A stretch of DNA of 55,307 bases from Hyphomicrobiales bacterium. GTDB lineage: Bacteria > Pseudomonadota > Alphaproteobacteria > Rhizobiales > Xanthobacteraceae. The stretch is from contig JAFKKH010000034.1 of NCBI GenBank assembly GCA_017305665.1, positions 1-55,307 on the forward strand. The letters are read 5' to 3'. The notes beneath the pieces were generated by a model. It saw nothing but the letters and a program-made list of their open reading frames with translations, did no database searches and had not been told where the DNA came from. Positions within the stretch are counted from its first letter, which is position 1; each line of letters starts with the position of its first letter. Below, in pieces: positions 1 to 55,307 of this stretch. The position numbers and the translations under genes are program-made.

Positions 1-1
1 C

Positions 2-613
2 GCCTACGCGACTGCCGTCGGCCAGCTCGAGCCGCTGCTGAAGGAAGCCGACGACTACTACAGCCAGGAGAACTACAAGGACGACAAGATGGCCAAGGGC
101 AAGGCGCTGCATCCGCGCCTCGTCGCGGCCTGGGATGCCTTCGCCGATGCCGACAAGAAGCTGCGCGCCGGTGTCGAGACCATCAACGACAAGCGCGCGG
201 CCGAACGGCTCGCGGCGATCGAGGCCAAGGAAGGCCGCAAGGTGCATTACCACGTCGAAGCGCTGATGATTCACGCCAAGCGCGTGCTGCACGCGGAGAA
301 CGCCGACAAGCCGGACATGGCTGCGATCACGCAGGCGCTGACCGACTACGAGGCCACGGTGAAGGCCGCCGAGGCGGCATCCGGTAAGGATGGCGACACG
401 AAGCTTGGCTCGTTCTTCACGGGCAACGCAAAATCGTTCCTCACCACGGCGAAGCAACTGATGCGCCGCATCCGGGACAAGGTGCCCTACAGCCAAGGCG
501 ACCGCATGATGCTCGGCGGCGGTGGCGGCTGGATGGTCGAGGGCTCGCCGCCGCGGCTGTTCCGCGACTACAACCAGCTCGTCGACAGCTACAATCGCGG
601 CGTCGGCATCTAA
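2..613 (+). CDS. DUF3829 (YiiG-like) family protein, 5' end missing
   Basis: The reading frame is already open at the window edge, so the start codon and any lipoprotein or signal sequence lie upstream. The visible 203 residues are mostly helical, rich in Lys, Ala and Glu, and end in a Gly-rich segment (GGGGGW) followed by FRDYNQLVDSYN. This tail, with the preceding helices, resembles the DUF3829 family, which includes E. coli YiiG, an envelope protein of unknown function. The TAA stop overlaps the TAG stop of the converging reductase gene in the tetranucleotide CTAA. The family call comes from overall composition and the C-terminal pattern; no catalytic motif is visible. It is probably exported, but that cannot be tested here. 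Confidence 0.7.
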   Translation, partial: AYATAVGQLEPLLKEADDYYSQENYKDDKMAKGKALHPRLVAAWDAFADADKKLRAGVETINDKRAAERLAAIEAKEGRKVHYHVEALMIHAKRVLHAENADKPDMAAITQALTDYEATVKAAEAASGKDGDTKLGSFFTGNAKSFLTTAKQLMRRIRDKVPYSQGDRMMLGGGGGWMVEGSPPRLFRDYNQLVDSYNRGVGI

Positions 614-1515
614 CCGCCGCCGCTCGCGTAGCAACCGTGCGCGATTTCATCGAACAGCGACGGCGCGGACGGCATCCAGCCGAGATTGGCCCGCGCGCGT
701 TTGGCGCGCACGCGGCTGTTGGAGCCCATGGTGTTTCGCGCCGCGCCCTCGCCCCATTCGGCAGCGGCTTCCGCGACGCTCATGGCTTCCGTTCGACCGC
801 CCTGCCCGAGCATGCGGCTGATCGCCTCGCAGACCTCCCGCATCGAGGCTTCGCCGTTCTCGGCGAAATAGAAGCCGCCCGGCGGCGCCTTGCCGATCGC
901 CAGCAGATAGAGCGGCACGAGGTCGTCGATATGCACGTTGGCCCAGCGATTCTCGCCGGGACCGATGTGCTTTGCGATACCGGCCTTTCTGGCGAGCGCG
1001 ATCAGCCAGGGCACCTGCACGCTGTCGGGATGGAGCCCATGGCCGCGGCCATAGATCAGGCTCGGCGCAATGACGATGCCGCGCATGCCTTGCGCGCCGC
1101 GCACCATGGCATCGATCGCAACGCGCGCAGCCCGCGCGGGCGACGGCGTGAACGGTGTGTCTTCATCGAATATGGCAGGCACGAATTCGCCGTCCGCAGG
1201 CGTGCCGACGATGCTGGAGCCGGAGGTGTGAAGGTAGGTCTTGCCGCTGCCGGTGAGCGCCGTCACGATCGCCTCGGCGGAGGCGCGGTGATCGGCATTG
1301 GCGGCGCCGATCGTCACATCGGCGGCTTGCGCGGCGGACGCCAGCACCGGCGTATCGTCGAGCGTGCCGTGCACGGGTGTGATGCCACGCGCGCTCAAAG
1401 CCTCGGCGGTGGCGGCCGAGCGTGCAAGACCACTCACGCTGTGGCCGGCCGCCACGAGCGCGGCGGCGACCGATCCGCCGATATAACCACTCGCGCCGGT
1501 GATGAAGATTTGCAT
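610..1515 (-). CDS. NAD(P)-dependent epimerase/reductase (atypical SDR)
   Basis: This is a 301-residue Rossmann-fold protein. The dinucleotide-binding motif GASGYIG is at residues 7-13, and an SDR-like YGRGHG segment follows near 155-160. The pattern fits the atypical (extended) short-chain dehydrogenase/epimerase group, with a C-terminal half that would set substrate specificity. The substrate cannot be read from the sequence. The gene is divergent from a RidA-family gene 66 bases away, so they may share a promoter region, and it converges on the DUF3829 gene with overlapping stop codons. The ATG at 1515 is the only sensible start because it lies just before the first beta strand. Confidence 0.85.
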   Translation of the reverse strand: MQIFITGASGYIGGSVAAALVAAGHSVSGLARSAATAEALSARGITPVHGTLDDTPVLASAAQAADVTIGAANADHRASAEAIVTALTGSGKTYLHTSGSSIVGTPADGEFVPAIFDEDTPFTPSPARAARVAIDAMVRGAQGMRGIVIAPSLIYGRGHGLHPDSVQVPWLIALARKAGIAKHIGPGENRWANVHIDDLVPLYLLAIGKAPPGGFYFAENGEASMREVCEAISRMLGQGGRTEAMSVAEAAAEWGEGAARNTMGSNSRVRAKRARANLGWMPSAPSLFDEIAHGCYASGGG

Positions 1516-1581
1516 GAGACGCGCTCCGCCCCGATAGTGCGCGCGTCAACGGTTCGCACGCAACAGCAAAAGGAGACCACC

Positions 1582-1968
1582 ATGCCAATCCGGCATATCC
1601 CCGCCCCGCCCGGCGTCAAGGCGCCGCCGCTCTCGTTCGGCACGCGAACCGGCGACCTGCTGTTCATCTCGGGCATTCCCGGCTTCGACGCCAACGGCGC
1701 ACTGCCCGATGGCTTCGAGGCGCAGTTCAGGAATGTCGTGACGAATTTCACACGTGTCTTGACCGAAGGCGGCGCGACCCTGCGTCACCTCGTCAAGGTC
1801 AACGTGCTGCTTACGCACGCGGCCGACGTCGCACCGATGAACCGGCTCTACACCGACGCATTCGGGCCCGCGCCTTATCCGGCGCGCACCACCTGCGTGG
1901 TGCAGGCGCTCCCCGATCCCAAAATGCTGATCGAGATCGAGGGCGTTGCATCTTTCGCCGATGGCTGA
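1582..1968 (+). CDS. RidA family protein
   Basis: This 128-residue protein has the YjgF/YER057c/UK114 (RidA) fold. Landmarks are the early strand LLFISGIPGFD, the helix containing NVVTNFTRVLTEGGAT, the segment VKVNVLLTHAADVAPMNRLY, and the conserved PARTTCVVQALPDP stretch with the Arg that binds carboxylate in true imine deaminases. RidA proteins hydrolyse reactive enamines and imines. The ATG at 1582 is chosen because AGGAG lies at 1571-1575, although the frame stays open far upstream. It stands alone between a divergent reductase and a small secreted protein, so its substrate is not indicated. A second RidA gene at 41.8-42.3 kb belongs to a catabolic cluster. Confidence 0.88.
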   Translation: MPIRHIPAPPGVKAPPLSFGTRTGDLLFISGIPGFDANGALPDGFEAQFRNVVTNFTRVLTEGGATLRHLVKVNVLLTHAADVAPMNRLYTDAFGPAPYPARTTCVVQALPDPKMLIEIEGVASFADG

Positions 1969-2151
1969 AGCCGGAGCCGTTCGAGAACGGCACGGCGCTG
2001 GAGCACGGCCGGACACCATCGGGACGTGTTTGCGCGACACATCATCGCATCCGGGAACTCTGGCGCCGTATTCCGGGTTGTCGCGGGCTCCGTTTGTGTG
2101 TTGCATGGCAACGTCGGTCGCGACTCGCGATCACAGCAAGAAGGATATGAC

Positions 2152-2421
2152 ATGAAAGCAATTTTATTCGCCGCCGCCATCGCTCTCGCCGGCACGGGCA
2201 CCGTCTCTGCGGCGCCGCTCGCCGCCAAATCCGGCGTGCCGACCGCCGAGCAGCAGAGCCTGGTCCATACGGTGAGAGACTATCGTGGCCATCGCGGCCC
2301 ACGTCATTTCAATCGCGGCCATCGCGACCGCTATCATGGCTGGCATCGCTATCATTCCCGTCCGCATGACTGGCGTACCCGCCGCTGCGTGATGGTCGGA
2401 CCGCTGTGGATGTGCCCGTAA
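2152..2421 (+). CDS. small secreted His/Arg-rich protein
   Basis: The product has 89 residues. Residues 1-21 form a signal peptide with a hydrophobic core and an SAA cleavage site. The mature part is strongly enriched in His, Arg, Gly and Tyr (for example RGHRGPRHFNRGHRDRYHGWHRY) and ends with two cysteines (RRCVMVGPLWMCP). The start at 2152 is preceded by AAGGA at 2141. The protein is likely periplasmic. The histidines could bind metal ions or the cationic surface could contact the envelope, but this is inference. A hairpin terminator follows the stop. Similar short secreted proteins of unknown role are common in Bradyrhizobium relatives. Confidence 0.75.
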   Translation: MKAILFAAAIALAGTGTVSAAPLAAKSGVPTAEQQSLVHTVRDYRGHRGPRHFNRGHRDRYHGWHRYHSRPHDWRTRRCVMVGPLWMCP

Positions 2422-2476
2422 GCGCCATCCTTTGGTCCGACAGCCGTTGATGCGGCTTCGGGACTGACGACGACAG

Positions 2477-2510
2477 GAATGCCGTGCCTTTCAGGCGCGG
2501 CATTCTTCAT
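2477..2510 (+). terminator. rho-independent terminator
   Basis: A 13-bp stem (GAATGCCGTGCCT pairing with AGGCGCGGCATTC, one G-U pair) closes a 3-base loop and is followed by TTCATTT. It lies 56 bases after the His-rich protein gene and before a converging gene, so it probably ends the plus-strand transcript. Confidence 0.75.
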
Positions 2511-2546
2511 TTGAAGTATATGTCTCCGGCGAATCCGATGCTTCGC

Positions 2547-2981
2547 CTACTTCATGGTGATGGCGAGGCCCGAGAGGTCGGCGTTGGCCATCAACCCGTA
2601 CTGTCGTCCGGCTAGTTCAAGCACCGCGCCCTTCTGATTGGTCAGCACGATGGCGCGCGCACCGCCACCGATCGCAAGTCCCGCGCCAGCCGCACCGTAG
2701 ACGCCGGCGACATCCGATGGCCGATTGATGTGACTGACGCGACCGCGCAGCACGGTCTTCGATCCTCCGAACACCAGACCGTAGTCCAGGCCGCCGACCG
2801 ACAGCGGATAGCGCCGGCCACGGAAGGTCAGCGTGCCACCACCGCCGGACGCCCCGATGATCCAGCCGCCCTTGTAGATCGTCAGTGTCACCGTGCCGCT
2901 ATCGGCGATCGCCGCCGAGCTCAGGCCGACAAGAGCCACCAGCGTCAGCAGCGCAGTGCGAAAACCAGACAGTCGCGGCAT
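2547..2981 (-). CDS. secreted Gly-rich protein, DUF1134/EipA-like pattern
   Basis: The 144-residue product has a clear N-terminal signal peptide (hydrophobic TALLTLVALVGLSSAAIA, cleavage near residue 26). The mature part is beta-rich and glycine-rich: GGGGTLTFRGRRYPLSVGG, GLVFGGSK, YGAAGAGLAIGGGA. The order of glycine motifs and the RxYPxxxGG segment recall the periplasmic EipA/DUF1134 envelope-integrity family, but this is only resemblance by eye and the protein is shorter. GGGGAGA sits upstream of the ATG at 2981. It is a single gene between converging and diverging neighbours. The function is unknown. Confidence 0.7.
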   Translation of the reverse strand: MPRLSGFRTALLTLVALVGLSSAAIADSGTVTLTIYKGGWIIGASGGGGTLTFRGRRYPLSVGGLDYGLVFGGSKTVLRGRVSHINRPSDVAGVYGAAGAGLAIGGGARAIVLTNQKGAVLELAGRQYGLMANADLSGLAITMK

Positions 2982-3083
2982 GGAAATCTCCCCGGGTGCG
3001 GATGAACAGGATGGACCAGTCCACAGATCAGGCCAAACGGGCGATTCGCAAAGATGTTTTTAGCCTTCGCCCACACCGGCGCG

Positions 3084-3470
3084 CTACGCGCCACGTGCGG
3101 CAAACATCTCGACCCGCAGCGGCAGCACCTCACCGAACCAGACCGCGTGGCGTGCATGATCGGCATAATCGTCGCCGGTTTCGGGATGCAGCAACACGGT
3201 CAGGCCATCCCGGTTCAGCATGAGAAACGGCAAGAGGTCTGCCAGCAGCGCGGCGGGAAACGCCACCTGATACATCGCCTGCGGATGCGGCCCGACCGGC
3301 ACATCATGCCAGCGTCCAAGCCGTGCATCCGGAAACCGCGCGGCGATTCGTTCGCGCAAGCGCTCGGCGCGATCACGGCTCGTCGCCGGATCGTAGTAGA
3401 CATGCGCGTGATAGTGCGCGATCGCCGCCGCATCGGCCGGCGCCTGCGCGTGCGGGTCATTCTTCACCAT
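3084..3470 (-). CDS. DOPA 4,5-dioxygenase family protein
   Basis: The 128-residue protein has the marks of the small DOPA 4,5-dioxygenase family: the early HYHAHVYYDP segment with the metal-ligand His pair, then WHDVPVGPHP, and finally TVLLHPETGDDYADH. The family is named for extradiol cleavage of DOPA in fungi and plants. Bacterial members are small cytosolic proteins of uncertain substrate, often annotated as aromatic ring-opening dioxygenases. The ATG at 3470 is chosen because GGAG lies six bases before it and the conserved part begins soon after. The frame is open up to 3521, but the extra residues are Arg-rich and unlike the family. Confidence 0.85.
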   Translation of the reverse strand: MVKNDPHAQAPADAAAIAHYHAHVYYDPATSRDRAERLRERIAARFPDARLGRWHDVPVGPHPQAMYQVAFPAALLADLLPFLMLNRDGLTVLLHPETGDDYADHARHAVWFGEVLPLRVEMFAARGA

Positions 3471-3665
3471 CAACGTCTCCGGATATCTTCGCCGCCCCGA
3501 AGCATAGCCTGCGAAGCGCATCCAGCGACAGCGAAACCTGACATTGGCTCAAATTGTGCCGGGCATGCAGTCCGTCTTTGCCCGCCCTCGCCCGCTTGCT
3601 ATGATCGCCCGATCCGGCGCGACGGCCGTTTGCGGCATCGGTGACCGGCCACAGGATATCGTGAC

Positions 3666-4091
3666 ATGCACAACCTCACACCGTTCTCCGGTTTGATCGG
3701 CGGCGCGCTGATCGGTCTCGCCACCGCGCTGCTCATGCTGCTGACCGGCCGCATCGCCGGTATCAGCGGCATTTTCGGCGGCCTCCTGACGCGCACCACC
3801 GGCGATGCAGGCTGGCGGATCGCGTTCATCGCAGGACTGATCGCCGCGCCCTTGCTTGCCACCCTCGCAGGGCGGCCGCTGCCGACACCGATCATGCCCG
3901 CGAGTTTCATCATGATCGCAATCGCAGGGCTGCTCGTCGGTATCGGCACGCGCATGGGAAGCGGCTGCACCTCGGGTCACGGAGTCTGCGGCATCGCACG
4001 GCTGTCGACACGGTCACTCACTGCCACCGCCATTTTCATGATCACGGCCATCGTCACGGTCGCCATTGTACGCCACGGTCTTGGAGGCTGA
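3666..4091 (+). CDS. YeeE/YedE family membrane protein, first subunit
   Basis: This 141-residue protein has about four hydrophobic segments and the family signature GSGCTSGHGVCG near residues 99-110, whose cysteine is the likely sulfur-handling residue. YeeE/YedE proteins carry thiosulfate or related sulfur species across the inner membrane. In many proteobacteria they are encoded as two half-size genes, as here. The partner gene begins four bases after this stop. The translated half-protein is typical in length for the split form. No ArsR regulator, persulfide dioxygenase or sulfur-oxidation gene lies next to it, so the physiological role is open. Confidence 0.88.
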   Translation: MHNLTPFSGLIGGALIGLATALLMLLTGRIAGISGIFGGLLTRTTGDAGWRIAFIAGLIAAPLLATLAGRPLPTPIMPASFIMIAIAGLLVGIGTRMGSGCTSGHGVCGIARLSTRSLTATAIFMITAIVTVAIVRHGLGG

Positions 4092-4095
4092 TGCC

Positions 4096-4548
4096 ATGCT
4101 GATCCTTACAAGCTTCGGCTGCGGATTGCTGTTCGGCGCGGGCCTTCTGATTTCCGGCATGACGCAACCGGACAAGGTGCTCGGCTTTCTCGACCTGTTC
4201 GGCGCATGGGACGCGACATTGGCATTCGTGATGGCAGGGGCGGTCGCCGTGACCGCTGCAGGCTTTGCATTGGCTCGGCAACGCGGCGGCCCAATGCTGG
4301 CCGAAAAATTGCAATGGCCCACGCGGCGCGACATCGACGCGCCGCTGGTTGCAGGTGCGATCCTGTTCGGCATCGGCTGGGGATTGATCGGGCTCTGTCC
4401 CGGTCCGGCGCTGGTCAATCTCGCCGGCCTGAGTCTCCCGGTGATCGTCTTTGTGATTGCCATGGCTGCAGGCATGATCGGCCACGATCTCTGGCGCACG
4501 CGACGCGCGCCCGCACCGGTGCAAGCTCCGCTCCGTGCCGACGGATAG
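4096..4548 (+). CDS. YeeE/YedE (DUF6691-type) membrane protein, second subunit
   Basis: This is the second half of the split YeeE/YedE pair, 150 residues with about four membrane segments. It carries GAGLLISGMTQPDKVLGFLD near the N-terminus and GLIGLCPGPAL near residues 108-118, the counterpart of the cysteine motif in the first subunit. Start at 4096: GGAGG lies at 4083-4087, nine bases upstream, and the upstream gene stops at 4091, so the two are translated together. Both subunits probably form one sulfur-compound channel in the inner membrane. The C-terminus is a short Pro/Arg-rich cytoplasmic tail. Confidence 0.87.
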   Translation: MLILTSFGCGLLFGAGLLISGMTQPDKVLGFLDLFGAWDATLAFVMAGAVAVTAAGFALARQRGGPMLAEKLQWPTRRDIDAPLVAGAILFGIGWGLIGLCPGPALVNLAGLSLPVIVFVIAMAAGMIGHDLWRTRRAPAPVQAPLRADG

Positions 4549-4650
4549 ATGCGCATGACGCACTGAACTACCGCGCGCTCTTCGGGCTTGCCAGTACATG
4601 GACGGCTGATACCCTCCGCGACAACCACAACAGAACAGAGGATATCCGCC

Positions 4651-5418
4651 ATGCCCTTGCTCCAGAACAATATCGCCGTCGTCACCGGAGCAGGCTCGGG
4701 GATCGGACGCGCCATCGCGCTTGGCTATGCCCGCGAAGGCGCCGGCGTCGTGTTGCTCGACGCCAATGAAGCGGCCGCCGCTGAAGCCGCCAAGGAGATT
4801 CGCGCGGCCGGCGGCGAGGCGGTGAGTTTCCCACTGGATGTCCGCCGCCGCGAAGACTGCGACGCCGTCGCCAAACAGATTGCAGAAAGGGTCGGCCCGG
4901 TTTCGATCCTCGTCAACAACGCCGGCATTGTCCGCCGCAACGGCATGACCGGTGCCGAAGCCGACGTGATCAAGGACTGGCAGGACATCATCGACGTCAA
5001 TCTCAACGGCGTCTTCAACGTGACGCGTGCCTTCCTCAAGCCGCTGCGCGAGACCAAGGGGCGCATCGTCAACATCGGATCGATTCAGTCCTTCGTGCAT
5101 GTGCGCACGCCCAGCTCGCCCGCCTACACCGCATCGAAGCATGGCGTTCTCGGTTTCACCCGCGCGCTCGCCGCCGAACTCGGCAAGGACGGCGTTCGCG
5201 TCAACGCCATCGGCCCGGGCTTCATCGCGACGCCGCTGAATGCGCAAGCGCGCGCCACCAACCCGGCGCTCGTCAAAAGCTTCATGGACCACACCCCGCT
5301 CGGGCGGCCGGGCACCGCGGAAGACATGGTCGGCCCGGCGATCTTCCTCGCCTCCGACCTGTCGTCCTATGTCACCGGTGCGATCGTGATGGCGGATGGC
5401 GGCTACCGCGCGGTGTAG
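4651..5418 (+). CDS. classical SDR family oxidoreductase
   Basis: The 255-residue protein has all classical short-chain dehydrogenase marks: TGAGSGIG at residues 12-19 for NAD(P) binding, NNAG at 89-92, catalytic Ser144, and the YxxxK pair Tyr159/Lys163. Asp37 at the end of beta-2 (LLDAN) favours NAD over NADP. The closest named groups are 3-oxoacyl reductase-like and sugar-acid dehydrogenase-like SDRs, and the substrate cannot be decided. The frame is open upstream, but the ATG at 4651 matches the family N-terminus and follows AGAGGA. It lies 100 bases after the YeeE pair and could be cotranscribed. Confidence 0.9.
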   Translation: MPLLQNNIAVVTGAGSGIGRAIALGYAREGAGVVLLDANEAAAAEAAKEIRAAGGEAVSFPLDVRRREDCDAVAKQIAERVGPVSILVNNAGIVRRNGMTGAEADVIKDWQDIIDVNLNGVFNVTRAFLKPLRETKGRIVNIGSIQSFVHVRTPSSPAYTASKHGVLGFTRALAAELGKDGVRVNAIGPGFIATPLNAQARATNPALVKSFMDHTPLGRPGTAEDMVGPAIFLASDLSSYVTGAIVMADGGYRAV

Positions 5419-5427
5419 CCCTGCGCG

Positions 5428-5865
5428 TCACCGGCGCGGACATTCCCGATAACCGAACTTGTCGATGATGTCGGCGCCGGAAATGGCGTGGAACGCCAGC
5501 GTATCCATGTAGTGATGCTCCATCACATACTGGCGCAGCTTCGGATTGTAGGCGCTCAGCATCCGCTGCGTGGACCTGGCATTGATGCGACGCTGGCGGT
5601 CGTGGCCCGAGTGAAACAACAGCCGTGCGCTGCGCTCCACGCAGACGTTGCGGACGCCGAGAAACAGCGTGCAGTTCGACTGGCAATGCCCCTTGATGCG
5701 GAACAGCTCGCCGCTGGCATTGACGCGATCGATCTCCGGCTGGAAATCCTGGATCCAGCCGCCCTTGGCGAACCGTTCCGAGGTGGCGGCATGAGCGGCG
5801 GATGAGGCCGCCAGACAGAAACTCGCAAAACAAAGCACACTAAAAAGGCGGATAAAATATTTCAT
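5428..5865 (-). CDS. exported protein with ClpP/crotonase-like Ser and His motifs
   Basis: The 145-residue product has a signal peptide (residues 1-26, ending AHAA). Mature landmarks are IKGHCQSNCTLFLG (58-70) and LLFHSGHD (82-89). Many alphaproteobacterial periplasmic proteins of the COG3904 type show GxCxSACT followed by LxFHxA, arranged like the Ser-His pair of the ClpP fold. Here Ser63 and His85 would be the equivalents, with Asn replacing the usual Ala in the CxSACT motif. Four cysteines may form disulfides. A strong GGGAGG precedes the ATG. It converges on the SDR gene with only nine bases between stops. Protease activity is unproven. Confidence 0.75.
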   Translation of the reverse strand: MKYFIRLFSVLCFASFCLAASSAAHAATSERFAKGGWIQDFQPEIDRVNASGELFRIKGHCQSNCTLFLGVRNVCVERSARLLFHSGHDRQRRINARSTQRMLSAYNPKLRQYVMEHHYMDTLAFHAISGADIIDKFGYRECPRR

Positions 5866-5898
5866 CTCGCACCTCCCGATGCGCCGATGCGGATCGTG

Positions 5899-6165
5899 TC
5901 AACCGAACCGCGCCCGATTGCGCGCGCGTGCCTTCTCCGCTTCCACCTCACGGTCGCGCGCGGGCGCTTGGGTCTGCAGCGAAGCCAGCAGATGCTGGGC
6001 GACGTGCGCAACATCGTGAACCGCGCGGTCGAACGCCGCCTGATTGGCGGCCGACGGCTTGTTGAAGCCAGATAGCTTGCGGACGAACTGCAGGGCGGAT
6101 GCGTGGATTTCGTCATCCGTCGCCGGCGGCTCGAAATTGAACAGCGTCTTGATATTGCGGCACAT
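5899..6165 (-). CDS. DUF2277 family protein
   Basis: The 88-residue protein begins with MCRNIKTLFNFEPPATDDEI, the hallmark N-terminus of DUF2277, and continues with the conserved helical stretch SALQFVRKLSGFNKPSAANQ. The family is small, cytosolic, widespread in alphaproteobacteria and actinobacteria, and has no known function. The conserved Cys2 and Arg3 at the extreme N-terminus fix the start at 6165, preceded by GGAGA, even though the frame is open 63 bases further up. The C-terminal third is charged and rich in Arg and Ala. It is a single gene. Confidence 0.9.
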   Translation of the reverse strand: MCRNIKTLFNFEPPATDDEIHASALQFVRKLSGFNKPSAANQAAFDRAVHDVAHVAQHLLASLQTQAPARDREVEAEKARARNRARFG

Positions 6166-6252
6166 GGCGCGTCTCCGGCTCGTTCCCCCGCAGACCCGAT
6201 CATATATCGCCACAGTCTCCCCCGCCACCGGCGTGACTATCCATCCTGGTCG

Positions 6253-6408
6253 CTAAAACCACGGCCAGAAGTAGATGCCGCGCTTGCCGCAGAACAACGT
6301 GATCCACATCACGACAATGAAGAGGTCGCCGACAACGGTGTTCCAGTATCCTTCCGGGAAGAAGCGATCAAGGCGATCTTCAGCCGGTTCGACAGGGGCA
6401 TGGCGCAT
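6253..6408 (-). CDS. putative 51-residue membrane protein
   Basis: This is a short reading frame with one convincing transmembrane segment (GDLFIVVMWITLF) followed by a basic, aromatic tail (CGKRGIYFWPWF). The N-terminal half is acidic and charged, so the protein would sit in the inner membrane with the N-terminus probably outside or inside depending on flanking charge. No strong ribosome site precedes 6408, and the frame is open up to 6528, so the start is uncertain. It is called because the hydrophobic segment and codon composition look protein-like. I do not recognise a family. Confidence 0.45.
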   Translation of the reverse strand: MRHAPVEPAEDRLDRFFPEGYWNTVVGDLFIVVMWITLFCGKRGIYFWPWF

Positions 6409-6609
6409 CTCGGTTCGAGCAGATGAAATACTCGAGGCATCATGGACACGATCGCTGTTGCACACCGTGAAACAGATCACGCAGCGCGGTGAGCCGCCGT
6501 CGGCACGCTGAACCGCTTTGAGCCGCATCGCGACAGCCGCTGCTCCCGCAAGGCGGCGCGATGTGCTATACGCAGCGCAAGCAAGAACAAACGTCAGGGA
6601 GCAAACACC

Positions 6610-7683
6610 ATGCGCGCGATCCGCATCATGTCGTCGGCTATCTTTGCCGCGGCCCTTGCATCCATTTCAGCAGCAGCGATGGCAACCGACTATCCGGCGC
6701 CGAAACAGGGCGACTGGATCGCGAAGGATTTCAAATTCCACACCGGCGATGTGATGCCGGAACTGCGGCTGCACTACACGACGATCGGCGAGCCGACCGG
6801 CCAGCCCATCCTGGTGCTGCACGGCTCCGGCGGTTCGGCAGCGAGCATGCTGACGCCGAATTTCGCCGGCGAACTGTATGGCCCGGGCCAGCCGTTCGAT
6901 GCCGCGAAATACTACATCATCATTCCCGATGGTATCGGCCACGGCAAATCGTCAAAGCCATCCGACGGCATGAAGACTACGTTTCCCAAATACGACTATG
7001 ACGACATGGTGGAGGCGCAACACCGCCTGCTGACGGAAGGCCTCGGCATCAAACATGTGCGGCTGATCATCGGCAATTCGATGGGCGGCATGCACGCCTG
7101 GATCTGGGGCGAGAAGTATCCGGCCTTCATGGACGTTCTGGTGCCGATGGCCTCACAGCCGAGCGCGATGGCTTCGCGCAACTGGATGCTGCGGCGGATG
7201 ATGCTGGAAACCATTCGCAACGATCCCGACTACAACAACGGCAACTACACCACTCAGCCGCGCATGATGAAATACGCCGTCACTGCGTTCGGCATTGCGA
7301 CCGGCGGCGGCACCCTCGCCTACCAGATGCTGGCTCCAACCGCGGCGCAGGCCGACAAGATGGTGGACGACCGGCTCGCCCATGCGTCGAAGGCGGATGC
7401 CAACGACTTCATCTATCAGTGGGATGCGTCGCACGACTACGATGCCGCGCCGGCCCTCGACAAGATCGAGGCAACGCTGCTCGCCATCAATTCCGCCGAC
7501 GACGAGCCGAACCCGCCGGAAACCGGCATTCTGGAGCGCGACATCAAGCGGGTGAAGAACGGGCATATCTTCCTGATTCCGGCCAGCACCGACACGCGCG
7601 GGCACCTCACCACCGGCAGCGCGAAGTGGTACAAGCAGCAATTGCAGGATCTTTTGAAGACGGCGCCGCAGCGCGCGATGTGA
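6610..7683 (+). CDS. exported alpha/beta hydrolase, MetX-like
   Basis: The 357-residue protein starts with a signal peptide (hydrophobic to about residue 25, cut near AMA). The rest has the fold of the homoserine-acetyltransferase/hydrolase group: oxyanion loop HGSGG at 71-75, nucleophile Ser157 in GNSMGGMHAW, acid Asp297 or Asp298 in NSADDE, and His332 in TRGHLTTGSAKW. True MetX enzymes are cytosolic, so a secreted member is more likely a periplasmic esterase or hydrolase of unknown substrate. Start at 6610 follows CAGGGAG. An alternative ATG at 6628 would shorten the signal peptide's charged end. It is a single gene, 115 bases before a DoxX-like gene. Confidence 0.87.
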   Translation: MRAIRIMSSAIFAAALASISAAAMATDYPAPKQGDWIAKDFKFHTGDVMPELRLHYTTIGEPTGQPILVLHGSGGSAASMLTPNFAGELYGPGQPFDAAKYYIIIPDGIGHGKSSKPSDGMKTTFPKYDYDDMVEAQHRLLTEGLGIKHVRLIIGNSMGGMHAWIWGEKYPAFMDVLVPMASQPSAMASRNWMLRRMMLETIRNDPDYNNGNYTTQPRMMKYAVTAFGIATGGGTLAYQMLAPTAAQADKMVDDRLAHASKADANDFIYQWDASHDYDAAPALDKIEATLLAINSADDEPNPPETGILERDIKRVKNGHIFLIPASTDTRGHLTTGSAKWYKQQLQDLLKTAPQRAM

Positions 7684-7797
7684 AACCGGTACGGCGGCGG
7701 CCTCGTATCTCGGATCATGGCTGACGACTATCAGGATCGCGAGAGCGGCGGCACCGTACTGTTACGCCCTGAAAGCCACCCGCGGCGGCGGGTGATC

Positions 7798-8181
7798 ATG
7801 CGCTGGATTCTCGCCGCGTTCTTCACGGCGGCGGCCATCGCGCATCTGATGGTGCCGGACGCCCTGCTGTCGATCACGCCGCACTGGGTGCCGTTCGCGC
7901 CGCAGGTCATTTTTATCACCGGCATCTGCGAGATTGTCGGCTCAATCGCACTGGTTACGGGATATTTCCGTCATTCGGCCGGCATTGCGCTGGCGCTTTA
8001 CGCGCTCTGCGTATGGCCGGCGAATTTCAAGCATGCCATCGACGGAATCGCGATTCCGCACGTTACCAATAGCTGGCTCTATCACGGTCCGCGGCTCGCC
8101 TTTCAGCCGGTCATCATCTGGTGGGCGTTGTATTGTTCCGGCGTCATTGACTGGCCGTGGCGAAAGACAGACAGCCGGTAG
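7798..8181 (+). CDS. DoxX-like small membrane protein
   Basis: The 127-residue protein has four hydrophobic segments, beginning MRWILAAFFTAAAIAHLMVPD, and the pattern of the DoxX/DoxD superfamily (small four-helix membrane proteins loosely tied to quinone or sulfur redox chemistry). The frame is open back to 7717. The ATG at 7798 matches the family's start at the first membrane helix, but the ribosome site there is weak, so the longer 154-residue form cannot be excluded. The middle segment GICEIVGSIALVTGYF is the usual second helix. It may be cotranscribed with the split-barrel protein gene 57 bases downstream. The specific role is unknown. Confidence 0.75.
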   Translation: MRWILAAFFTAAAIAHLMVPDALLSITPHWVPFAPQVIFITGICEIVGSIALVTGYFRHSAGIALALYALCVWPANFKHAIDGIAIPHVTNSWLYHGPRLAFQPVIIWWALYCSGVIDWPWRKTDSR

Positions 8182-8237
8182 CGGCCTGATCGACACGATG
8201 ATAAACTGAACGCCATGCCATTTTCGCGGAGCATCCC

Positions 8238-8843
8238 ATGACCGACCTCACCTCCGGCGATCTTGCCACTATCTATCCCGCACCGACGCCGCGCGTGATC
8301 GCAAAGGTCCGTCCCGCGATCGACCAGCATTCCAGGAAATTCATCGAGATGTCGCCGTTCTGCGTGCTGGCGACATCGGGACCCGACGGCAGCGTCGATG
8401 CCTCGCCGCGTGGCGGCAATCCCGGTTTTGTGCACGTGGTGTCGGACTCGCATCTGGTGCTGCCGGACCGGTCCGGCAACAACCGCATCGACAGTTTCAA
8501 GAACATCACCTCCGGTCCAGGACATCTGCAACTGATCTTCTTTGTGCCCGGCATCGACGAGACCCTGCGCGTCACCGGCGTCGGAAAACTGTCGGCCGAT
8601 CCGTCGCTGCTCGCCGCCATGGAGGAATTCGACAAGCCGCCGCGCGCCGTGCTGAAGGTCACCGTCAGTGAAGCCTATTTCCACTGCGGCAAGGCGCTGA
8701 TGCGCTCAAAACTGTGGGCGCGCGAGGTGCAAGTGGAGCGCGAAGTGATGCCGAGCGTCGCCACCATCATTCACGATCAGACCGGACTCGGCGAGCCGGA
8801 AGCGCAGGCCGATATCATCGCGCGCTACAAGACCCAGCTCTGA
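8238..8843 (+). CDS. pyridoxamine 5'-phosphate oxidase-like FMN protein
   Basis: This is a 201-residue split-barrel flavoprotein. Core marks are SPFCVLATSGPDGSVDASPRGG (residues 36-57), the strand HLVLPDRSGNNRIDSFKNI that forms the FMN phosphate site, and the C-terminal RSKLW motif (about 155) at the flavin edge. The arrangement is that of the MSMEG_1061-type subgroup of the PNPOx-like superfamily, whose members bind FMN or F420 and reduce unknown substrates. It is not the biosynthetic PdxH, which has a different C-terminus. GCGGAG precedes the ATG. The downstream peptidase gene begins 75 bases later. Confidence 0.87.
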   Translation: MTDLTSGDLATIYPAPTPRVIAKVRPAIDQHSRKFIEMSPFCVLATSGPDGSVDASPRGGNPGFVHVVSDSHLVLPDRSGNNRIDSFKNITSGPGHLQLIFFVPGIDETLRVTGVGKLSADPSLLAAMEEFDKPPRAVLKVTVSEAYFHCGKALMRSKLWAREVQVEREVMPSVATIIHDQTGLGEPEAQADIIARYKTQL

Positions 8844-8918
8844 GCTGACGGACACTTTCTCATCCGATCGATGGCGGCGCACCCTCGCCCGCCACGTCGC
8901 ACCATACAGGTTGCTTTC

Positions 8919-11006
8919 ATGACCGCCGCCCCACCCCCGCCCGCCGCCGACCGCCGTCCGCACACATCCACGCACCACGGCATCGCCATTACCGACGACT
9001 ATGCCTGGCTGAAGGATGCAAACTGGCAGCAGGTGCTGCGCGAGCCAAAGCTGCTGGCGCCGGATATCCGCGCGCATCTCGAGGCCGAGAACGTCTATTC
9101 CAAAGCGCTGCTCGCGGCGACCGAACCGCTGCAGAAGCAACTCGTCGCCGAAATGCGGGGCCGCATCAAGGAAGACGATTCCACCGTCCCCTCGCCCGAT
9201 GGACCCTTCGCCTATTTCGCGAAGTATCGCGAGGGCGGCCAGCACCGCATAGTCGGCCGCCAGCCGCGCAACGGCGGCGAGGCGAAATTCCTCATCGATG
9301 GCGATGCGCTGGCCGCGGGCAAGAAATTCTTCCAGCTCGGCGGCGTCAGGCATTCGCCAAATCATCGCCTCGAGGCATGGAGCGCCGACGATCGCGGCTC
9401 GGAATATTTTACGATCCACGTACGCGACTGGGAGAGCGGCACCGATCTCGCCGACGTGATCGAGGAGACCGACGGCGGCGTGGTGTGGGCCATGGATTCG
9501 CGCGCGTTCTACTACGTCAAGCTGGACGACAATCATAGGCCGATGCAGGTCTATCGTCACCGGCTCGGCACGCCGCAATCCGACGATGCACTCGTCTACG
9601 AGGAGCAGGACACCGGCTGGTTCACCCATCTCCACGAAAGCGCCAGCGGCCGGTTCTGCGTGATCGCAGGCGGCGACCACGAGACGTCCGAGCATCGGCT
9701 GATCGATCTCGCCGAACCCGACGCGGTGCCGCGCCTGATCGCGGCGCGCGAGGACGGGGTGCAGTATTCGGTCGCCGACCGCGGCGATGAGCTGTTCATT
9801 CTCACCAACGCCGACGACGCCATCGACTTCAAGGTGATGACCGCGCCGCTGGCTGCGCCCGAGCGCGCCAACTGGCGCGATCTGATCCCCTACCGTCCGG
9901 GCACCTACGTGATCGATCTCGAGCTTTATTCCGGTCACATGGTGCGGCTCGAACGCGCCAACGCGCTGCCCTCGATCGTGATCCGCGATCTCGCGACCGG
10001 CGACGAGCACGCGATCGCCTTCGACGAAGCCGCCTACTCGCTTGACACCCACGGCGGCTATGAATTCGACACCACCACGCTGCGCTTCGGCTATTCGTCG
10101 ATGACCACGCCGACCGAGGTGTTCGACTACGACATGACGACACGGCAGCGGACCTTGCGCAAGCGCCAGGAGATTCCGTCAGGCCACAATCCCGCCGACT
10201 ACGTCACCACACGCATCATGGCCAAGGCCGACGACGGCGCCGAGGTGCCGGTGTCTATCCTGCATCGGAAAGGTCTCGCCCGCGATGGCAAAGCTCCGCT
10301 GCTGCTCTATGGCTACGGCTCCTACGGCCACGCCATGCCGGCGTCGTTCTCCACCAACCGGCTGTCGCTGGTCGATCGCGGCTTCGTCTACGCCATCGCC
10401 CACATCCGCGGCGGATCGGACAAGGGCTGGGGCTGGTATCTCGACGGCAAGCGCGAGAAGAAGACCAACAGTTTTGACGATTTCGCCGCTTGCGGCCGCG
10501 CGCTGATCGCAGCGAACTACACCTCCGCGAAAAACATCGTCGGCCACGGCGGCAGCGCCGGCGGCATGCTGATGGGCGCGGTCGCCAACCGCGCCGGCGA
10601 ACTGTTCGCTGGCATCGTGGCCGAGGTGCCGTTCGTCGACGTGCTCAACACCATGCTCGACGACACGCTGCCGCTGACGCCGCCGGAATGGCCGGAATGG
10701 GGCAACCCGATCGCAAGCGAGAAGGATTTCCGCACCATTCTATCCTATTCGCCTTACGAGAACGTCGCGGCGAAGGACTATCCGGCGATCCTCGCCATGG
10801 GCGGACTGACCGATCCGCGCGTCACCTACTGGGAGCCGGCCAAATGGATCGCGCGTCTGCGCGCCACCATGACGTCAGGCGGCCCGGTGCTGTTGCGCAC
10901 CAACATGGGCGCAGGACATGGTGGTGCATCCGGCCGCTTCGATCGGCTCGACGAGGTCGGACTCGCCTATGCGTTCGCGCTGTGGGCGGTGAAATATGAC
11001 AGTTGA
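8919..11006 (+). CDS. ptrB: oligopeptidase B-type S9 family peptidase
   Basis: This is a 695-residue prolyl-oligopeptidase family serine peptidase. The N-terminal beta-propeller begins with the family pattern RPHTSTHHGIAITDDYAWL and contains RIKEDDSTVPSP. The C-terminal alpha/beta-hydrolase domain carries the triad Ser546 (GGSAGG), Asp632 (GLTDPR) and His667 (GAGHGG). Oligopeptidase B cleaves short peptides after Arg or Lys in the cytoplasm. No signal peptide is present. The length fits the family (about 690). Start 8919 is chosen over 8871 because the added residues are Arg/Pro-rich and not family-like. The transcript probably ends before the collagen-like gene. Confidence 0.92.
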   Translation: MTAAPPPPAADRRPHTSTHHGIAITDDYAWLKDANWQQVLREPKLLAPDIRAHLEAENVYSKALLAATEPLQKQLVAEMRGRIKEDDSTVPSPDGPFAYFAKYREGGQHRIVGRQPRNGGEAKFLIDGDALAAGKKFFQLGGVRHSPNHRLEAWSADDRGSEYFTIHVRDWESGTDLADVIEETDGGVVWAMDSRAFYYVKLDDNHRPMQVYRHRLGTPQSDDALVYEEQDTGWFTHLHESASGRFCVIAGGDHETSEHRLIDLAEPDAVPRLIAAREDGVQYSVADRGDELFILTNADDAIDFKVMTAPLAAPERANWRDLIPYRPGTYVIDLELYSGHMVRLERANALPSIVIRDLATGDEHAIAFDEAAYSLDTHGGYEFDTTTLRFGYSSMTTPTEVFDYDMTTRQRTLRKRQEIPSGHNPADYVTTRIMAKADDGAEVPVSILHRKGLARDGKAPLLLYGYGSYGHAMPASFSTNRLSLVDRGFVYAIAHIRGGSDKGWGWYLDGKREKKTNSFDDFAACGRALIAANYTSAKNIVGHGGSAGGMLMGAVANRAGELFAGIVAEVPFVDVLNTMLDDTLPLTPPEWPEWGNPIASEKDFRTILSYSPYENVAAKDYPAILAMGGLTDPRVTYWEPAKWIARLRATMTSGGPVLLRTNMGAGHGGASGRFDRLDEVGLAYAFALWAVKYDS

Positions 11007-11097
11007 AAGCGCGACATCAGTTTGACGTCACGAATTGATACGCGTGGGCTGGCTGATACATTCACACCAAGATCAGGATCGTGAGAGGAACAATTAC

Positions 11098-11625
11098 GTG
11101 GCAGGTGAAACGCGCGGCAAGCAGGGACCGCAGGGTATCCCCGGCGTTCAGGGATCGCCGGGCCGGACCGGTCCGCAAGGCAAACCGGGACCGCGTGGCG
11201 CACCTGGCAAATCCGGCAGTCAGGGTCCGACAGGAAAAGCGGGACCGCAGGGCAAGGCCGGTCTTGACGGCAAGCCAGGCCGCGACGGCAAGCCTGGAGC
11301 GAATGGCAAGCCCGGCACAGACGGTAAACCCGGTGTGGATGGCAAGGCAGGACCGCAAGGGCCGCGCGGCGAACAAGGCCCGCCCGGACGGCTGCCGTCG
11401 ATCGAAGAGGTTCTCCCCTGGATCGAAAAGATCGTTGAAGCCTGGGGCGAGCATCAGCGGCGGCAAACCATCGAGGCCGAGCACCGGCTGCTCGCCGAGC
11501 AGCAGCGTATCGACGCCGAGCGCACACTCGCCGAGACCCTGAAGGACGACGACGTGGACGATGGCGACCGGAAAAAGAAGAAGAAAGACAAACGCCGCCG
11601 GCGAAAGGACGCCGACGGCGAATAG
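11098..11625 (+). CDS. collagen-like Gly-X-Y repeat protein
   Basis: The 175-residue product has 30 uninterrupted Gly-X-Y triplets (about residues 8-97), rich in Pro, Lys, Gln and Asp at X and Y (GKP, GPQ, GKA, GRD), enough to build a stable bacterial collagen triple helix. A helical region follows ([21 protein letters not shown], then [18 protein letters not shown]), a plausible trimerising coiled coil. The end is very basic ([12 protein letters not shown]). There is no signal peptide or anchor, which is unusual. The GTG at 11098 is chosen because GAGAGGA lies at 11083-11089. An ATG at 11035 would add 21 unlikely residues. It ends before a terminator shared with bfr. Confidence 0.8.
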
Positions 11626-11642
11626 CAGGCTTGGTCGGAGGC

Positions 11643-11672
11643 TGTGACGGTTCAGCGAACCGTCACATTACC
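11643..11672. terminator. bidirectional hairpin terminator
   Basis: A perfect 11-bp stem, TGTGACGGTTC with GAACCGTCACA around a 3-base AGC loop, lies between the converging collagen-like and bacterioferritin genes. The run TTACC follows on the plus strand. It probably ends both transcripts. Confidence 0.65.
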
Positions 11673-11701
11673 TTTCGAGTTCATGGCCCTCGGCCAACAT
11701 C

Positions 11702-12184
11702 TCAGTCGTGGTCGAGCTCGCCGATGTGCTTCTGCGAGTAGAGTTCGACGCCGATCTTCTTGACCAGGTCGATCTGGGTTTCGAGGAAGTCGATGTGGCT
11801 TTCCTCGTCCTTCATCAGGCTCTCGAAAATATCGCGGGTAACGTAATCCTTCGCCGCGTGGCAGTGCGTCGCGGCCTTCTCGTACAGCGCGCGCGCCGAA
11901 TATTCCGCCTTGAGGTCGCAATCCAGCACCTCCTTGACGTTCTGGCCGATGTGCAAGGGATCGAGCACCTGCATGTTCGGAAAGCCGTCGAGGAAGATGA
12001 TGCGATCGATCAGCTTGTCGGCGTGCTGCATCTCCTCGATGGATTCCGCGCGCCATTTCTTGGCGAGATCCTTGAGGCCCCAGTTGTCGAGCAGGCGATA
12101 GTGCAGCCAATACTGATTGACCGCGGTCAGTTCATGACGGAGCGCCTTGTTCAGGAAATCGATGACTTTTGGATCGCCCTTCAT
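11702..12184 (-). CDS. bfr: bacterioferritin
   Basis: The 160-residue protein has the exact length and residues of bacterioferritin: ferroxidase ligands Glu18, Glu51 and His54, Tyr25, heme-ligand Met52, and later Glu ligands in DCDLKAEY and KDEESHID. It forms 24-subunit shells that oxidise and store iron in the cytoplasm. Start 12184 (MKGDPKV) gives the family N-terminus. The frame is open to 12229 but those residues are not family-like. An Irr-type palindrome sits 63 bases upstream. The ferredoxin gene bfd lies upstream on the same strand, so storage and release of iron are encoded together. Confidence 0.97.
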
Positions 12185-12246
12185 GGAGCCACTCCTGTTT
12201 TGTGCCTTGATGCTTGCCGGGTCGGCCATCCGGTCTGCCGACCTAG

Positions 12247-12263
12247 TTTAGAACACTTCTAAA
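12247..12263. promoter_or_regulatory. Irr iron-control element (ICE box) upstream of bfr
   Basis: TTTAGAA-CAC-TTCTAAA is a perfect 7-3-7 inverted repeat, matching the ICE box bound by the heme-responsive regulator Irr in Rhizobiales. It lies 63 bases before the bfr start and after the bfd stop. By precedent, Irr represses iron-storage genes when iron is scarce. The palindrome is directly visible; the regulator assignment is by motif. Confidence 0.85.
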
Positions 12264-12350
12264 TCAGATCGGGCACAACCACAATGCCTCGCGAGCAGCG
12301 GACGCTCGCTGATTTCGGCCAATGGTGAGTTGAAAACGGCGGAAAGCCTG

Positions 12351-12608
12351 TCAAGCGGCGATATCGGCCCCGATGCCTTCGACCGCGGCGTGCGCTGCGG
12401 TATGAGGACACCCTTCGCAGCATTCGCGGGCGCAGGCGCCAAGTGCCTCGGTGATGATCTTCTTGATGGTCCGGGCACATCGGCCACATTCGGCGCTACA
12501 GCCGAGGCAGCCATAGACCTGCTTGGCAGAGCGCGCCACTTCATCGGTGGCGGTCACGGCGGAGCGGACGTCGTGATCGGTCAATACGTTGCAGGAACAG
12601 ACGATCAT
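12351..12608 (-). CDS. bfd: bacterioferritin-associated ferredoxin
   Basis: The 85-residue [2Fe-2S] protein begins MIVCSCNVLTDHDV, placing Cys4 and Cys6 exactly as in Bfd. The second pair lies in CLGCSAECGRC (residues 34-44), which gives more cysteines than the minimal C-x2-C. Bfd docks on bacterioferritin and supplies electrons to release stored iron. The ATG at 12608 is preferred to 12620 because it gives the canonical N-terminus. bfr follows 166 bases downstream with its own Irr box, so bfr is probably also transcribed separately. No Irr palindrome is visible before bfd. Confidence 0.92.
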   Translation of the reverse strand: MIVCSCNVLTDHDVRSAVTATDEVARSAKQVYGCLGCSAECGRCARTIKKIITEALGACARECCEGCPHTAAHAAVEGIGADIAA

Positions 12609-12924
12609 GAAAACTGGCAAAACCCGGACTTCAGATGTCGTTATCGATATTGAACCATCTCGCTCCGTGCAAAGGGAAAACCGGCTCTTTCAAGCTATTC
12701 CAAACTGACTGAAGACCTGGAACAGGAAAGGGCCGCCCGCCGCCATCTTGCTCCGGCAAGCCGCATCGGTAACACCCTGAAATCGGTGCCAAAATCGTCA
12801 CGTCGCCCTCAGGATCATGGCAGGATTGGGCGTTTTCCGTTCATTGATCATTCAAATCCGATGTGGAATCCTTTGCCGTAAGATCGATGCTCCGCATCGG
12901 TCGGTGCAGGAGGAATGTGAAGCC
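12609..12924. other. 316-base gap between bfd and a small secreted protein gene
   Basis: This is the divergent space between bfd and the first of two paralogous secreted proteins, so both promoters should lie here. I see no open frame worth calling, no RNA gene, and no clear Irr palindrome. AGGAGGA at 12909-12915 is the ribosome site of the plus-strand gene. Confidence 0.5.
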
Positions 12925-13248
12925 ATGAAGAGAACATTGATCGCATTGGCGACGGCTGCCACGCTGGTCACAGCGCTGGCTGCGCCTCAAGCCGCCGAAG
13001 CGCGCGGCGGCCGTATCGCGGCCGGCATCGCGGGTGGATTGATTGGCGGCGCCCTCCTCGGCGGCGCGCTGGCTGCCCCCAGATATTACGGCCCGGGTTA
13101 CTACGGCTATGGTCCCGCGTATTACGGTCCGGGCTACGGTTACTACGGCGGTCCGGCCTATGTGGCCGCCCCCGATTGCTACTGGCAGCGCCAGCGCTTC
13201 TGGGACGGCTACGGCTGGCGGATCCGGCGCGTCCGGGTGTGCGGCTGA
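12925..13248 (+). CDS. small secreted Gly/Tyr-rich protein, tandem paralogue 1
   Basis: The 107-residue product has a signal peptide (MKRTLIALATAATLV..., cut near EARGG), a glycine-zipper hydrophobic segment (GIAGGLIGGALLGGALA), a Tyr/Gly/Pro stretch (YYGPGYYGYGPAYYG), and a C-terminal RQRFWDGYGWRIRRVRVC. AGGAGG lies about ten bases before the ATG. The glycine zipper suggests insertion in or packing against a membrane, while the cysteines in PDCYW and VRVCG could form a disulfide. The next gene encodes a paralogue with the same layout but without the Tyr/Gly insert. The function is unknown; such proteins are common in Bradyrhizobium. Confidence 0.85.
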   Translation: MKRTLIALATAATLVTALAAPQAAEARGGRIAAGIAGGLIGGALLGGALAAPRYYGPGYYGYGPAYYGPGYGYYGGPAYVAAPDCYWQRQRFWDGYGWRIRRVRVCG

Positions 13249-13323
13249 TCGAGACCGATCCCGATTTAACGAATCAGCCTCCGGCTTGTACGATCAGTGC
13301 GATCCGGAGCGCTACGTGCGATG

Positions 13324-13348
13324 GCCTGAAAAAGCCGTTTTTTCAGGC
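13324..13348 (+). terminator. hairpin terminator between paralogues
   Basis: GCCTGAAAAA and TTTTTTCAGGC pair around GCCG, giving a 10-bp stem with an in-stem T run. It lies about 75 bases after the first paralogue and suggests that the second has its own promoter. Confidence 0.6.
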
Positions 13349-13496
13349 AAGTGAGTTGCAAACGTTTCCGTCAGGTTGATGTTGGGCGCTTCAAGGCGAG
13401 ACATTCTAAGTGAAGCAGTCGGCTTGAATGACGGCGTGTAAGTAGCCCTAAACCCTGCGCCCGACCGTGGCGCTATCCTTCAGGAGAGACCCCAAG

Positions 13497-13775
13497 ATGA
13501 AGAAGACAGTTTTTGCCCTCCTCGCCGCTGCGACGGTTGCGGTCGGCTCGATCGCCACGGCTCCGCAGGCGCAGGCACGCGGCGGCGCTGTCGCGGCCGG
13601 CGTGCTCGGTGGTCTGGTCGGCGGTGCCCTTATCGGCGGTGCGATCGCCAACAGCCGTCCGGCCTATGCCGAGCCCGCTCCGGTCTATGTGGAAGAGCCG
13701 CCATGCCGTTTGGTTCGCGAGCGCTTCTGGGACGGTTACGGCTGGCGCTTCCGCCGCGTCCGGGTTTGCGATTGA
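13497..13775 (+). CDS. small secreted protein, tandem paralogue 2
   Basis: The 92-residue product repeats the plan of the upstream gene: signal peptide with QAQARGG cleavage region, glycine zipper (VLGGLVGGALIGGAIA), a short Pro/Glu linker (EPAPVYVEEPPC) in place of the Tyr/Gly stretch, then RERFWDGYGWRFRRVRVC. The final 18 residues are nearly identical to paralogue 1, so they are probably the functional part. GGAGAGAC precedes the ATG. A strong terminator follows. The role is unknown, most likely envelope or periplasm. Confidence 0.85.
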   Translation: MKKTVFALLAAATVAVGSIATAPQAQARGGAVAAGVLGGLVGGALIGGAIANSRPAYAEPAPVYVEEPPCRLVRERFWDGYGWRFRRVRVCD

Positions 13776-13801
13776 TCCGAACCTGCCGATCTGAATTGGG
13801 A

Positions 13802-13825
13802 AACCCGGCTTCGGCCGGGTTTTTC
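13802..13825 (+). terminator. rho-independent terminator
   Basis: An AACCCGGC/GCCGGGTT stem with the very stable TTCG tetraloop is followed by TTTTCTTT. It ends the paralogue-2 transcript 27 bases after the stop and before the converging transglycosylase gene. Confidence 0.88.
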
Positions 13826-13897
13826 TTTGGCGCGAAATCATTCTGACGCGTTTTCTTCACGCGAACCGGAAAACCGCTTCGCTCAAAACGCTGCGGA

Positions 13898-15160
13898 TCA
13901 GCGACCCGCCTGCATCGCGCGCAGCACCGCATCGCTCGGCCAGCAATCCACCTTGATCCGCGCCGATTTCTGGTAGGTGCCGAGCGCGGCCCGCGTCAGC
14001 ATCCCCGCCTTGCCGTCGATCTTGTCCTTGTACAGGCCGAGCCGCGTCAAATGCCGCTGCATTGCCTCGACGTCGCGGCTACGCAACTGCGTCGATGCCG
14101 ACCACGGTGTCGCAAACGGCAGCGGGCTCGTCATGCGATCGGCGAGATGCCCGACGAACAGCACGTAAAGATCGGAGAAATTGTATTCCTTGATGACGAA
14201 GTAGTTTTTCGTGGTCAGGAACGACGGGCCATAGATGCCTTCGGGTTGCAGCAACGATGCCGGCTGCGCACGCTCCGCCGCGGTCAGCTTTTGACCGCGC
14301 ACCGGCGTAAACCCCTCGCGCAGCCATTCGCCGATCGGCTTCGTCACCTCGGGCACGCCCTGCGTGCAGTCGGCATTCGCGGGAGCACGCACTTCGTAGG
14401 CCCAGCGCACACCGGGTTGCCAGCCCTTGTTGACCAATTGGCGCGCGGCCGATGCCAGTGCGTCCGGCACCGAGGTCCAGATATCGACGCGACCATCGCC
14501 GTCGAAGTCGACGCCGTGCTTTGCAAGTTCCGACGGCAGGAATTGCGTGAGACCGGTGGCGCCGCCCCATGAGGCCGTGAAATTCTTGCGCGAGACGTCG
14601 CCATGCTGCAGCAGCAGCAATCCGTCGATGAACTCCGTGCGATACTGGTCCTTGCGGCGGCCGACATAGGCCTGCGTCGCTAGCACGCGCATCGCGTCAT
14701 AAGGCAGCGCGTAGCGGCCGTAGTCGGTCTCGCGGCCCCAGATCGCCAGAATGATCGGCGCGGGCACACCAAAGCGCTTCTCGATCGCGTTCAGCGTCGG
14801 ACGGTATTTCTGCAGCAGCCGCTGCCCTTCAGCCGCGAGCCGCGCGATGGTCTTTTCCTTGATGTAGTCCGCCGGCACCTGCACGAACTCGGCCTGCGAC
14901 GGCGCGCCGGTGGCGGGCCGTCCCGGCAGGATCAGATCGGGCAGCTTGTAATCGGGCTTGAGGTTTGCGGTGACAGTATCGAACGTCGCGCGCGTGACGC
15001 CAGCCTTCTGCGCCTCAGGCCAGAGCGAGACGAGGAAGCGCGCGAAGCCGGCATCGGCCGCCTGCGCCTGCGACATCCCGGCTCCCAAAGCGATCACGAC
15101 CACGATCGCGATGGCGAGCCACGGCCGGCACCAGACGTCGTCCCTGCCCGGCGCCGTCAT
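13898..15160 (-). CDS. lytic murein transglycosylase (MltB-like) with peptidoglycan-binding domain
   Basis: The 420-residue protein has a signal peptide/anchor (about residues 12-35). An SLT_2/MltB-type catalytic domain follows, with Glu144 in WGRETDYGRY as the catalytic acid and GATGLTQFLPS later. A C-terminal peptidoglycan-binding repeat (RDVEAMQRHLTRLGLYKDKIDGKAG...) ends the protein. It would cleave glycan strands in the periplasm to 1,6-anhydro products. ATG at 15160 starts two bases after the stop of the UPF0114 gene, so the pair form an operon. The open frame reaches upstream to 15430 but overlaps that gene in another frame. Confidence 0.92.
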   Translation of the reverse strand: MTAPGRDDVWCRPWLAIAIVVVIALGAGMSQAQAADAGFARFLVSLWPEAQKAGVTRATFDTVTANLKPDYKLPDLILPGRPATGAPSQAEFVQVPADYIKEKTIARLAAEGQRLLQKYRPTLNAIEKRFGVPAPIILAIWGRETDYGRYALPYDAMRVLATQAYVGRRKDQYRTEFIDGLLLLQHGDVSRKNFTASWGGATGLTQFLPSELAKHGVDFDGDGRVDIWTSVPDALASAARQLVNKGWQPGVRWAYEVRAPANADCTQGVPEVTKPIGEWLREGFTPVRGQKLTAAERAQPASLLQPEGIYGPSFLTTKNYFVIKEYNFSDLYVLFVGHLADRMTSPLPFATPWSASTQLRSRDVEAMQRHLTRLGLYKDKIDGKAGMLTRAALGTYQKSARIKVDCWPSDAVLRAMQAGR

Positions 15161-15162
15161 GC

Positions 15163-15768
15163 TCAATGCTCCGCCTGCTGACCGTGCGCGGCGGCGAGCG
15201 ACTCGCTCGAGATGCGATCGACAAAGGCGATGCCGATCGCGGAGATAATGAACACCACGTGGATGATGGTCTGCCACATCACGCCGCTCTCGGTGTAGTT
15301 GGTGGTGCGCGCCGCACTGCCGAGGTTTCCGGCCTCGATGAAGGTCCGCAGCAGGTGGATCGAGGAGATGCCGATGATCGCCATCGCGAGCTTGATCTTG
15401 AGAACGCTGGCGTTGACGTGGCTGAGCCACTCCGGCTCGTCCGGATGACCTTCGAGATTGAGCCGCGATACGAAGGTCTCGTAGCCGCCGACGATGACCA
15501 TCACCAGAAGGTTCGAGATCATCACCACGTCGATCAGGCCGAGCACCACCAGCATGATCTGTTGCTCGGTAAAATCGAAGGAGTGCGCGATGAGGTGCCA
15601 GAGTTCTTTCAGGAACAGGACGACATAAACACCCTGGGCGACGATCAGGCCGATATAGAGCGGCAACTGCAGCCAGCGCGACGAGAAGATCAGCATCGGC
15701 AGCGGGCGTAAGGCAGTGGCAGCGGCGCTTCCCTTGGGAGGTAGCGGGGTTTCAGGCGTCAGGGACAT
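15163..15768 (-). CDS. UPF0114 (YqhA/TIGR00645) family membrane protein
   Basis: The 201-residue protein has about four membrane helices: [69 protein letters not shown] and [29 protein letters not shown] and [17 protein letters not shown] are the diagnostic blocks of the YqhA family, whose function is unknown. It lies directly upstream of the lytic transglycosylase, two bases apart, which hints at a joint envelope role, though pairing could be local. The ATG at 15768 begins a Pro-rich cytosolic leader of about 24 residues. Confidence 0.9.
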
Positions 15769-15966
15769 GGTTTGGTCTCGTCATGGCGGGAGAAGCGTTC
15801 TATTCGACGCACTGTGACTGAATCGAGACGGCAGGCCGCGGCAAAACGCAGCGCGAGAACCTGCGCAGCATACCTTGATTCACCGCTTTCGCGACATCGG
15901 GCGGCCGGGCATGTGGCGAAACCGCCTCATGCCGATCGAATCACACGCGATTGAACTGGAAATGAC

Positions 15967-16737
15967 TTACTTGACCGCCACCACGAAGAACCGTGGGAAA
16001 CGCAGGATGACCTTGCCGTCGACCTGCGCCGGATAGGCAGCGGCGACCCGCGCGGTATATTCGCGGATGAATTCCTTGCGTTCGGCCGGCTCCAGCGGAT
16101 CGACGAACGGCTTCAGGCCCGTTCCCTTGACCCACTCGACGATCGCCGCGGCATCGGCGAGGACGTGATTATAGATGGTGTGCCAGATCTCGATCCGCTG
16201 GCAGAGCGGCCGCAGCGCGTCGTAATAGGCGCCCGGCTTCGGCAGCACGTCGCGTGCGCGCGCGGCATCGGCGAGCGTCTCGCGCCACGGCCCGGCATGC
16301 GCCACTTCGCGCATCATCACGTGACTGGGCTCGTCAAGATTGTCAGGCATCTGGGCCGCCAGTGCGCCGCCGGCCGGCAGCGCGCCGAGCAGCCGCTGCA
16401 ATTGCCGCAGGTGATCCGGTACCCATTGGAAGATCGCATTCGCAAACAGCACGTCGGTATTCGCCGGCGGCACCCAGTGCGCAACATTGGCTTCGACGAA
16501 TGTCTGCTTGGGCAACCGCTCGCGCGCCTGGCGCAACATGTCGGCTGAGGTGTCGATGCCCATGATTTCGGCGTTCGACCAGCGCTGGACCAGAAGCTCC
16601 GTCGAGTTGCCGGGACCGCATCCGATATCGACGGCCTTGCGCGGCGCTGCCAGCGGAATCTGCGCCAGCAAATCGCGTGATGGCCGCGTCCGCTCGTCCT
16701 CGAATTTCAGATATTGTTGTGCGCTCCAGTCGGCCAT
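15967..16737 (-). CDS. tam: trans-aconitate 2-methyltransferase
   Basis: The 256-residue class I methyltransferase starts with [19 protein letters not shown], the recognisable Tam N-terminus, followed by the SAM-binding [14 protein letters not shown] (residues 36-49) and [14 protein letters not shown]. Tam methylates trans-aconitate, a by-product that inhibits aconitase, using S-adenosylmethionine in the cytoplasm. The C-terminal [26 protein letters not shown] agrees with the family. It is monocistronic: it is separated from ettA by about 210 bases that hold no recognisable gene. Length equals the E. coli enzyme. Confidence 0.93.
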
Positions 16738-16950
16738 GGTCGCGATCCTCTCAGGCGGCGGTGCCTGCCCTTAGGCCATCCGGAGAGGGGCTGCAAGACC
16801 GCAAGCATCGCCGCTGCCGGGGAGCAGATGCGCGCGTTTGGCAAGCGTCCATGGCCTGCCCCCGTGCGGCTCAGGGGTTACACAAGACGTCAGGCTGACA
16901 ACTGTTCGGCAGGACCTTTTACGCAACGCGCAGGCGGCGTGCGCCCACCC

Positions 16951-20568
<3,618 letters not shown>

Positions 20569-20575
20569 TAAACTA

Positions 20576-20600
20576 CGCCCCGGCGAGAGCCGGGGCGTTC
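20576..20600 (+). terminator. hairpin after gdhA
   Basis: A perfect 9-bp stem CGCCCCGGC/GCCGGGGCG with a GAGA tetraloop begins eight bases after the gdhA stop. Only TT follows, so it may attenuate or stabilise the transcript rather than fully end it before the dehydrogenase gene at 20625. Confidence 0.5.
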
Positions 20601-20624
20601 CATACCGGCAAGGATACGAGCATC

Positions 20625-21581
20625 ATGACGATACGTTGTGCAATTCTGGACGATTACCAAAACGTCGCGCTCAAGCTGGCCGATTGGGATTCGCTCAAGG
20701 ACAAGATCGAAATCACTGTTTTCGACAAGCCGTTCGCATCGGGCGCGGACGCCATCGCGGCCTTGAAGGATTTCGAGATCGTCTGCGCCATGCGCGAACG
20801 CACGGCGTTCGGAGCCGACGTGCTGAATGCGCTGCCGAAACTCAAGCTGCTGCTGACCTCGGGCATGCGCAACGCCTCGTTCGACCTCGAAACCGCCAAG
20901 GCGCGCGGCATCACCGTCTGCGGCACCGGCGCGGTCGGCAATCCGACGGCGGGGCTTGCCATCGGGCTGATGCTGGAACTGACACGCAAGATTGGCTTCG
21001 AGAACGCGCGGATGAAAGCCGGCGAACGCTGGCAGGTCACGCTCGGCGAAGACGTCGAAGGCAAGACGCTCGGCGTCATCGGGCTCGGCAAGCTCGGCCG
21101 TCAGGTTGCGGCCATCGGCAAGGCGCTCGGCATGAAGGTCATCGCCTGGAGCACCAATCTGACCCGCGAGGCCTGCGAGCAGGCCGGCGTCGCCTACGCG
21201 ACCAAGGACGAACTGTTCGCATCCTCCGACGTCATCAGCATTCATGTCGTGCTCAGCGCGCGGTCGCGCGGACTGGTGTCGCGCGCCGACATCGCGCGCA
21301 TGAAACCGACCGCCTATCTGATCAACACCGCGCGGGGGCCGATCGTCGATGAAGCCGCACTGCTCGAAGCCCTGCAGGCACGGAAGATCGCCGGTGCCGG
21401 CCTCGACACCTATTCGCAGGAGCCGCTGCCGACCGATCATCCGCTGCGCAAGCTCGACAACGTCGTACTGACGCCGCATCTCGGTTATGTCACCGCCGAA
21501 AACTACCGGCGTTATTACACCGAGATGGTCGAGGACATCGCTGCATGGCTCAAGGGCACACCGATGCGGACGCTGGGGTAG
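20625..21581 (+). CDS. D-2-hydroxyacid dehydrogenase family protein
   Basis: This 318-residue NAD-dependent dehydrogenase carries the dinucleotide-binding segment LGVIGLGKLGRQVA (about residues 150-163), the family block AYLINTARGPIVDEAAL with its Arg, and the catalytic His in LTPHLGYVT near 287. The usual substrates of the group are 2-oxo acids or phosphoglycerate-like acids. Specificity is not readable. ATG 20625 is set by homology at MTIRCAILDDY. It lies 56 bases after gdhA, separated by the hairpin. A bidirectional terminator follows. Confidence 0.9.
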   Translation: MTIRCAILDDYQNVALKLADWDSLKDKIEITVFDKPFASGADAIAALKDFEIVCAMRERTAFGADVLNALPKLKLLLTSGMRNASFDLETAKARGITVCGTGAVGNPTAGLAIGLMLELTRKIGFENARMKAGERWQVTLGEDVEGKTLGVIGLGKLGRQVAAIGKALGMKVIAWSTNLTREACEQAGVAYATKDELFASSDVISIHVVLSARSRGLVSRADIARMKPTAYLINTARGPIVDEAALLEALQARKIAGAGLDTYSQEPLPTDHPLRKLDNVVLTPHLGYVTAENYRRYYTEMVEDIAAWLKGTPMRTLG

Positions 21582-21609
21582 AATCGCGCGCAATAGGCTC
21601 AAAAGCAAA

Positions 21610-21640
21610 AAGCCCGCCTTCGATGAAGGCGGGCTTTTGT
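21610..21640. terminator. strong bidirectional terminator
   Basis: A perfect 12-bp stem AAGCCCGCCTTC/GAAGGCGGGCTT around a 3-base loop is flanked by A runs on the left and T runs on the right. It serves both the 2-hydroxyacid dehydrogenase (plus) and the converging L,D-transpeptidase (minus). Confidence 0.92.
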
Positions 21641-21658
21641 GTCTCGTATTCCAGGTAA

Positions 21659-22810
21659 CTAACGGACCGTCACCGGGGCCGGCAACGGCGCCACGGCGGT
21701 GGGCTGGGTGCCGGGCAGGCTTGCCGTCTGCGGCGGAGGCTGTGCGCCAGGCGTCGGCTGTGCCGAGGCCGTGGTTTCCTCCTGGTGGTGCGGTCCGCCA
21801 CCCGGCAGCACCACAACACGGGTTCCAACCTTCACACGATCGAACAGATCCTCGACATCCTCGTTGAGCATGCCGATGCAGCCCGACGACACGAAGTGCC
21901 CGATCGTCGACGGCTGGTTGGTGCCGTGAATGCGGTAAACGGTCGAGCCGAGATACATGGCGCGCGCGCCGAGCGGATTGCCGGGACCGCCCGCCATGAA
22001 GCGCGGCAGATAGGGCTGACGCTCGATCATTTCGGTCGGCGGATGCCAGTCCGGCCACTCGGCCTTGCGGCTGATCTTCTGCACGCCGGTCCAGGTGAAA
22101 CCGTCGCGGCCGACGCGCACGCCGTAGCGGATCGCGCGGTTGTTGCCGAGCACATAGTAGAGATACGTGTTCGGCGTATCGACCACGATGGTGCCCGCGG
22201 GCTCCTTGGTGACGAAAGTGACTTCCTGCCGGCGCAGGTTCGGCGCCAACTGGTTCTCACCGCCCTGATCGGCCTCCGGCTGCTCGTCCGGCGGCAGCGC
22301 CGACAAGGACGTCGGCCGACCGTCAGCACCGACAGGCGCGGAAGGCTGGATCGCTCCGGTGACCGGTCCACCGGGCTGAGCGCTCGCCACCGGGGCACGC
22401 GGCGGATAATAGGCCGGCCCGGGCTGGCCGTAGCGCGGATCGTCGGGCGACATCACCGGACCCTGCAGCGCCTGGCTCTGCGGAGCGCGACCCTCCTGAC
22501 CCTGAGGGGCACGGCTCGAATAGGCCGGGTCGGGACGACCGTAACGCGGATCATCCGGGGACATGATCGGGCCGGGCGTTGGCAGCGCGGCCGAATTGTG
22601 CCGCCGGGGCGCCTGATCATCGTCAGTCCCGTCGAAATCCGGCATGCTGTTCATTGCGTCCGGGCGGCTGTACTCGGCCGGGTAGGCCGAGGGCGCGCTG
22701 GAATAGGCCGGGCCCGGCGGCTGCGGATACCCTTGTGCCTGCGCGAGCGAGGTTCCCGCCGCGCTCACTGCGACCGCCGCAAAAATCGTGAGAATGGGTT
22801 TGATCATCAT
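21659..22810 (-). CDS. exported L,D-transpeptidase (YkuD/ErfK family)
   Basis: The 383-residue protein has a signal peptide (residues 1-26, SLAQAQ). A long Pro/Gln/Ser-rich linker follows in which MSPDDPRYGxPxPAY occurs twice. The YkuD domain has His295 in HGTNQPSTIG and nucleophile Cys311 in SSGCIGMLN. The catalytic domain makes 3-3 cross-links in peptidoglycan or attaches proteins to it in the periplasm. After the domain a Pro/Thr/Gln-rich tail of about 45 residues follows. The ATG pair at 22810/22807 follows AAGGG. The frame is open to 22957, but only this start gives a signal peptide. Confidence 0.9.
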   Translation of the reverse strand: MMIKPILTIFAAVAVSAAGTSLAQAQGYPQPPGPAYSSAPSAYPAEYSRPDAMNSMPDFDGTDDDQAPRRHNSAALPTPGPIMSPDDPRYGRPDPAYSSRAPQGQEGRAPQSQALQGPVMSPDDPRYGQPGPAYYPPRAPVASAQPGGPVTGAIQPSAPVGADGRPTSLSALPPDEQPEADQGGENQLAPNLRRQEVTFVTKEPAGTIVVDTPNTYLYYVLGNNRAIRYGVRVGRDGFTWTGVQKISRKAEWPDWHPPTEMIERQPYLPRFMAGGPGNPLGARAMYLGSTVYRIHGTNQPSTIGHFVSSGCIGMLNEDVEDLFDRVKVGTRVVVLPGGGPHHQEETTASAQPTPGAQPPPQTASLPGTQPTAVAPLPAPVTVR

Positions 22811-23163
22811 CGCCCTTGTATAAGCCCAAGCGAACACCGGATCGTTAACCGGCACATCGCGCAGGATCACGGCGCATTCAAGACAATTCTGACACAATCG
22901 TCCGGGGATTCGGTCATATTTCCGAGATCGCGGCGCAGCGTGACCTCTATGCCTCACTAAAAGCCGCCCTCGAAGCCAGTTGCGGCTTCAGCCAGCGCTT
23001 GGGAACGATTTTTCGGGCGCGAGGCCCGGATCATTGCGGTATCCTCAAAACCACTTGATTCGCTGGGACTTGGTGGCGCGACCCATCGATCAGGCGTGTA
23101 TCCACCGCGTTCCGAATGGCTCGATCACCTTCGCAAACAGCGCGGCGAAGGCGGAACCTTCCC
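22811..23163. other. 353-base divergent intergenic region
   Basis: This lies between the L,D-transpeptidase and a membrane-anchored disordered protein. It should hold both promoters. One small hairpin, GAAGCC/GGCTTC, lies at 22972-22989. Short frames here look like chance, and no RNA gene or operator palindrome is evident. Confidence 0.4.
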
Positions 23164-24384
23164 ATGCTGCCTGGCTTCCGTTTCCTGTTCATCGCGGTCG
23201 TCCTGTCCGTCTCGATGCTGGTCTTCGGCCTTGGCGCCGCGGCCCTGTTGCGGGCGACGCATGAGGAATTTGCCAGCCTGCCCCTGCAGCAAATTCCCGA
23301 GGTGGTGTTTGCAACCCGCGAGGACACCGCCCCTACCCTCGCCATGCTGCAAGTCGATACCCCGACGGCTGACACCCCGCCAACTGACTTGGACCGGCAC
23401 GATGGCCCGCCTCAAGCCATGGACGCAGCTACCACTCAGGCAGCGCCCGCTGTGACCGCCCCGGCGACGCCCGAAGCCGCGTTGGCGCCCGATCCCGGCA
23501 CGGCCTCGACCGACGCGATTGCCACGCCTTCGGCCCAGTCTCCGACCGATGACAAGCCCGCCACGGATGCGACGCGGTCGGCACAAGATGAAAAGACCAC
23601 TGCGGCGCTCACGCCCGATGGTGGTGCAGCCGGTCCAACCACCACCGCGCCGTCCACCCCTGAGATACCCAAGACTGACGCCGCAACCGCGGGCGAAGCG
23701 ACCCCCACACCCGCCGCCGATCCCGGCCGCGATTCACTGAGTGAGACAGAGGCCAATGCGACACAGACCGTTGCGGCCCTCGATCCCGCGGCGCCCGTCG
23801 CAGCCGCGCCGGAATCGACCGGCCAACCGTTAATGGACGCGGCCCCCGCTTCGACCCCAAGCGGCGATTCCACACCTGATGACGCCAAGGTTGATAACAC
23901 CAAGTCTGGTGACACGAAGCCCGCTGACACCAAGGCTGAAAATGCGACAACTGATCATTCGCAGGCGGATAGCGCGACGACCGGCACCGCGCCCGGAATC
24001 GCAGGACCGAGTTCAGCCAACTCCACCGCCATGGCCGCCCTTGAAGATGGCAACAACGAAACGACAGGACATGCGACCAGCGAGCCGCCTGTCGCCGTCG
24101 AGCCGAAGGCGGCAATTCCCGACATCGTGCCTCAAAGCGCTGCGGCAGATGCTGCCAATCGACCCGCGCTCAACGATGCGCCAGTGATCACCGCCTTCAA
24201 TATCCATATTCCCATGCCCGTCGCGCGGCCGAAAACCTTCAGCAAGGCCTCGCTGACGGTCAGGCCCATCACGCGGAAGCGCGTTGCCAGACAGCGGCCG
24301 GTGGTGCGGCGTGCGCACGTTGTCAGGCACGCCCCGCCGAAGCCGGTCGATCCGTTCGCAGGCTCGCCGTTCAGCAGCAACTAG
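23164..24384 (+). CDS. membrane-anchored Thr/Ala/Pro-rich disordered protein
   Basis: The 406-residue product has one N-terminal membrane helix (LFIAVVLSVSMLVFGLGAAALL). About 330 residues of low complexity follow, rich in Ala, Thr, Pro, Asp and Ser (for example DDAKVDNTKSGDTKPADTK). A short basic C-terminal region (KRVARQRPVVRRAHVVRHAPPKPVDP) ends with PFAGSPFSSN. It is likely anchored in the inner membrane with a long unstructured periplasmic arm whose basic end could contact the wall or outer membrane, which is inference. Start 23164 follows AAGGCGGA. The stop codon TAG lies inside an inverted repeat. No known family. Confidence 0.75.
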   Translation: MLPGFRFLFIAVVLSVSMLVFGLGAAALLRATHEEFASLPLQQIPEVVFATREDTAPTLAMLQVDTPTADTPPTDLDRHDGPPQAMDAATTQAAPAVTAPATPEAALAPDPGTASTDAIATPSAQSPTDDKPATDATRSAQDEKTTAALTPDGGAAGPTTTAPSTPEIPKTDAATAGEATPTPAADPGRDSLSETEANATQTVAALDPAAPVAAAPESTGQPLMDAAPASTPSGDSTPDDAKVDNTKSGDTKPADTKAENATTDHSQADSATTGTAPGIAGPSSANSTAMAALEDGNNETTGHATSEPPVAVEPKAAIPDIVPQSAAADAANRPALNDAPVITAFNIHIPMPVARPKTFSKASLTVRPITRKRVARQRPVVRRAHVVRHAPPKPVDPFAGSPFSSN

Positions 24385-24456
24385 TGGTCCTTTGATTCTA
24401 ACATTTGCAATGAAGTGCGCTGAAATGGGATGCAAATGTTAGAATCGGACCGCTAG
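24381..24456. repeat. imperfect 26-bp inverted repeat (MITE-like) bounded by CTAG
   Basis: GATTCTAACATTTGCA (24394-24409) and its exact complement (24431-24446) enclose a 21-base loop. Outside them CTAGTGGTCC and GGACCGCTAG also pair, with one mismatch and a TTT bulge. CTAG at both outer ends looks like a duplicated or palindromic target. The left end supplies the stop codon of the upstream gene. Confidence 0.85.
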
Positions 24457-24462
24457 GCAGAT

Positions 24463-25329
24463 TCAGGCCGGCCCGGTCGCGACCGGCGGACCATCCTGCA
24501 GTCCCCACTCCGACCACGAGCCGTCGTAGAGCGCCGAGCCGCGCACGCCGAGGCGATAGAGCGCGAGCGTCAGCACCGCGGCGGAGACGCCGGAGCCGCA
24601 GGTGGTGACGACGGGCTTTGCAAGGTCGAGACCCGCGCCGGCAAATGCTGCACGCAAATCATCGAGCGGCTTCATGGTCCCGGTCGCCGCGTCGAACAGG
24701 TTGTTGTACGGCAGGTTGCGGCTGCCGGGGATGTGGCCCGAACGGAGACCCACTCTCGGCTCCGCCACGCTGCCCTCGAAACGATTGGCGGCGCGTGCGT
24801 CAATGAGCTGTTCGCGATGCGAGGACAGGTTGTTCACGAGCTGCGCCTCGCTGCGCACGTAGGCCGGATCGAACGTCGCGGTGAAGCGGCCCGGCTTCGG
24901 CGATGCCTTGCCCGACTCCACTGGCCGCCCCTCCGCACGCCACTTCTTCAGGCCGCCGTTGAGCACCCGGACGTTGCTGTGGCCGAACGACAGGAACATC
25001 CACCACGCACGCGGCGCAGCGACCCAGCCGCCGGAATCATAGACCACGACCGTATCATCGGAGGAGACGCCGAGCGCGCCAACATCGCGCGCGAACTGCG
25101 CGGCATCGGGATACATGTGCGGCAACGATGACGCATGATCGGAAACCGCATCGACGTCGAAAAACACCGCGCCCGGAATATGGGCGGCGAGAAAATCATC
25201 GATCGGCAACGGCAGCACGCCCGGCATCTTGAACGAAGCGTCGATGACCCTGACGTTGGCCTCGCCAAGATGCGCGGCGAGCCATTCGGTGGACACAAGG
25301 GGATCATCGGTGGTGAAAGTGGACGGCAT
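24463..25329 (-). CDS. sseA: 3-mercaptopyruvate/thiosulfate sulfurtransferase
   Basis: The 288-residue protein has two rhodanese domains: an inactive N-terminal one (VSTEWLAAHLGEANVRVIDAS, HIPGAVFFDVD) and a C-terminal one with the active-site loop CGSGVSA. The CGSGV(S/T)A loop is typical of 3-mercaptopyruvate sulfurtransferases (SseA type). They transfer sulfane sulfur to cyanide or thiols. ATG 25329 is used; a GTG just before it gives one more residue. The gene stops seven bases after an inverted repeat and is separated from a second rhodanese gene by a palindromic repeat. Mercaptopyruvate preference is by motif, not proven. Confidence 0.9.
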   Translation of the reverse strand: MPSTFTTDDPLVSTEWLAAHLGEANVRVIDASFKMPGVLPLPIDDFLAAHIPGAVFFDVDAVSDHASSLPHMYPDAAQFARDVGALGVSSDDTVVVYDSGGWVAAPRAWWMFLSFGHSNVRVLNGGLKKWRAEGRPVESGKASPKPGRFTATFDPAYVRSEAQLVNNLSSHREQLIDARAANRFEGSVAEPRVGLRSGHIPGSRNLPYNNLFDAATGTMKPLDDLRAAFAGAGLDLAKPVVTTCGSGVSAAVLTLALYRLGVRGSALYDGSWSEWGLQDGPPVATGPA

Positions 25330-25341
25330 CACAAACCTGCT

Positions 25342-25468
25342 GTCATTCCGGGATGTGCCCTCTTGGGCGCAGGCCCGGAATCCATACGCCCGGTGGTGGT
25401 TATGGATTCCGGGCTCGCGCTATCGGCGCGAACGCTACGCGTTCGTCGCCTGCGCGCCCCGGAATGAC
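25342..25468. repeat. dispersed palindromic repeat, copy A
   Basis: The outer arms GTCATTCCGGG and CCCGGAATGAC are exact complements. Inner arms GCCCGGAATCCATA (25373-25386) and TATGGATTCCGGGC (25401-25414) are also perfect. A GAACGC/GCGTTC hairpin lies on the right side. It sits between the two rhodanese genes. Confidence 0.9.
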
Positions 25469-25476
25469 GAACGATT

Positions 25477-25890
25477 TTACCCCTTCGCCTTCGGCTCGAC
25501 CTTCTCGATCGCCTCGCCGGCGTCGCGCCAGGCCGTGAAGCCGCCGCCGAGATGCGCCACTGGCTTCAGGCCCATGTCCTGCGCCGTTTTCGCCGCCAGC
25601 GCCGAGCGCCAGCCCGACGCGCAGTGGAAGATGAACTTCTTGTCCTCCTGGAAGATCGGCTTGGCGTAGGGGCTTGCCGGATCGATCCAGAATTCGAGCA
25701 TGCCGCGGGTGCAGGAGAACGCGCCGGGGATCTTGCCCTCGCGCTCCAACTCGCGCGGGTCGCGAATGTCAACGATGACGGCCTCGCCGCGCGCCACCGC
25801 CGCCTTGGCGTCGGCCACGCTCATGGTCTCGATTTGCGAATTGGCCTCATCGAGCAGTGCCTTGTAGCCGCGTGTGATCGTCTGTGCCAT
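25477..25890 (-). CDS. single-domain rhodanese-like protein
   Basis: The 137-residue protein has one rhodanese domain with VIVDIRDPRELEREGKIPGA and the active loop CASGWRSA, so Cys90 would carry persulfide. The domain is cytosolic, with no signal peptide. GAGGTAG precedes the ATG. It begins four bases after the stop of the CoxE-like von Willebrand gene, so the two form an operon and may work together, but rhodaneses occur in many settings. The sulfurtransferase gene downstream is separated by a palindromic repeat. Confidence 0.9.
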   Translation of the reverse strand: MAQTITRGYKALLDEANSQIETMSVADAKAAVARGEAVIVDIRDPRELEREGKIPGAFSCTRGMLEFWIDPASPYAKPIFQEDKKFIFHCASGWRSALAAKTAQDMGLKPVAHLGGGFTAWRDAGEAIEKVEPKAKG

Positions 25891-25894
25891 GACT

Positions 25895-27070
25895 CTACCT
25901 CACCAGTTCCTTCATCGCGCCTTCCAGCCCTTCGATCGTCAGCGGAAACATCCGTTCCGAGAACAACCGCCGGATGATGGTGGTCGACTCCGAATAGTCC
26001 CAGTGCTTCTGCGCCACCGGATTGAGCCAGACCGCATGCGGATAGGTGCGCGTGATGCGCTCCAGCCAGACCGAGCCCGGCTCCTCGTTGACATGCTCGA
26101 CCGAGCCGCCGGGCACCATGATCTCGTAAGGCGACATCGAGGCGTCGCCGACGAACACCACCTTGTAGTCGTGCGGAAACTTGTGCAGCACATCCCAGGT
26201 CGGGGTGCGGTCGGTGAAGCGCCGCTTGTTCTGTTTCCACACGCCCTCATAGAGACAGTTGTGGAAGTAGAAATACTCCATGTGCTTGAACTCGGTCTTG
26301 GCTGCCGAGAACAGCTCCTCGACCTGCTTGATGTGGCTGTCCATCGAGCCGCCGATATCGAAGAACACCAGCACCTTGACCGCGTTGCGCCGCTCCGGGC
26401 GCATGTGTACGTCGAGGTAGCCGTGGTTGGCGGTCTCCTTGATGGTGGTGTCGAGATCGAGTTCGTCCGGCGCGCCGGTGCGCGCAAACTTGCGCAGGCG
26501 CCGCAGCGCGACCTTGATGTTGCGGATGCCGAGTTCGACATCGCCGTCGAGATCCTTGAACTCGCGCTTGTCCCAAACCTTCACCGCGCGGTTGTTGCGG
26601 TTCTTCTCCTGCCCGATGCGGATACCTTCGGGATTGTAGCCATAGGCGCCGAACGGCGAGGTGCCGCCGGTGCCGATCCACTTGTTGCCGCCCTGGTGCC
26701 GCTTTTTCTGCTCCTCGAGGCGCTTCTTCAGCGTCTCCATGAGCTTGTCCCAGCCCATGGCCTCGATCTGCTTCTTCTCCTCCTCGGTGAGGTATTTCTC
26801 CGCGAGCTTCTTCAGCCACTCCTCGGGGATCTCGGCCTTCTCCATGGCGTCGAGCAGGCTTTCCAGTCCCTTGAAGACCGTGCCGAACACGCGATCGAAC
26901 TTGTCCAGGTTGCGCTCATCCTTCACCAGCGAGGCGCGGGACAAATAATAGAAGTGCTCGACGCTCTGATCGGCGAGGTCGGCGTCGAGCGCCTCCATCA
27001 GCGTGAGGTATTCGCGCAGCGTAACCGGCACCTGCGCGTCGCGCAGCGATGTGAAGAATTGCAGAAACAT
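25895..27070 (-). CDS. CoxE-like von Willebrand factor type A protein
   Basis: The 391-residue protein has a long charged, helical N-terminus (EEWLKKLAEKYLTEEEKKQIEAM) and a C-terminal VWA domain with the metal-site motif DIGGSMDSH at residues 238-246. The first MIDAS serine is glycine, as far as I recall from this subfamily. Such proteins pair with MoxR AAA+ ATPases as chaperones for metal-centre or complex maturation, as CoxD/CoxE do. The MoxR gene lies divergently about 530 bases away with a small stress-protein gene between. A rhodanese follows four bases downstream. The client protein is unknown. Confidence 0.88.
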   Translation of the reverse strand: MFLQFFTSLRDAQVPVTLREYLTLMEALDADLADQSVEHFYYLSRASLVKDERNLDKFDRVFGTVFKGLESLLDAMEKAEIPEEWLKKLAEKYLTEEEKKQIEAMGWDKLMETLKKRLEEQKKRHQGGNKWIGTGGTSPFGAYGYNPEGIRIGQEKNRNNRAVKVWDKREFKDLDGDVELGIRNIKVALRRLRKFARTGAPDELDLDTTIKETANHGYLDVHMRPERRNAVKVLVFFDIGGSMDSHIKQVEELFSAAKTEFKHMEYFYFHNCLYEGVWKQNKRRFTDRTPTWDVLHKFPHDYKVVFVGDASMSPYEIMVPGGSVEHVNEEPGSVWLERITRTYPHAVWLNPVAQKHWDYSESTTIIRRLFSERMFPLTIEGLEGAMKELVR

Positions 27071-27258
27071 AAGCTACAGATTGCCCGGAGGACCGCAGGC
27101 GTCAAGGGGCGGCATTGCGGGGCTGGCAGGCAGCCACGATGGACGGCTCCCTAGACCTCTGGGGTTTTTCCTCTAGAATTGAGCCGTGGCCCGCTCTCAG
27201 GGAGCGGGCGATCATCAACGAAATGCCGGTGAAAGCGGCGTTTCAGGAGGTCTGATCC

Positions 27259-27504
27259 ATGGGCATTATCGTGTGGCTGATTGTCGGCGCGATCGCGGGC
27301 TGGCTGGCCGGTCTGATCGTGAAAGGCGCCGGCTTTGGGTTGATCGGAAACATCATCGTCGGCATCGTCGGCGCAGTCGTCGCCGGCTGGCTTTTGCCGC
27401 GACTCGGAATTCTGATCGGCGGCGGCTTCATCGCCGAGGTCATCAACGCCGCCATCGGCGCCGTCATCGTTCTGGTCATCCTGTCATTGATCAGACGCGC
27501 CTGA
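27259..27504 (+). CDS. GlsB/YeaQ/YmgE family stress-response membrane protein
   Basis: The 81-residue protein has three hydrophobic glycine-rich helices (MGIIVWLIVGAIAGWLAGLIVKG, NIIVGIVGAVVAGWLL, AAIGAVIVLVILSLI), the standard plan of the GlsB/YeaQ transglycosylase-associated family. It is an inner-membrane protein of unknown activity induced by stress in related bacteria. A near-perfect AGGAGGT (27245-27251) precedes the ATG. It lies between the VWA and MoxR genes. A hairpin terminator follows. Confidence 0.92.
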   Translation: MGIIVWLIVGAIAGWLAGLIVKGAGFGLIGNIIVGIVGAVVAGWLLPRLGILIGGGFIAEVINAAIGAVIVLVILSLIRRA

Positions 27505-27522
27505 TATCCTTGATCCATTGGC

Positions 27523-27556
27523 GAAACGACCGCCATGAGGCGGTCGTTTCTTGTGT
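27523..27556 (+). terminator. rho-independent terminator
   Basis: A perfect 12-bp stem GAAACGACCGCC/GGCGGTCGTTTC with an ATGA loop is followed by TTGTGT. It ends the stress-protein transcript 18 bases after its stop, so the MoxR gene likely has its own promoter just downstream. Confidence 0.85.
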
Positions 27557-27603
27557 AGAGCACCCGAATGTCGGGTAGAAAGAAACAGCAAGGCAGACTT
27601 TCA

Positions 27604-28446
27604 ATGAAATTCACGGGCACCAAAGATTACGTCGCGACCGATGACCTCAAGGTCGCCGTCAATGCCGCCATCGTGCTCGAGCGGCCGCTGCTCGTGAAGG
27701 GTGAGCCGGGAACCGGCAAGACCGTGCTGGCCGAAGAAGTCGCCAAGGCGATCGGCGCGCCGCTTTTGACCTGGCACATCAAGTCCACCACCAAGGCGCA
27801 ACAGGGCCTCTATGAATACGACGCGGTGTCGCGGCTGCGCGACAGCCAGCTCGGCGACGCCCGCGTTTCCGACATCTCGAACTACATCAAGCGCGGCAAG
27901 CTGTGGGAAGCGTTCACGAACGCCAAGCGCCCTGTCCTCCTGATCGACGAGATCGACAAGGCCGACATCGAATTCCCGAACGACCTACTGCTCGAACTCG
28001 ATCGCATGGAGTTCTTCGTCTACGAGACCGGCGAGACGATCAAGGCGAAGGAACGCCCGATCGTCATGATCACCTCGAACAACGAGAAGGAACTGCCGGA
28101 CGCCTTCCTGCGCCGCTGCTTCTTCCACTACATCAAGTTTCCCGACCAGGACACGATGCATCAGATCATCGACGTCCACTTCCCTGGCATCAAGCAACGG
28201 CTGGTGCAGGAAGCGTTGCGCATCTTCTTCGAGGTGCGCGAGGTGCCCGGCCTGAAGAAGAAGCCGTCGACCTCGGAGCTGATCGACTGGCTCAAGCTGC
28301 TGCTCAACGAGGACATGTCGCCGGAACAGTTGCGCGAGCGCGATCCGCGCAAGCTGATACCGCCGCTGCACGGCGCGCTGCTCAAGAACGAGCAGGACGT
28401 GCACCTGTTCGAGCGCCTCGCCTTCCTGAACCGGCGCGAGGTGTAA
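27604..28446 (+). CDS. MoxR family AAA+ ATPase
   Basis: The 280-residue protein has Walker A GEPGTGKT at residues 33-40, Walker B LLIDEIDKAD at 112-121, and the sensor SNNEKELPDAFLRRC. The MoxR AAA+ group acts with VWA proteins in assembling metal-containing enzymes. Its partner is the CoxE-like gene at 25.9-27.1 kb. Start 27604 (MKFTGTKDYV) is the family start. The frame is open to 27568, where the added residues are Lys/Gln-rich. A palindromic repeat begins 21 bases after the stop. Confidence 0.93.
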   Translation: MKFTGTKDYVATDDLKVAVNAAIVLERPLLVKGEPGTGKTVLAEEVAKAIGAPLLTWHIKSTTKAQQGLYEYDAVSRLRDSQLGDARVSDISNYIKRGKLWEAFTNAKRPVLLIDEIDKADIEFPNDLLLELDRMEFFVYETGETIKAKERPIVMITSNNEKELPDAFLRRCFFHYIKFPDQDTMHQIIDVHFPGIKQRLVQEALRIFFEVREVPGLKKKPSTSELIDWLKLLLNEDMSPEQLRERDPRKLIPPLHGALLKNEQDVHLFERLAFLNRREV

Positions 28447-28467
28447 TATGCTCTCGAAAAATTATCC

Positions 28468-28585
28468 GTCATTCCGGAAGCCGCGTAGCGGCTGTCCGGA
28501 ATCCATAGCCCCTGCATCGGTTTTATAGAAATACTGGGGTTATGCATTCCGGGCTCGCTCGCAAGGGCTCGCGCCCCGGAATGAC
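28468..28585. repeat. dispersed palindromic repeat, copy B
   Basis: Outer arms GTCATTCCGG and CCGGAATGAC, with inner arms around CCGGAATCCATA and a matching ATTCCGGGC, fill the space between the MoxR gene and the monooxygenase gene. The same family as copies A, C and D. Confidence 0.9.
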
Positions 28586-28608
28586 AGCTCGTGCGGAAGG
28601 TAGCGCCC

Positions 28609-30111
28609 ATGAACGTCCAGACCCAGATCGACGCCAAAGCCGCACAAAAGACCGAACATTTCGACGTGGTCATCGCCGGCGCGGGCATCTCGGGCGTCGG
28701 CGCGGCCTATCATCTGACGACGCAGATGCCCGGCACCACGTTCGTGGCGCTGGAAACGCAGGAAAGCTTCGGCGGCACCTGGCTGACGCATAAATATCCT
28801 GGCATCCGCTCCGACAGCGACCTGCACACCTTCGGCTATCGCTTCAAGCCCTGGACCTCGGCACCGATCGCGACCGCTGACGAAATCCGCAAATACATGG
28901 GCGACGTGATCGCCGAGAACGATCTCGCGCGGCACATCCGCTACCGCCACAGGATCGTCGCCGCGAACTGGTCGAACGCCGACAATCTCTGGACTATCGA
29001 CGCCGAGCGTCTCGACACCGGAGAGATGCTGCGCTTCACCACGCATTTCTTCTGGATGTGCCAGGGTTATTACCGGCACGCCGAAGGCTACACACCGGAG
29101 TGGACAGACTTCGACAAGTTCAGGGGCACGGTGATCCATCCGCAGAAGTGGCCTGAAGACCTCGACTACAAGGGCAAGCGCGTCGTCGTGATCGGCTCCG
29201 GCGCAACGGCGGCAACGCTGGTGCCCAACATCGCCGACGACGTCGCACATGTGACGATGCTGCAGCGCTCGCCGACCTATTTCCGCACGGGGCGCAACGC
29301 CATCGAGATCACCGAGACGCTGCGCAAGCTGCAGATCGACGAAGCCTGGATCCACGAGATCACGCGCAAGCACATCCTCTACGAACAGGATGCCTTCACT
29401 CGCCGCACTTTCAAGGACCCGGAAGGCGCGAAGAAGGATTTGCTCGCGGCGGTCGAAGCCTATCTGGGTCCCGACTACGACATCGCCACCCATTTCACGC
29501 CAAGCTACCGGCCATGGCGGCAGCGCATCGCCTTCATTCCGGACGGCGACCTGTTCCAGGCCATCAAGGCCGGCAAGGCCTCCGTCGTCACCGACGAGAT
29601 CGATCGCTTCACTGAAACGGGCATCCTGCTGAAATCCGGCAAGACGCTGGAGGCCGACATCATCGTCACCGCCACCGGCTTTCACCTGAGCGCCACCGGC
29701 GACATCGCGTTTTCCATCGACGGCAAGCCGCTCGACTTCGCCGACACCGTGACCTATCGCGGGATGATGTTCACCGGTGTACCGAACCTCGTCTGGGTGT
29801 TCGGCTATTTCCGCGCGAGCTGGACCTTGCGCGTCGACCTCGTCGCCGATTTCGTCTGCCGCCTGTTGAAACACATGAAGGCGATCGGCGTGCAGAAGGT
29901 GACGCCGGAATTACGGCCCGAGGATCACAACATGCCGCTGCTGCCGTGGATTGATCCGGAGAATTTCAATCCGGGCTACATGATGCGCGGCATGCACCTG
30001 TTGCCGAAGCGCGGCGACAAGCCGGAGTGGCAGCACAATCAGGACTACTGGGCCGAGAAGGACGAGTTCCCGGCCATCGACCTGACCGACAAGGCGTTCG
30101 TGTACGAATAG
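28609..30111 (+). CDS. flavin-containing (Baeyer-Villiger-type) monooxygenase
   Basis: The 500-residue flavoprotein has the FAD-binding GAGISG at residues 24-29 and a second Rossmann GSGATAATLV for NADPH. Between them is the Baeyer-Villiger fingerprint FxGxxxHxxxWP, here FRGTVIHPQKWP at 171-182. Such enzymes insert oxygen next to a ketone or oxidise heteroatoms with NADPH and O2. ATG 28609 is preferred since GGAAGG lies at 28595-28600, after the palindromic repeat. The natural substrate is unknown and no pathway genes adjoin it. Confidence 0.92.
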   Translation: MNVQTQIDAKAAQKTEHFDVVIAGAGISGVGAAYHLTTQMPGTTFVALETQESFGGTWLTHKYPGIRSDSDLHTFGYRFKPWTSAPIATADEIRKYMGDVIAENDLARHIRYRHRIVAANWSNADNLWTIDAERLDTGEMLRFTTHFFWMCQGYYRHAEGYTPEWTDFDKFRGTVIHPQKWPEDLDYKGKRVVVIGSGATAATLVPNIADDVAHVTMLQRSPTYFRTGRNAIEITETLRKLQIDEAWIHEITRKHILYEQDAFTRRTFKDPEGAKKDLLAAVEAYLGPDYDIATHFTPSYRPWRQRIAFIPDGDLFQAIKAGKASVVTDEIDRFTETGILLKSGKTLEADIIVTATGFHLSATGDIAFSIDGKPLDFADTVTYRGMMFTGVPNLVWVFGYFRASWTLRVDLVADFVCRLLKHMKAIGVQKVTPELRPEDHNMPLLPWIDPENFNPGYMMRGMHLLPKRGDKPEWQHNQDYWAEKDEFPAIDLTDKAFVYE

Positions 30112-30141
30112 GCCGGCAGCGAGTGTAACTCTCTTGCCTGC

Positions 30142-31860
30142 CTAGCCCCTGCGCCTTGCCGCGATCAGCGCGCGCTGATCTTTCACATAGCCGAGCGGAA
30201 CGCCGAGGCGCTTGACGGTGGCGACCACCTTGCCCTGGCTATCGCGGTCGCAGTTCATGTGGGTCGGCGCGATGAAGAAGTCCGCGGTTTCCCATACCAT
30301 CGCCCAGTGCAGATGCGGCTTGGCCTTCTTCACGAACGCAGCGCGCTCGCCGCAGAACGCCACCGTATAGACGTGATGCGGATCGCGGCTCGCGAGAGGT
30401 TCGGTTTTCGCAAGATAGGATTCCAGCCCGTCGACGGCCTCCGGCATTATCGTCGCCCAGTAATCCATCGCATAGCGCCGCGACGCGCCGGACAATCCGC
30501 CGACCAGCGGGTTGTAGACGACGTATTCATAGGGATGCAGCCGGTAGAGCGTCAGCGCGTTCCAGGAAAAGCCGGCGACGATCACCGCCAGCAGTGCGGC
30601 CGCCAGCGGACGGCGCCAGATCACGGCTTGCGAGAGCGCGGCATCCAGCCCCACGCCGGTCAGCACCGCCAACGGCGGCAACACGAACAGGAAATGACGC
30701 AGGCCGCAGAACGCGGGACCGTGCGCGGCCGCCTCGCAAATCAATGGAAAGAAGGCCACGAACGCGATCAATGCGACATCGCGACGGCGGCGGTCCGACG
30801 ATGACTCCGAGGCGAGCTTCGGAACGGCCGCGAAGGCCAGCGCGAGCGCCGTCCCCGCCAGCATCAGGAGCGGCACCTTGATGACGAGATAGGTCGGCAC
30901 GTACCAGCGCGGCACGGTGGCCATGCGGTAGACATGCCCGTCCAGCAAGGTGCGGATGTTGTAGCCGAAGTCGCCGAAGCTGATGAGGCCGCGGATCGGA
31001 TTGAGCGGCGCCAGCGCCGACCACGGCCACGCCACGATCATGATCACATAGGCGATCAGCAAGCCCGGCACGAACCACAGCAGCGACGCCACCATGAACG
31101 GCATGGCTTCGCGCGGCGCGCGGAAGCAGCGCGACGGCATGTTGAGCACGATCGCGACCGGCACATAACAGACGACCAGCAGCGCCAGCACCTTCACGCC
31201 GAGCGCAACCCCGGTCAGCACGCCGAAGCCAATGACATGACGAAGCCGCGGACGCGGCAGATCGCGCGCCGCGCGCGCAAGGAAGTAGACCGCGCCGGCC
31301 ATCGCGGCGGCGAGCGGCACATCCTTGGTGTGATGGAACATGGTGCCGTACCACGATCCGCACACCGCGAGCGCTACCCCCGCCAGCAATCCGGCACGTG
31401 GTCCCGCGATCAGCCGCGCGGTCGCCAACGCCGCGCCGAGCCCGCCGATCCCGAACGCGGCGCTCAACAGATGTCGCAGATTGAACACGTCCATCGGGAC
31501 GACGTGCGAGAGCAATACGGCGGTGGTGTCGAACAATCCGCCGTACAGATAAAGATTGTAGAGATCGAACAGCGAGCGATCGGTGAAACCGCTGCGATAA
31601 TAGGCGACGATCAGTTCGCCGTAGCGATGCTGGATCCACTCGTCGTTGGTGATGGCGTAGCTGCGGAACGTCGCCAGAACGAGGATCGTGACGGAGGCAA
31701 GCAGCGCGATCGAGCCGAGATCGCAGAGATCGTACGCTCCGAGCATGCGGAACAGGCGCGACAGGCGGGTTTGCGGAACATGCGGCGCAAGCCGTTCGAC
31801 ATCTGCCGCGAGATCACGCGCCACATCGGTCATGACGGAGGTCGTCCCCAATATCGTCAT
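30142..31860 (-). CDS. GT-C (ArnT/PMT-like) membrane glycosyltransferase
   Basis: The 572-residue protein has about ten membrane helices and an early luminal loop with ITNDEWIQHRYGELI; Asp-Glu at that position is the acidic catalytic pair of lipid-linked sugar GT-C enzymes. HHTKDVPLAAAM and LRHFLFVLPPLAVLTG are other conserved parts. It probably transfers a sugar from a polyprenyl phosphate onto a lipid, glycan or protein at the periplasmic face. ATG 31860 (MTILGTTS) is taken; the frame is open to 31944, and ATG 31833 is an alternative. The acceptor is unknown and no sugar operon adjoins it. Confidence 0.85.
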   Translation of the reverse strand: MTILGTTSVMTDVARDLAADVERLAPHVPQTRLSRLFRMLGAYDLCDLGSIALLASVTILVLATFRSYAITNDEWIQHRYGELIVAYYRSGFTDRSLFDLYNLYLYGGLFDTTAVLLSHVVPMDVFNLRHLLSAAFGIGGLGAALATARLIAGPRAGLLAGVALAVCGSWYGTMFHHTKDVPLAAAMAGAVYFLARAARDLPRPRLRHVIGFGVLTGVALGVKVLALLVVCYVPVAIVLNMPSRCFRAPREAMPFMVASLLWFVPGLLIAYVIMIVAWPWSALAPLNPIRGLISFGDFGYNIRTLLDGHVYRMATVPRWYVPTYLVIKVPLLMLAGTALALAFAAVPKLASESSSDRRRRDVALIAFVAFFPLICEAAAHGPAFCGLRHFLFVLPPLAVLTGVGLDAALSQAVIWRRPLAAALLAVIVAGFSWNALTLYRLHPYEYVVYNPLVGGLSGASRRYAMDYWATIMPEAVDGLESYLAKTEPLASRDPHHVYTVAFCGERAAFVKKAKPHLHWAMVWETADFFIAPTHMNCDRDSQGKVVATVKRLGVPLGYVKDQRALIAARRRG

Positions 31861-32033
31861 GCTCCGCGGATGGTTTGGATCCGCGCACGACGCACCGGCC
31901 GCCGCCAGCCGCGGTGTTCTGCCCGCAGGTGGTCCGTTTGGCAAGCCGGCAGGGAACCCGAACCGCTCCCTTAGACAAATTTCCTAGCAGACTTGCTGCA
32001 TCGCAAAAGCCGGTTCGCGCGATACGTCAGGGG

Positions 32034-32627
32034 TCAGCGCGGCTTCTCGTTGAGCTGGTAGGTCAGATGCGCCTTCACCGTCGGCCACTCGCCGGGAAGG
32101 ATGCTGTAGACGACGGTGTCGCGCAGCGTTCCGTTCGGCGAGATCTGGTGATTGCGCAGGATGCCATCCTGCTTGGCGCCGAGCCGCTCGATGCCGCGCC
32201 GGCTCTGGTGGTTGAAAAAGTGGGTACGGAACTCCACCGCGATGCAATCCAGCTTCTCGAAAGCGTGCGTGAGCAGCAGCAGCTTGCACTGGGTGTTGAC
32301 GGCGGAGCGCTGCACGCGCTTGGCGTACCAGGTCGAGCCGATCTCGACGCGGCGGTTGGCGGCATCGACGTTCATGTAGGTGGTCATGCCCGAAATCTTG
32401 CCGTCGGCATCGCGCACCGTGAACGGCAGCATCGCGCCGGACGCCTGCAGCCCCAACCGGCGATCGATCTCGGCTCCCATCTTCTCCGGCGCGGGCACGA
32501 AGGTGTACCAGAGCTTCCAGAGTTCGCCGTCCTTCACGGCCTCGACAAGCGCATCGCGATGATCATGCGACAGCGGCTCGAGCCGCGCATGAGGTCCTTC
32601 GAGTGTTACGGGTTGCAGCCAGGGCAT
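32034..32627 (-). CDS. GNAT family N-acetyltransferase
   Basis: The 197-residue protein has the layout of RimJ/RimL-type acetyltransferases: ARLEPLSHDHRDALVEAV at the start, FTVRDADGKISGMTTYMNVD, and the acetyl-CoA region NTQCKLLLLTHAFEKLDCIAVEFRTHFFN. ATG 32627 is chosen: GGTGA lies just before it, and a GTG at 32636 would add three residues. GNAT proteins of this group acetylate amino groups of proteins, amino acids or antibiotics. Substrate is not evident. It is followed by the glycosyltransferase gene and preceded by an SMP-30 gene 20 bases away, so cotranscription is likely. Confidence 0.9.
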   Translation of the reverse strand: MPWLQPVTLEGPHARLEPLSHDHRDALVEAVKDGELWKLWYTFVPAPEKMGAEIDRRLGLQASGAMLPFTVRDADGKISGMTTYMNVDAANRRVEIGSTWYAKRVQRSAVNTQCKLLLLTHAFEKLDCIAVEFRTHFFNHQSRRGIERLGAKQDGILRNHQISPNGTLRDTVVYSILPGEWPTVKAHLTYQLNEKPR

Positions 32628-32647
32628 GAACGTCACCTTTCAGCGAT

Positions 32648-33577
32648 CTACTTGTTCAAAAAATTCAGCGGCAGGCCCGGACGCGACCAATCCATCGCGA
32701 TCAGCTCGCCCTTGCCGGACAGCGTGATGTAGGCGGTCTTCAGGTCGGGACCGCCAAAGGCGATGTTGGTGGTAACGCGGTCGCCGGTCGGCACCTGCTC
32801 CACCACCTTGCCATCGGGCGCGATCACCGAAATGCAGCCGCTGATCAAGGTCGCGACGCAAACGTTTCCGGATGCCTCGACCGCGAGCGAGTCGAACATC
32901 TGGTAGCCGCCGAGGCCGCAGATCGGCTTGCCGCGCTCGCCGCGATAGATCACGTCGCCCGGCCTCACCTCGCCGCGCGCCGCGAGATCGTAGGCCCACA
33001 GCCGCGCCGTCGGCGTCTCCGCGACATAGACGGTCTTCTCGTCGGGCGACAGGCCGATGCCGTTGGTCGGCAGCACACCGAACACCGCCTCGACGATACC
33101 CTTGCCACCGGGCTGGATGTAATAGACCGCGCCGACATCCATGTCGCGCGCGCGCCGCTTGCCGAGGTCGGTGAACCACAGCCCGCCATCGCGATCGAAC
33201 ACCAGATCGTTCGGACCGTTCAGCGAATGCTCGCCGCACTTGTCGACCACGGTCTCGACCTTGCCGCTCGCGAGATCGACGCGCTGGATCGAGCCGCCGA
33301 TGTATTCGTGCGCCGCAGGCGCACCCGGCATGATCCCATGCCCGGTCTTCACCCAGCCGAAGCCGCCATTGTTGCAGACATACATCTTGCCGTCAGGACC
33401 GAGCGCCGCACCGTTCGGACCGCCCGGCATTTTCGCGACAACCTCCTTGCGCCCGTCCGGCCACACCCGCGTAAGCTGCTGCGCACGGATCTCGACCAGG
33501 ATGACCGAGCCGTCGGGCATCACCACCGGCCCCTCGGGAAAGGCGAGATCGGTGGCAAGAACGCGAATGTTGGACAT
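32648..33577 (-). CDS. SMP-30/gluconolactonase/LRE family protein
   Basis: The 309-residue six-bladed propeller has the family start FPEGPVVMPDGS, with the metal-binding Glu, and the blades LNGPNDLVFDRDGGLWFTD, NGIGLSPDEKTVYVAET and SLAVEASGNVCVATL. SMP-30-like proteins hydrolyse lactones of sugar or organic acids with a divalent metal. GGGAGA precedes the ATG. There is no signal peptide. The GNAT gene lies 20 bases downstream. The actual lactone is unknown. Confidence 0.92.
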   Translation of the reverse strand: MSNIRVLATDLAFPEGPVVMPDGSVILVEIRAQQLTRVWPDGRKEVVAKMPGGPNGAALGPDGKMYVCNNGGFGWVKTGHGIMPGAPAAHEYIGGSIQRVDLASGKVETVVDKCGEHSLNGPNDLVFDRDGGLWFTDLGKRRARDMDVGAVYYIQPGGKGIVEAVFGVLPTNGIGLSPDEKTVYVAETPTARLWAYDLAARGEVRPGDVIYRGERGKPICGLGGYQMFDSLAVEASGNVCVATLISGCISVIAPDGKVVEQVPTGDRVTTNIAFGGPDLKTAYITLSGKGELIAMDWSRPGLPLNFLNK

Positions 33578-33887
33578 CAGTATCTCCCGGTTTCAAATCG
33601 TTTCTGAGGTTGTTCTTGTGCGGAGAGTGTGCGGAAGGCGTGAGCGACAGCCGATTTTTCCCGCCCGCCGCATACGGCGTTACTCTAGGCAAAGCGGCCA
33701 GAACTGCCAAGCCGACCTCACAGCGCATTCCGCGGAGCGGAATAGCCAGCGACATCATGCCCTCATCCATTGCTAGCGAGACGCGACCGATCATGCATAC
33801 TGATCGCGCATTTGGTCCGACGGCTCATTAAGCCGCCCCAAGAACAAGACGGCCTGAGCGTCGGTTACACGTCAGGGAGGACAATAA
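33578..33887. other. 310-base divergent intergenic region
   Basis: The gap lies between the SMP-30 gene and the orphan ABC binding-protein gene and should hold both promoters. No frame, RNA gene or palindrome here is convincing. GGGAGG at 33875-33880 is the ribosome site of the binding-protein gene. Confidence 0.4.
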
Positions 33888-35117
33888 ATGCACAACCGTG
33901 TCTTTACGAATGCAAGATTGACTGTGCTCGCGACCGTCGTTGCGGCGCTGATGACGACCGCCGCGCATGCCCAGAAGAAGTACGACACCGGCGCTTCCGA
34001 TACCGAGATCAAGCTGGGCAACATCATGCCCTACAGCGGGCCGGCCTCATCATACGCCACCATCGGCAAAACCGAAGCGGCTTACTTCAACATGGTCAAC
34101 GAGAAAGGCGGCATCAACGGCCGCAAGATCAAGTTCATATCCTATGACGACGGCTACAGTCCGCCCAAGGCGGTCGAGCAGGCACGAAAGCTCGTGGAGC
34201 AGGACGAGGTGCTCTTCATCGCCAATCCGCTGGGCACGCCGAGCAACAGCGCCATTCATAAGTACATGAACACGAAGAAGGTGCCGCAACTCTTCGTCTC
34301 CACCGGTGCCGCGAAGTGGAACGATCCAAAGCACTTCCCGTGGACCATGGGCTGGCAGCCGAGCTATCAGGTCGAGGCGCGCATCTACGCCAAATACATC
34401 CTGCAGCATTATCCGGGAAAAACCATCGGCCTGCTCTACCAGAACGATGACTTCGGCAAGGACTACGTGATCGGCCTGAAGGAAGGACTGGGCGACAAGG
34501 CCGAAAAGATGATCGTCGTCGAGGCGCCCTACGAGGTCTCCTCGCCCACGGTGGATTCGCAGATCGTGCAGATCAAGGCGGCCAATCCGGATATCTTCGT
34601 CGATATCGCGACGCCCAAGTTCGCCGCGCAGGCGATCAAGAAGCTCGGCGAGATCAAATGGAAGCCGGTGCATTTCCTGACCAACGTGTCGATCTCGGTC
34701 GGCTCGGTCATGAAGCCCGCCGGATACGAGAACGGCCAGGGCATCCTGAGCGCCGCCTACATGAAGGATCCGAAGGACAAGAAGTGGGACAATGATCCCG
34801 CCATGAACGAGTGGCGCGCCTTCATGAAGAAATACTATCCCGAGGGCAATCTCGACGACGGTGCCACCGTGTTCGGTTATGGCGTCGCGAAGGGCTTCGA
34901 GCAGGTTCTCAAGCAGTGCGGCGACAACCTGACCCGCGAGAACGTCATGAAGCAGGCGGCCAACCTGAACTTCGAGATCGGCATCTACCTGCCGGGCGTC
35001 CATATCAAGACGGGCCCCAACGACTTCGCACCGATCGAGCAGTTGCAGATGATCAAGTTCGAAGGCGAAAGCTGGGAGCTGTTCGGCCCGCTGATGAGCG
35101 GCGAGAAGAGTTCGTAA
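33888..35117 (+). CDS. periplasmic branched-chain amino acid-type ABC substrate-binding protein
   Basis: The 409-residue protein has a signal peptide (residues 1-28, cut after AAHA). A type I periplasmic binding fold follows: TEIKLGNIMPYSGPASSYATIG, VNEKGGINGRKIKFISYDDGYSPPKAVEQARKLVEQD, and LYQNDDFGKDYVIGLKEGL. It belongs to the LivK/HAAT family that captures amino acids, aromatic acids or amides for an inner-membrane ABC transporter. No permease or ATPase gene is nearby, so it is an orphan that must use components from elsewhere. GGGAGG precedes the ATG. The hairpin after it likely terminates. Confidence 0.95.
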   Translation: MHNRVFTNARLTVLATVVAALMTTAAHAQKKYDTGASDTEIKLGNIMPYSGPASSYATIGKTEAAYFNMVNEKGGINGRKIKFISYDDGYSPPKAVEQARKLVEQDEVLFIANPLGTPSNSAIHKYMNTKKVPQLFVSTGAAKWNDPKHFPWTMGWQPSYQVEARIYAKYILQHYPGKTIGLLYQNDDFGKDYVIGLKEGLGDKAEKMIVVEAPYEVSSPTVDSQIVQIKAANPDIFVDIATPKFAAQAIKKLGEIKWKPVHFLTNVSISVGSVMKPAGYENGQGILSAAYMKDPKDKKWDNDPAMNEWRAFMKKYYPEGNLDDGATVFGYGVAKGFEQVLKQCGDNLTRENVMKQAANLNFEIGIYLPGVHIKTGPNDFAPIEQLQMIKFEGESWELFGPLMSGEKSS

Positions 35118-35125
35118 CACGTCGC

Positions 35126-35176
35126 AACGCAAATCCTGCGGCGCATTCCGGTCGAGCGGAGTGCGCCGTTTGCGTT
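35126..35176. terminator. nested hairpin terminator
   Basis: An 11-bp stem GGCGCATTCCG/CGGAGTGCGCC (one G-U) is nested inside outer arms AACGCAAA and TTTGCGTT, which also pair. It lies between the binding-protein gene and a converging gene and can work in either direction. Confidence 0.7.
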
Positions 35177-35183
35177 CTGCGCC

Positions 35184-35558
35184 CTACTTCACACCTTCCT
35201 TGGCCGGCGCCGATTTTGCGGCTGGCGCCGGGGCTTGCTTCTTCTGCGCAGCCTGAATCTCGGCCACGGTTTTCTGCAGCTCCGCGACCGTGTTTTTCAG
35301 CGCCTCGATCTGCCGGTTGGCCGCATCGATCTTGTGCTGGCTGTCGAGACCGAGTTTCGTGATGGCCTTTTGCAGGAAATTGATATTGCTCTGAAGACAG
35401 CTCGTCCGCCGCTCCATCGTTTTCTCGGCCGTGCAGATCTCGATGCCGGGAACATCCTGGGCGCGGGCCGCGCCGGAAGGCGGCATGCAGACAGCCATAG
35501 CCATCAACATCGTCAGCACCCATTGCGTTACCGCTTGAGAAAAGCTGCGGCCCATCAT
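35184..35558 (-). CDS. secreted coiled-coil protein
   Basis: The 124-residue product has a signal peptide (QWVLTMLMAMAVCMPPSGAARAQ, cut near residue 33). A coiled coil follows (CLQSNINFLQKAITKLGLDSQHKIDAANRQIEALKNTVAELQKTVAEIQ). A Lys/Ala/Pro-rich tail ends it. Two cysteines (ICTAEK, SCLQ) may pair. GAGGA lies a few bases before the ATG pair at 35558. It is periplasmic, with a length and plan common to small Bradyrhizobium exported proteins of unknown role. Confidence 0.75.
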   Translation of the reverse strand: MMGRSFSQAVTQWVLTMLMAMAVCMPPSGAARAQDVPGIEICTAEKTMERRTSCLQSNINFLQKAITKLGLDSQHKIDAANRQIEALKNTVAELQKTVAEIQAAQKKQAPAPAAKSAPAKEGVK

Positions 35559-35753
35559 CGGAGTCCTCGTCTCGACAACAATTCGTGACCGGCACTTTTG
35601 CAGACTGGCGCGGGGGCCGCGAGGACTTTCATACTCCCACCGCATTTGCGGCAATGGAATTGACTGCTGGTCCTCACAACGAAGCGGAACCTGCGCATCA
35701 CGTCGGGGAACGCGAATGAGAGCCGGCACGTTTCCACGAGGAGACATTTATTT

Positions 35754-35960
35754 ATGGCAACACGCGAACGACGTCTGGCGGAATTCGATGGCCATGGCGA
35801 GCCGCCGTCGGACCAATCCGTCGAGGTACTCTGCGAAGATCACAGCGGCACCTACAAGCTGCCATTCCAGTGCCGGCGGGTCGACGGCGAATGGCTCAAC
35901 AGCGAATCCGGCAGCACGGTCGAAGCGACTGTGGTCGGTTGGCGCCTGCCGCGTCGCTAG
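35754..35960 (+). CDS. 68-residue conserved-looking hypothetical protein
   Basis: The protein is MATRERRLAEFDGHGEPPSD at the start and has LPFQCRRVDGEWLNSESGSTVEATVVGWRLP at the end, which looks like a short beta-rich domain. There are two cysteines. GAGGAG lies eleven or so bases before the ATG. The codon use fits its neighbours. There is no signal peptide, so it is cytosolic. The family is not recognised. It stands alone between a converging-away secreted protein and a 499-base gap. Confidence 0.65.
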   Translation: MATRERRLAEFDGHGEPPSDQSVEVLCEDHSGTYKLPFQCRRVDGEWLNSESGSTVEATVVGWRLPRR

Positions 35961-36459
35961 GACCCCTGAGCCCAAGCCTGTCGGTGTGTCAGATTGCGAC
36001 GCAAATGATCGATCGCGTTAAGGTTTGGAACGCGGATGGAACGAAACGCGCCCGAATCGGCCGAATCGACTGATTTCATCGGCAAGCACCCCAGATATCG
36101 GCGTGGCGCCGGATGGCCGCACTAAATCTTGGCTCACGAAAAGCCGGCCAAAGGGTTGGCGCCCCTGCGCCGTTAACACTTCGGCTTCAAAACCATCCGT
36201 CCTCTCGGGCGGATGTCGTCCGTGGACGATGCCGCGTGATCTGCCTGCAATATTTTCCGGATATCTCGACCTCGTAACCCAAACAGGTGACGCGCAAAGC
36301 CGGCACACGGAATATTTGCAGAGGTGGGGCTGAGCTGCGACTCCCAACGTCGTCGGCACCTCGATTACCGCTTCGGCGGACCATGTATTGCCGACACAAC
36401 GTTTTCAGAGGGGCATACTCGCGATCAAGGCCGGCGCAAGCTGGCCTTTTTCGTTGCCG
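35961..36459. other. 499-base gap with one hairpin
   Basis: No frame here looks coding; a 102-codon plus-strand frame from 36025 is low in protein-like composition. A hairpin CATCCGTCC/GGGCGGATG at 36194-36215 could be a terminator. No RNA gene is recognised. The region separates two converging transcripts, so it may be mostly terminator and relic sequence. Confidence 0.4.
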
Positions 36460-37563
36460 CTACGTCGGAGATCCCGTCCAGCGGCGGCCCAGCAGGCTGA
36501 CGAGTTCGGCCTGTCGCTGCGCGCCGGTTTTGGCGAACACCGATTTGAGCTGCGTTCGCACGGTATTCAGGCTGACGTTCAGATTCATCGCAACCTGGTC
36601 GAGCGGTCTGCCATCGACCACCATGCTCGCGACCCGCGCTTCGGCCGGTGTCAGATCGAACAGCGCCTGCAACAGGTCCGGGCCCGGGCTGCTTTGCTGC
36701 GTCAGCGGGGTCAGAAACAGAAGCGAAACCGCGCCTGTGAAGACATCGAGACTGCTGCGGCGCATCGGCAGCACGTGCGCGACGAAGGGTGGATGGGTAT
36801 CGGCGCTGGCGACCGGGATCGACCGCCCGAGGTGCGTCGGCACCGACGGATGGGCCGCGATCGCATCGGCAAACATCGCCTGTGCCGCCGGATTGAGGAA
36901 CTGCACCTGATCGAACGCGCCGATGCTGACGCCGGGCGCGCTGGCAAGAAAGCCCGAGTTGGCAGCGAGCGCGCGGCCGCCGGGCGCGATCGCGACGGCC
37001 GGCAGCCCGATCATATCCAACGCGCTGACCGTGCTACGGGCGCGCTCAAGCCCGAGACGCGCCGACAACAGCGACGCGCGCGCCAGATGCGGGCGGAACT
37101 GATCGAGCTGTTCAGCCACCTCGCGCGGCACAGGCCCCTTGTCAAAGGCCTTCTCGATCGAGAACACAAGCGTGTCGCCGGATGGGGCGCGGATCGCGGT
37201 CCCCACCACCCAACCCAATCCTCGAGGCCGGAGAAATCGGGTGTAGAACGGCTCGTTGTCCAGTTCCGCAAGGGTGAATTCGTCGAGGTCGGTCAGGAAT
37301 CTCGGATCGGTGCGCGGCACAAGGCGTGCGCCGCGCGGATTGTCGAGATACCACGCTCCCTCCGCCCACGCCGTCATGCTGTCATGGATCGCGGCGGACG
37401 ACAGCCAGCGCGATTCGCCGGGCGCGACCGCGAACAGCAGTGTGCCCTCGGCATCGGCAATCCTTGCGAGATGATCGAGCACCCGCGGCCAATGCTCCGC
37501 CACAACGCTGGCTTCATAGATGTCGTCGACGAACGCCTCGAAATCCACGGCGTCTCCAGTCAT
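36460..37563 (-). CDS. LuxR-type HTH transcriptional regulator with sensor domain
   Basis: The 367-residue protein has an N-terminal region of about 290 residues without recognised binding motif but with PAS-like features (GLPAVAIAPGGRALAANSGFLAS). A C-terminal LuxR/GerE helix-turn-helix follows: LTPAEARVASMVVDGRPLDQVAMNLNVSLNTVRTQLKSVFAKTG. It is probably a DNA-binding regulator with a sensor for a small molecule. It is divergent from the exported lyase gene 254 bases away, so that gene is a natural candidate target. The target is inference. Confidence 0.9.
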   Translation of the reverse strand: MTGDAVDFEAFVDDIYEASVVAEHWPRVLDHLARIADAEGTLLFAVAPGESRWLSSAAIHDSMTAWAEGAWYLDNPRGARLVPRTDPRFLTDLDEFTLAELDNEPFYTRFLRPRGLGWVVGTAIRAPSGDTLVFSIEKAFDKGPVPREVAEQLDQFRPHLARASLLSARLGLERARSTVSALDMIGLPAVAIAPGGRALAANSGFLASAPGVSIGAFDQVQFLNPAAQAMFADAIAAHPSVPTHLGRSIPVASADTHPPFVAHVLPMRRSSLDVFTGAVSLLFLTPLTQQSSPGPDLLQALFDLTPAEARVASMVVDGRPLDQVAMNLNVSLNTVRTQLKSVFAKTGAQRQAELVSLLGRRWTGSPT

Positions 37564-37816
37564 CGTTCTTTTTCCAAATCACGTCGCCCACGTCACATGC
37601 CCGACCTGACGCGGCAAAGCTCAAAAGTGCCCGTACCTGTGACCATGGTTTGAAATTCCCCCAAGCCTAACGGCGTGATCCACGCATGCACAGCAAAAAT
37701 GCCCGTTCGGGGACCGGCATGGTCTTTTCCGGCCGCCGGTTTGGCAGATAAGCTGCCCGTCAGGAGCCCGCACAAGAATTGCAGGCTCGACCTTCAGGGC
37801 GCAGGGAGAACGACCC

Positions 37817-39430
37817 ATGACATATGTCGACTGGATGGCGCGAGGCATGGTTGCCTTCGGCGCAAGCGTGTTGATCGCGCAATCCGCGCTGGCGGCCGAC
37901 ACCGGACAGTTACCCTGCAAAACGACGCAGGAGTGCGACGCCAACGCCGCCAAGGTTGGCGTTCGCGCATCTGGCGCGGGGCAGGCCCATACCAGCGCCC
38001 TCGACGCCGCCGAGGACCAGTTCTACTGGCTCAACAAGATCAACAAGGCCTCGACCGTCATGCTGATGGAAGAGCACATCTTTCCCAAGGATGTCGGCCA
38101 GTTGATCGCCAAGGGCGTCGACTACGCGATCGATCAGGCCAAGCAGCCGGGCGGCAAACGCCCGAGCGACGTGCTGCAGATCGAGCGGATCATGACCGAC
38201 CATGTCGGACAGGAGGCCTCGGTCATCCATGCCGGCCGCAGCCGCCAGGACATGTATGCGACCTACCGCGCCGCGAAGCTGCGCAACCAGACGCTGGATT
38301 TCGCGGAAGACCTGCTCAGCTTGCGCGCCAAGCTGCTGGCGAAGGCCGCCGACAACCTCGATACCCTGATGCCGGCCTATACCAATGGCGTTCAGGCGGT
38401 GCCGATCACGTACGGCCACTACCTGCTGGCCTACGAGGAGTCGTTCGAACGCGACCAGCAGCGGGTCAGCGAGGCCTATCACCGCCTCAACCTCAGCCCG
38501 ATGGGAACCGGCGTGCTCTCCAACTCGATCTGGCCGCTGAACCGCAAGCGTCTCGCCACCCTGCTCGGCTTCGACGGCATCGTCGAAAACTCGATGGCCT
38601 CGAGCCAGGTGATCCCCTTCGACAATCAGCTCGAGGCCAGCGCGATCGCCAGCTCCAGCGCCATTCGCATCGGCGCCATGATGCAGGATCTCCATACCCA
38701 GTACGCGCAGGTAAAACCCTGGCTCCTGCTGCAGGAAGGCTCCACCTACACCTCCAGCGCGATGCCTCAGAAGCGCAATCCCGGCCTGATCATGCAGGCC
38801 CGCATGGCGGCGTCCGATGTCGTCGGCCTCTCCGAAGCCGTCATCATTCGCACCCACAACGTTCCGTCCGGCATGGTCGACTACAAATCCGAGACCGCCG
38901 ATCTCGGCCTGTTCCCCCGCGCCATCAAGATGGTCGATGCCACCAAGCGGGTGTTCGATGCGATCGTCGTCAACAAGCCCCGGGCGCAGGAGGAACTCGA
39001 AAGCGACTGGACCTCGACGATGAACCTCGCGGAACTGCTGCTTCAGCAGCACAAGATCCCGTTCCGCGTCGGGCATGGATTTGCGTCGCAACTGGTCAGC
39101 TACGCGCGGCCGCTCGGCCTGACGCCGAAAACCATCCCGTTCGATGTGGTGACCGGCACGTTCGCCAAAACGCTGGCGAAATTCCAACTGCCGGCCGAAC
39201 CCTTCCCGATGAACGAAGCCGAATTTCGGGAGGTCATGTCGCCGAAATGGATCGTTGATCATACCAAGGGCGTCGGCGGACCGCAGCCGGCCGAGACCGA
39301 ACGCATGCTGAAAGAGGCCCAGCAAAAGCTCGACGCCGACAAGGCGTGGCTGGCGGAGCAGCGCGGCAAGCTGAAGGCTGCCGATACCGCGCTCGACAAG
39401 GCCTTTGCCGAGTTCCTGCCGCATTCGTAA
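37817..39430 (+). CDS. exported argininosuccinate-lyase-like (aspartase/fumarase superfamily) protein
   Basis: The 537-residue protein starts with a signal peptide (hydrophobic MVAFGASVLIAQSALA, cut near residue 26). The rest aligns by eye with argininosuccinate lyase: HAGRSRQD near 140-145, ITYGHYLLAY near 197-206 and the superfamily signature SSAMPQKRNPG at 313-323. In the block that is normally YTHLQRAQP, this protein has YTNGVQAVP, so the catalytic-site His is Asn190. The C-terminus is a coiled coil. GGGAGA precedes the ATG. Cytosolic enzymes dominate this superfamily, so an exported form with a changed active site is unusual. Activity unknown. Confidence 0.88.
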   Translation: MTYVDWMARGMVAFGASVLIAQSALAADTGQLPCKTTQECDANAAKVGVRASGAGQAHTSALDAAEDQFYWLNKINKASTVMLMEEHIFPKDVGQLIAKGVDYAIDQAKQPGGKRPSDVLQIERIMTDHVGQEASVIHAGRSRQDMYATYRAAKLRNQTLDFAEDLLSLRAKLLAKAADNLDTLMPAYTNGVQAVPITYGHYLLAYEESFERDQQRVSEAYHRLNLSPMGTGVLSNSIWPLNRKRLATLLGFDGIVENSMASSQVIPFDNQLEASAIASSSAIRIGAMMQDLHTQYAQVKPWLLLQEGSTYTSSAMPQKRNPGLIMQARMAASDVVGLSEAVIIRTHNVPSGMVDYKSETADLGLFPRAIKMVDATKRVFDAIVVNKPRAQEELESDWTSTMNLAELLLQQHKIPFRVGHGFASQLVSYARPLGLTPKTIPFDVVTGTFAKTLAKFQLPAEPFPMNEAEFREVMSPKWIVDHTKGVGGPQPAETERMLKEAQQKLDADKAWLAEQRGKLKAADTALDKAFAEFLPHS

Positions 39431-39450
39431 GACGTCCAAATCCATCTCGA

Positions 39451-39540
39451 CGTCATGGCCGGACTTGTTCCGGCCATCCACGTCTCCAGACTTGTCACTC
39501 CTCGAAGACGTGGATGCCCGGCATAAAGCCGGGCATGACG
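39451..39540. repeat. cloverleaf-like palindromic repeat
   Basis: The outer arms CGTCATG and CATGACG pair, as do ATCCACGTCT and AGACGTGGAT. Each side carries its own hairpin (GGCCGGA...TCCGGCC and GCCCGGC...GCCGGGC). The stretch lies between the exported lyase and the converging MFS gene and could act as terminator. Confidence 0.85.
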
Positions 39541-39556
39541 AGCCGACGTAGCCGCC

Positions 39557-40753
39557 CTACTCCGCCGGCTGCGGCTTCAGCGCCGCCGGAGAGCTTGTCG
39601 GGATTTCCCGTGGCAGGATGATCGCCGCGACGATCGTCAGCAGACAGAGCGCGCCGAAGGCATGCAGCATGGTGGTGAACCCGCCCTGCTCGTACAGCCA
39701 AGCCACCAGACCGACCGACGCGCCGGCCGCGGTGAAGCCGATGAAGTAGCGCACCGAATAGGCACGCGATCGCCACTCCTCGCTGGTGTATTTGCCGACC
39801 ATGGCATCGTTCACCGTGACCTGCCCGAACGCGCCCATCACGATGCCGATCGACACCAGGATCAGCGGCAGGTTCGACAGCGTTGCGGCCAGATACAGGA
39901 ACGGCGCCAGCAGGAACGACAGCGGCAGCATCACCGTCTTCAGCGAATAGCGGTCGATCAGCTTGCCGATGGTGTATTGCGTCATCGCGCCGAACACATA
40001 GACGCCGGCCGCGATCACGCCGAGCAGCGCCGGGCTTTTGGTCAGGTCGGCGAGGCGTTCGGCGAACAGCTTTGGCAGCGCGACCGTCACCGCATTGAAG
40101 GTGGTCGAGATCGCGATCACCACGATCAGCAGCGCCAGGATCACCCGCCACATATCGCTCTTGGCGACCCGCGCCTGCGCCGCCGCCTGCTTGAAGCCGG
40201 AGCGATCCTCGTGAACCACCATTTGCATGAACACCGCGCCGATCAGGATCGTGACCATGCCGGGAATGATGAACGCCCAGCGCCAGCCGAGATACTGGCC
40301 GATCACCCCCGTCACCATCGCGGATGACGCCACGCCGAGATTGCCGCACACGCCGTTGAGGCCCATTTCGCGGCCCAGCTTGTTGGCATAGGACACAATC
40401 ATCGCGGTCCCGACCGGATGATAGATCGAGGCGAAGATGCCGATCGAGAGCAGCGCCGCACCGAGCTGCAGCGGCGTCTGCACGAACCCGACCGCGATCA
40501 TCGAGGCACCGATGCCGAAGAAGAAGATCACCATCATGTGGCGCCGACTCCAGCGGTCGCCGAGCCAGCCCGTGACCAGCGATCCGGCGCCGAAAGCCAC
40601 GAAGCCCGGCGTCGCATAAGGCAGCAGTTCCGAATAGGCCATGCCGAGCGCCGGCCCCATGATGATGACCGCGGCGGCGAAAATCAGCATGGCGTAGTGG
40701 TCGATGAAATGGCCTGCGTTGACGAAGCCGATGACCCGGGACGGACTGTTCAT
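39557..40753 (-). CDS. MFS transporter
   Basis: The 398-residue protein has about twelve membrane helices and the MFS loop GDRWSRRHMMVIFF between helices 2 and 3 (the usual G-D-R-x-x-x-R/K motif). It probably exports or imports a small organic solute by proton exchange. It is divergent from an AraC regulator 61 bases away, an arrangement typical of regulator plus its transport target. The C-terminus is cytosolic and ends PAALKPQPAE. Substrate unknown. A palindromic repeat lies just beyond the stop. Confidence 0.92.
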   Translation of the reverse strand: MNSPSRVIGFVNAGHFIDHYAMLIFAAAVIIMGPALGMAYSELLPYATPGFVAFGAGSLVTGWLGDRWSRRHMMVIFFFGIGASMIAVGFVQTPLQLGAALLSIGIFASIYHPVGTAMIVSYANKLGREMGLNGVCGNLGVASSAMVTGVIGQYLGWRWAFIIPGMVTILIGAVFMQMVVHEDRSGFKQAAAQARVAKSDMWRVILALLIVVIAISTTFNAVTVALPKLFAERLADLTKSPALLGVIAAGVYVFGAMTQYTIGKLIDRYSLKTVMLPLSFLLAPFLYLAATLSNLPLILVSIGIVMGAFGQVTVNDAMVGKYTSEEWRSRAYSVRYFIGFTAAGASVGLVAWLYEQGGFTTMLHAFGALCLLTIVAAIILPREIPTSSPAALKPQPAE

Positions 40754-40814
40754 GAATCAAATCCTGCAATTGTCCGGAAACAGGTTATAAGCTTTGCCTA
40801 ACGAAGTACCGCCA

Positions 40815-41615
40815 ATGAATATCGTCGAAAAGCCATTGTCCAATATCCACGGCCTGCATTTGAAGGCCTGCGATGGCGTCAACCTCGTGGCCGTCGGCTA
40901 TGGGAAGGGCACCCGGCTCGACACCCACATGCACCGCGAGGCGCAGCTCGTTTACGCCGCCAAGGGCACCATGCAGGTCACGACGCCGAAGGGCCGCTGG
41001 CTGGTGCCGCCGGACCGCGCGGTGTGGGTGCCGGCGCGGCTCGAACATGCCATCGACGTGCTGGCCGATATCGAGATGCGGACGCTGTATTTCGATCTCG
41101 GATGGTTGACGCGCGAAACCCCTACGATGGCGCTCGACGCCGAATTCGTGGTTCGGGTCTCACGGCTGCTGCATCAGGCGATCCTCGCGCTGTTCGACGG
41201 CCGCGATGATCCGGTCCGCACAAACCTCCTGATCCGGCTCGCGATGCTCGAGCTGCATCAGGCCGAGGATCCGGCGACGTTCATTCCGCTGCCGCACGAA
41301 CCGCGCTGCCGCCGCGCCGCCGACATCGTGCTCGCCGATCCAACGCAGGTCCACGACATCGACGATCTCGCGCGCACGGTCGGCACCTCGTCGCGCACGC
41401 TGTCACGGCTGTTCTCTAACGAGACGCAACTCAGCTTCAAGAGCTGGTGTCAGCGCGCGCGCATCGCGGCAGCGATCGAGCGGCTGTCGCTCAACCCGAA
41501 CGCGCCGGTGAAGCAACTCGCGGCGGAACTGGGTTATGCCAGCTTCCCGGCGTTCTCCCACGCGTTCCGGCAGGTCACCGGCCGTACGCCGACGGAGTTC
41601 GCGGAGGAGAAGTAA
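40815..41615 (+). CDS. AraC family transcriptional regulator
   Basis: The 266-residue protein has an N-terminal cupin-like sensor (THMHREAQLVYAAKGTMQV, LVPPDRAVWVPARLEHAIDV) and two C-terminal helix-turn-helix motifs in VHDIDDLARTVGTSSRTLSRLFSNETQLSFKSW and VKQLAAELGYASFPAFSHAFRQVTG. AraC proteins with this cupin usually respond to small ligands and control a divergent transporter, here the MFS gene. ATG 40815 is preferred. A TTG at 40794 would add seven residues. The repeat copy C lies after the stop. Confidence 0.93.
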   Translation: MNIVEKPLSNIHGLHLKACDGVNLVAVGYGKGTRLDTHMHREAQLVYAAKGTMQVTTPKGRWLVPPDRAVWVPARLEHAIDVLADIEMRTLYFDLGWLTRETPTMALDAEFVVRVSRLLHQAILALFDGRDDPVRTNLLIRLAMLELHQAEDPATFIPLPHEPRCRRAADIVLADPTQVHDIDDLARTVGTSSRTLSRLFSNETQLSFKSWCQRARIAAAIERLSLNPNAPVKQLAAELGYASFPAFSHAFRQVTGRTPTEFAEEK

Positions 41616-41638
41616 ATTCAGCGACGACATTTATCATC

Positions 41639-41819
41639 GTCATTCCGGAAGCCGCGTCAGCGGCTGTCCGGAATCCATACTCACTGCATCAACGTCTCGG
41701 ACAAAAGCGGACACAGGGATTATGGATTCCGGGCTCGCGTTATCGGCGCGAACGCAAGGGCGTTCGTCGCCTAACGCGCCCTCAGCGACAAACGCAAGGC
41801 GTTTGCGCGGGGAAATGAC
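41639..41819. repeat. dispersed palindromic repeat, copy C (long form)
   Basis: The outer arms are GTCATTCC and GGAAATGAC (one extra A). Inner arms GTCCGGAATCCATA and TATGGATTCCGGGC are kept. Two more hairpins (GAACGCAAGGGCGTTC and AAACGCAAGGCGTTT) make this copy longer than the others. It separates the AraC gene from the catabolic cluster. Confidence 0.85.
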
Positions 41820-41837
41820 GAGTTGAAAGGTTCTGTT

Positions 41838-42287
41838 TTACTTCGGCACTACCGCGGTCGCCTCGATCTCGACGCGGGCGGCCTTCTCGACCAGCCGGAC
41901 CACCTGCACCAGCGCCATCGCCGGATAATGTGCGCCGAAAATCTCGCGATAGATTCCGCCAAGTTCCTTCTGATTGGCCAGATACTCGTCCATGTCGACG
42001 ACATACCAGGTCAGCCGCACCAGATGCTCCGGCAACGCACCGCCCGTGGCGAGAATCGTCCTGATGTTGCTCAGCACCTGCCGCACCTGCGCGACAAAGC
42101 CATCGGCAAGCTGCTCGCTCGCGTCCCAGCCGATCACGCCGCCGGTGACGATGAGGCGACCTTCCGCCGCCATGCCGTTGGCATAGCCTTTCGGAACCGG
42201 CCATCCCGACGGCTGCAGGACTTCCCGGTTGGATGGTCCAACGGAGATCGGCATCACGTTCAGCGTTGGGGCATTCGGCGGATTCAC
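41838..42287 (-). CDS. RidA family protein of the aryl-CoA cluster
   Basis: The 149-residue protein has the RidA fold: VTGGVIGWDASEQLADGFVAQVRQVLSNIRTILATGGA, VRLTWYVVDMDEYLANQKELGGIYREIFG, and PAMALVQVVRLVEKAARVEIEATA. The start is a GTG at 42287, chosen because AAGGAG lies at the right distance and the gene then begins 22 bases after the ligase stop. In this cluster it is a natural deaminase for the enamine or imine formed from the 2-amino ring product, which is inference. The RidA gene at 1.6 kb is a separate paralogue. Confidence 0.85.
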   Translation of the reverse strand: MNPPNAPTLNVMPISVGPSNREVLQPSGWPVPKGYANGMAAEGRLIVTGGVIGWDASEQLADGFVAQVRQVLSNIRTILATGGALPEHLVRLTWYVVDMDEYLANQKELGGIYREIFGAHYPAMALVQVVRLVEKAARVEIEATAVVPK

Positions 42288-42309
42288 GAACAATTCTCCT
42301 TCAGGGCTT

Positions 42310-44016
42310 TCATTCCGCAGCGGTCTGTGCGGACACCGCGCTGGCCTGCGCCATCTGCCGCAAGGCAAACCGTCGCAATTTTCCGGTCTCGGTCTTCGGC
42401 AATTCCGCGATGAATTCGATCGCGCGCGGATATTTGTAAGGCGCAATCTCGCGTTTGACGTGATCCTGCAGCGCGGTGATCAGCGCCGCATCGCCGCTGA
42501 CGCCCGGCGCCAGTACGATATACGCCTTGACGATCATGCCGCGCGCCTCGTCGGGCGCGCCGACCACGCCGCATTCGGCGACCGCATCATGGGTCAGCAA
42601 GGCCGCCTCGATCTCGGGACCGGCGATATTGTAGCCGGACGACACGATCATGTCGTCGGAGCGCGCCACGAAAGACAGACGGCCCTGCTCGTTCTGGACA
42701 AAGGAATCGCCGGTGAGATTCCAGCCGTCACAGACATAGTTCGTCTGCCGCTGATCTGCGAGATAGCGACATCCCGTCGGTCCGCGCACCGCGAGCTTGC
42801 CGACCGTGCCGGCCGCCACCTCGTTCATGTCCTCATCGACGATCTTCGCTTCATAGCCGGCCACCGGGCGGCCCGTCGTTCCCGCAGCGGCATCGCCGAT
42901 CCGGTTGGTGATGAAGATATGCAGCATTTCGGTGCTGCCGATGCCGTCGAGGATCGGCTTGCCGGTCTTGCGAACCCAGCTTTCGAACACCGGCGCCGGC
43001 AGGGTTTCGCCGGCGGACACCGCAAGTCGCAGCGACGACAGGTCGGCACCCTGGTCCATCGCCGCCATCATCGCGCGATAGGCGGTCGGCGAAGTGAAGC
43101 AGACCGTTGCCTTGTAGGTCTCGATGATCTTGATCATCTCGGGCGGCGCGGCGTTTTCCAGTAGCGTCGCGGTTGCACCGAACCGCAACGGGAAGATCGC
43201 GAGACCGCCGAGCCCGAAGGTGAAGGCCAGCGGCGGTGAACCGACGAACACGTCGTCCGGCGTCACCTTGAGCACTTCCTGCGCGTAGCCGTCCGCGATG
43301 ATCATCAGATCGCGATGGAAGTGCATGGTCGCCTTCGGCTCGCCCGTGGTGCCGGAAGTGAATCCCAGCAGCGCCACATCGTCGCGGCCGGTCTTCACCG
43401 CCTCGAAGCGCACCGGCTTGCTCAGCGCCACGCGATCCAGTTCGGCGTCATGGTTCGAGGTGCCGTCGAAATTCACGACCTGCTTGAGAAACCGGCTGGT
43501 CTTGGCGCATGCCACCAGCTCGTCGGCGATGCGGCTGTCGGTCAGCGCCAGCGCGATCTCGGCCTTGTCGACGATCTTGGCCAGCTCGCCGGCGCGCAGC
43601 ATCGGCATGGTGTTGACGACGACGGTGCCGGCTTTCGTCGCCGCGAGCCAGGCCGCGACCAGCGCCGGATTGTTGCCGGAGCGGATCAGCACGCGGTTAC
43701 CCGGCTTCACGCCGTAGTTCTCGACCAGCGCATGCGCCAGGCGGTTGGACCAGTCGGTCAGCTCCTTGTAGGTCCGCTGACGGCCGTTGCCGATCAGCGC
43801 GACGCGGTCGCCAAACCCCTTCTCGACATTGCGGTCGGTCAGTTCGACTGCGGCGTTGAGATATTCGGGGTACTGGAATTCGGGGCGTTCGAGCACCAGC
43901 TCCGGCCACTTCGCGAATGGCGGAAGGTTTCGCCGCGCGAAGTCGTCGACATGGCCAGACGGGCCGAGCTTGATCGACTCGTCTATCGATTCCGAATGGT
44001 TGGCAGTCGCGGCCAT
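42310..44016 (-). CDS. aryl-CoA ligase, 2-aminobenzoate-CoA ligase type
   Basis: The 568-residue adenylate-forming enzyme has the AMP-binding loop TSGTTGEPK at residues 220-228, the motif IGSTEMLHIF, and the catalytic Lys546 in ETGKLRR near the C-terminus. The overall pattern matches the benzoate/2-aminobenzoate-CoA ligases. It would activate anthranilate or a related aromatic acid to its CoA thioester in the cytoplasm. AAAGGAG lies at the right distance from the ATG. It heads an operon with the RidA gene. Two yTTTA-N4-TAAAr palindromes lie 43-81 bases upstream. Substrate is by context. Confidence 0.92.
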   Translation of the reverse strand: MAATANHSESIDESIKLGPSGHVDDFARRNLPPFAKWPELVLERPEFQYPEYLNAAVELTDRNVEKGFGDRVALIGNGRQRTYKELTDWSNRLAHALVENYGVKPGNRVLIRSGNNPALVAAWLAATKAGTVVVNTMPMLRAGELAKIVDKAEIALALTDSRIADELVACAKTSRFLKQVVNFDGTSNHDAELDRVALSKPVRFEAVKTGRDDVALLGFTSGTTGEPKATMHFHRDLMIIADGYAQEVLKVTPDDVFVGSPPLAFTFGLGGLAIFPLRFGATATLLENAAPPEMIKIIETYKATVCFTSPTAYRAMMAAMDQGADLSSLRLAVSAGETLPAPVFESWVRKTGKPILDGIGSTEMLHIFITNRIGDAAAGTTGRPVAGYEAKIVDEDMNEVAAGTVGKLAVRGPTGCRYLADQRQTNYVCDGWNLTGDSFVQNEQGRLSFVARSDDMIVSSGYNIAGPEIEAALLTHDAVAECGVVGAPDEARGMIVKAYIVLAPGVSGDAALITALQDHVKREIAPYKYPRAIEFIAELPKTETGKLRRFALRQMAQASAVSAQTAAE

Positions 44017-44058
44017 GGCACGCTCCTTTCGCGCATCTCAAATCAACGCGATTTGCCG

Positions 44059-44078
44059 TTGCTTTAGACCTAAAGCAA
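44059..44078. promoter_or_regulatory. putative MarR operator 1 upstream of aryl-CoA ligase
   Basis: TTGCTTTAGACCTAAAGCAA is a perfect 9-2-9 palindrome with core CTTTA-GACC-TAAAG. It lies 43 bases before the ligase start. The same core recurs at four other sites at promoters of this cluster. Confidence 0.8.
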
Positions 44079-44083
44079 TTTCA

Positions 44084-44097
44084 TTTTAGGCCTAAAG
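44084..44097. promoter_or_regulatory. putative MarR operator 2 upstream of aryl-CoA ligase
   Basis: The core TTTTA-GGCC-TAAAG matches operator 1. Its centre is 22 bases from that of operator 1, about two DNA turns, so two dimers could bind on one face. Confidence 0.75.
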
Positions 44098-44171
44098 CAA
44101 TTCCATGCAAGCCCGTTTTTATGCCGTCCGCGCCGAAATCATTGGCTTCGTAAAGCGCTTTGGCCCACGCT

Positions 44172-44669
44172 TCAGCCCACTCGGCCATCGGCCGCCTTGC
44201 GCACCGACAGCTTGGTCTTGCCCAGAAGGCGCATCAGTTCGCGGACGTCTTTCTCGCCAAGGTCGGAAAACATCTCGGCAATCCAGATCTCGTGCTCGGC
44301 GGCCATCTTGCGGAATTCCACCCGGCCGGATTTCGTCAGGCGGATCACCTGCACCCGGCGATCGACCTCCGAGGTGCGGCGATCGACATGGCCCGATTGC
44401 ACCAGACGCTCGACCAGCCCCGTGATATTGCCGTTCGACACCATCATCCGTTTCGACACGTCGGACAACGTCATGCCGTCCGGCGCCTTGTCGAGCTGCG
44501 CCATCAGATCGAACCGCGGCAGCGTCACGTCGAAGCGTTCGCGCAAGCGGCTGCGCACCTCGCCCTCGATCAGCGTGGTGCAGGTCAGAAGCCGCAGCCA
44601 CAGCCGAAGTTCGTCGCCATGGTCGTCGGAATGCTCGGTGGCCTTGGTCTCGGAATCGAGAATGGTCAT
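44172..44669 (-). CDS. MarR family transcriptional regulator
   Basis: The 165-residue winged-helix protein has the MarR recognition region TLSDVSKRMMVSNGNITGLVERLVQSGHVDRRTSEVDRRVQVIRLTKSG. ATG 44669 gives the family length; the frame open to 45212 runs into the monooxygenase gene. It begins 17 bases after that gene's stop, so it is made in the same operon. MarR proteins of aromatic-CoA pathways (BadR, CouR) are released from DNA by the CoA thioester. The five palindromes in this cluster are its likely operators. Confidence 0.93.
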   Translation of the reverse strand: MTILDSETKATEHSDDHGDELRLWLRLLTCTTLIEGEVRSRLRERFDVTLPRFDLMAQLDKAPDGMTLSDVSKRMMVSNGNITGLVERLVQSGHVDRRTSEVDRRVQVIRLTKSGRVEFRKMAAEHEIWIAEMFSDLGEKDVRELMRLLGKTKLSVRKAADGRVG

Positions 44670-44686
44670 TGCGCTTTGCCCCGTCA

Positions 44687-47035
44687 CTATTCCGCCGCCA
44701 GCGACTTTTCCGCCTCGACCCGCATCTCGGCGCGGGTCTTCGGCTTGCCCTTGATCTTCAGCTCGTCGAGGTCCTGCCGGTCGCGCACGCTGTTGCGGAA
44801 TATCTGCTCCTTGCCGGGCAGATATTGCGGCGGACAGGCGACATCGGCGCCATACCACGCGGCTGCCCGCATGGTGAAGGACGGATCGACCAGATGCGGC
44901 CGCCCCAGCGCCACGAGATCGGCGCGGCCGGCGGCGAGAATGGTGTTGACCTGATCGGCGGTGGTGATGTTGCCGACGCACATGGTCGCGACACGCGCCT
45001 CGTTGCGGACCTGATCGGAGAACGGCGTCTGGAACATGCGGCCGTAGATCGGCTGCGCGTCGCGCACGGTCTGTCCGGTGGAGACGTCGACCAGATCGAC
45101 GCCGGCCTCGGCGAAAGCGCGCGCGATCTGCACCGCGTCGTCGCCGGCAATGCCGCCCTCGGCCCAGTCGGTGGCGGAGATGCGCACCGACATCGGCTTG
45201 TGCGCGGGCCATGCGGCGCGCATGGCGGCAAATATCTCCAGCGGATAACGCAGGCGATTATCGAGCGAACCGCCATAAGCATCGGTTCGTGTATTGGTCA
45301 GCGGCGAAATGAAGCTCGCCAGCAGATAGCCGTGGGCGCAGTGCAACTCCAGCATGTCGAAGCCGGCGCGCTCGCCGCGCTCCGCCGCCGCAACGAACTC
45401 GCCCTTGATGCGATCCATGGCGGCACGATCGATCTCGCGCGGCACCTGACTGTCCGGAAAATAGGGAATGGGCGACGCCGACAGCGTCTCCCACGCGCCC
45501 TGCTCCAGCGGACGGTCCATGCCCTCCCACATCAGCTTGGTTGCGCCCTTGCGGCCGGCATGCCCGAGCTGCAGCGCGATCTTCGCCGCCGAATTGGCAT
45601 GGACGAAATCGACGATGCGCCGCCACGCGGCTTCCTGCTCGTCATTCCACAAGCCGGCACAGCCCGGCGTGATCCGCGCATCGCGGCCGACGCAGGTCAT
45701 TTCCGTGAAGATCAGCCCGGCACCCCCGATGGCACGGGCGCCGTAATGCACGAAGTGGAAATCGCCGGGCACGCCCTCCTTCGCCGAATACATGCACATC
45801 GGCGACACCACCGCCCGGTTGGCGAGCGTCATCTCGCGCAGGCGCAGCGGCTGAAACATCGGCGCCTTCGACTTCTCGGTATCAACATCAAACCCGCGCG
45901 CGCGCACTTGCCGCGCGAAGGTCCTGTCGACCTCGGCGACAAACTCCGGCGCGCGCAAGGTGAGGTTGTCGTAGGTGATCGCCTTGGCGCGGGTCATGAC
46001 GCCGAACGCGAACTGCACGGGATCGAAATCCCAGAATCGGTCGACATGCTCGAACCAGACCAGCGACACGTCGGCGGCGTGCTGGGTCTTCTCGACCTCC
46101 TCGCGGCGGCCGTGCTCGTACTGCTGCAAGGCCGCGTCCACGGTCGGCGCGCGCGCCATGGCATCGGCCAGCGCGATGGCATCCTCCATCGCGAGCTTGG
46201 TGCCGGAGCCGATCGAGAAGTGCGCGGTGGCCTTGGCGTCGCCGAGCAGCACCATGTTGTCCTTGACCCAGCGCTGGTTGCGGATCATCGGAAAATTGCG
46301 CCACATCGAGCGGTTGGTCAGCAGCGGATGCCCGTCGAGATAGCGGCTGAAGATCGCGGCCATGCGATCCGCCGATTCCTTTTCGCTCAGACCTTCGAGA
46401 CCGGCACGTTTGAACGTCTCGGGATCGGTCTCGAAGATCCAGGTCGAGCGGCCCACTTCATATTGATAGGCGTGCGCGATGAACGGGCCCCACTCGGTCT
46501 CCTCGAACACGAACGTGAAGGCATCGAGCGGTTTGGTCGATCCCATCCAGGCGAACTTGTTGGTGCGCAGATCGGTCGCGGGCTGGAAGTGATCGGCATA
46601 GCGTTCGCGGAAGCGGCTGTTGCTGCCGTCGGCGAGCACGATCAGATCGGCATCGGCAAGGCCGCGGGTCTCATCGATCTCCGCCTCGAACATCAGGGTG
46701 ACACCGAGTTCGCGCGCGCGCTCCTGCAGGATCAGCAGCAAGGTGCGGCGCGAGCAGCCGCAGAATCCATTGCCGCCGATGCGATGCACGGTACCGCGGA
46801 AATGGATCGCGATATCGTCCCAGTAGGCGAATTCATCGGTGATGCGGCGATAGCTCGGCGGATCGTGTTGCTCGAAATTGTCGAGCGTAGCGTCGGAAAA
46901 CACTACGCCGAAACCGAAGGTATCGTCGGCGCGGTTGCGCTCGTAGACCGTGACTTCGGCTTGCGGCCGCTGCTTCCTGAGCAGGATCGCCGCGTACAGC
47001 CCCGCGGGGCCTCCCCCGATGATCGCGATCTTCAT
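44687..47035 (-). CDS. 2-aminobenzoyl-CoA monooxygenase/reductase (FAD-monooxygenase/OYE fusion)
   Basis: The 782-residue protein fuses two enzymes. Residues 1 to about 385 form a UbiH-like FAD hydroxylase ([10 protein letters not shown] at 7-16, [32 protein letters not shown]). From about 389 an FMN old-yellow-enzyme domain follows ([41 protein letters not shown] near 563). This is the domain plan of the A. evansii bifunctional enzyme, also labelled salicylyl-CoA 5-hydroxylase. It hydroxylates 2-aminobenzoyl-CoA and then reduces the ring. ATG 47035 follows GGAGA. A MarR operator lies 30-51 bases upstream. Confidence 0.93.
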
Positions 47036-47064
47036 GGCAGTCTCCATGAGACGATGACAGCAAA

Positions 47065-47086
47065 ATTACTTTAAGCATAAAATAAT
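47065..47086. promoter_or_regulatory. putative MarR operator 3 upstream of the monooxygenase/reductase
   Basis: The core CTTTA-AGCA-TAAAA lies inside longer arms (ATTACTTTA with TAAAATAAT, 8 of 9 pairing). It is 30 bases from the start codon and likely overlaps the promoter, as a repressor site would. Confidence 0.75.
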
Positions 47087-47150
47087 TGGACTGCAAGCCC
47101 AGGCGCCGTATTTGTCCGCGGCGTCCCCGTGGGCCACGGAGAGTTTTGAA

Positions 47151-47987
47151 TCAATTGCCCTGGAACGCCGGCTTGACCTTGTTGGCAAAGGCATGGAACG
47201 CACGCGAGAAATCCTCGGTGGTCATGCAGAGCGCTTGCGCCACCGCTTCCGCCTCGATCGCCTCCTCCACCGACATCGCCCATTCCATCGCCAGCATGCG
47301 CTTGGTCATGGTGTTGGCGAAGGTCGGGCCTTCCGCGATCGATTTTGCAAGCTGCTGCGCCTGCAACAGCACACTGTCGGGCGCGACGAGGCGGCTGAAG
47401 AAGCCCCATTTTTCGCCCTCCTCCGCCGTCATGAAGCGGCCGGTGTAAAGCAGCTCCGACGCGCGCGACTGGCCGATGATGCGCGGCAGGATCGCGCATG
47501 CACCCATGTCGCAGCCGGCGAGTCCGACCTTGTTGAACAGGAAGGCCACCTTGGCGCCGACAGCGGCGAGACGAAGGTCGGACGCCATCGCGACGATGGC
47601 GCCGGCACCGGCGCAGATGCCCTCGACCGCTGCCACGATCGGCTGCGGACAGGCGCGCATCGCCTTGACCAGATCGCCGGTCATGCGCGTGAACGCCGTC
47701 AGCCCCTTGGTATCCATCTTCACCAGCGGACCGATGATCTCGAACACGTCGCCGCCCGACGAGAAGTTGCCGCCGGCTCCCGTGACCACGATCGCCTTGA
47801 CTTCATCGTCGAACGCGCAGGCGCGGAAGACATCCGTCAGTTCGCGATAGCTCTCGAAGGTCAGTGGATTCTTGCGCTCGGGCCGGTTCAGCGTCACCGT
47901 CGCGACACCATCGACCACAGCCAGCAGAAAATGCTTCGGCGAATAGTCGGCCAGCGGCAGCGTGACGGGATTGGCAAGTCTGGTCAT
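47151..47987 (-). CDS. crotonase-fold protein (enoyl-CoA hydratase family) without the usual Glu pair
   Basis: The 278-residue protein has the crotonase oxyanion regions [10 protein letters not shown] and [15 protein letters not shown]. In mammalian hydratase the two catalytic glutamates fall at GGGCEL and QPEILLG; here my alignment puts Ile131 and Lys/Asn at those places, while Asp160 lies in [15 protein letters not shown] at the site used by PaaG-type isomerases. So it is not a classical hydratase, and might be a ring-opening hydrolase or isomerase acting on the cyclic CoA thioester. It lies 48 bases after the SDR gene in one operon. Function inferred. Confidence 0.88.
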
Positions 47988-48035
47988 GATCGTTTCCTCG
48001 ATTACCGTTTGTCGGAGGCGCGCTTCATCGCACGC

Positions 48036-48797
48036 CTAGATCTCCCCACCCGCCACCGCGATCGCCTGCCCGGTGATCGCGCTTGCGCCGTCGCCGCAGA
48101 GCCACAGCACGCAATCGGCGACCTCAGTAGGCGTCACCAGCTTCCCTTGCGGATTATGTTTTGCGAGTTCGGCCACCGCCTGCTCGCGCGAGCGGCCGGT
48201 CTTGCTCATGATGTTGTCGATGCTGGCGGCGACGAGGTCGGTGTCGGTAAATCCGGGGCAGACCGCGTTCACCGTGATCCCGCTGCTTGCGACTTCCAGC
48301 GCCAGCGAGCGCACCAGCCCGACGACCGCGTGCTTCGCGGCGCTGTAGGCGCTCACATAGGCATAACCTTTAAGTCCGGCCGTCGACGCGATCGCGACGA
48401 TGCGGCCACTGCCTCGCGCTTTCATCCCCGGCAACACGGCCTGCGCGGCATGCACCACGCCCATCACGTTGACATCGAACATGCGCTGGAACATTGCCGC
48501 ATCGGACTTGGCGAATGGCGCGGAGTCCGCCGCACCGGCATTGGCGATCAGGATGTCGATCGGCTGGCGCGCCGCGGCTTCCGCGATGGCCGCATTGACG
48601 GAAGCCTGGTCCGCCACATCGGCCACAACAGCCGCCTGCGCATCGCCGGAGGCAACGGCCTCATCGAGCGACGCACGATTGCGGCCGAGTACCGTGACCG
48701 TGGTGCCAGCGCGCGACAAACCGGCTGCGATCGCCCGGCCAATGCCGCGCCCGCCGCCTGTCACCAGCGCGTGATGCGACGCCAACGATCCCGCCAT
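48036..48797 (-). CDS. SDR family NAD(P)-dependent oxidoreductase
   Basis: The 253-residue classical SDR has TGGGRGIG near residues 13-20, NAG near 86, SIASTAGLKG, and the YxxxK pair in YSAAK. The C-terminal GDGASAITGQAIAVAGGEI is typical. Placed first in an operon with the crotonase and controlled by an operator-like palindrome, it is likely a 3-hydroxyacyl-CoA or cyclic 3-hydroxy/oxo-CoA dehydrogenase in the aryl-CoA pathway. The substrate is not decided by sequence. Confidence 0.92.
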   Translation of the reverse strand: MAGSLASHHALVTGGGRGIGRAIAAGLSRAGTTVTVLGRNRASLDEAVASGDAQAAVVADVADQASVNAAIAEAAARQPIDILIANAGAADSAPFAKSDAAMFQRMFDVNVMGVVHAAQAVLPGMKARGSGRIVAIASTAGLKGYAYVSAYSAAKHAVVGLVRSLALEVASSGITVNAVCPGFTDTDLVAASIDNIMSKTGRSREQAVAELAKHNPQGKLVTPTEVADCVLWLCGDGASAITGQAIAVAGGEI

Positions 48798-48833
48798 GCT
48801 GCGCCTCGTCGTGATGAACCTCAGGCCGGTATA

Positions 48834-48847
48834 TTTTAAGCTTCAAG
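48834..48847. promoter_or_regulatory. putative MarR operator 4 upstream of the SDR
   Basis: TTTTA-AGCT-TCAAG matches the cluster operator with one mismatch (TCAAG for TAAAG) and lies 37 bases before the SDR start. Confidence 0.55.
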
Positions 48848-48886
48848 CTTTTGCAAGGAAGCCTTCGCGACGGCGATCCCAAACTC

Positions 48887-48900
48887 CTTTAATTCTAAAA
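48887..48900. promoter_or_regulatory. putative MarR operator 5 upstream of the alpha/beta hydrolase
   Basis: CTTTA-ATTC-TAAAA matches the cluster operator exactly (yTTTA-N4-TAAAr) and lies 68 bases before the GTG start of the hydrolase, the first gene of the plus-strand run. Confidence 0.7.
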
Positions 48901-48967
48901 CTATCGCTTTTCATATAATTCCGGCCTGCTAGGATCGGCGCCACGGAATAGCACGGGAGGCACCGGC

Positions 48968-49777
48968 GTGACCGATCTCGCAGCACGCAAAACCAGCAAT
49001 GGCCGTTTCGGCTTTGAGGCTGCCGGCGATCCCGATGCGACACCGCTGGTGTTCTTGCACGGCATCGGCGGCGCGGCGCGGGCCTTTCGCGGGCAGCTCG
49101 CCCATTTCAGCGATAGGTTTCATGCGATCGCCTGGGACATGCCGGGCTATGGCGGATCGCAGCCGCTCGCGAAGGTCAGCATCTCCTTTCTCGCCGACGC
49201 GCTGAAGGATTTTCTGCACGACGTTGGTGCCAGCAAACCGATCATCGTCGGGCATTCCATCGGCGGCATGATCGTGCAGCAACTGCTCGCCGACCATCCC
49301 ACCATCGCCCGCGCGATCGTGCTGGCGCAGACCAGCCCCGCCTTCGGCAAGGCTGATGGCGACTGGCAGAAATCATTTATCGAGGCCCGGCTCGGGCCGC
49401 TCGACCGCGGCGCGACCATGCCGCAGCTCGCACCGTCGCTGGTCAAGGAACTGGTCGGCGACGCCCCTGATGCCGCCGGCATGGACGTTGCGCGGGAGTG
49501 CATGGCCGCGGTGCCGGAGGCGAGCTATCGCGCCATGATGCTGGCGCTGATGGGTTTTGACCTGCGCGCCGCGCTGAAAAACATCGCGGTGCCGACGCTG
49601 GTGCTCTCCGGCTCGAAAGACAACAATGCCCCCGCGCCGATGATGGCGAAGACGGCAAGCTTCATCCCCGGCGCGCGCTATGTCGAACTTGCAGGCGTTG
49701 GCCATCTCGCCAATCTGGAGCGCCCCGGCGAATTCGATGCGGCACTCGACGATTTCCTGAAAGCGATCTCCTCATGA
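48968..49777 (+). CDS. alpha/beta hydrolase (enol-lactonase-like)
   Basis: The 269-residue hydrolase has the oxyanion HGIGG, nucleophile in GHSIGG, acid in SGSKDNNAP and His in GVGHLANLE. The pattern resembles 3-oxoadipate enol-lactonases and ring-cleavage hydrolases. The start is a GTG at 48968 with GGGAGG at 48955-48960. The last base run overlaps the next gene as ATGA. It likely opens a lactone or a ring-derived ester, or cleaves a CoA thioester, in the pathway. This is inference. Confidence 0.9.
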   Translation: MTDLAARKTSNGRFGFEAAGDPDATPLVFLHGIGGAARAFRGQLAHFSDRFHAIAWDMPGYGGSQPLAKVSISFLADALKDFLHDVGASKPIIVGHSIGGMIVQQLLADHPTIARAIVLAQTSPAFGKADGDWQKSFIEARLGPLDRGATMPQLAPSLVKELVGDAPDAAGMDVARECMAAVPEASYRAMMLALMGFDLRAALKNIAVPTLVLSGSKDNNAPAPMMAKTASFIPGARYVELAGVGHLANLERPGEFDAALDDFLKAISS

Positions 49778-51060
49778 CCACACAATCCGCCAAGGCCGCC
49801 GATCTCAACGCCATCAAGCTCGATGCACCGATCTTCGATCCGCAAGCGTTCCGCCTTACCGACGCGCAGGCCGAGATCATGTCCACCGCACGGCGGCTCG
49901 GTCAGACCGTGTTCACGGGACGCGCGGCCACCTACGACCGGGAGGCCAGATTCCCGAGCGAGAACTACAAGGATTTGCATACCTCCGGCTTGCTCGGCAT
50001 CGCGATCCCGAAGAAGCACGGCGGCCTCGGCGCCGACTACCAGACTTATGCCATCACGGCTGCCGAGATCGGTCGCTACTGCGGCGCGACCGCGCTGACC
50101 TGGAACATGCACGTCTGCTCGACGCTGTGGTCGGGCCCGCTGGCCGATGACCTCGAGATGGATGCCGCCACGCGCGCGGAGCACGAGCGCCGCCGTGCGA
50201 TCCACTACAAACGCATCATCGACCAAGGCGCGATCTATTCGCAGCCGTTTTCGGAAGGTGGCGCCGCGGCCGCCGGTGGTGTCGCCTTCGGCACCGAGGC
50301 AAAGCCGGTCAAGGGCGGCTGGATCGTCAACGGCAAGAAGATCTTTGCCTCGCTGTCCGGCCATGCCGACTACTACGGCGTGCTTTGCACCGAATTGGCC
50401 GAAGGCGAAAAGGCCTCGCGGCGCAACACGCTCTATCTCGCGGTGCCGGCGAAAGCCGAGGGCGTTTCGGTGGTCGGCGACTGGGATCCGCTCGGCATGC
50501 GCGGCACGGTCTCGCGCACCCTGATCTTCAAGGACGTATTCGTCGCCGAGGACGAGGCCCTGATGCCGCGCGGCGTCTACTTCAAGGCCGCATCGAGCTG
50601 GCCGCACATGTTCCTGACGCTGTCGCCGACTTACGTGGGGCTCGCGCAGGCGGCCTACGACTTCACCGTACGTTACCTGCGCGGCGAAATGCCAGGCACC
50701 CCGCCGGTGAAACGGCGGATGTATCCGACCAAGCAGATCGCGGTGGCGCAGATGCAGATCAAGCTGGAGCAGATCAAGGCGATCTGGTTTCAAGCCGTCA
50801 CCGAAGCCGGCCCCAATCCGAGTAAGGAGCAGGTGCTGCGTGCCTATGCCGCGCAATATTCCGCCATGGAAGGCGCCAACGAAATCGCGACACTGGCGAT
50901 CCGCACCTGCGGCGGCCAGGCCATGCTGAAATCGCTGCCGCTGGAGCGCATCTATCGCGACAGCCGTTGCGGCTCGCTGATGCTGCCCTGGACCGCCGAG
51001 CTCTGCCTCGACCGTATCGGCCGCGAGGCGCTGTATGAGGCTGGCGAGAGCGATGCGTGA
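49774..51060 (+). CDS. acyl-CoA dehydrogenase
   Basis: The 428-residue flavoprotein has the family pattern: GLLGIAIPKKHGGLGADYQTYAI, QPFSEGGAAAAGGVAFG, GGWIVNGKKIFASLSG and the C-terminal SAMEGANEIATLAIRTCGGQAML. It would oxidise an acyl-CoA to the 2,3-enoyl-CoA with FAD and an electron-transfer flavoprotein. The ATGA overlap couples it to the hydrolase gene. No ETF genes are in view. Repeat copy D follows. Substrate unknown but likely a product of ring cleavage. Confidence 0.92.
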   Translation: MTTQSAKAADLNAIKLDAPIFDPQAFRLTDAQAEIMSTARRLGQTVFTGRAATYDREARFPSENYKDLHTSGLLGIAIPKKHGGLGADYQTYAITAAEIGRYCGATALTWNMHVCSTLWSGPLADDLEMDAATRAEHERRRAIHYKRIIDQGAIYSQPFSEGGAAAAGGVAFGTEAKPVKGGWIVNGKKIFASLSGHADYYGVLCTELAEGEKASRRNTLYLAVPAKAEGVSVVGDWDPLGMRGTVSRTLIFKDVFVAEDEALMPRGVYFKAASSWPHMFLTLSPTYVGLAQAAYDFTVRYLRGEMPGTPPVKRRMYPTKQIAVAQMQIKLEQIKAIWFQAVTEAGPNPSKEQVLRAYAAQYSAMEGANEIATLAIRTCGGQAMLKSLPLERIYRDSRCGSLMLPWTAELCLDRIGREALYEAGESDA

Positions 51061-51081
51061 GGAAACAGCACAGCAACCCCG

Positions 51082-51192
51082 GTCATTCCGGGATGCGCCC
51101 GACTTTCGGGATGCAGGCCCGGAATCCATAATCTCGGCGGTGGTTATGGATTCCGGACTTGCTCGTTCTGCGAACTCGCAATCCGGAATGAC
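51082..51192. repeat. dispersed palindromic repeat, copy D
   Basis: Outer arms GTCATTCCGGG and TCCGGAATGAC, inner arms GCCCGGAATCCATA and TATGGATTCCGG. It lies between the acyl-CoA dehydrogenase and the second ligase, and could split or attenuate the plus-strand run. Confidence 0.9.
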
Positions 51193-51254
51193 GACAGCTA
51201 AGGTCGTTGCGCACATCCGCTCCAATTGAGACCGCGCCGAGTTTGGCTGCACAT

Positions 51255-52757
51255 ATGAACCTCTCCGACCTCATCGCGCGCAATGCCGCCTTCACGCCGG
51301 ACCAGCCGGCGCTGCGCTTCGAGGGCGAGGCGCTGAACTATGCGGCGTTCGCGGCGCGTATCGCAGCAACAGCGCACGGGCTGGCGACCCAATGCGGTGT
51401 CGGCAAAGGCGACCGCGTCGCGATCCTCAGTCTCAACCGGCCCGATTATCTCGTGCTGCTCTACGCCTGCGCGCGGCTGGGCGCCATGCTGGTGCCGATG
51501 AACTGGCGGCTCGCCGTCGCCGAACAGCGCTTCATCCTCGCCGACGCCGCGCCAAAAGTGCTGGTGCTGGAGCAGGCCTTCGCCGACGTCGCACCGCTGG
51601 CCGCGAACGATCTGCCGGGCCTGCACATCCTTGGCCTCGACTTCGAAACGCCGACCATCCGCCCCTTCGGATCTCTGCTGGACACCACGCAGACGGCCCC
51701 GGCAACAGGCAGCCTCTCCGATCCCCTGCTGATCGTCTACACCTCCGGCACCACCGGGCGGCCCAAGGGCGCCGTGCTGCGGCAGGAGGCGCTGCTGTGG
51801 AACGGCGTGATGAGCCAGCACATGCACGGCCTCACCTCGGACGATCATGTGCTGACCGTGCTGCCGTTCTTCCACGTTGGCGGCCTCAACATCCAGACCA
51901 CGCCGGCGCTGCATCACGGCGCGACGGTGACGATCCATGCGCGCTTCACACCCGACGCCACGCTCAAAACCATCAGCGAAGATCGCCCTACCCTCACCGT
52001 GCTGGTACCGGCGACGATCCAGGCCGTCAGCGATCATCCCGCATGGGCCGCGACCGACCTGTCGTCATTGAAAGCGGTGTCCACCGGCTCGCAGGTGGTG
52101 CCACCGCATCTGATCGAGCGCATCGTCGCGCGCGGCGTGCCGGTGCTGCAGGTCTACGGCTCGACCGAGACCTGCCCGATCGCGATCTACACCCGGCTTG
52201 GCGGCGAAACCAGCCGGCACGAAACGACGGGCCTCGCGGGATTGTTCTGCGAAGCGATGATCGTCGACGACGCCGGCCGCGAGTTGCCGCCGGATGTGGC
52301 CGGCGAGATCGTGGTTCGCGGGCCAAACGTGTTCTCCGAATACTGGCGCAACGCGGATGCGACGCGCGAGGCGCTGCGCGACGGCTGGTATCGCACCGGC
52401 GATGTCGCGAGCCGCGACGCCGACGGCTATTTCATCGTGCGCGATCGCAAGAAAAACATGATCATTTCCGGCGGTGAGAACATCTATCCCGCCGAGGTCG
52501 AGCGCGTGCTGCTCGAGCATCCCGCGATCGCGGACTGCGCGGTGATCGGCCGGCCCGATCCGAAGTGGGACGAGGTGCCTGTGGCCTATGTCATGTTGCG
52601 CGCCGACCACGTCGTCCACACCGACGATCTTTACATTCACGTGCTGGCCCAACTGGCGCGCTTCAAGGTGCCGCGCGAATTCATTGTGGTAAAGGATCTG
52701 CCGCGCACCGCGCTCGGCAAGGTGCAGCATTTTGTGCTGAGGCAAAACGCGTCATGA
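51255..52757 (+). CDS. second acyl/aryl-CoA ligase (class I adenylate-forming)
   Basis: The 500-residue ligase has the AMP loop YTSGTTGRPKGAV (about 161-173), VYGSTETCP, DGWYRTGDVASRDADGYF, and the catalytic Lys489 in ALGKVQHF. The length and pattern fit medium/long-chain or aryl acyl-CoA synthetases. ATG 51255 is preferred; the frame extends to 51207. The stop overlaps the next start (ATGA), so the three downstream genes are coupled. It lies after a repeat, so it may have its own promoter. Substrate unknown; different from the first ligase. Confidence 0.92.
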   Translation: MNLSDLIARNAAFTPDQPALRFEGEALNYAAFAARIAATAHGLATQCGVGKGDRVAILSLNRPDYLVLLYACARLGAMLVPMNWRLAVAEQRFILADAAPKVLVLEQAFADVAPLAANDLPGLHILGLDFETPTIRPFGSLLDTTQTAPATGSLSDPLLIVYTSGTTGRPKGAVLRQEALLWNGVMSQHMHGLTSDDHVLTVLPFFHVGGLNIQTTPALHHGATVTIHARFTPDATLKTISEDRPTLTVLVPATIQAVSDHPAWAATDLSSLKAVSTGSQVVPPHLIERIVARGVPVLQVYGSTETCPIAIYTRLGGETSRHETTGLAGLFCEAMIVDDAGRELPPDVAGEIVVRGPNVFSEYWRNADATREALRDGWYRTGDVASRDADGYFIVRDRKKNMIISGGENIYPAEVERVLLEHPAIADCAVIGRPDPKWDEVPVAYVMLRADHVVHTDDLYIHVLAQLARFKVPREFIVVKDLPRTALGKVQHFVLRQNAS

Positions 52758-53848
52758 AAATTACGGTTCTCGGCGGCGGCAACGGGTCGTTCGCAGCCGC
52801 CGGCGATTTTGCCTTGCAAGGGCACGACGTCCGGCTCTGGCGGCGCGATGGCGAAGCGGTTGCCGCGCACCGCGCGGCCGGCTCGCGTATCACTGTCAAA
52901 GATTCGAAGGGCCGCCACGAGGCGCAACTCACGCTTGTCACAACGGACATGGCGAAGGCCGTTCGCGACGCCGAGTTGATCCTCTGCCCCGCGCCCGCCT
53001 TCGCGCAAGGCGACATCGCCCGCGCGCTCGCACCACATCTGGCCGATGGGCAGGTGGTCTTTTTGCCGCCGGCGACCTTCGGCTCGATGGTCTTCGCGCG
53101 GGCTGCGTGGGATGCCGGCAATCGCGCCGATGTCGCCTTCGCGGAAACCGGCACCCTGCCCTGGCTCACCCGCAAGCATGGTCCGTTCGAGGTCGCGATC
53201 ACCATTCGCGCGAAACGTCTGCCGGTCGGTGTGTTCCCACTTGCGCGCGCCGATCATGCGCTGGCCGTCATCGGCAAGGCGTTTCCGGGCGCGATCGAAC
53301 CCTGCGGCGATGCGCTGTCGGGCGCGCTGATGAATGCGGGGCCCATCATCCATCCGCCGCTGATCGTGATGAACGCCGGACCGATCGAGCACTTCGAGCG
53401 CTGGGATATTCACAAGGAAGGCACGCAGAAATCGATCCGCCGCGTCACCGACGCGCTGGATGCCGAGCGCGTCGCCATCCGCGAGGCGCTGGGCTACGGT
53501 GCGCCGCATTTTCCGCTGGCGCATCACTACGCCAAGGAAGGCGAGATATGGATGTACGGACGCGGCTCCCATGACCGCCTCACCGATAGCGGCGACTGGC
53601 GCGAGCGACTGATCCTCACCGAGCATCGCTACATGCGCGAGGATCTCCACGTCGGGTTGTCGTTCTTCACGTCGGTCGCGGCGCTGGCCGGTGTTGCCAC
53701 GCCGCTGATGAAAGCGTTTCTCGCCATCGGCGGTGCGGTCTGCGGCGAGGATTTTTTGCACGGCGGACGTACGCTGGAGAGCCTTGGCCTCAGTGGGATG
53801 GACAAGGCGGCGTTGCAGACGCTGCTGAATGAAGGATTCGCGCCATGA
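52754..53848 (+). CDS. octopine/nopaline dehydrogenase-family protein
   Basis: The 364-residue protein has the Rossmann motif GGGNGSFAAAGDFALQGHDV near residues 7-26 and the family stretch ALSGALMNAGPIIHPPLIVMNAGPIE with its catalytic-site His. A C-terminal RTLESLGL segment also fits. Octopine-type dehydrogenases reduce imines formed between amino acids and 2-oxo acids with NAD(P)H. In a catabolic operon it could act in reverse on an N-linked intermediate, which is inference. ATGA overlaps link it to both neighbours. Confidence 0.9.
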   Translation: MKITVLGGGNGSFAAAGDFALQGHDVRLWRRDGEAVAAHRAAGSRITVKDSKGRHEAQLTLVTTDMAKAVRDAELILCPAPAFAQGDIARALAPHLADGQVVFLPPATFGSMVFARAAWDAGNRADVAFAETGTLPWLTRKHGPFEVAITIRAKRLPVGVFPLARADHALAVIGKAFPGAIEPCGDALSGALMNAGPIIHPPLIVMNAGPIEHFERWDIHKEGTQKSIRRVTDALDAERVAIREALGYGAPHFPLAHHYAKEGEIWMYGRGSHDRLTDSGDWRERLILTEHRYMREDLHVGLSFFTSVAALAGVATPLMKAFLAIGGAVCGEDFLHGGRTLESLGLSGMDKAALQTLLNEGFAP

Positions 53849-54837
53849 CCGCGCGCGACAAAATCGCGGCGTTAGGCGCGGGACGCATGGGCCGCGGCAT
53901 CGCGATCGCGTTCGCCTATGCCGGTCACGAGGTCGCGCTGATCGACTTCAAGCCGCGCGAGACTGCGGCGTTCGACAAGCTCGCTACCGGCGCGCTCGGC
54001 GACATCGAGACGACACTCAAAATGCTGGCACGGGTCGGCTTGCTCACCGCCGATGACGTTGCGCCCGTGCTGGCGCGGGTGCGCGTGGTGGCGGAGGCCA
54101 ATGCCGCCGAGGCCTTGCGCGAGTCCGCCATCATTTTCGAAGGCGTGCCTGAGGTCGTGGACCTGAAGCGCGATGCGTTGGCGCGTGCATCGCGTCTCGC
54201 AGGGCCAAAGCCGATCATCGCCTCGACCACGTCAACGATCCTGGTCGACGATCTCTCCGGCGCGGTCGAACGTCCCGAACGTTTCCTCAATGCACACTGG
54301 CTCAACCCGGCCTATCTGGTGCCGCTGGTCGAGCTGTCGCCCGGCCGAGCCACCGATCCCGCCGTCACCGCGCGCGTCAGGGCGGTGCTGGACGGCATCG
54401 GCAAGGTGCCCGTGGTGTGCGCCGCGACGCCCGGCTACATTGTGCCGCGCATCCAGGCCCTCGCCATGAACGAAGCCGCGCGCATGGTCGAGGAAGGCGT
54501 CGCATCTGCCGACGAGATCGACAAGGCGATCAAGTACGGCTTCGGCTTCCGCTTCGCGGTGCTCGGCCTGCTCGAATTCATCGACTGGGGCGGCGGCGAC
54601 ATCCTGCACTACGCGAGCAAATATCTGACCGGCGCGCTGAACAGCGAGCGCTATGCCGCGCCCGAGATCATCGGCCGCAACATGGCGGAGGGCAAGATCG
54701 GCCTCTCGACGCGGCAGGGCTTTCTCGATTACACGGGCATGGATGTCGACGCCTATCGCGAGGCGCGGCTGAAGGCCTTCGTCGATCTGCTGCGGCATTT
54801 CGAGCTAGCACGGAAGCCGGTGGTCGACCGCGACTAA
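53845..54837 (+). CDS. 3-hydroxyacyl-CoA dehydrogenase (HAD family)
   Basis: The 330-residue enzyme has the NAD motif GAGRMGRGIAIAFAYAGHEVALIDF near the start and the catalytic block NAHWLNPAYLVPLVEL. It then has a C-terminal domain FGFRFAVLGLLEFIDWGG. It would oxidise a 3-hydroxyacyl-CoA in beta-oxidation of the ring-derived acyl chain. Coupled by an ATGA overlap to the octopine-dehydrogenase-like gene. The stop codon overlaps the stop of the converging edge gene in CTAA. Confidence 0.92.
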   Translation: MTARDKIAALGAGRMGRGIAIAFAYAGHEVALIDFKPRETAAFDKLATGALGDIETTLKMLARVGLLTADDVAPVLARVRVVAEANAAEALRESAIIFEGVPEVVDLKRDALARASRLAGPKPIIASTTSTILVDDLSGAVERPERFLNAHWLNPAYLVPLVELSPGRATDPAVTARVRAVLDGIGKVPVVCAATPGYIVPRIQALAMNEAARMVEEGVASADEIDKAIKYGFGFRFAVLGLLEFIDWGGGDILHYASKYLTGALNSERYAAPEIIGRNMAEGKIGLSTRQGFLDYTGMDVDAYREARLKAFVDLLRHFELARKPVVDRD

Positions 54838-55307
54838 CCGAACACGTCCTGCAATTCGCCGTCGCGGATCACCACATTGCCATCCAGCGCGATCGTGGTG
54901 CCGAACATCGGCAGGTCGAAATGTCCGGCGGTGTAGCGGCCGGCGAACTCATTCGCACCCGTCGAGAACAGGAAATTGCCGGCCACCGCGCGGATCTCGG
55001 TGCCGTTGGTGTCACGCTGATCGTACATGGTCAGCGCCTCGTAGCGCGCGTTCGGGTTCATGCCCCAGCCGACATGGGACACCGCATAGGCCTCGCGGTC
55101 GCCCCACGCCGCGAGATAGCGCTTCATCATCTCGGCGTCGGCGCCCTCGCCTCTCAATTCGGTGACGTAATCGTCCTTGATCGTCATGTCGACGGCCGAG
55201 GTCAGATAGCGTTTGAAGGTCAGGTTGATATCGCCCGCCGCCATCACCAGCCGGCCGTTGACGCCGCCGCTCTTCGGAAAACTCACCACGATGCCGCCGG
55301 GCCAGTG
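54834..55307 (-). CDS. M29/NicX-like metalloprotein, 5' end outside the window
   Basis: The 157 visible C-terminal residues include SHVGWGMNPNARY, then AGNFLFSTGANEFAGRYTAGHFDLPMFG. The His of SHVGWG and the HxD pair of GHFD match the three iron ligands of 2,5-dihydroxypyridine dioxygenase NicX, which shares the M29 aminopeptidase fold. So it may be a leucyl aminopeptidase-like enzyme or an extradiol-type ring-cleaving dioxygenase. The frame is open to the edge. It converges on the plus-strand pathway genes. The choice between peptidase and dioxygenase needs the missing N-terminal half. Confidence 0.7.
   Translation of the reverse strand, partial: HWPGGIVVSFPKSGGVNGRLVMAAGDINLTFKRYLTSAVDMTIKDDYVTELRGEGADAEMMKRYLAAWGDREAYAVSHVGWGMNPNARYEALTMYDQRDTNGTEIRAVAGNFLFSTGANEFAGRYTAGHFDLPMFGTTIALDGNVVIRDGELQDVFG

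Follow-up and report, generated by a model that had tools for sequence, protein, structure and literature searches.

CouR, FerC and HcaR are MarR repressors of hydroxycinnamate catabolism, several of which are released by aromatic CoA thioesters (PMC5487221; CouR PMC4737184; accessible portions of both). The regulator studied here shares with them, as far as these portions describe them, the MarR fold, a palindrome at promoters of the catabolic gene cluster to which it belongs, a pathway with a CoA ligase and, probably and by analogy, a thioester inducer, while the pathway itself differs. None of the three names occurs among 30 PDB sequence matches to the regulator, most of which carry generic names. 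IadR (MarR_73) is the auxin-responsive MarR protein of iad loci and binds free indole-3-acetate; according to the accessible part of its description, it places a catabolic route ending at anthranilate under MarR control in Bradyrhizobium, but it belongs to the iad locus, whereas the MarR protein considered here sits in a CoA-dependent cluster (PMC9613470). On the structural side, the best Foldseek matches with DNA to the model of our regulator are the MarR-operator complexes of FabT (6jbx), also the second-best sequence match, and MftR (8ylg); both serve other regulons and share about 26% identity with it, and a literature search on the FabT box brought up no usable motif for comparison with the cluster operator. 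The closest solved sequence is 3boq, a MarR-family protein of Silicibacter pomeroyi (E 3.9e-22); in the recognition-helix region the two align as VTNGNVSGLV against VSNGNITGLV. Searches of the open-access literature brought up no MarR protein named for the CoA-dependent aromatic pathway.

The locus lies in a stretch of 55,307 nucleotides from a Hyphomicrobiales bacterium, hereafter the window (Table 1). It combines an aryl-CoA ligase with a two-domain flavin monooxygenase/reductase, the pair that marks the 2-aminobenzoyl-CoA pathway; we take the latter to be of the same general type as 2-aminobenzoyl-CoA monooxygenase/reductase. A reading made from the sequence alone had placed the marR gene in the monooxygenase operon, and it indeed starts 17 bp after the monooxygenase gene. 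The product carries the winged helix-turn-helix domain (PF12802 and PF01047, both above cut-offs), and its predicted structure (m8b19bd9330e4, mean pLDDT 86.8) has the same fold. Assignment of hydrolase, acyl-CoA dehydrogenase and AMP-forming ligase to one operon is probable from spacing and strand.

Table 1. Genes, candidate operators and candidate promoters of the cluster (window positions)
Feature	Position	Strand	Remarks
AraC-family protein	40815-41615		beside RidA gene; AndR match 39.7 bits, cut-off 350
Rid-family protein (RidA)	41838-42254		after ligase; TIGR00004 2.8e-15, below cut-off
Benzoate-CoA ligase family, proposed 2-aminobenzoate-CoA ligase	42310..44016	-	TIGR02262 above cut-off
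Second ligase operator	44062..44075	-	22 bp from first; this lineage only
Operator 1, ligase-RidA operon	44084..44097	-	CTTTAGGCCTAAAA on - strand
Ligase promoter around operator 1	TTGCAT 44110-44105, TAAAAT 44088-44083	-	16-bp spacer
MarR-family regulator, 165 aa	44172..44669	-	Pfam MarR_2 2.6e-11
Flavin monooxygenase/reductase	44687..47047	-	NF006101, 1143 bits vs cut-off 1078
Operator, monooxygenase-MarR operon	47069..47082	-	exact site before monooxygenase; 45/48 named loci
Monooxygenase promoter	TTGCAG 47096-47091, TAAAGT 47073-47068	-	17-bp spacer
Enoyl-CoA hydratase (ECH)	47151-47987		PRK08258; next downstream of SDR
SDR oxidoreductase	48036..48797	-	profile matches
SDR promoter	TTGCAA 48856-48851, TATACC 48833-48828	-	17-bp spacer
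Operator, SDR-ECH operon	48834..48847	-	CTTGAAGCTTAAAA on - strand
Operator, divergent hydrolase operon	48887..48900	+	67 bp before GTG
Alpha/beta hydrolase	48968..49777	+	profile matches
Acyl-CoA dehydrogenase (ACD)	49774-51060		after hydrolase
AMP-forming ligase (LIG2)	51207-52757		after acyl-CoA dehydrogenase
3-hydroxyacyl-CoA dehydrogenase	53845-54837		PRK08269-type; further on from AMP-forming ligase

The sequence-only reading had claimed five palindromic sites upstream of cluster genes. A pattern scan of the window for YTTTA-N4-TAAAR found all five, exact at 44062, 44084, 47069 and 48887 and with one mismatch at 48834, and at least five matches occurred in none of 100 dinucleotide shuffles of the window (mean 0.36), in full agreement with its view that chance is an improbable source. 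The mismatched site proved genuine: its form, YTTGA-N4-TAAAR when read towards the SDR gene, recurs before SDR in many Bradyrhizobium loci. The two ligase sites are likewise present 22 bases apart. Such a tandem was not found elsewhere, all 72 of the 77 named loci with a ligase site having a single one within 250 bp; the distal copy, 44084, is the orthologous one and carries the conserved TTGC. All sites lie upstream of the four genes, but the distances are not uniformly the 30-81 bases proposed: measured from site edge to start codon, they are 45 and 67 bases for the ligase, 21 or 33 for the monooxygenase, depending on the choice of ATG, 36 and 89 for the SDR and 67 for the hydrolase.

In the organism's own genome (5.03 Mb) there are six exact copies and 54 places with at most one mismatch. 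Four exact copies are in the window; a fifth belongs to the same cluster just past the right edge of the window, on a different contig (C22:791-804), the start of which overlaps the end of the window when both are aligned to contig C901 of genome G008. The sixth lies on contig C37 inside a Band_7 gene. The expectation of few other matches was thus borne out for exact copies, which are absent from unrelated promoters in this genome. Six of the 54 places are in the cluster, and examination of the other 48 covered the exact C37 copy. Exact copies are therefore rare and clustered, whereas one-mismatch copies by themselves are not specific; the looser YTTKA-N4-TMAAR has 14 places outside the cluster. 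The full operator is longer than the core palindrome, about 24 bp (AATTRYTTTARGCYTAAARYAATT), and presumably differs from the operators of CouR, FerC and HcaR.

Conservation was followed in 79 named loci, mostly from Bradyrhizobium and hence not independent, in 51 loci of relatives and in 54 loci from across the phylum, chosen by the monooxygenase alone. Of 588 confirmed relatives, the 80 best were taken into the analysis. In the named loci, 259 of 275 sites with at most one mismatch fall into the 250-bp windows upstream of cluster genes, which make up 8.3% of the bases. At this threshold a site precedes the ligase in 72/77, the monooxygenase in 45/48 and the SDR in 48/69 loci. The hydrolase has one in 32/32, 31 of them exact; note that SDR and hydrolase windows overlap, so that their counts share sites. 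Sites upstream of marR (63/79) are all one-mismatch forms, and none was found upstream of the operon-internal genes RidA (0/73), ECH (0/67), ACD (0/8) and LIG2 (0/8). Alignments of 9-10 sequences show the sites standing out against diverged flanks, with L199 as the single aligned sequence without the hydrolase-side site.

The four-base spacer is itself conserved. Exact copies number 163 at N4 against 0-1 at other spacers in the named loci, 32 in the relatives' loci, where each alternative spacer between 0 and 12 gives 0-2, and 10 in the phylum loci against 0-3. The looser pattern is a less clean control, giving 269 at N4 in the named loci, yet 48 at N3 and 57 at N6; its counts for the phylum loci are 19 at N4 and 2-15 at other spacers. 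Within 200 bp upstream of the monooxygenase, TTTA-N4-TAAA with at most one core mismatch occurs in 42 of the 54 phylum loci (exact in 15) compared with 14, 14, 28 and 6 for spacers 2, 3, 5 and 6, a control that is blurred because runs of T and A let spacers 3 and 5 score; inside the monooxygenase gene the element was found in none of the 54. A chance origin was rejected on the strength of the shuffles, the rarity in the genome and this spacer dependence.

Further away the picture is less uniform. Outside the nearest group, the core was found at 9/38 ligase and 18/32 SDR promoters in relatives' loci, and at 2/37 and 4/38, respectively, in phylum loci. Among 184 cluster loci, some of which lack monooxygenase, ligase or SDR genes, a Y..R operator precedes one of these genes in 135, a G..C form in 8 and neither in 43. 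Distant clusters often have altered sites or none, so conservation in orthologous clusters is strong among nearer relatives and weaker beyond.

The MarR protein tracks the cluster. In 398 phylum genomes monooxygenase and MarR occur together in 68, monooxygenase alone in three and MarR alone in four; the corresponding figures for 121 nearer relatives are 44, zero and four. MarR (E<=1e-30) is present in 170 of the 184 cluster loci, 130 of which had been chosen by it. Of ten genomes without MarR in the locus stretch, eight encode it elsewhere; G167, with a site before the monooxygenase and no MarR match, has a contig that stops just past the monooxygenase gene, and G425 lacks MarR and carries a site next to the start of its monooxygenase. 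The pattern YTTTARNNYTAAAR, narrowed after the cluster sites had been seen, occurs at 49 places in 26 relatives with closer MarR proteins (of 47 other MarR-bearing genomes) and at two places in the 20 relatives listed without a match (of 73); the exact site is lacking in seven of the 26. The reversed pattern gave summed counts of 83 and 74 places, but differs in base composition, having no TA steps, and spacer variants and MarR-negative genomes were therefore relied on. The proposed MarR regulon is thus supported, with binding itself as a prediction.

Taken together, we consider it highly probable that the palindrome is the operator of the cluster's MarR protein, that four operons are repressed through it and that a CoA thioester brings release; binding, repression and inducer are all predicted from these patterns. 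The regulator would bind the 24-bp operator and control the ligase-RidA, monooxygenase-MarR, SDR-enoyl-CoA hydratase and hydrolase-acyl-CoA dehydrogenase-ligase operons, with a fifth transcription unit just past the window. As marR is within the controlled monooxygenase operon, autoregulation would follow. The protein may then be released by a CoA thioester from the pathway, with 2-aminobenzoyl-CoA as the simplest candidate. The pairing of MarR and operator is conserved widely, and such a regulon is solid yet conventional, its mechanism well supported and not surprising.

The cluster probably breaks down anthranilate, as operator-linked kynurenine genes indirectly suggest. Kynurenine-pathway genes make anthranilate, and exact operators precede tryptophan 2,3-dioxygenase/kynureninase genes in genomes G070 and G089 and tryptophan 2,3-dioxygenase in G031, that is, in three of eight genomes with the dioxygenase gene, two of the three being of the same genus. 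Pathway and inducer could instead be those of salicylyl-CoA: NCBIfam names NF006101 salicylyl-CoA 5-hydroxylase, and so are 23 of 25 plasmid-borne homologs among the matches listed (95 records matched). The operators before tryptophan-to-anthranilate genes in three genomes speak against this, and a Rid-family gene in the ligase operon would suit an enamine intermediate, so we regard salicylate as rather unlikely. That the MarR-operator pair, from rhizobia to other Proteobacteria, constitutes a dedicated tryptophan-kynurenine-anthranilate-anthraniloyl-CoA switch that senses 2-aminobenzoyl-CoA and recruits operons by lineage is a tentative proposal with somewhat less than an even chance; if true, kynurenine operons, ABC importers and indole/aromatic oxidation genes would have been recruited lineage by lineage.

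Repression is implied by promoter architecture, since at the ligase, monooxygenase and SDR genes the space between -35 and -10 is taken up by the operator; a bound dimer there would exclude RNA polymerase. Upstream of the ligase site, TTGC stands at a distance of 13 bases in 70/70 distinct named-locus sequences; at 8-18 bases before the site it is present in 70/70, 36/46 and 44/48 distinct sequences for ligase, monooxygenase and SDR, compared with 0/32 for the hydrolase and 2/63 for the MarR sites. These promoter calls rest on conservation, because a plain sigma-70 scan was unsupportive (one promoter-like match vs 0.9 expected). As in CouR/FerC-type systems, operators overlie core promoters (of ligase, monooxygenase and SDR) and sites are found at the cluster's own promoters, including that of the regulator's operon. 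Elements of the hydrolase promoter are uncertain (TATAAT at 48914-48919), and its site may sit at or upstream of -35. Some MarR proteins activate (PMC5487221, accessible part), and the regulator might do so alone or in addition to repressing, which is improbable given the position between -35 and -10 in three promoters.

The protein that reads the four promoter sites is very likely the cluster's own MarR repressor, judging from sequence patterns. Another regulator, such as the AraC-family protein, which adjoins the cluster and weakly resembles AndR, the regulator of anthranilate dioxygenase genes, is a very unlikely reader: it has a homolog (E<=1e-10) in just five of the 184 cluster loci, against 170 for MarR, MarR is found in 68 of 71 monooxygenase genomes, and a MarR dimer would be well matched to an inverted repeat with even spacing. 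Least credible is a mere conserved promoter element in an AT-rich -10 region, for although its right arm falls on the -10 hexamer of the ligase and monooxygenase promoters, the motif is palindromic with a fixed four-base spacer, the sites before marR lie at a median of 122 bp from the start, mostly without TTGC, and the 20 genomes without MarR have almost no exact copies.

With MarR as the reader, a widespread CoA-dependent aromatic pathway has a proposed regulator of its own and, with it, an operator of 24 bp; if true, a MarR protein that senses CoA thioesters and has so clean an operator would be a candidate for use as a biosensor. Linked genes in other genomes, for example kynurenine genes and ABC importers, can be annotated with the help of the motif. 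ABC importers are among the motif-linked genes in other genomes, and in G033 extra exact sites adjoin unrelated-looking HlyD and endonuclease/phosphatase genes.

The palindromic operators YTTTA-N4-TAAAR of this cluster form a real and well conserved set. They very likely belong to a cluster-specific MarR repressor, whose binding to them is predicted from sequence comparisons. The sequence-only reading had proposed such a MarR regulon, and conservation, placement and MarR co-occurrence support this proposal apart from the inducer, 2-aminobenzoyl-CoA, which is hypothetical. The five palindromes it had located at four promoters are present as claimed, upstream of four gene sets. With one mismatch allowed, these five matches compare with 0.36 expected, and five were reached in 0 of 100 shuffles.

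Gene sets with upstream operators and proposed promoters
Feature	Coordinates (strand)	Operator(s)	Promoter with operator within spacer
Set 1: benzoate-CoA-ligase family protein, Rid-family protein (RidA)	ligase 42310..44016 (-)	44062, 44084	TTGCAT-16-TAAAAT
Set 2: two-domain flavin monooxygenase/reductase (NF006101), MarR	44687..47047 (-), 44172..44669 (-)	47069	TTGCAG-17-TAAAGT
Set 3: SDR, enoyl-CoA hydratase (ECH)	SDR 48036..48797 (-)	48834 (one mismatch)	TTGCAA-17-TATACC
Set 4, divergent: alpha/beta hydrolase, acyl-CoA dehydrogenase (ACD), second ligase (LIG2); 3-hydroxyacyl-CoA dehydrogenase further on	hydrolase 48968..49777 (+)	48887	
Gene broken by contig end	54834-55307 and G000:C22:1-722 (-)	C22:791-804	

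Few exact copies had been expected genome-wide, and the 5,025,433 bases (47 contigs) of the own genome indeed hold only six exact places, four of them inside the window. The fifth lies on contig C22, which continues the window: in G008, a genome of the same genus, the alignments of the window's end and of the beginning of C22 overlap on a single contig (C901), and C901 carries the same site. The sixth sits within an ORF bearing a Band_7 domain. One mismatch raises the count to 54 places, and the loose motif alone is therefore not specific. The gene broken by the contig end (about 347 aa; G008 ortholog P0003) is preceded by its own exact operator, the one on C22. A Pfam search of P0003 gave zero matches; presumably it resembles 2,5-dihydroxypyridine dioxygenase/M29-like proteins.

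In a first set of 51 loci around MarR homologs from 47 other genomes, the motif occurs at many cluster promoters, with 32 exact copies at the 4-base spacer versus 0-2 at other spacers from 0 to 12. A second set comprised 79 loci (best 80 of 588 relatives minus one duplicate; Bradyrhizobium, Tardiphaga, Microvirga and others), which stem mostly from one genus and hence are not independent. Here, 259 of 275 sites with at most one mismatch fall inside 250-bp windows upstream of cluster genes, which cover 113,227 of 1,360,905 bases. Such sites precede the ligase in 72/77 cases, the monooxygenase in 45/48, MarR in 63/79, and the hydrolase and SDR in 32/32 and 48/69, counts that overlap owing to a common intergenic region. 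None was found in these windows ahead of the operon-internal genes RidA (0/73), ECH (0/67), ACD (0/8) and LIG2 (0/8). There are 163 exact copies with spacer 4, versus at most one for any other spacer. Relaxing the pattern to YTTKA brings the spacer-4 count to 269, yet it also yields 48 matches at spacer 3 and 57 at spacer 6. In alignments of 9-10 sequences the sites are kept between diverged flanks, and L199 alone of the aligned loci lacks the hydrolase-side site. In its longer form the consensus reads AATTRYTTTARGCYTAAARYAATT. The one-mismatch form at the SDR promoter is common among these 79 loci, while a tandem pair like that before the window's ligase was seen in none of them.

In the same loci, read in gene orientation, 70/70 distinct ligase sequences have TTGC 13 bases upstream of the operator. 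At a distance of 8-18 bases it precedes the operator in 36/46 distinct sequences for the monooxygenase and 44/48 for SDR, versus 0/32 for the hydrolase and 2/63 for MarR. The promoter assignments for ligase, monooxygenase and SDR are based on this conservation; they gain no support from a simple sigma-70 scan.

MarR starts 17 bp past the monooxygenase stop in the window, and the site before the monooxygenase thus suggests autoregulation. In L135, L136 and similar Bradyrhizobium loci this distance is about 3.3 kb, and MarR has its own one-mismatch operator. At L079 (G047, 9628-10182) no monooxygenase stands ahead of MarR; here MarR is itself preceded by a one-mismatch operator, roughly 50 bp upstream. 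The window's ligase is approximately 51-59% identical to the ligases of most nearer relatives' clusters. Identity rises to 73-80% in 11 more remote loci, in which the monooxygenase, if there is one, reaches only 51-55%. It looks as if the ligase was replaced horizontally within the same regulon.

Who reads the site? A neighbouring AraC gene is a poor candidate, being present in just 5/184 loci. MarR, on the other hand, travels with the monooxygenase: among 398 genomes across the phylum (monooxygenase E<=1e-150, MarR profile E<=1e-30), 71 have the monooxygenase, 72 MarR and 68 both (Fisher p about 1e-67, shared ancestry ignored); among 121 nearer relatives the numbers are 44, 48 and 44. Within parts of the latter, YTTTARNNYTAAAR occurs at 49 places in 26 MarR-bearing genomes, 7 of which lack it, versus 2 places in 20 genomes without MarR. 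In loci selected solely for the monooxygenase (54 of 73 places), the core with at most one mismatch lies upstream of this gene in 42/54 (exact in 15). Other spacers give 6-28 of 54, and the interior of the gene gives 0; the core is mostly missing at the ligase (2/37) and SDR (4/38) promoters of these loci. Ten genomes have no MarR in the stretch around the cluster, and eight of these encode it elsewhere. G405, with only a weak local match, has neither MarR in its genome nor the site near its monooxygenase. G167 and G425 possess the site while MarR was not found anywhere in their genomes, which counts against a strict rule. Across 184 loci, the operator takes the Y..R form in 135, a G..C form (GTTTA-N4-TAAAC or similar) in 8 and neither in 43.

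A Corynebacterium paper (PMC13118786) reportedly describes a MarR of aromatic-degrading genes. Searches of open-access PMC turned up no paper naming a MarR for this pathway. PMC9635640 and PMC6352095 each contain one of four motif strings, anthranilate appears in PMC6449761 only via AraC-type AntR/AndR, and in Arthrobacter an anthranilate-CoA ligase and a monooxygenase/reductase are, according to an excerpt, encoded beside PaaX-related regulators (PMC3534580).

In relatives the site also precedes other genes. Among 27 genomes searched, it lies before tryptophan 2,3-dioxygenase in 3 of the 8 having that enzyme, which was not found in the window's own genome. In G089 exact copies stand ahead of this gene and of a kynureninase that matches weakly (29.7 bits against a cut-off of 27), in G070 ahead of a hydrolase-dioxygenase-kynureninase run and, at about the same distance, in G031 ahead of the dioxygenase. 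Kynureninase yields anthranilate. Indole-3-acetate is another source in Bradyrhizobium, as stated in part of PMC9613470. Some neighbours of the site appear unrelated (HlyD and an endonuclease/phosphatase in G033). Exact sites precede ABC substrate-binding proteins in G020, G063, G045 and G012, and in G012 also indolepyruvate-oxidoreductase-like and benzoate/anthranilate-dioxygenase-like genes, all below NCBIfam cut-offs. The five exact off-cluster sites of G012 (L103-L107) adjoin an aromatic-ring dioxygenase-like gene, a flavocytochrome-like protein, two transporter binding proteins and the indolepyruvate-oxidoreductase-like gene; the regulon has possibly expanded in this genome.
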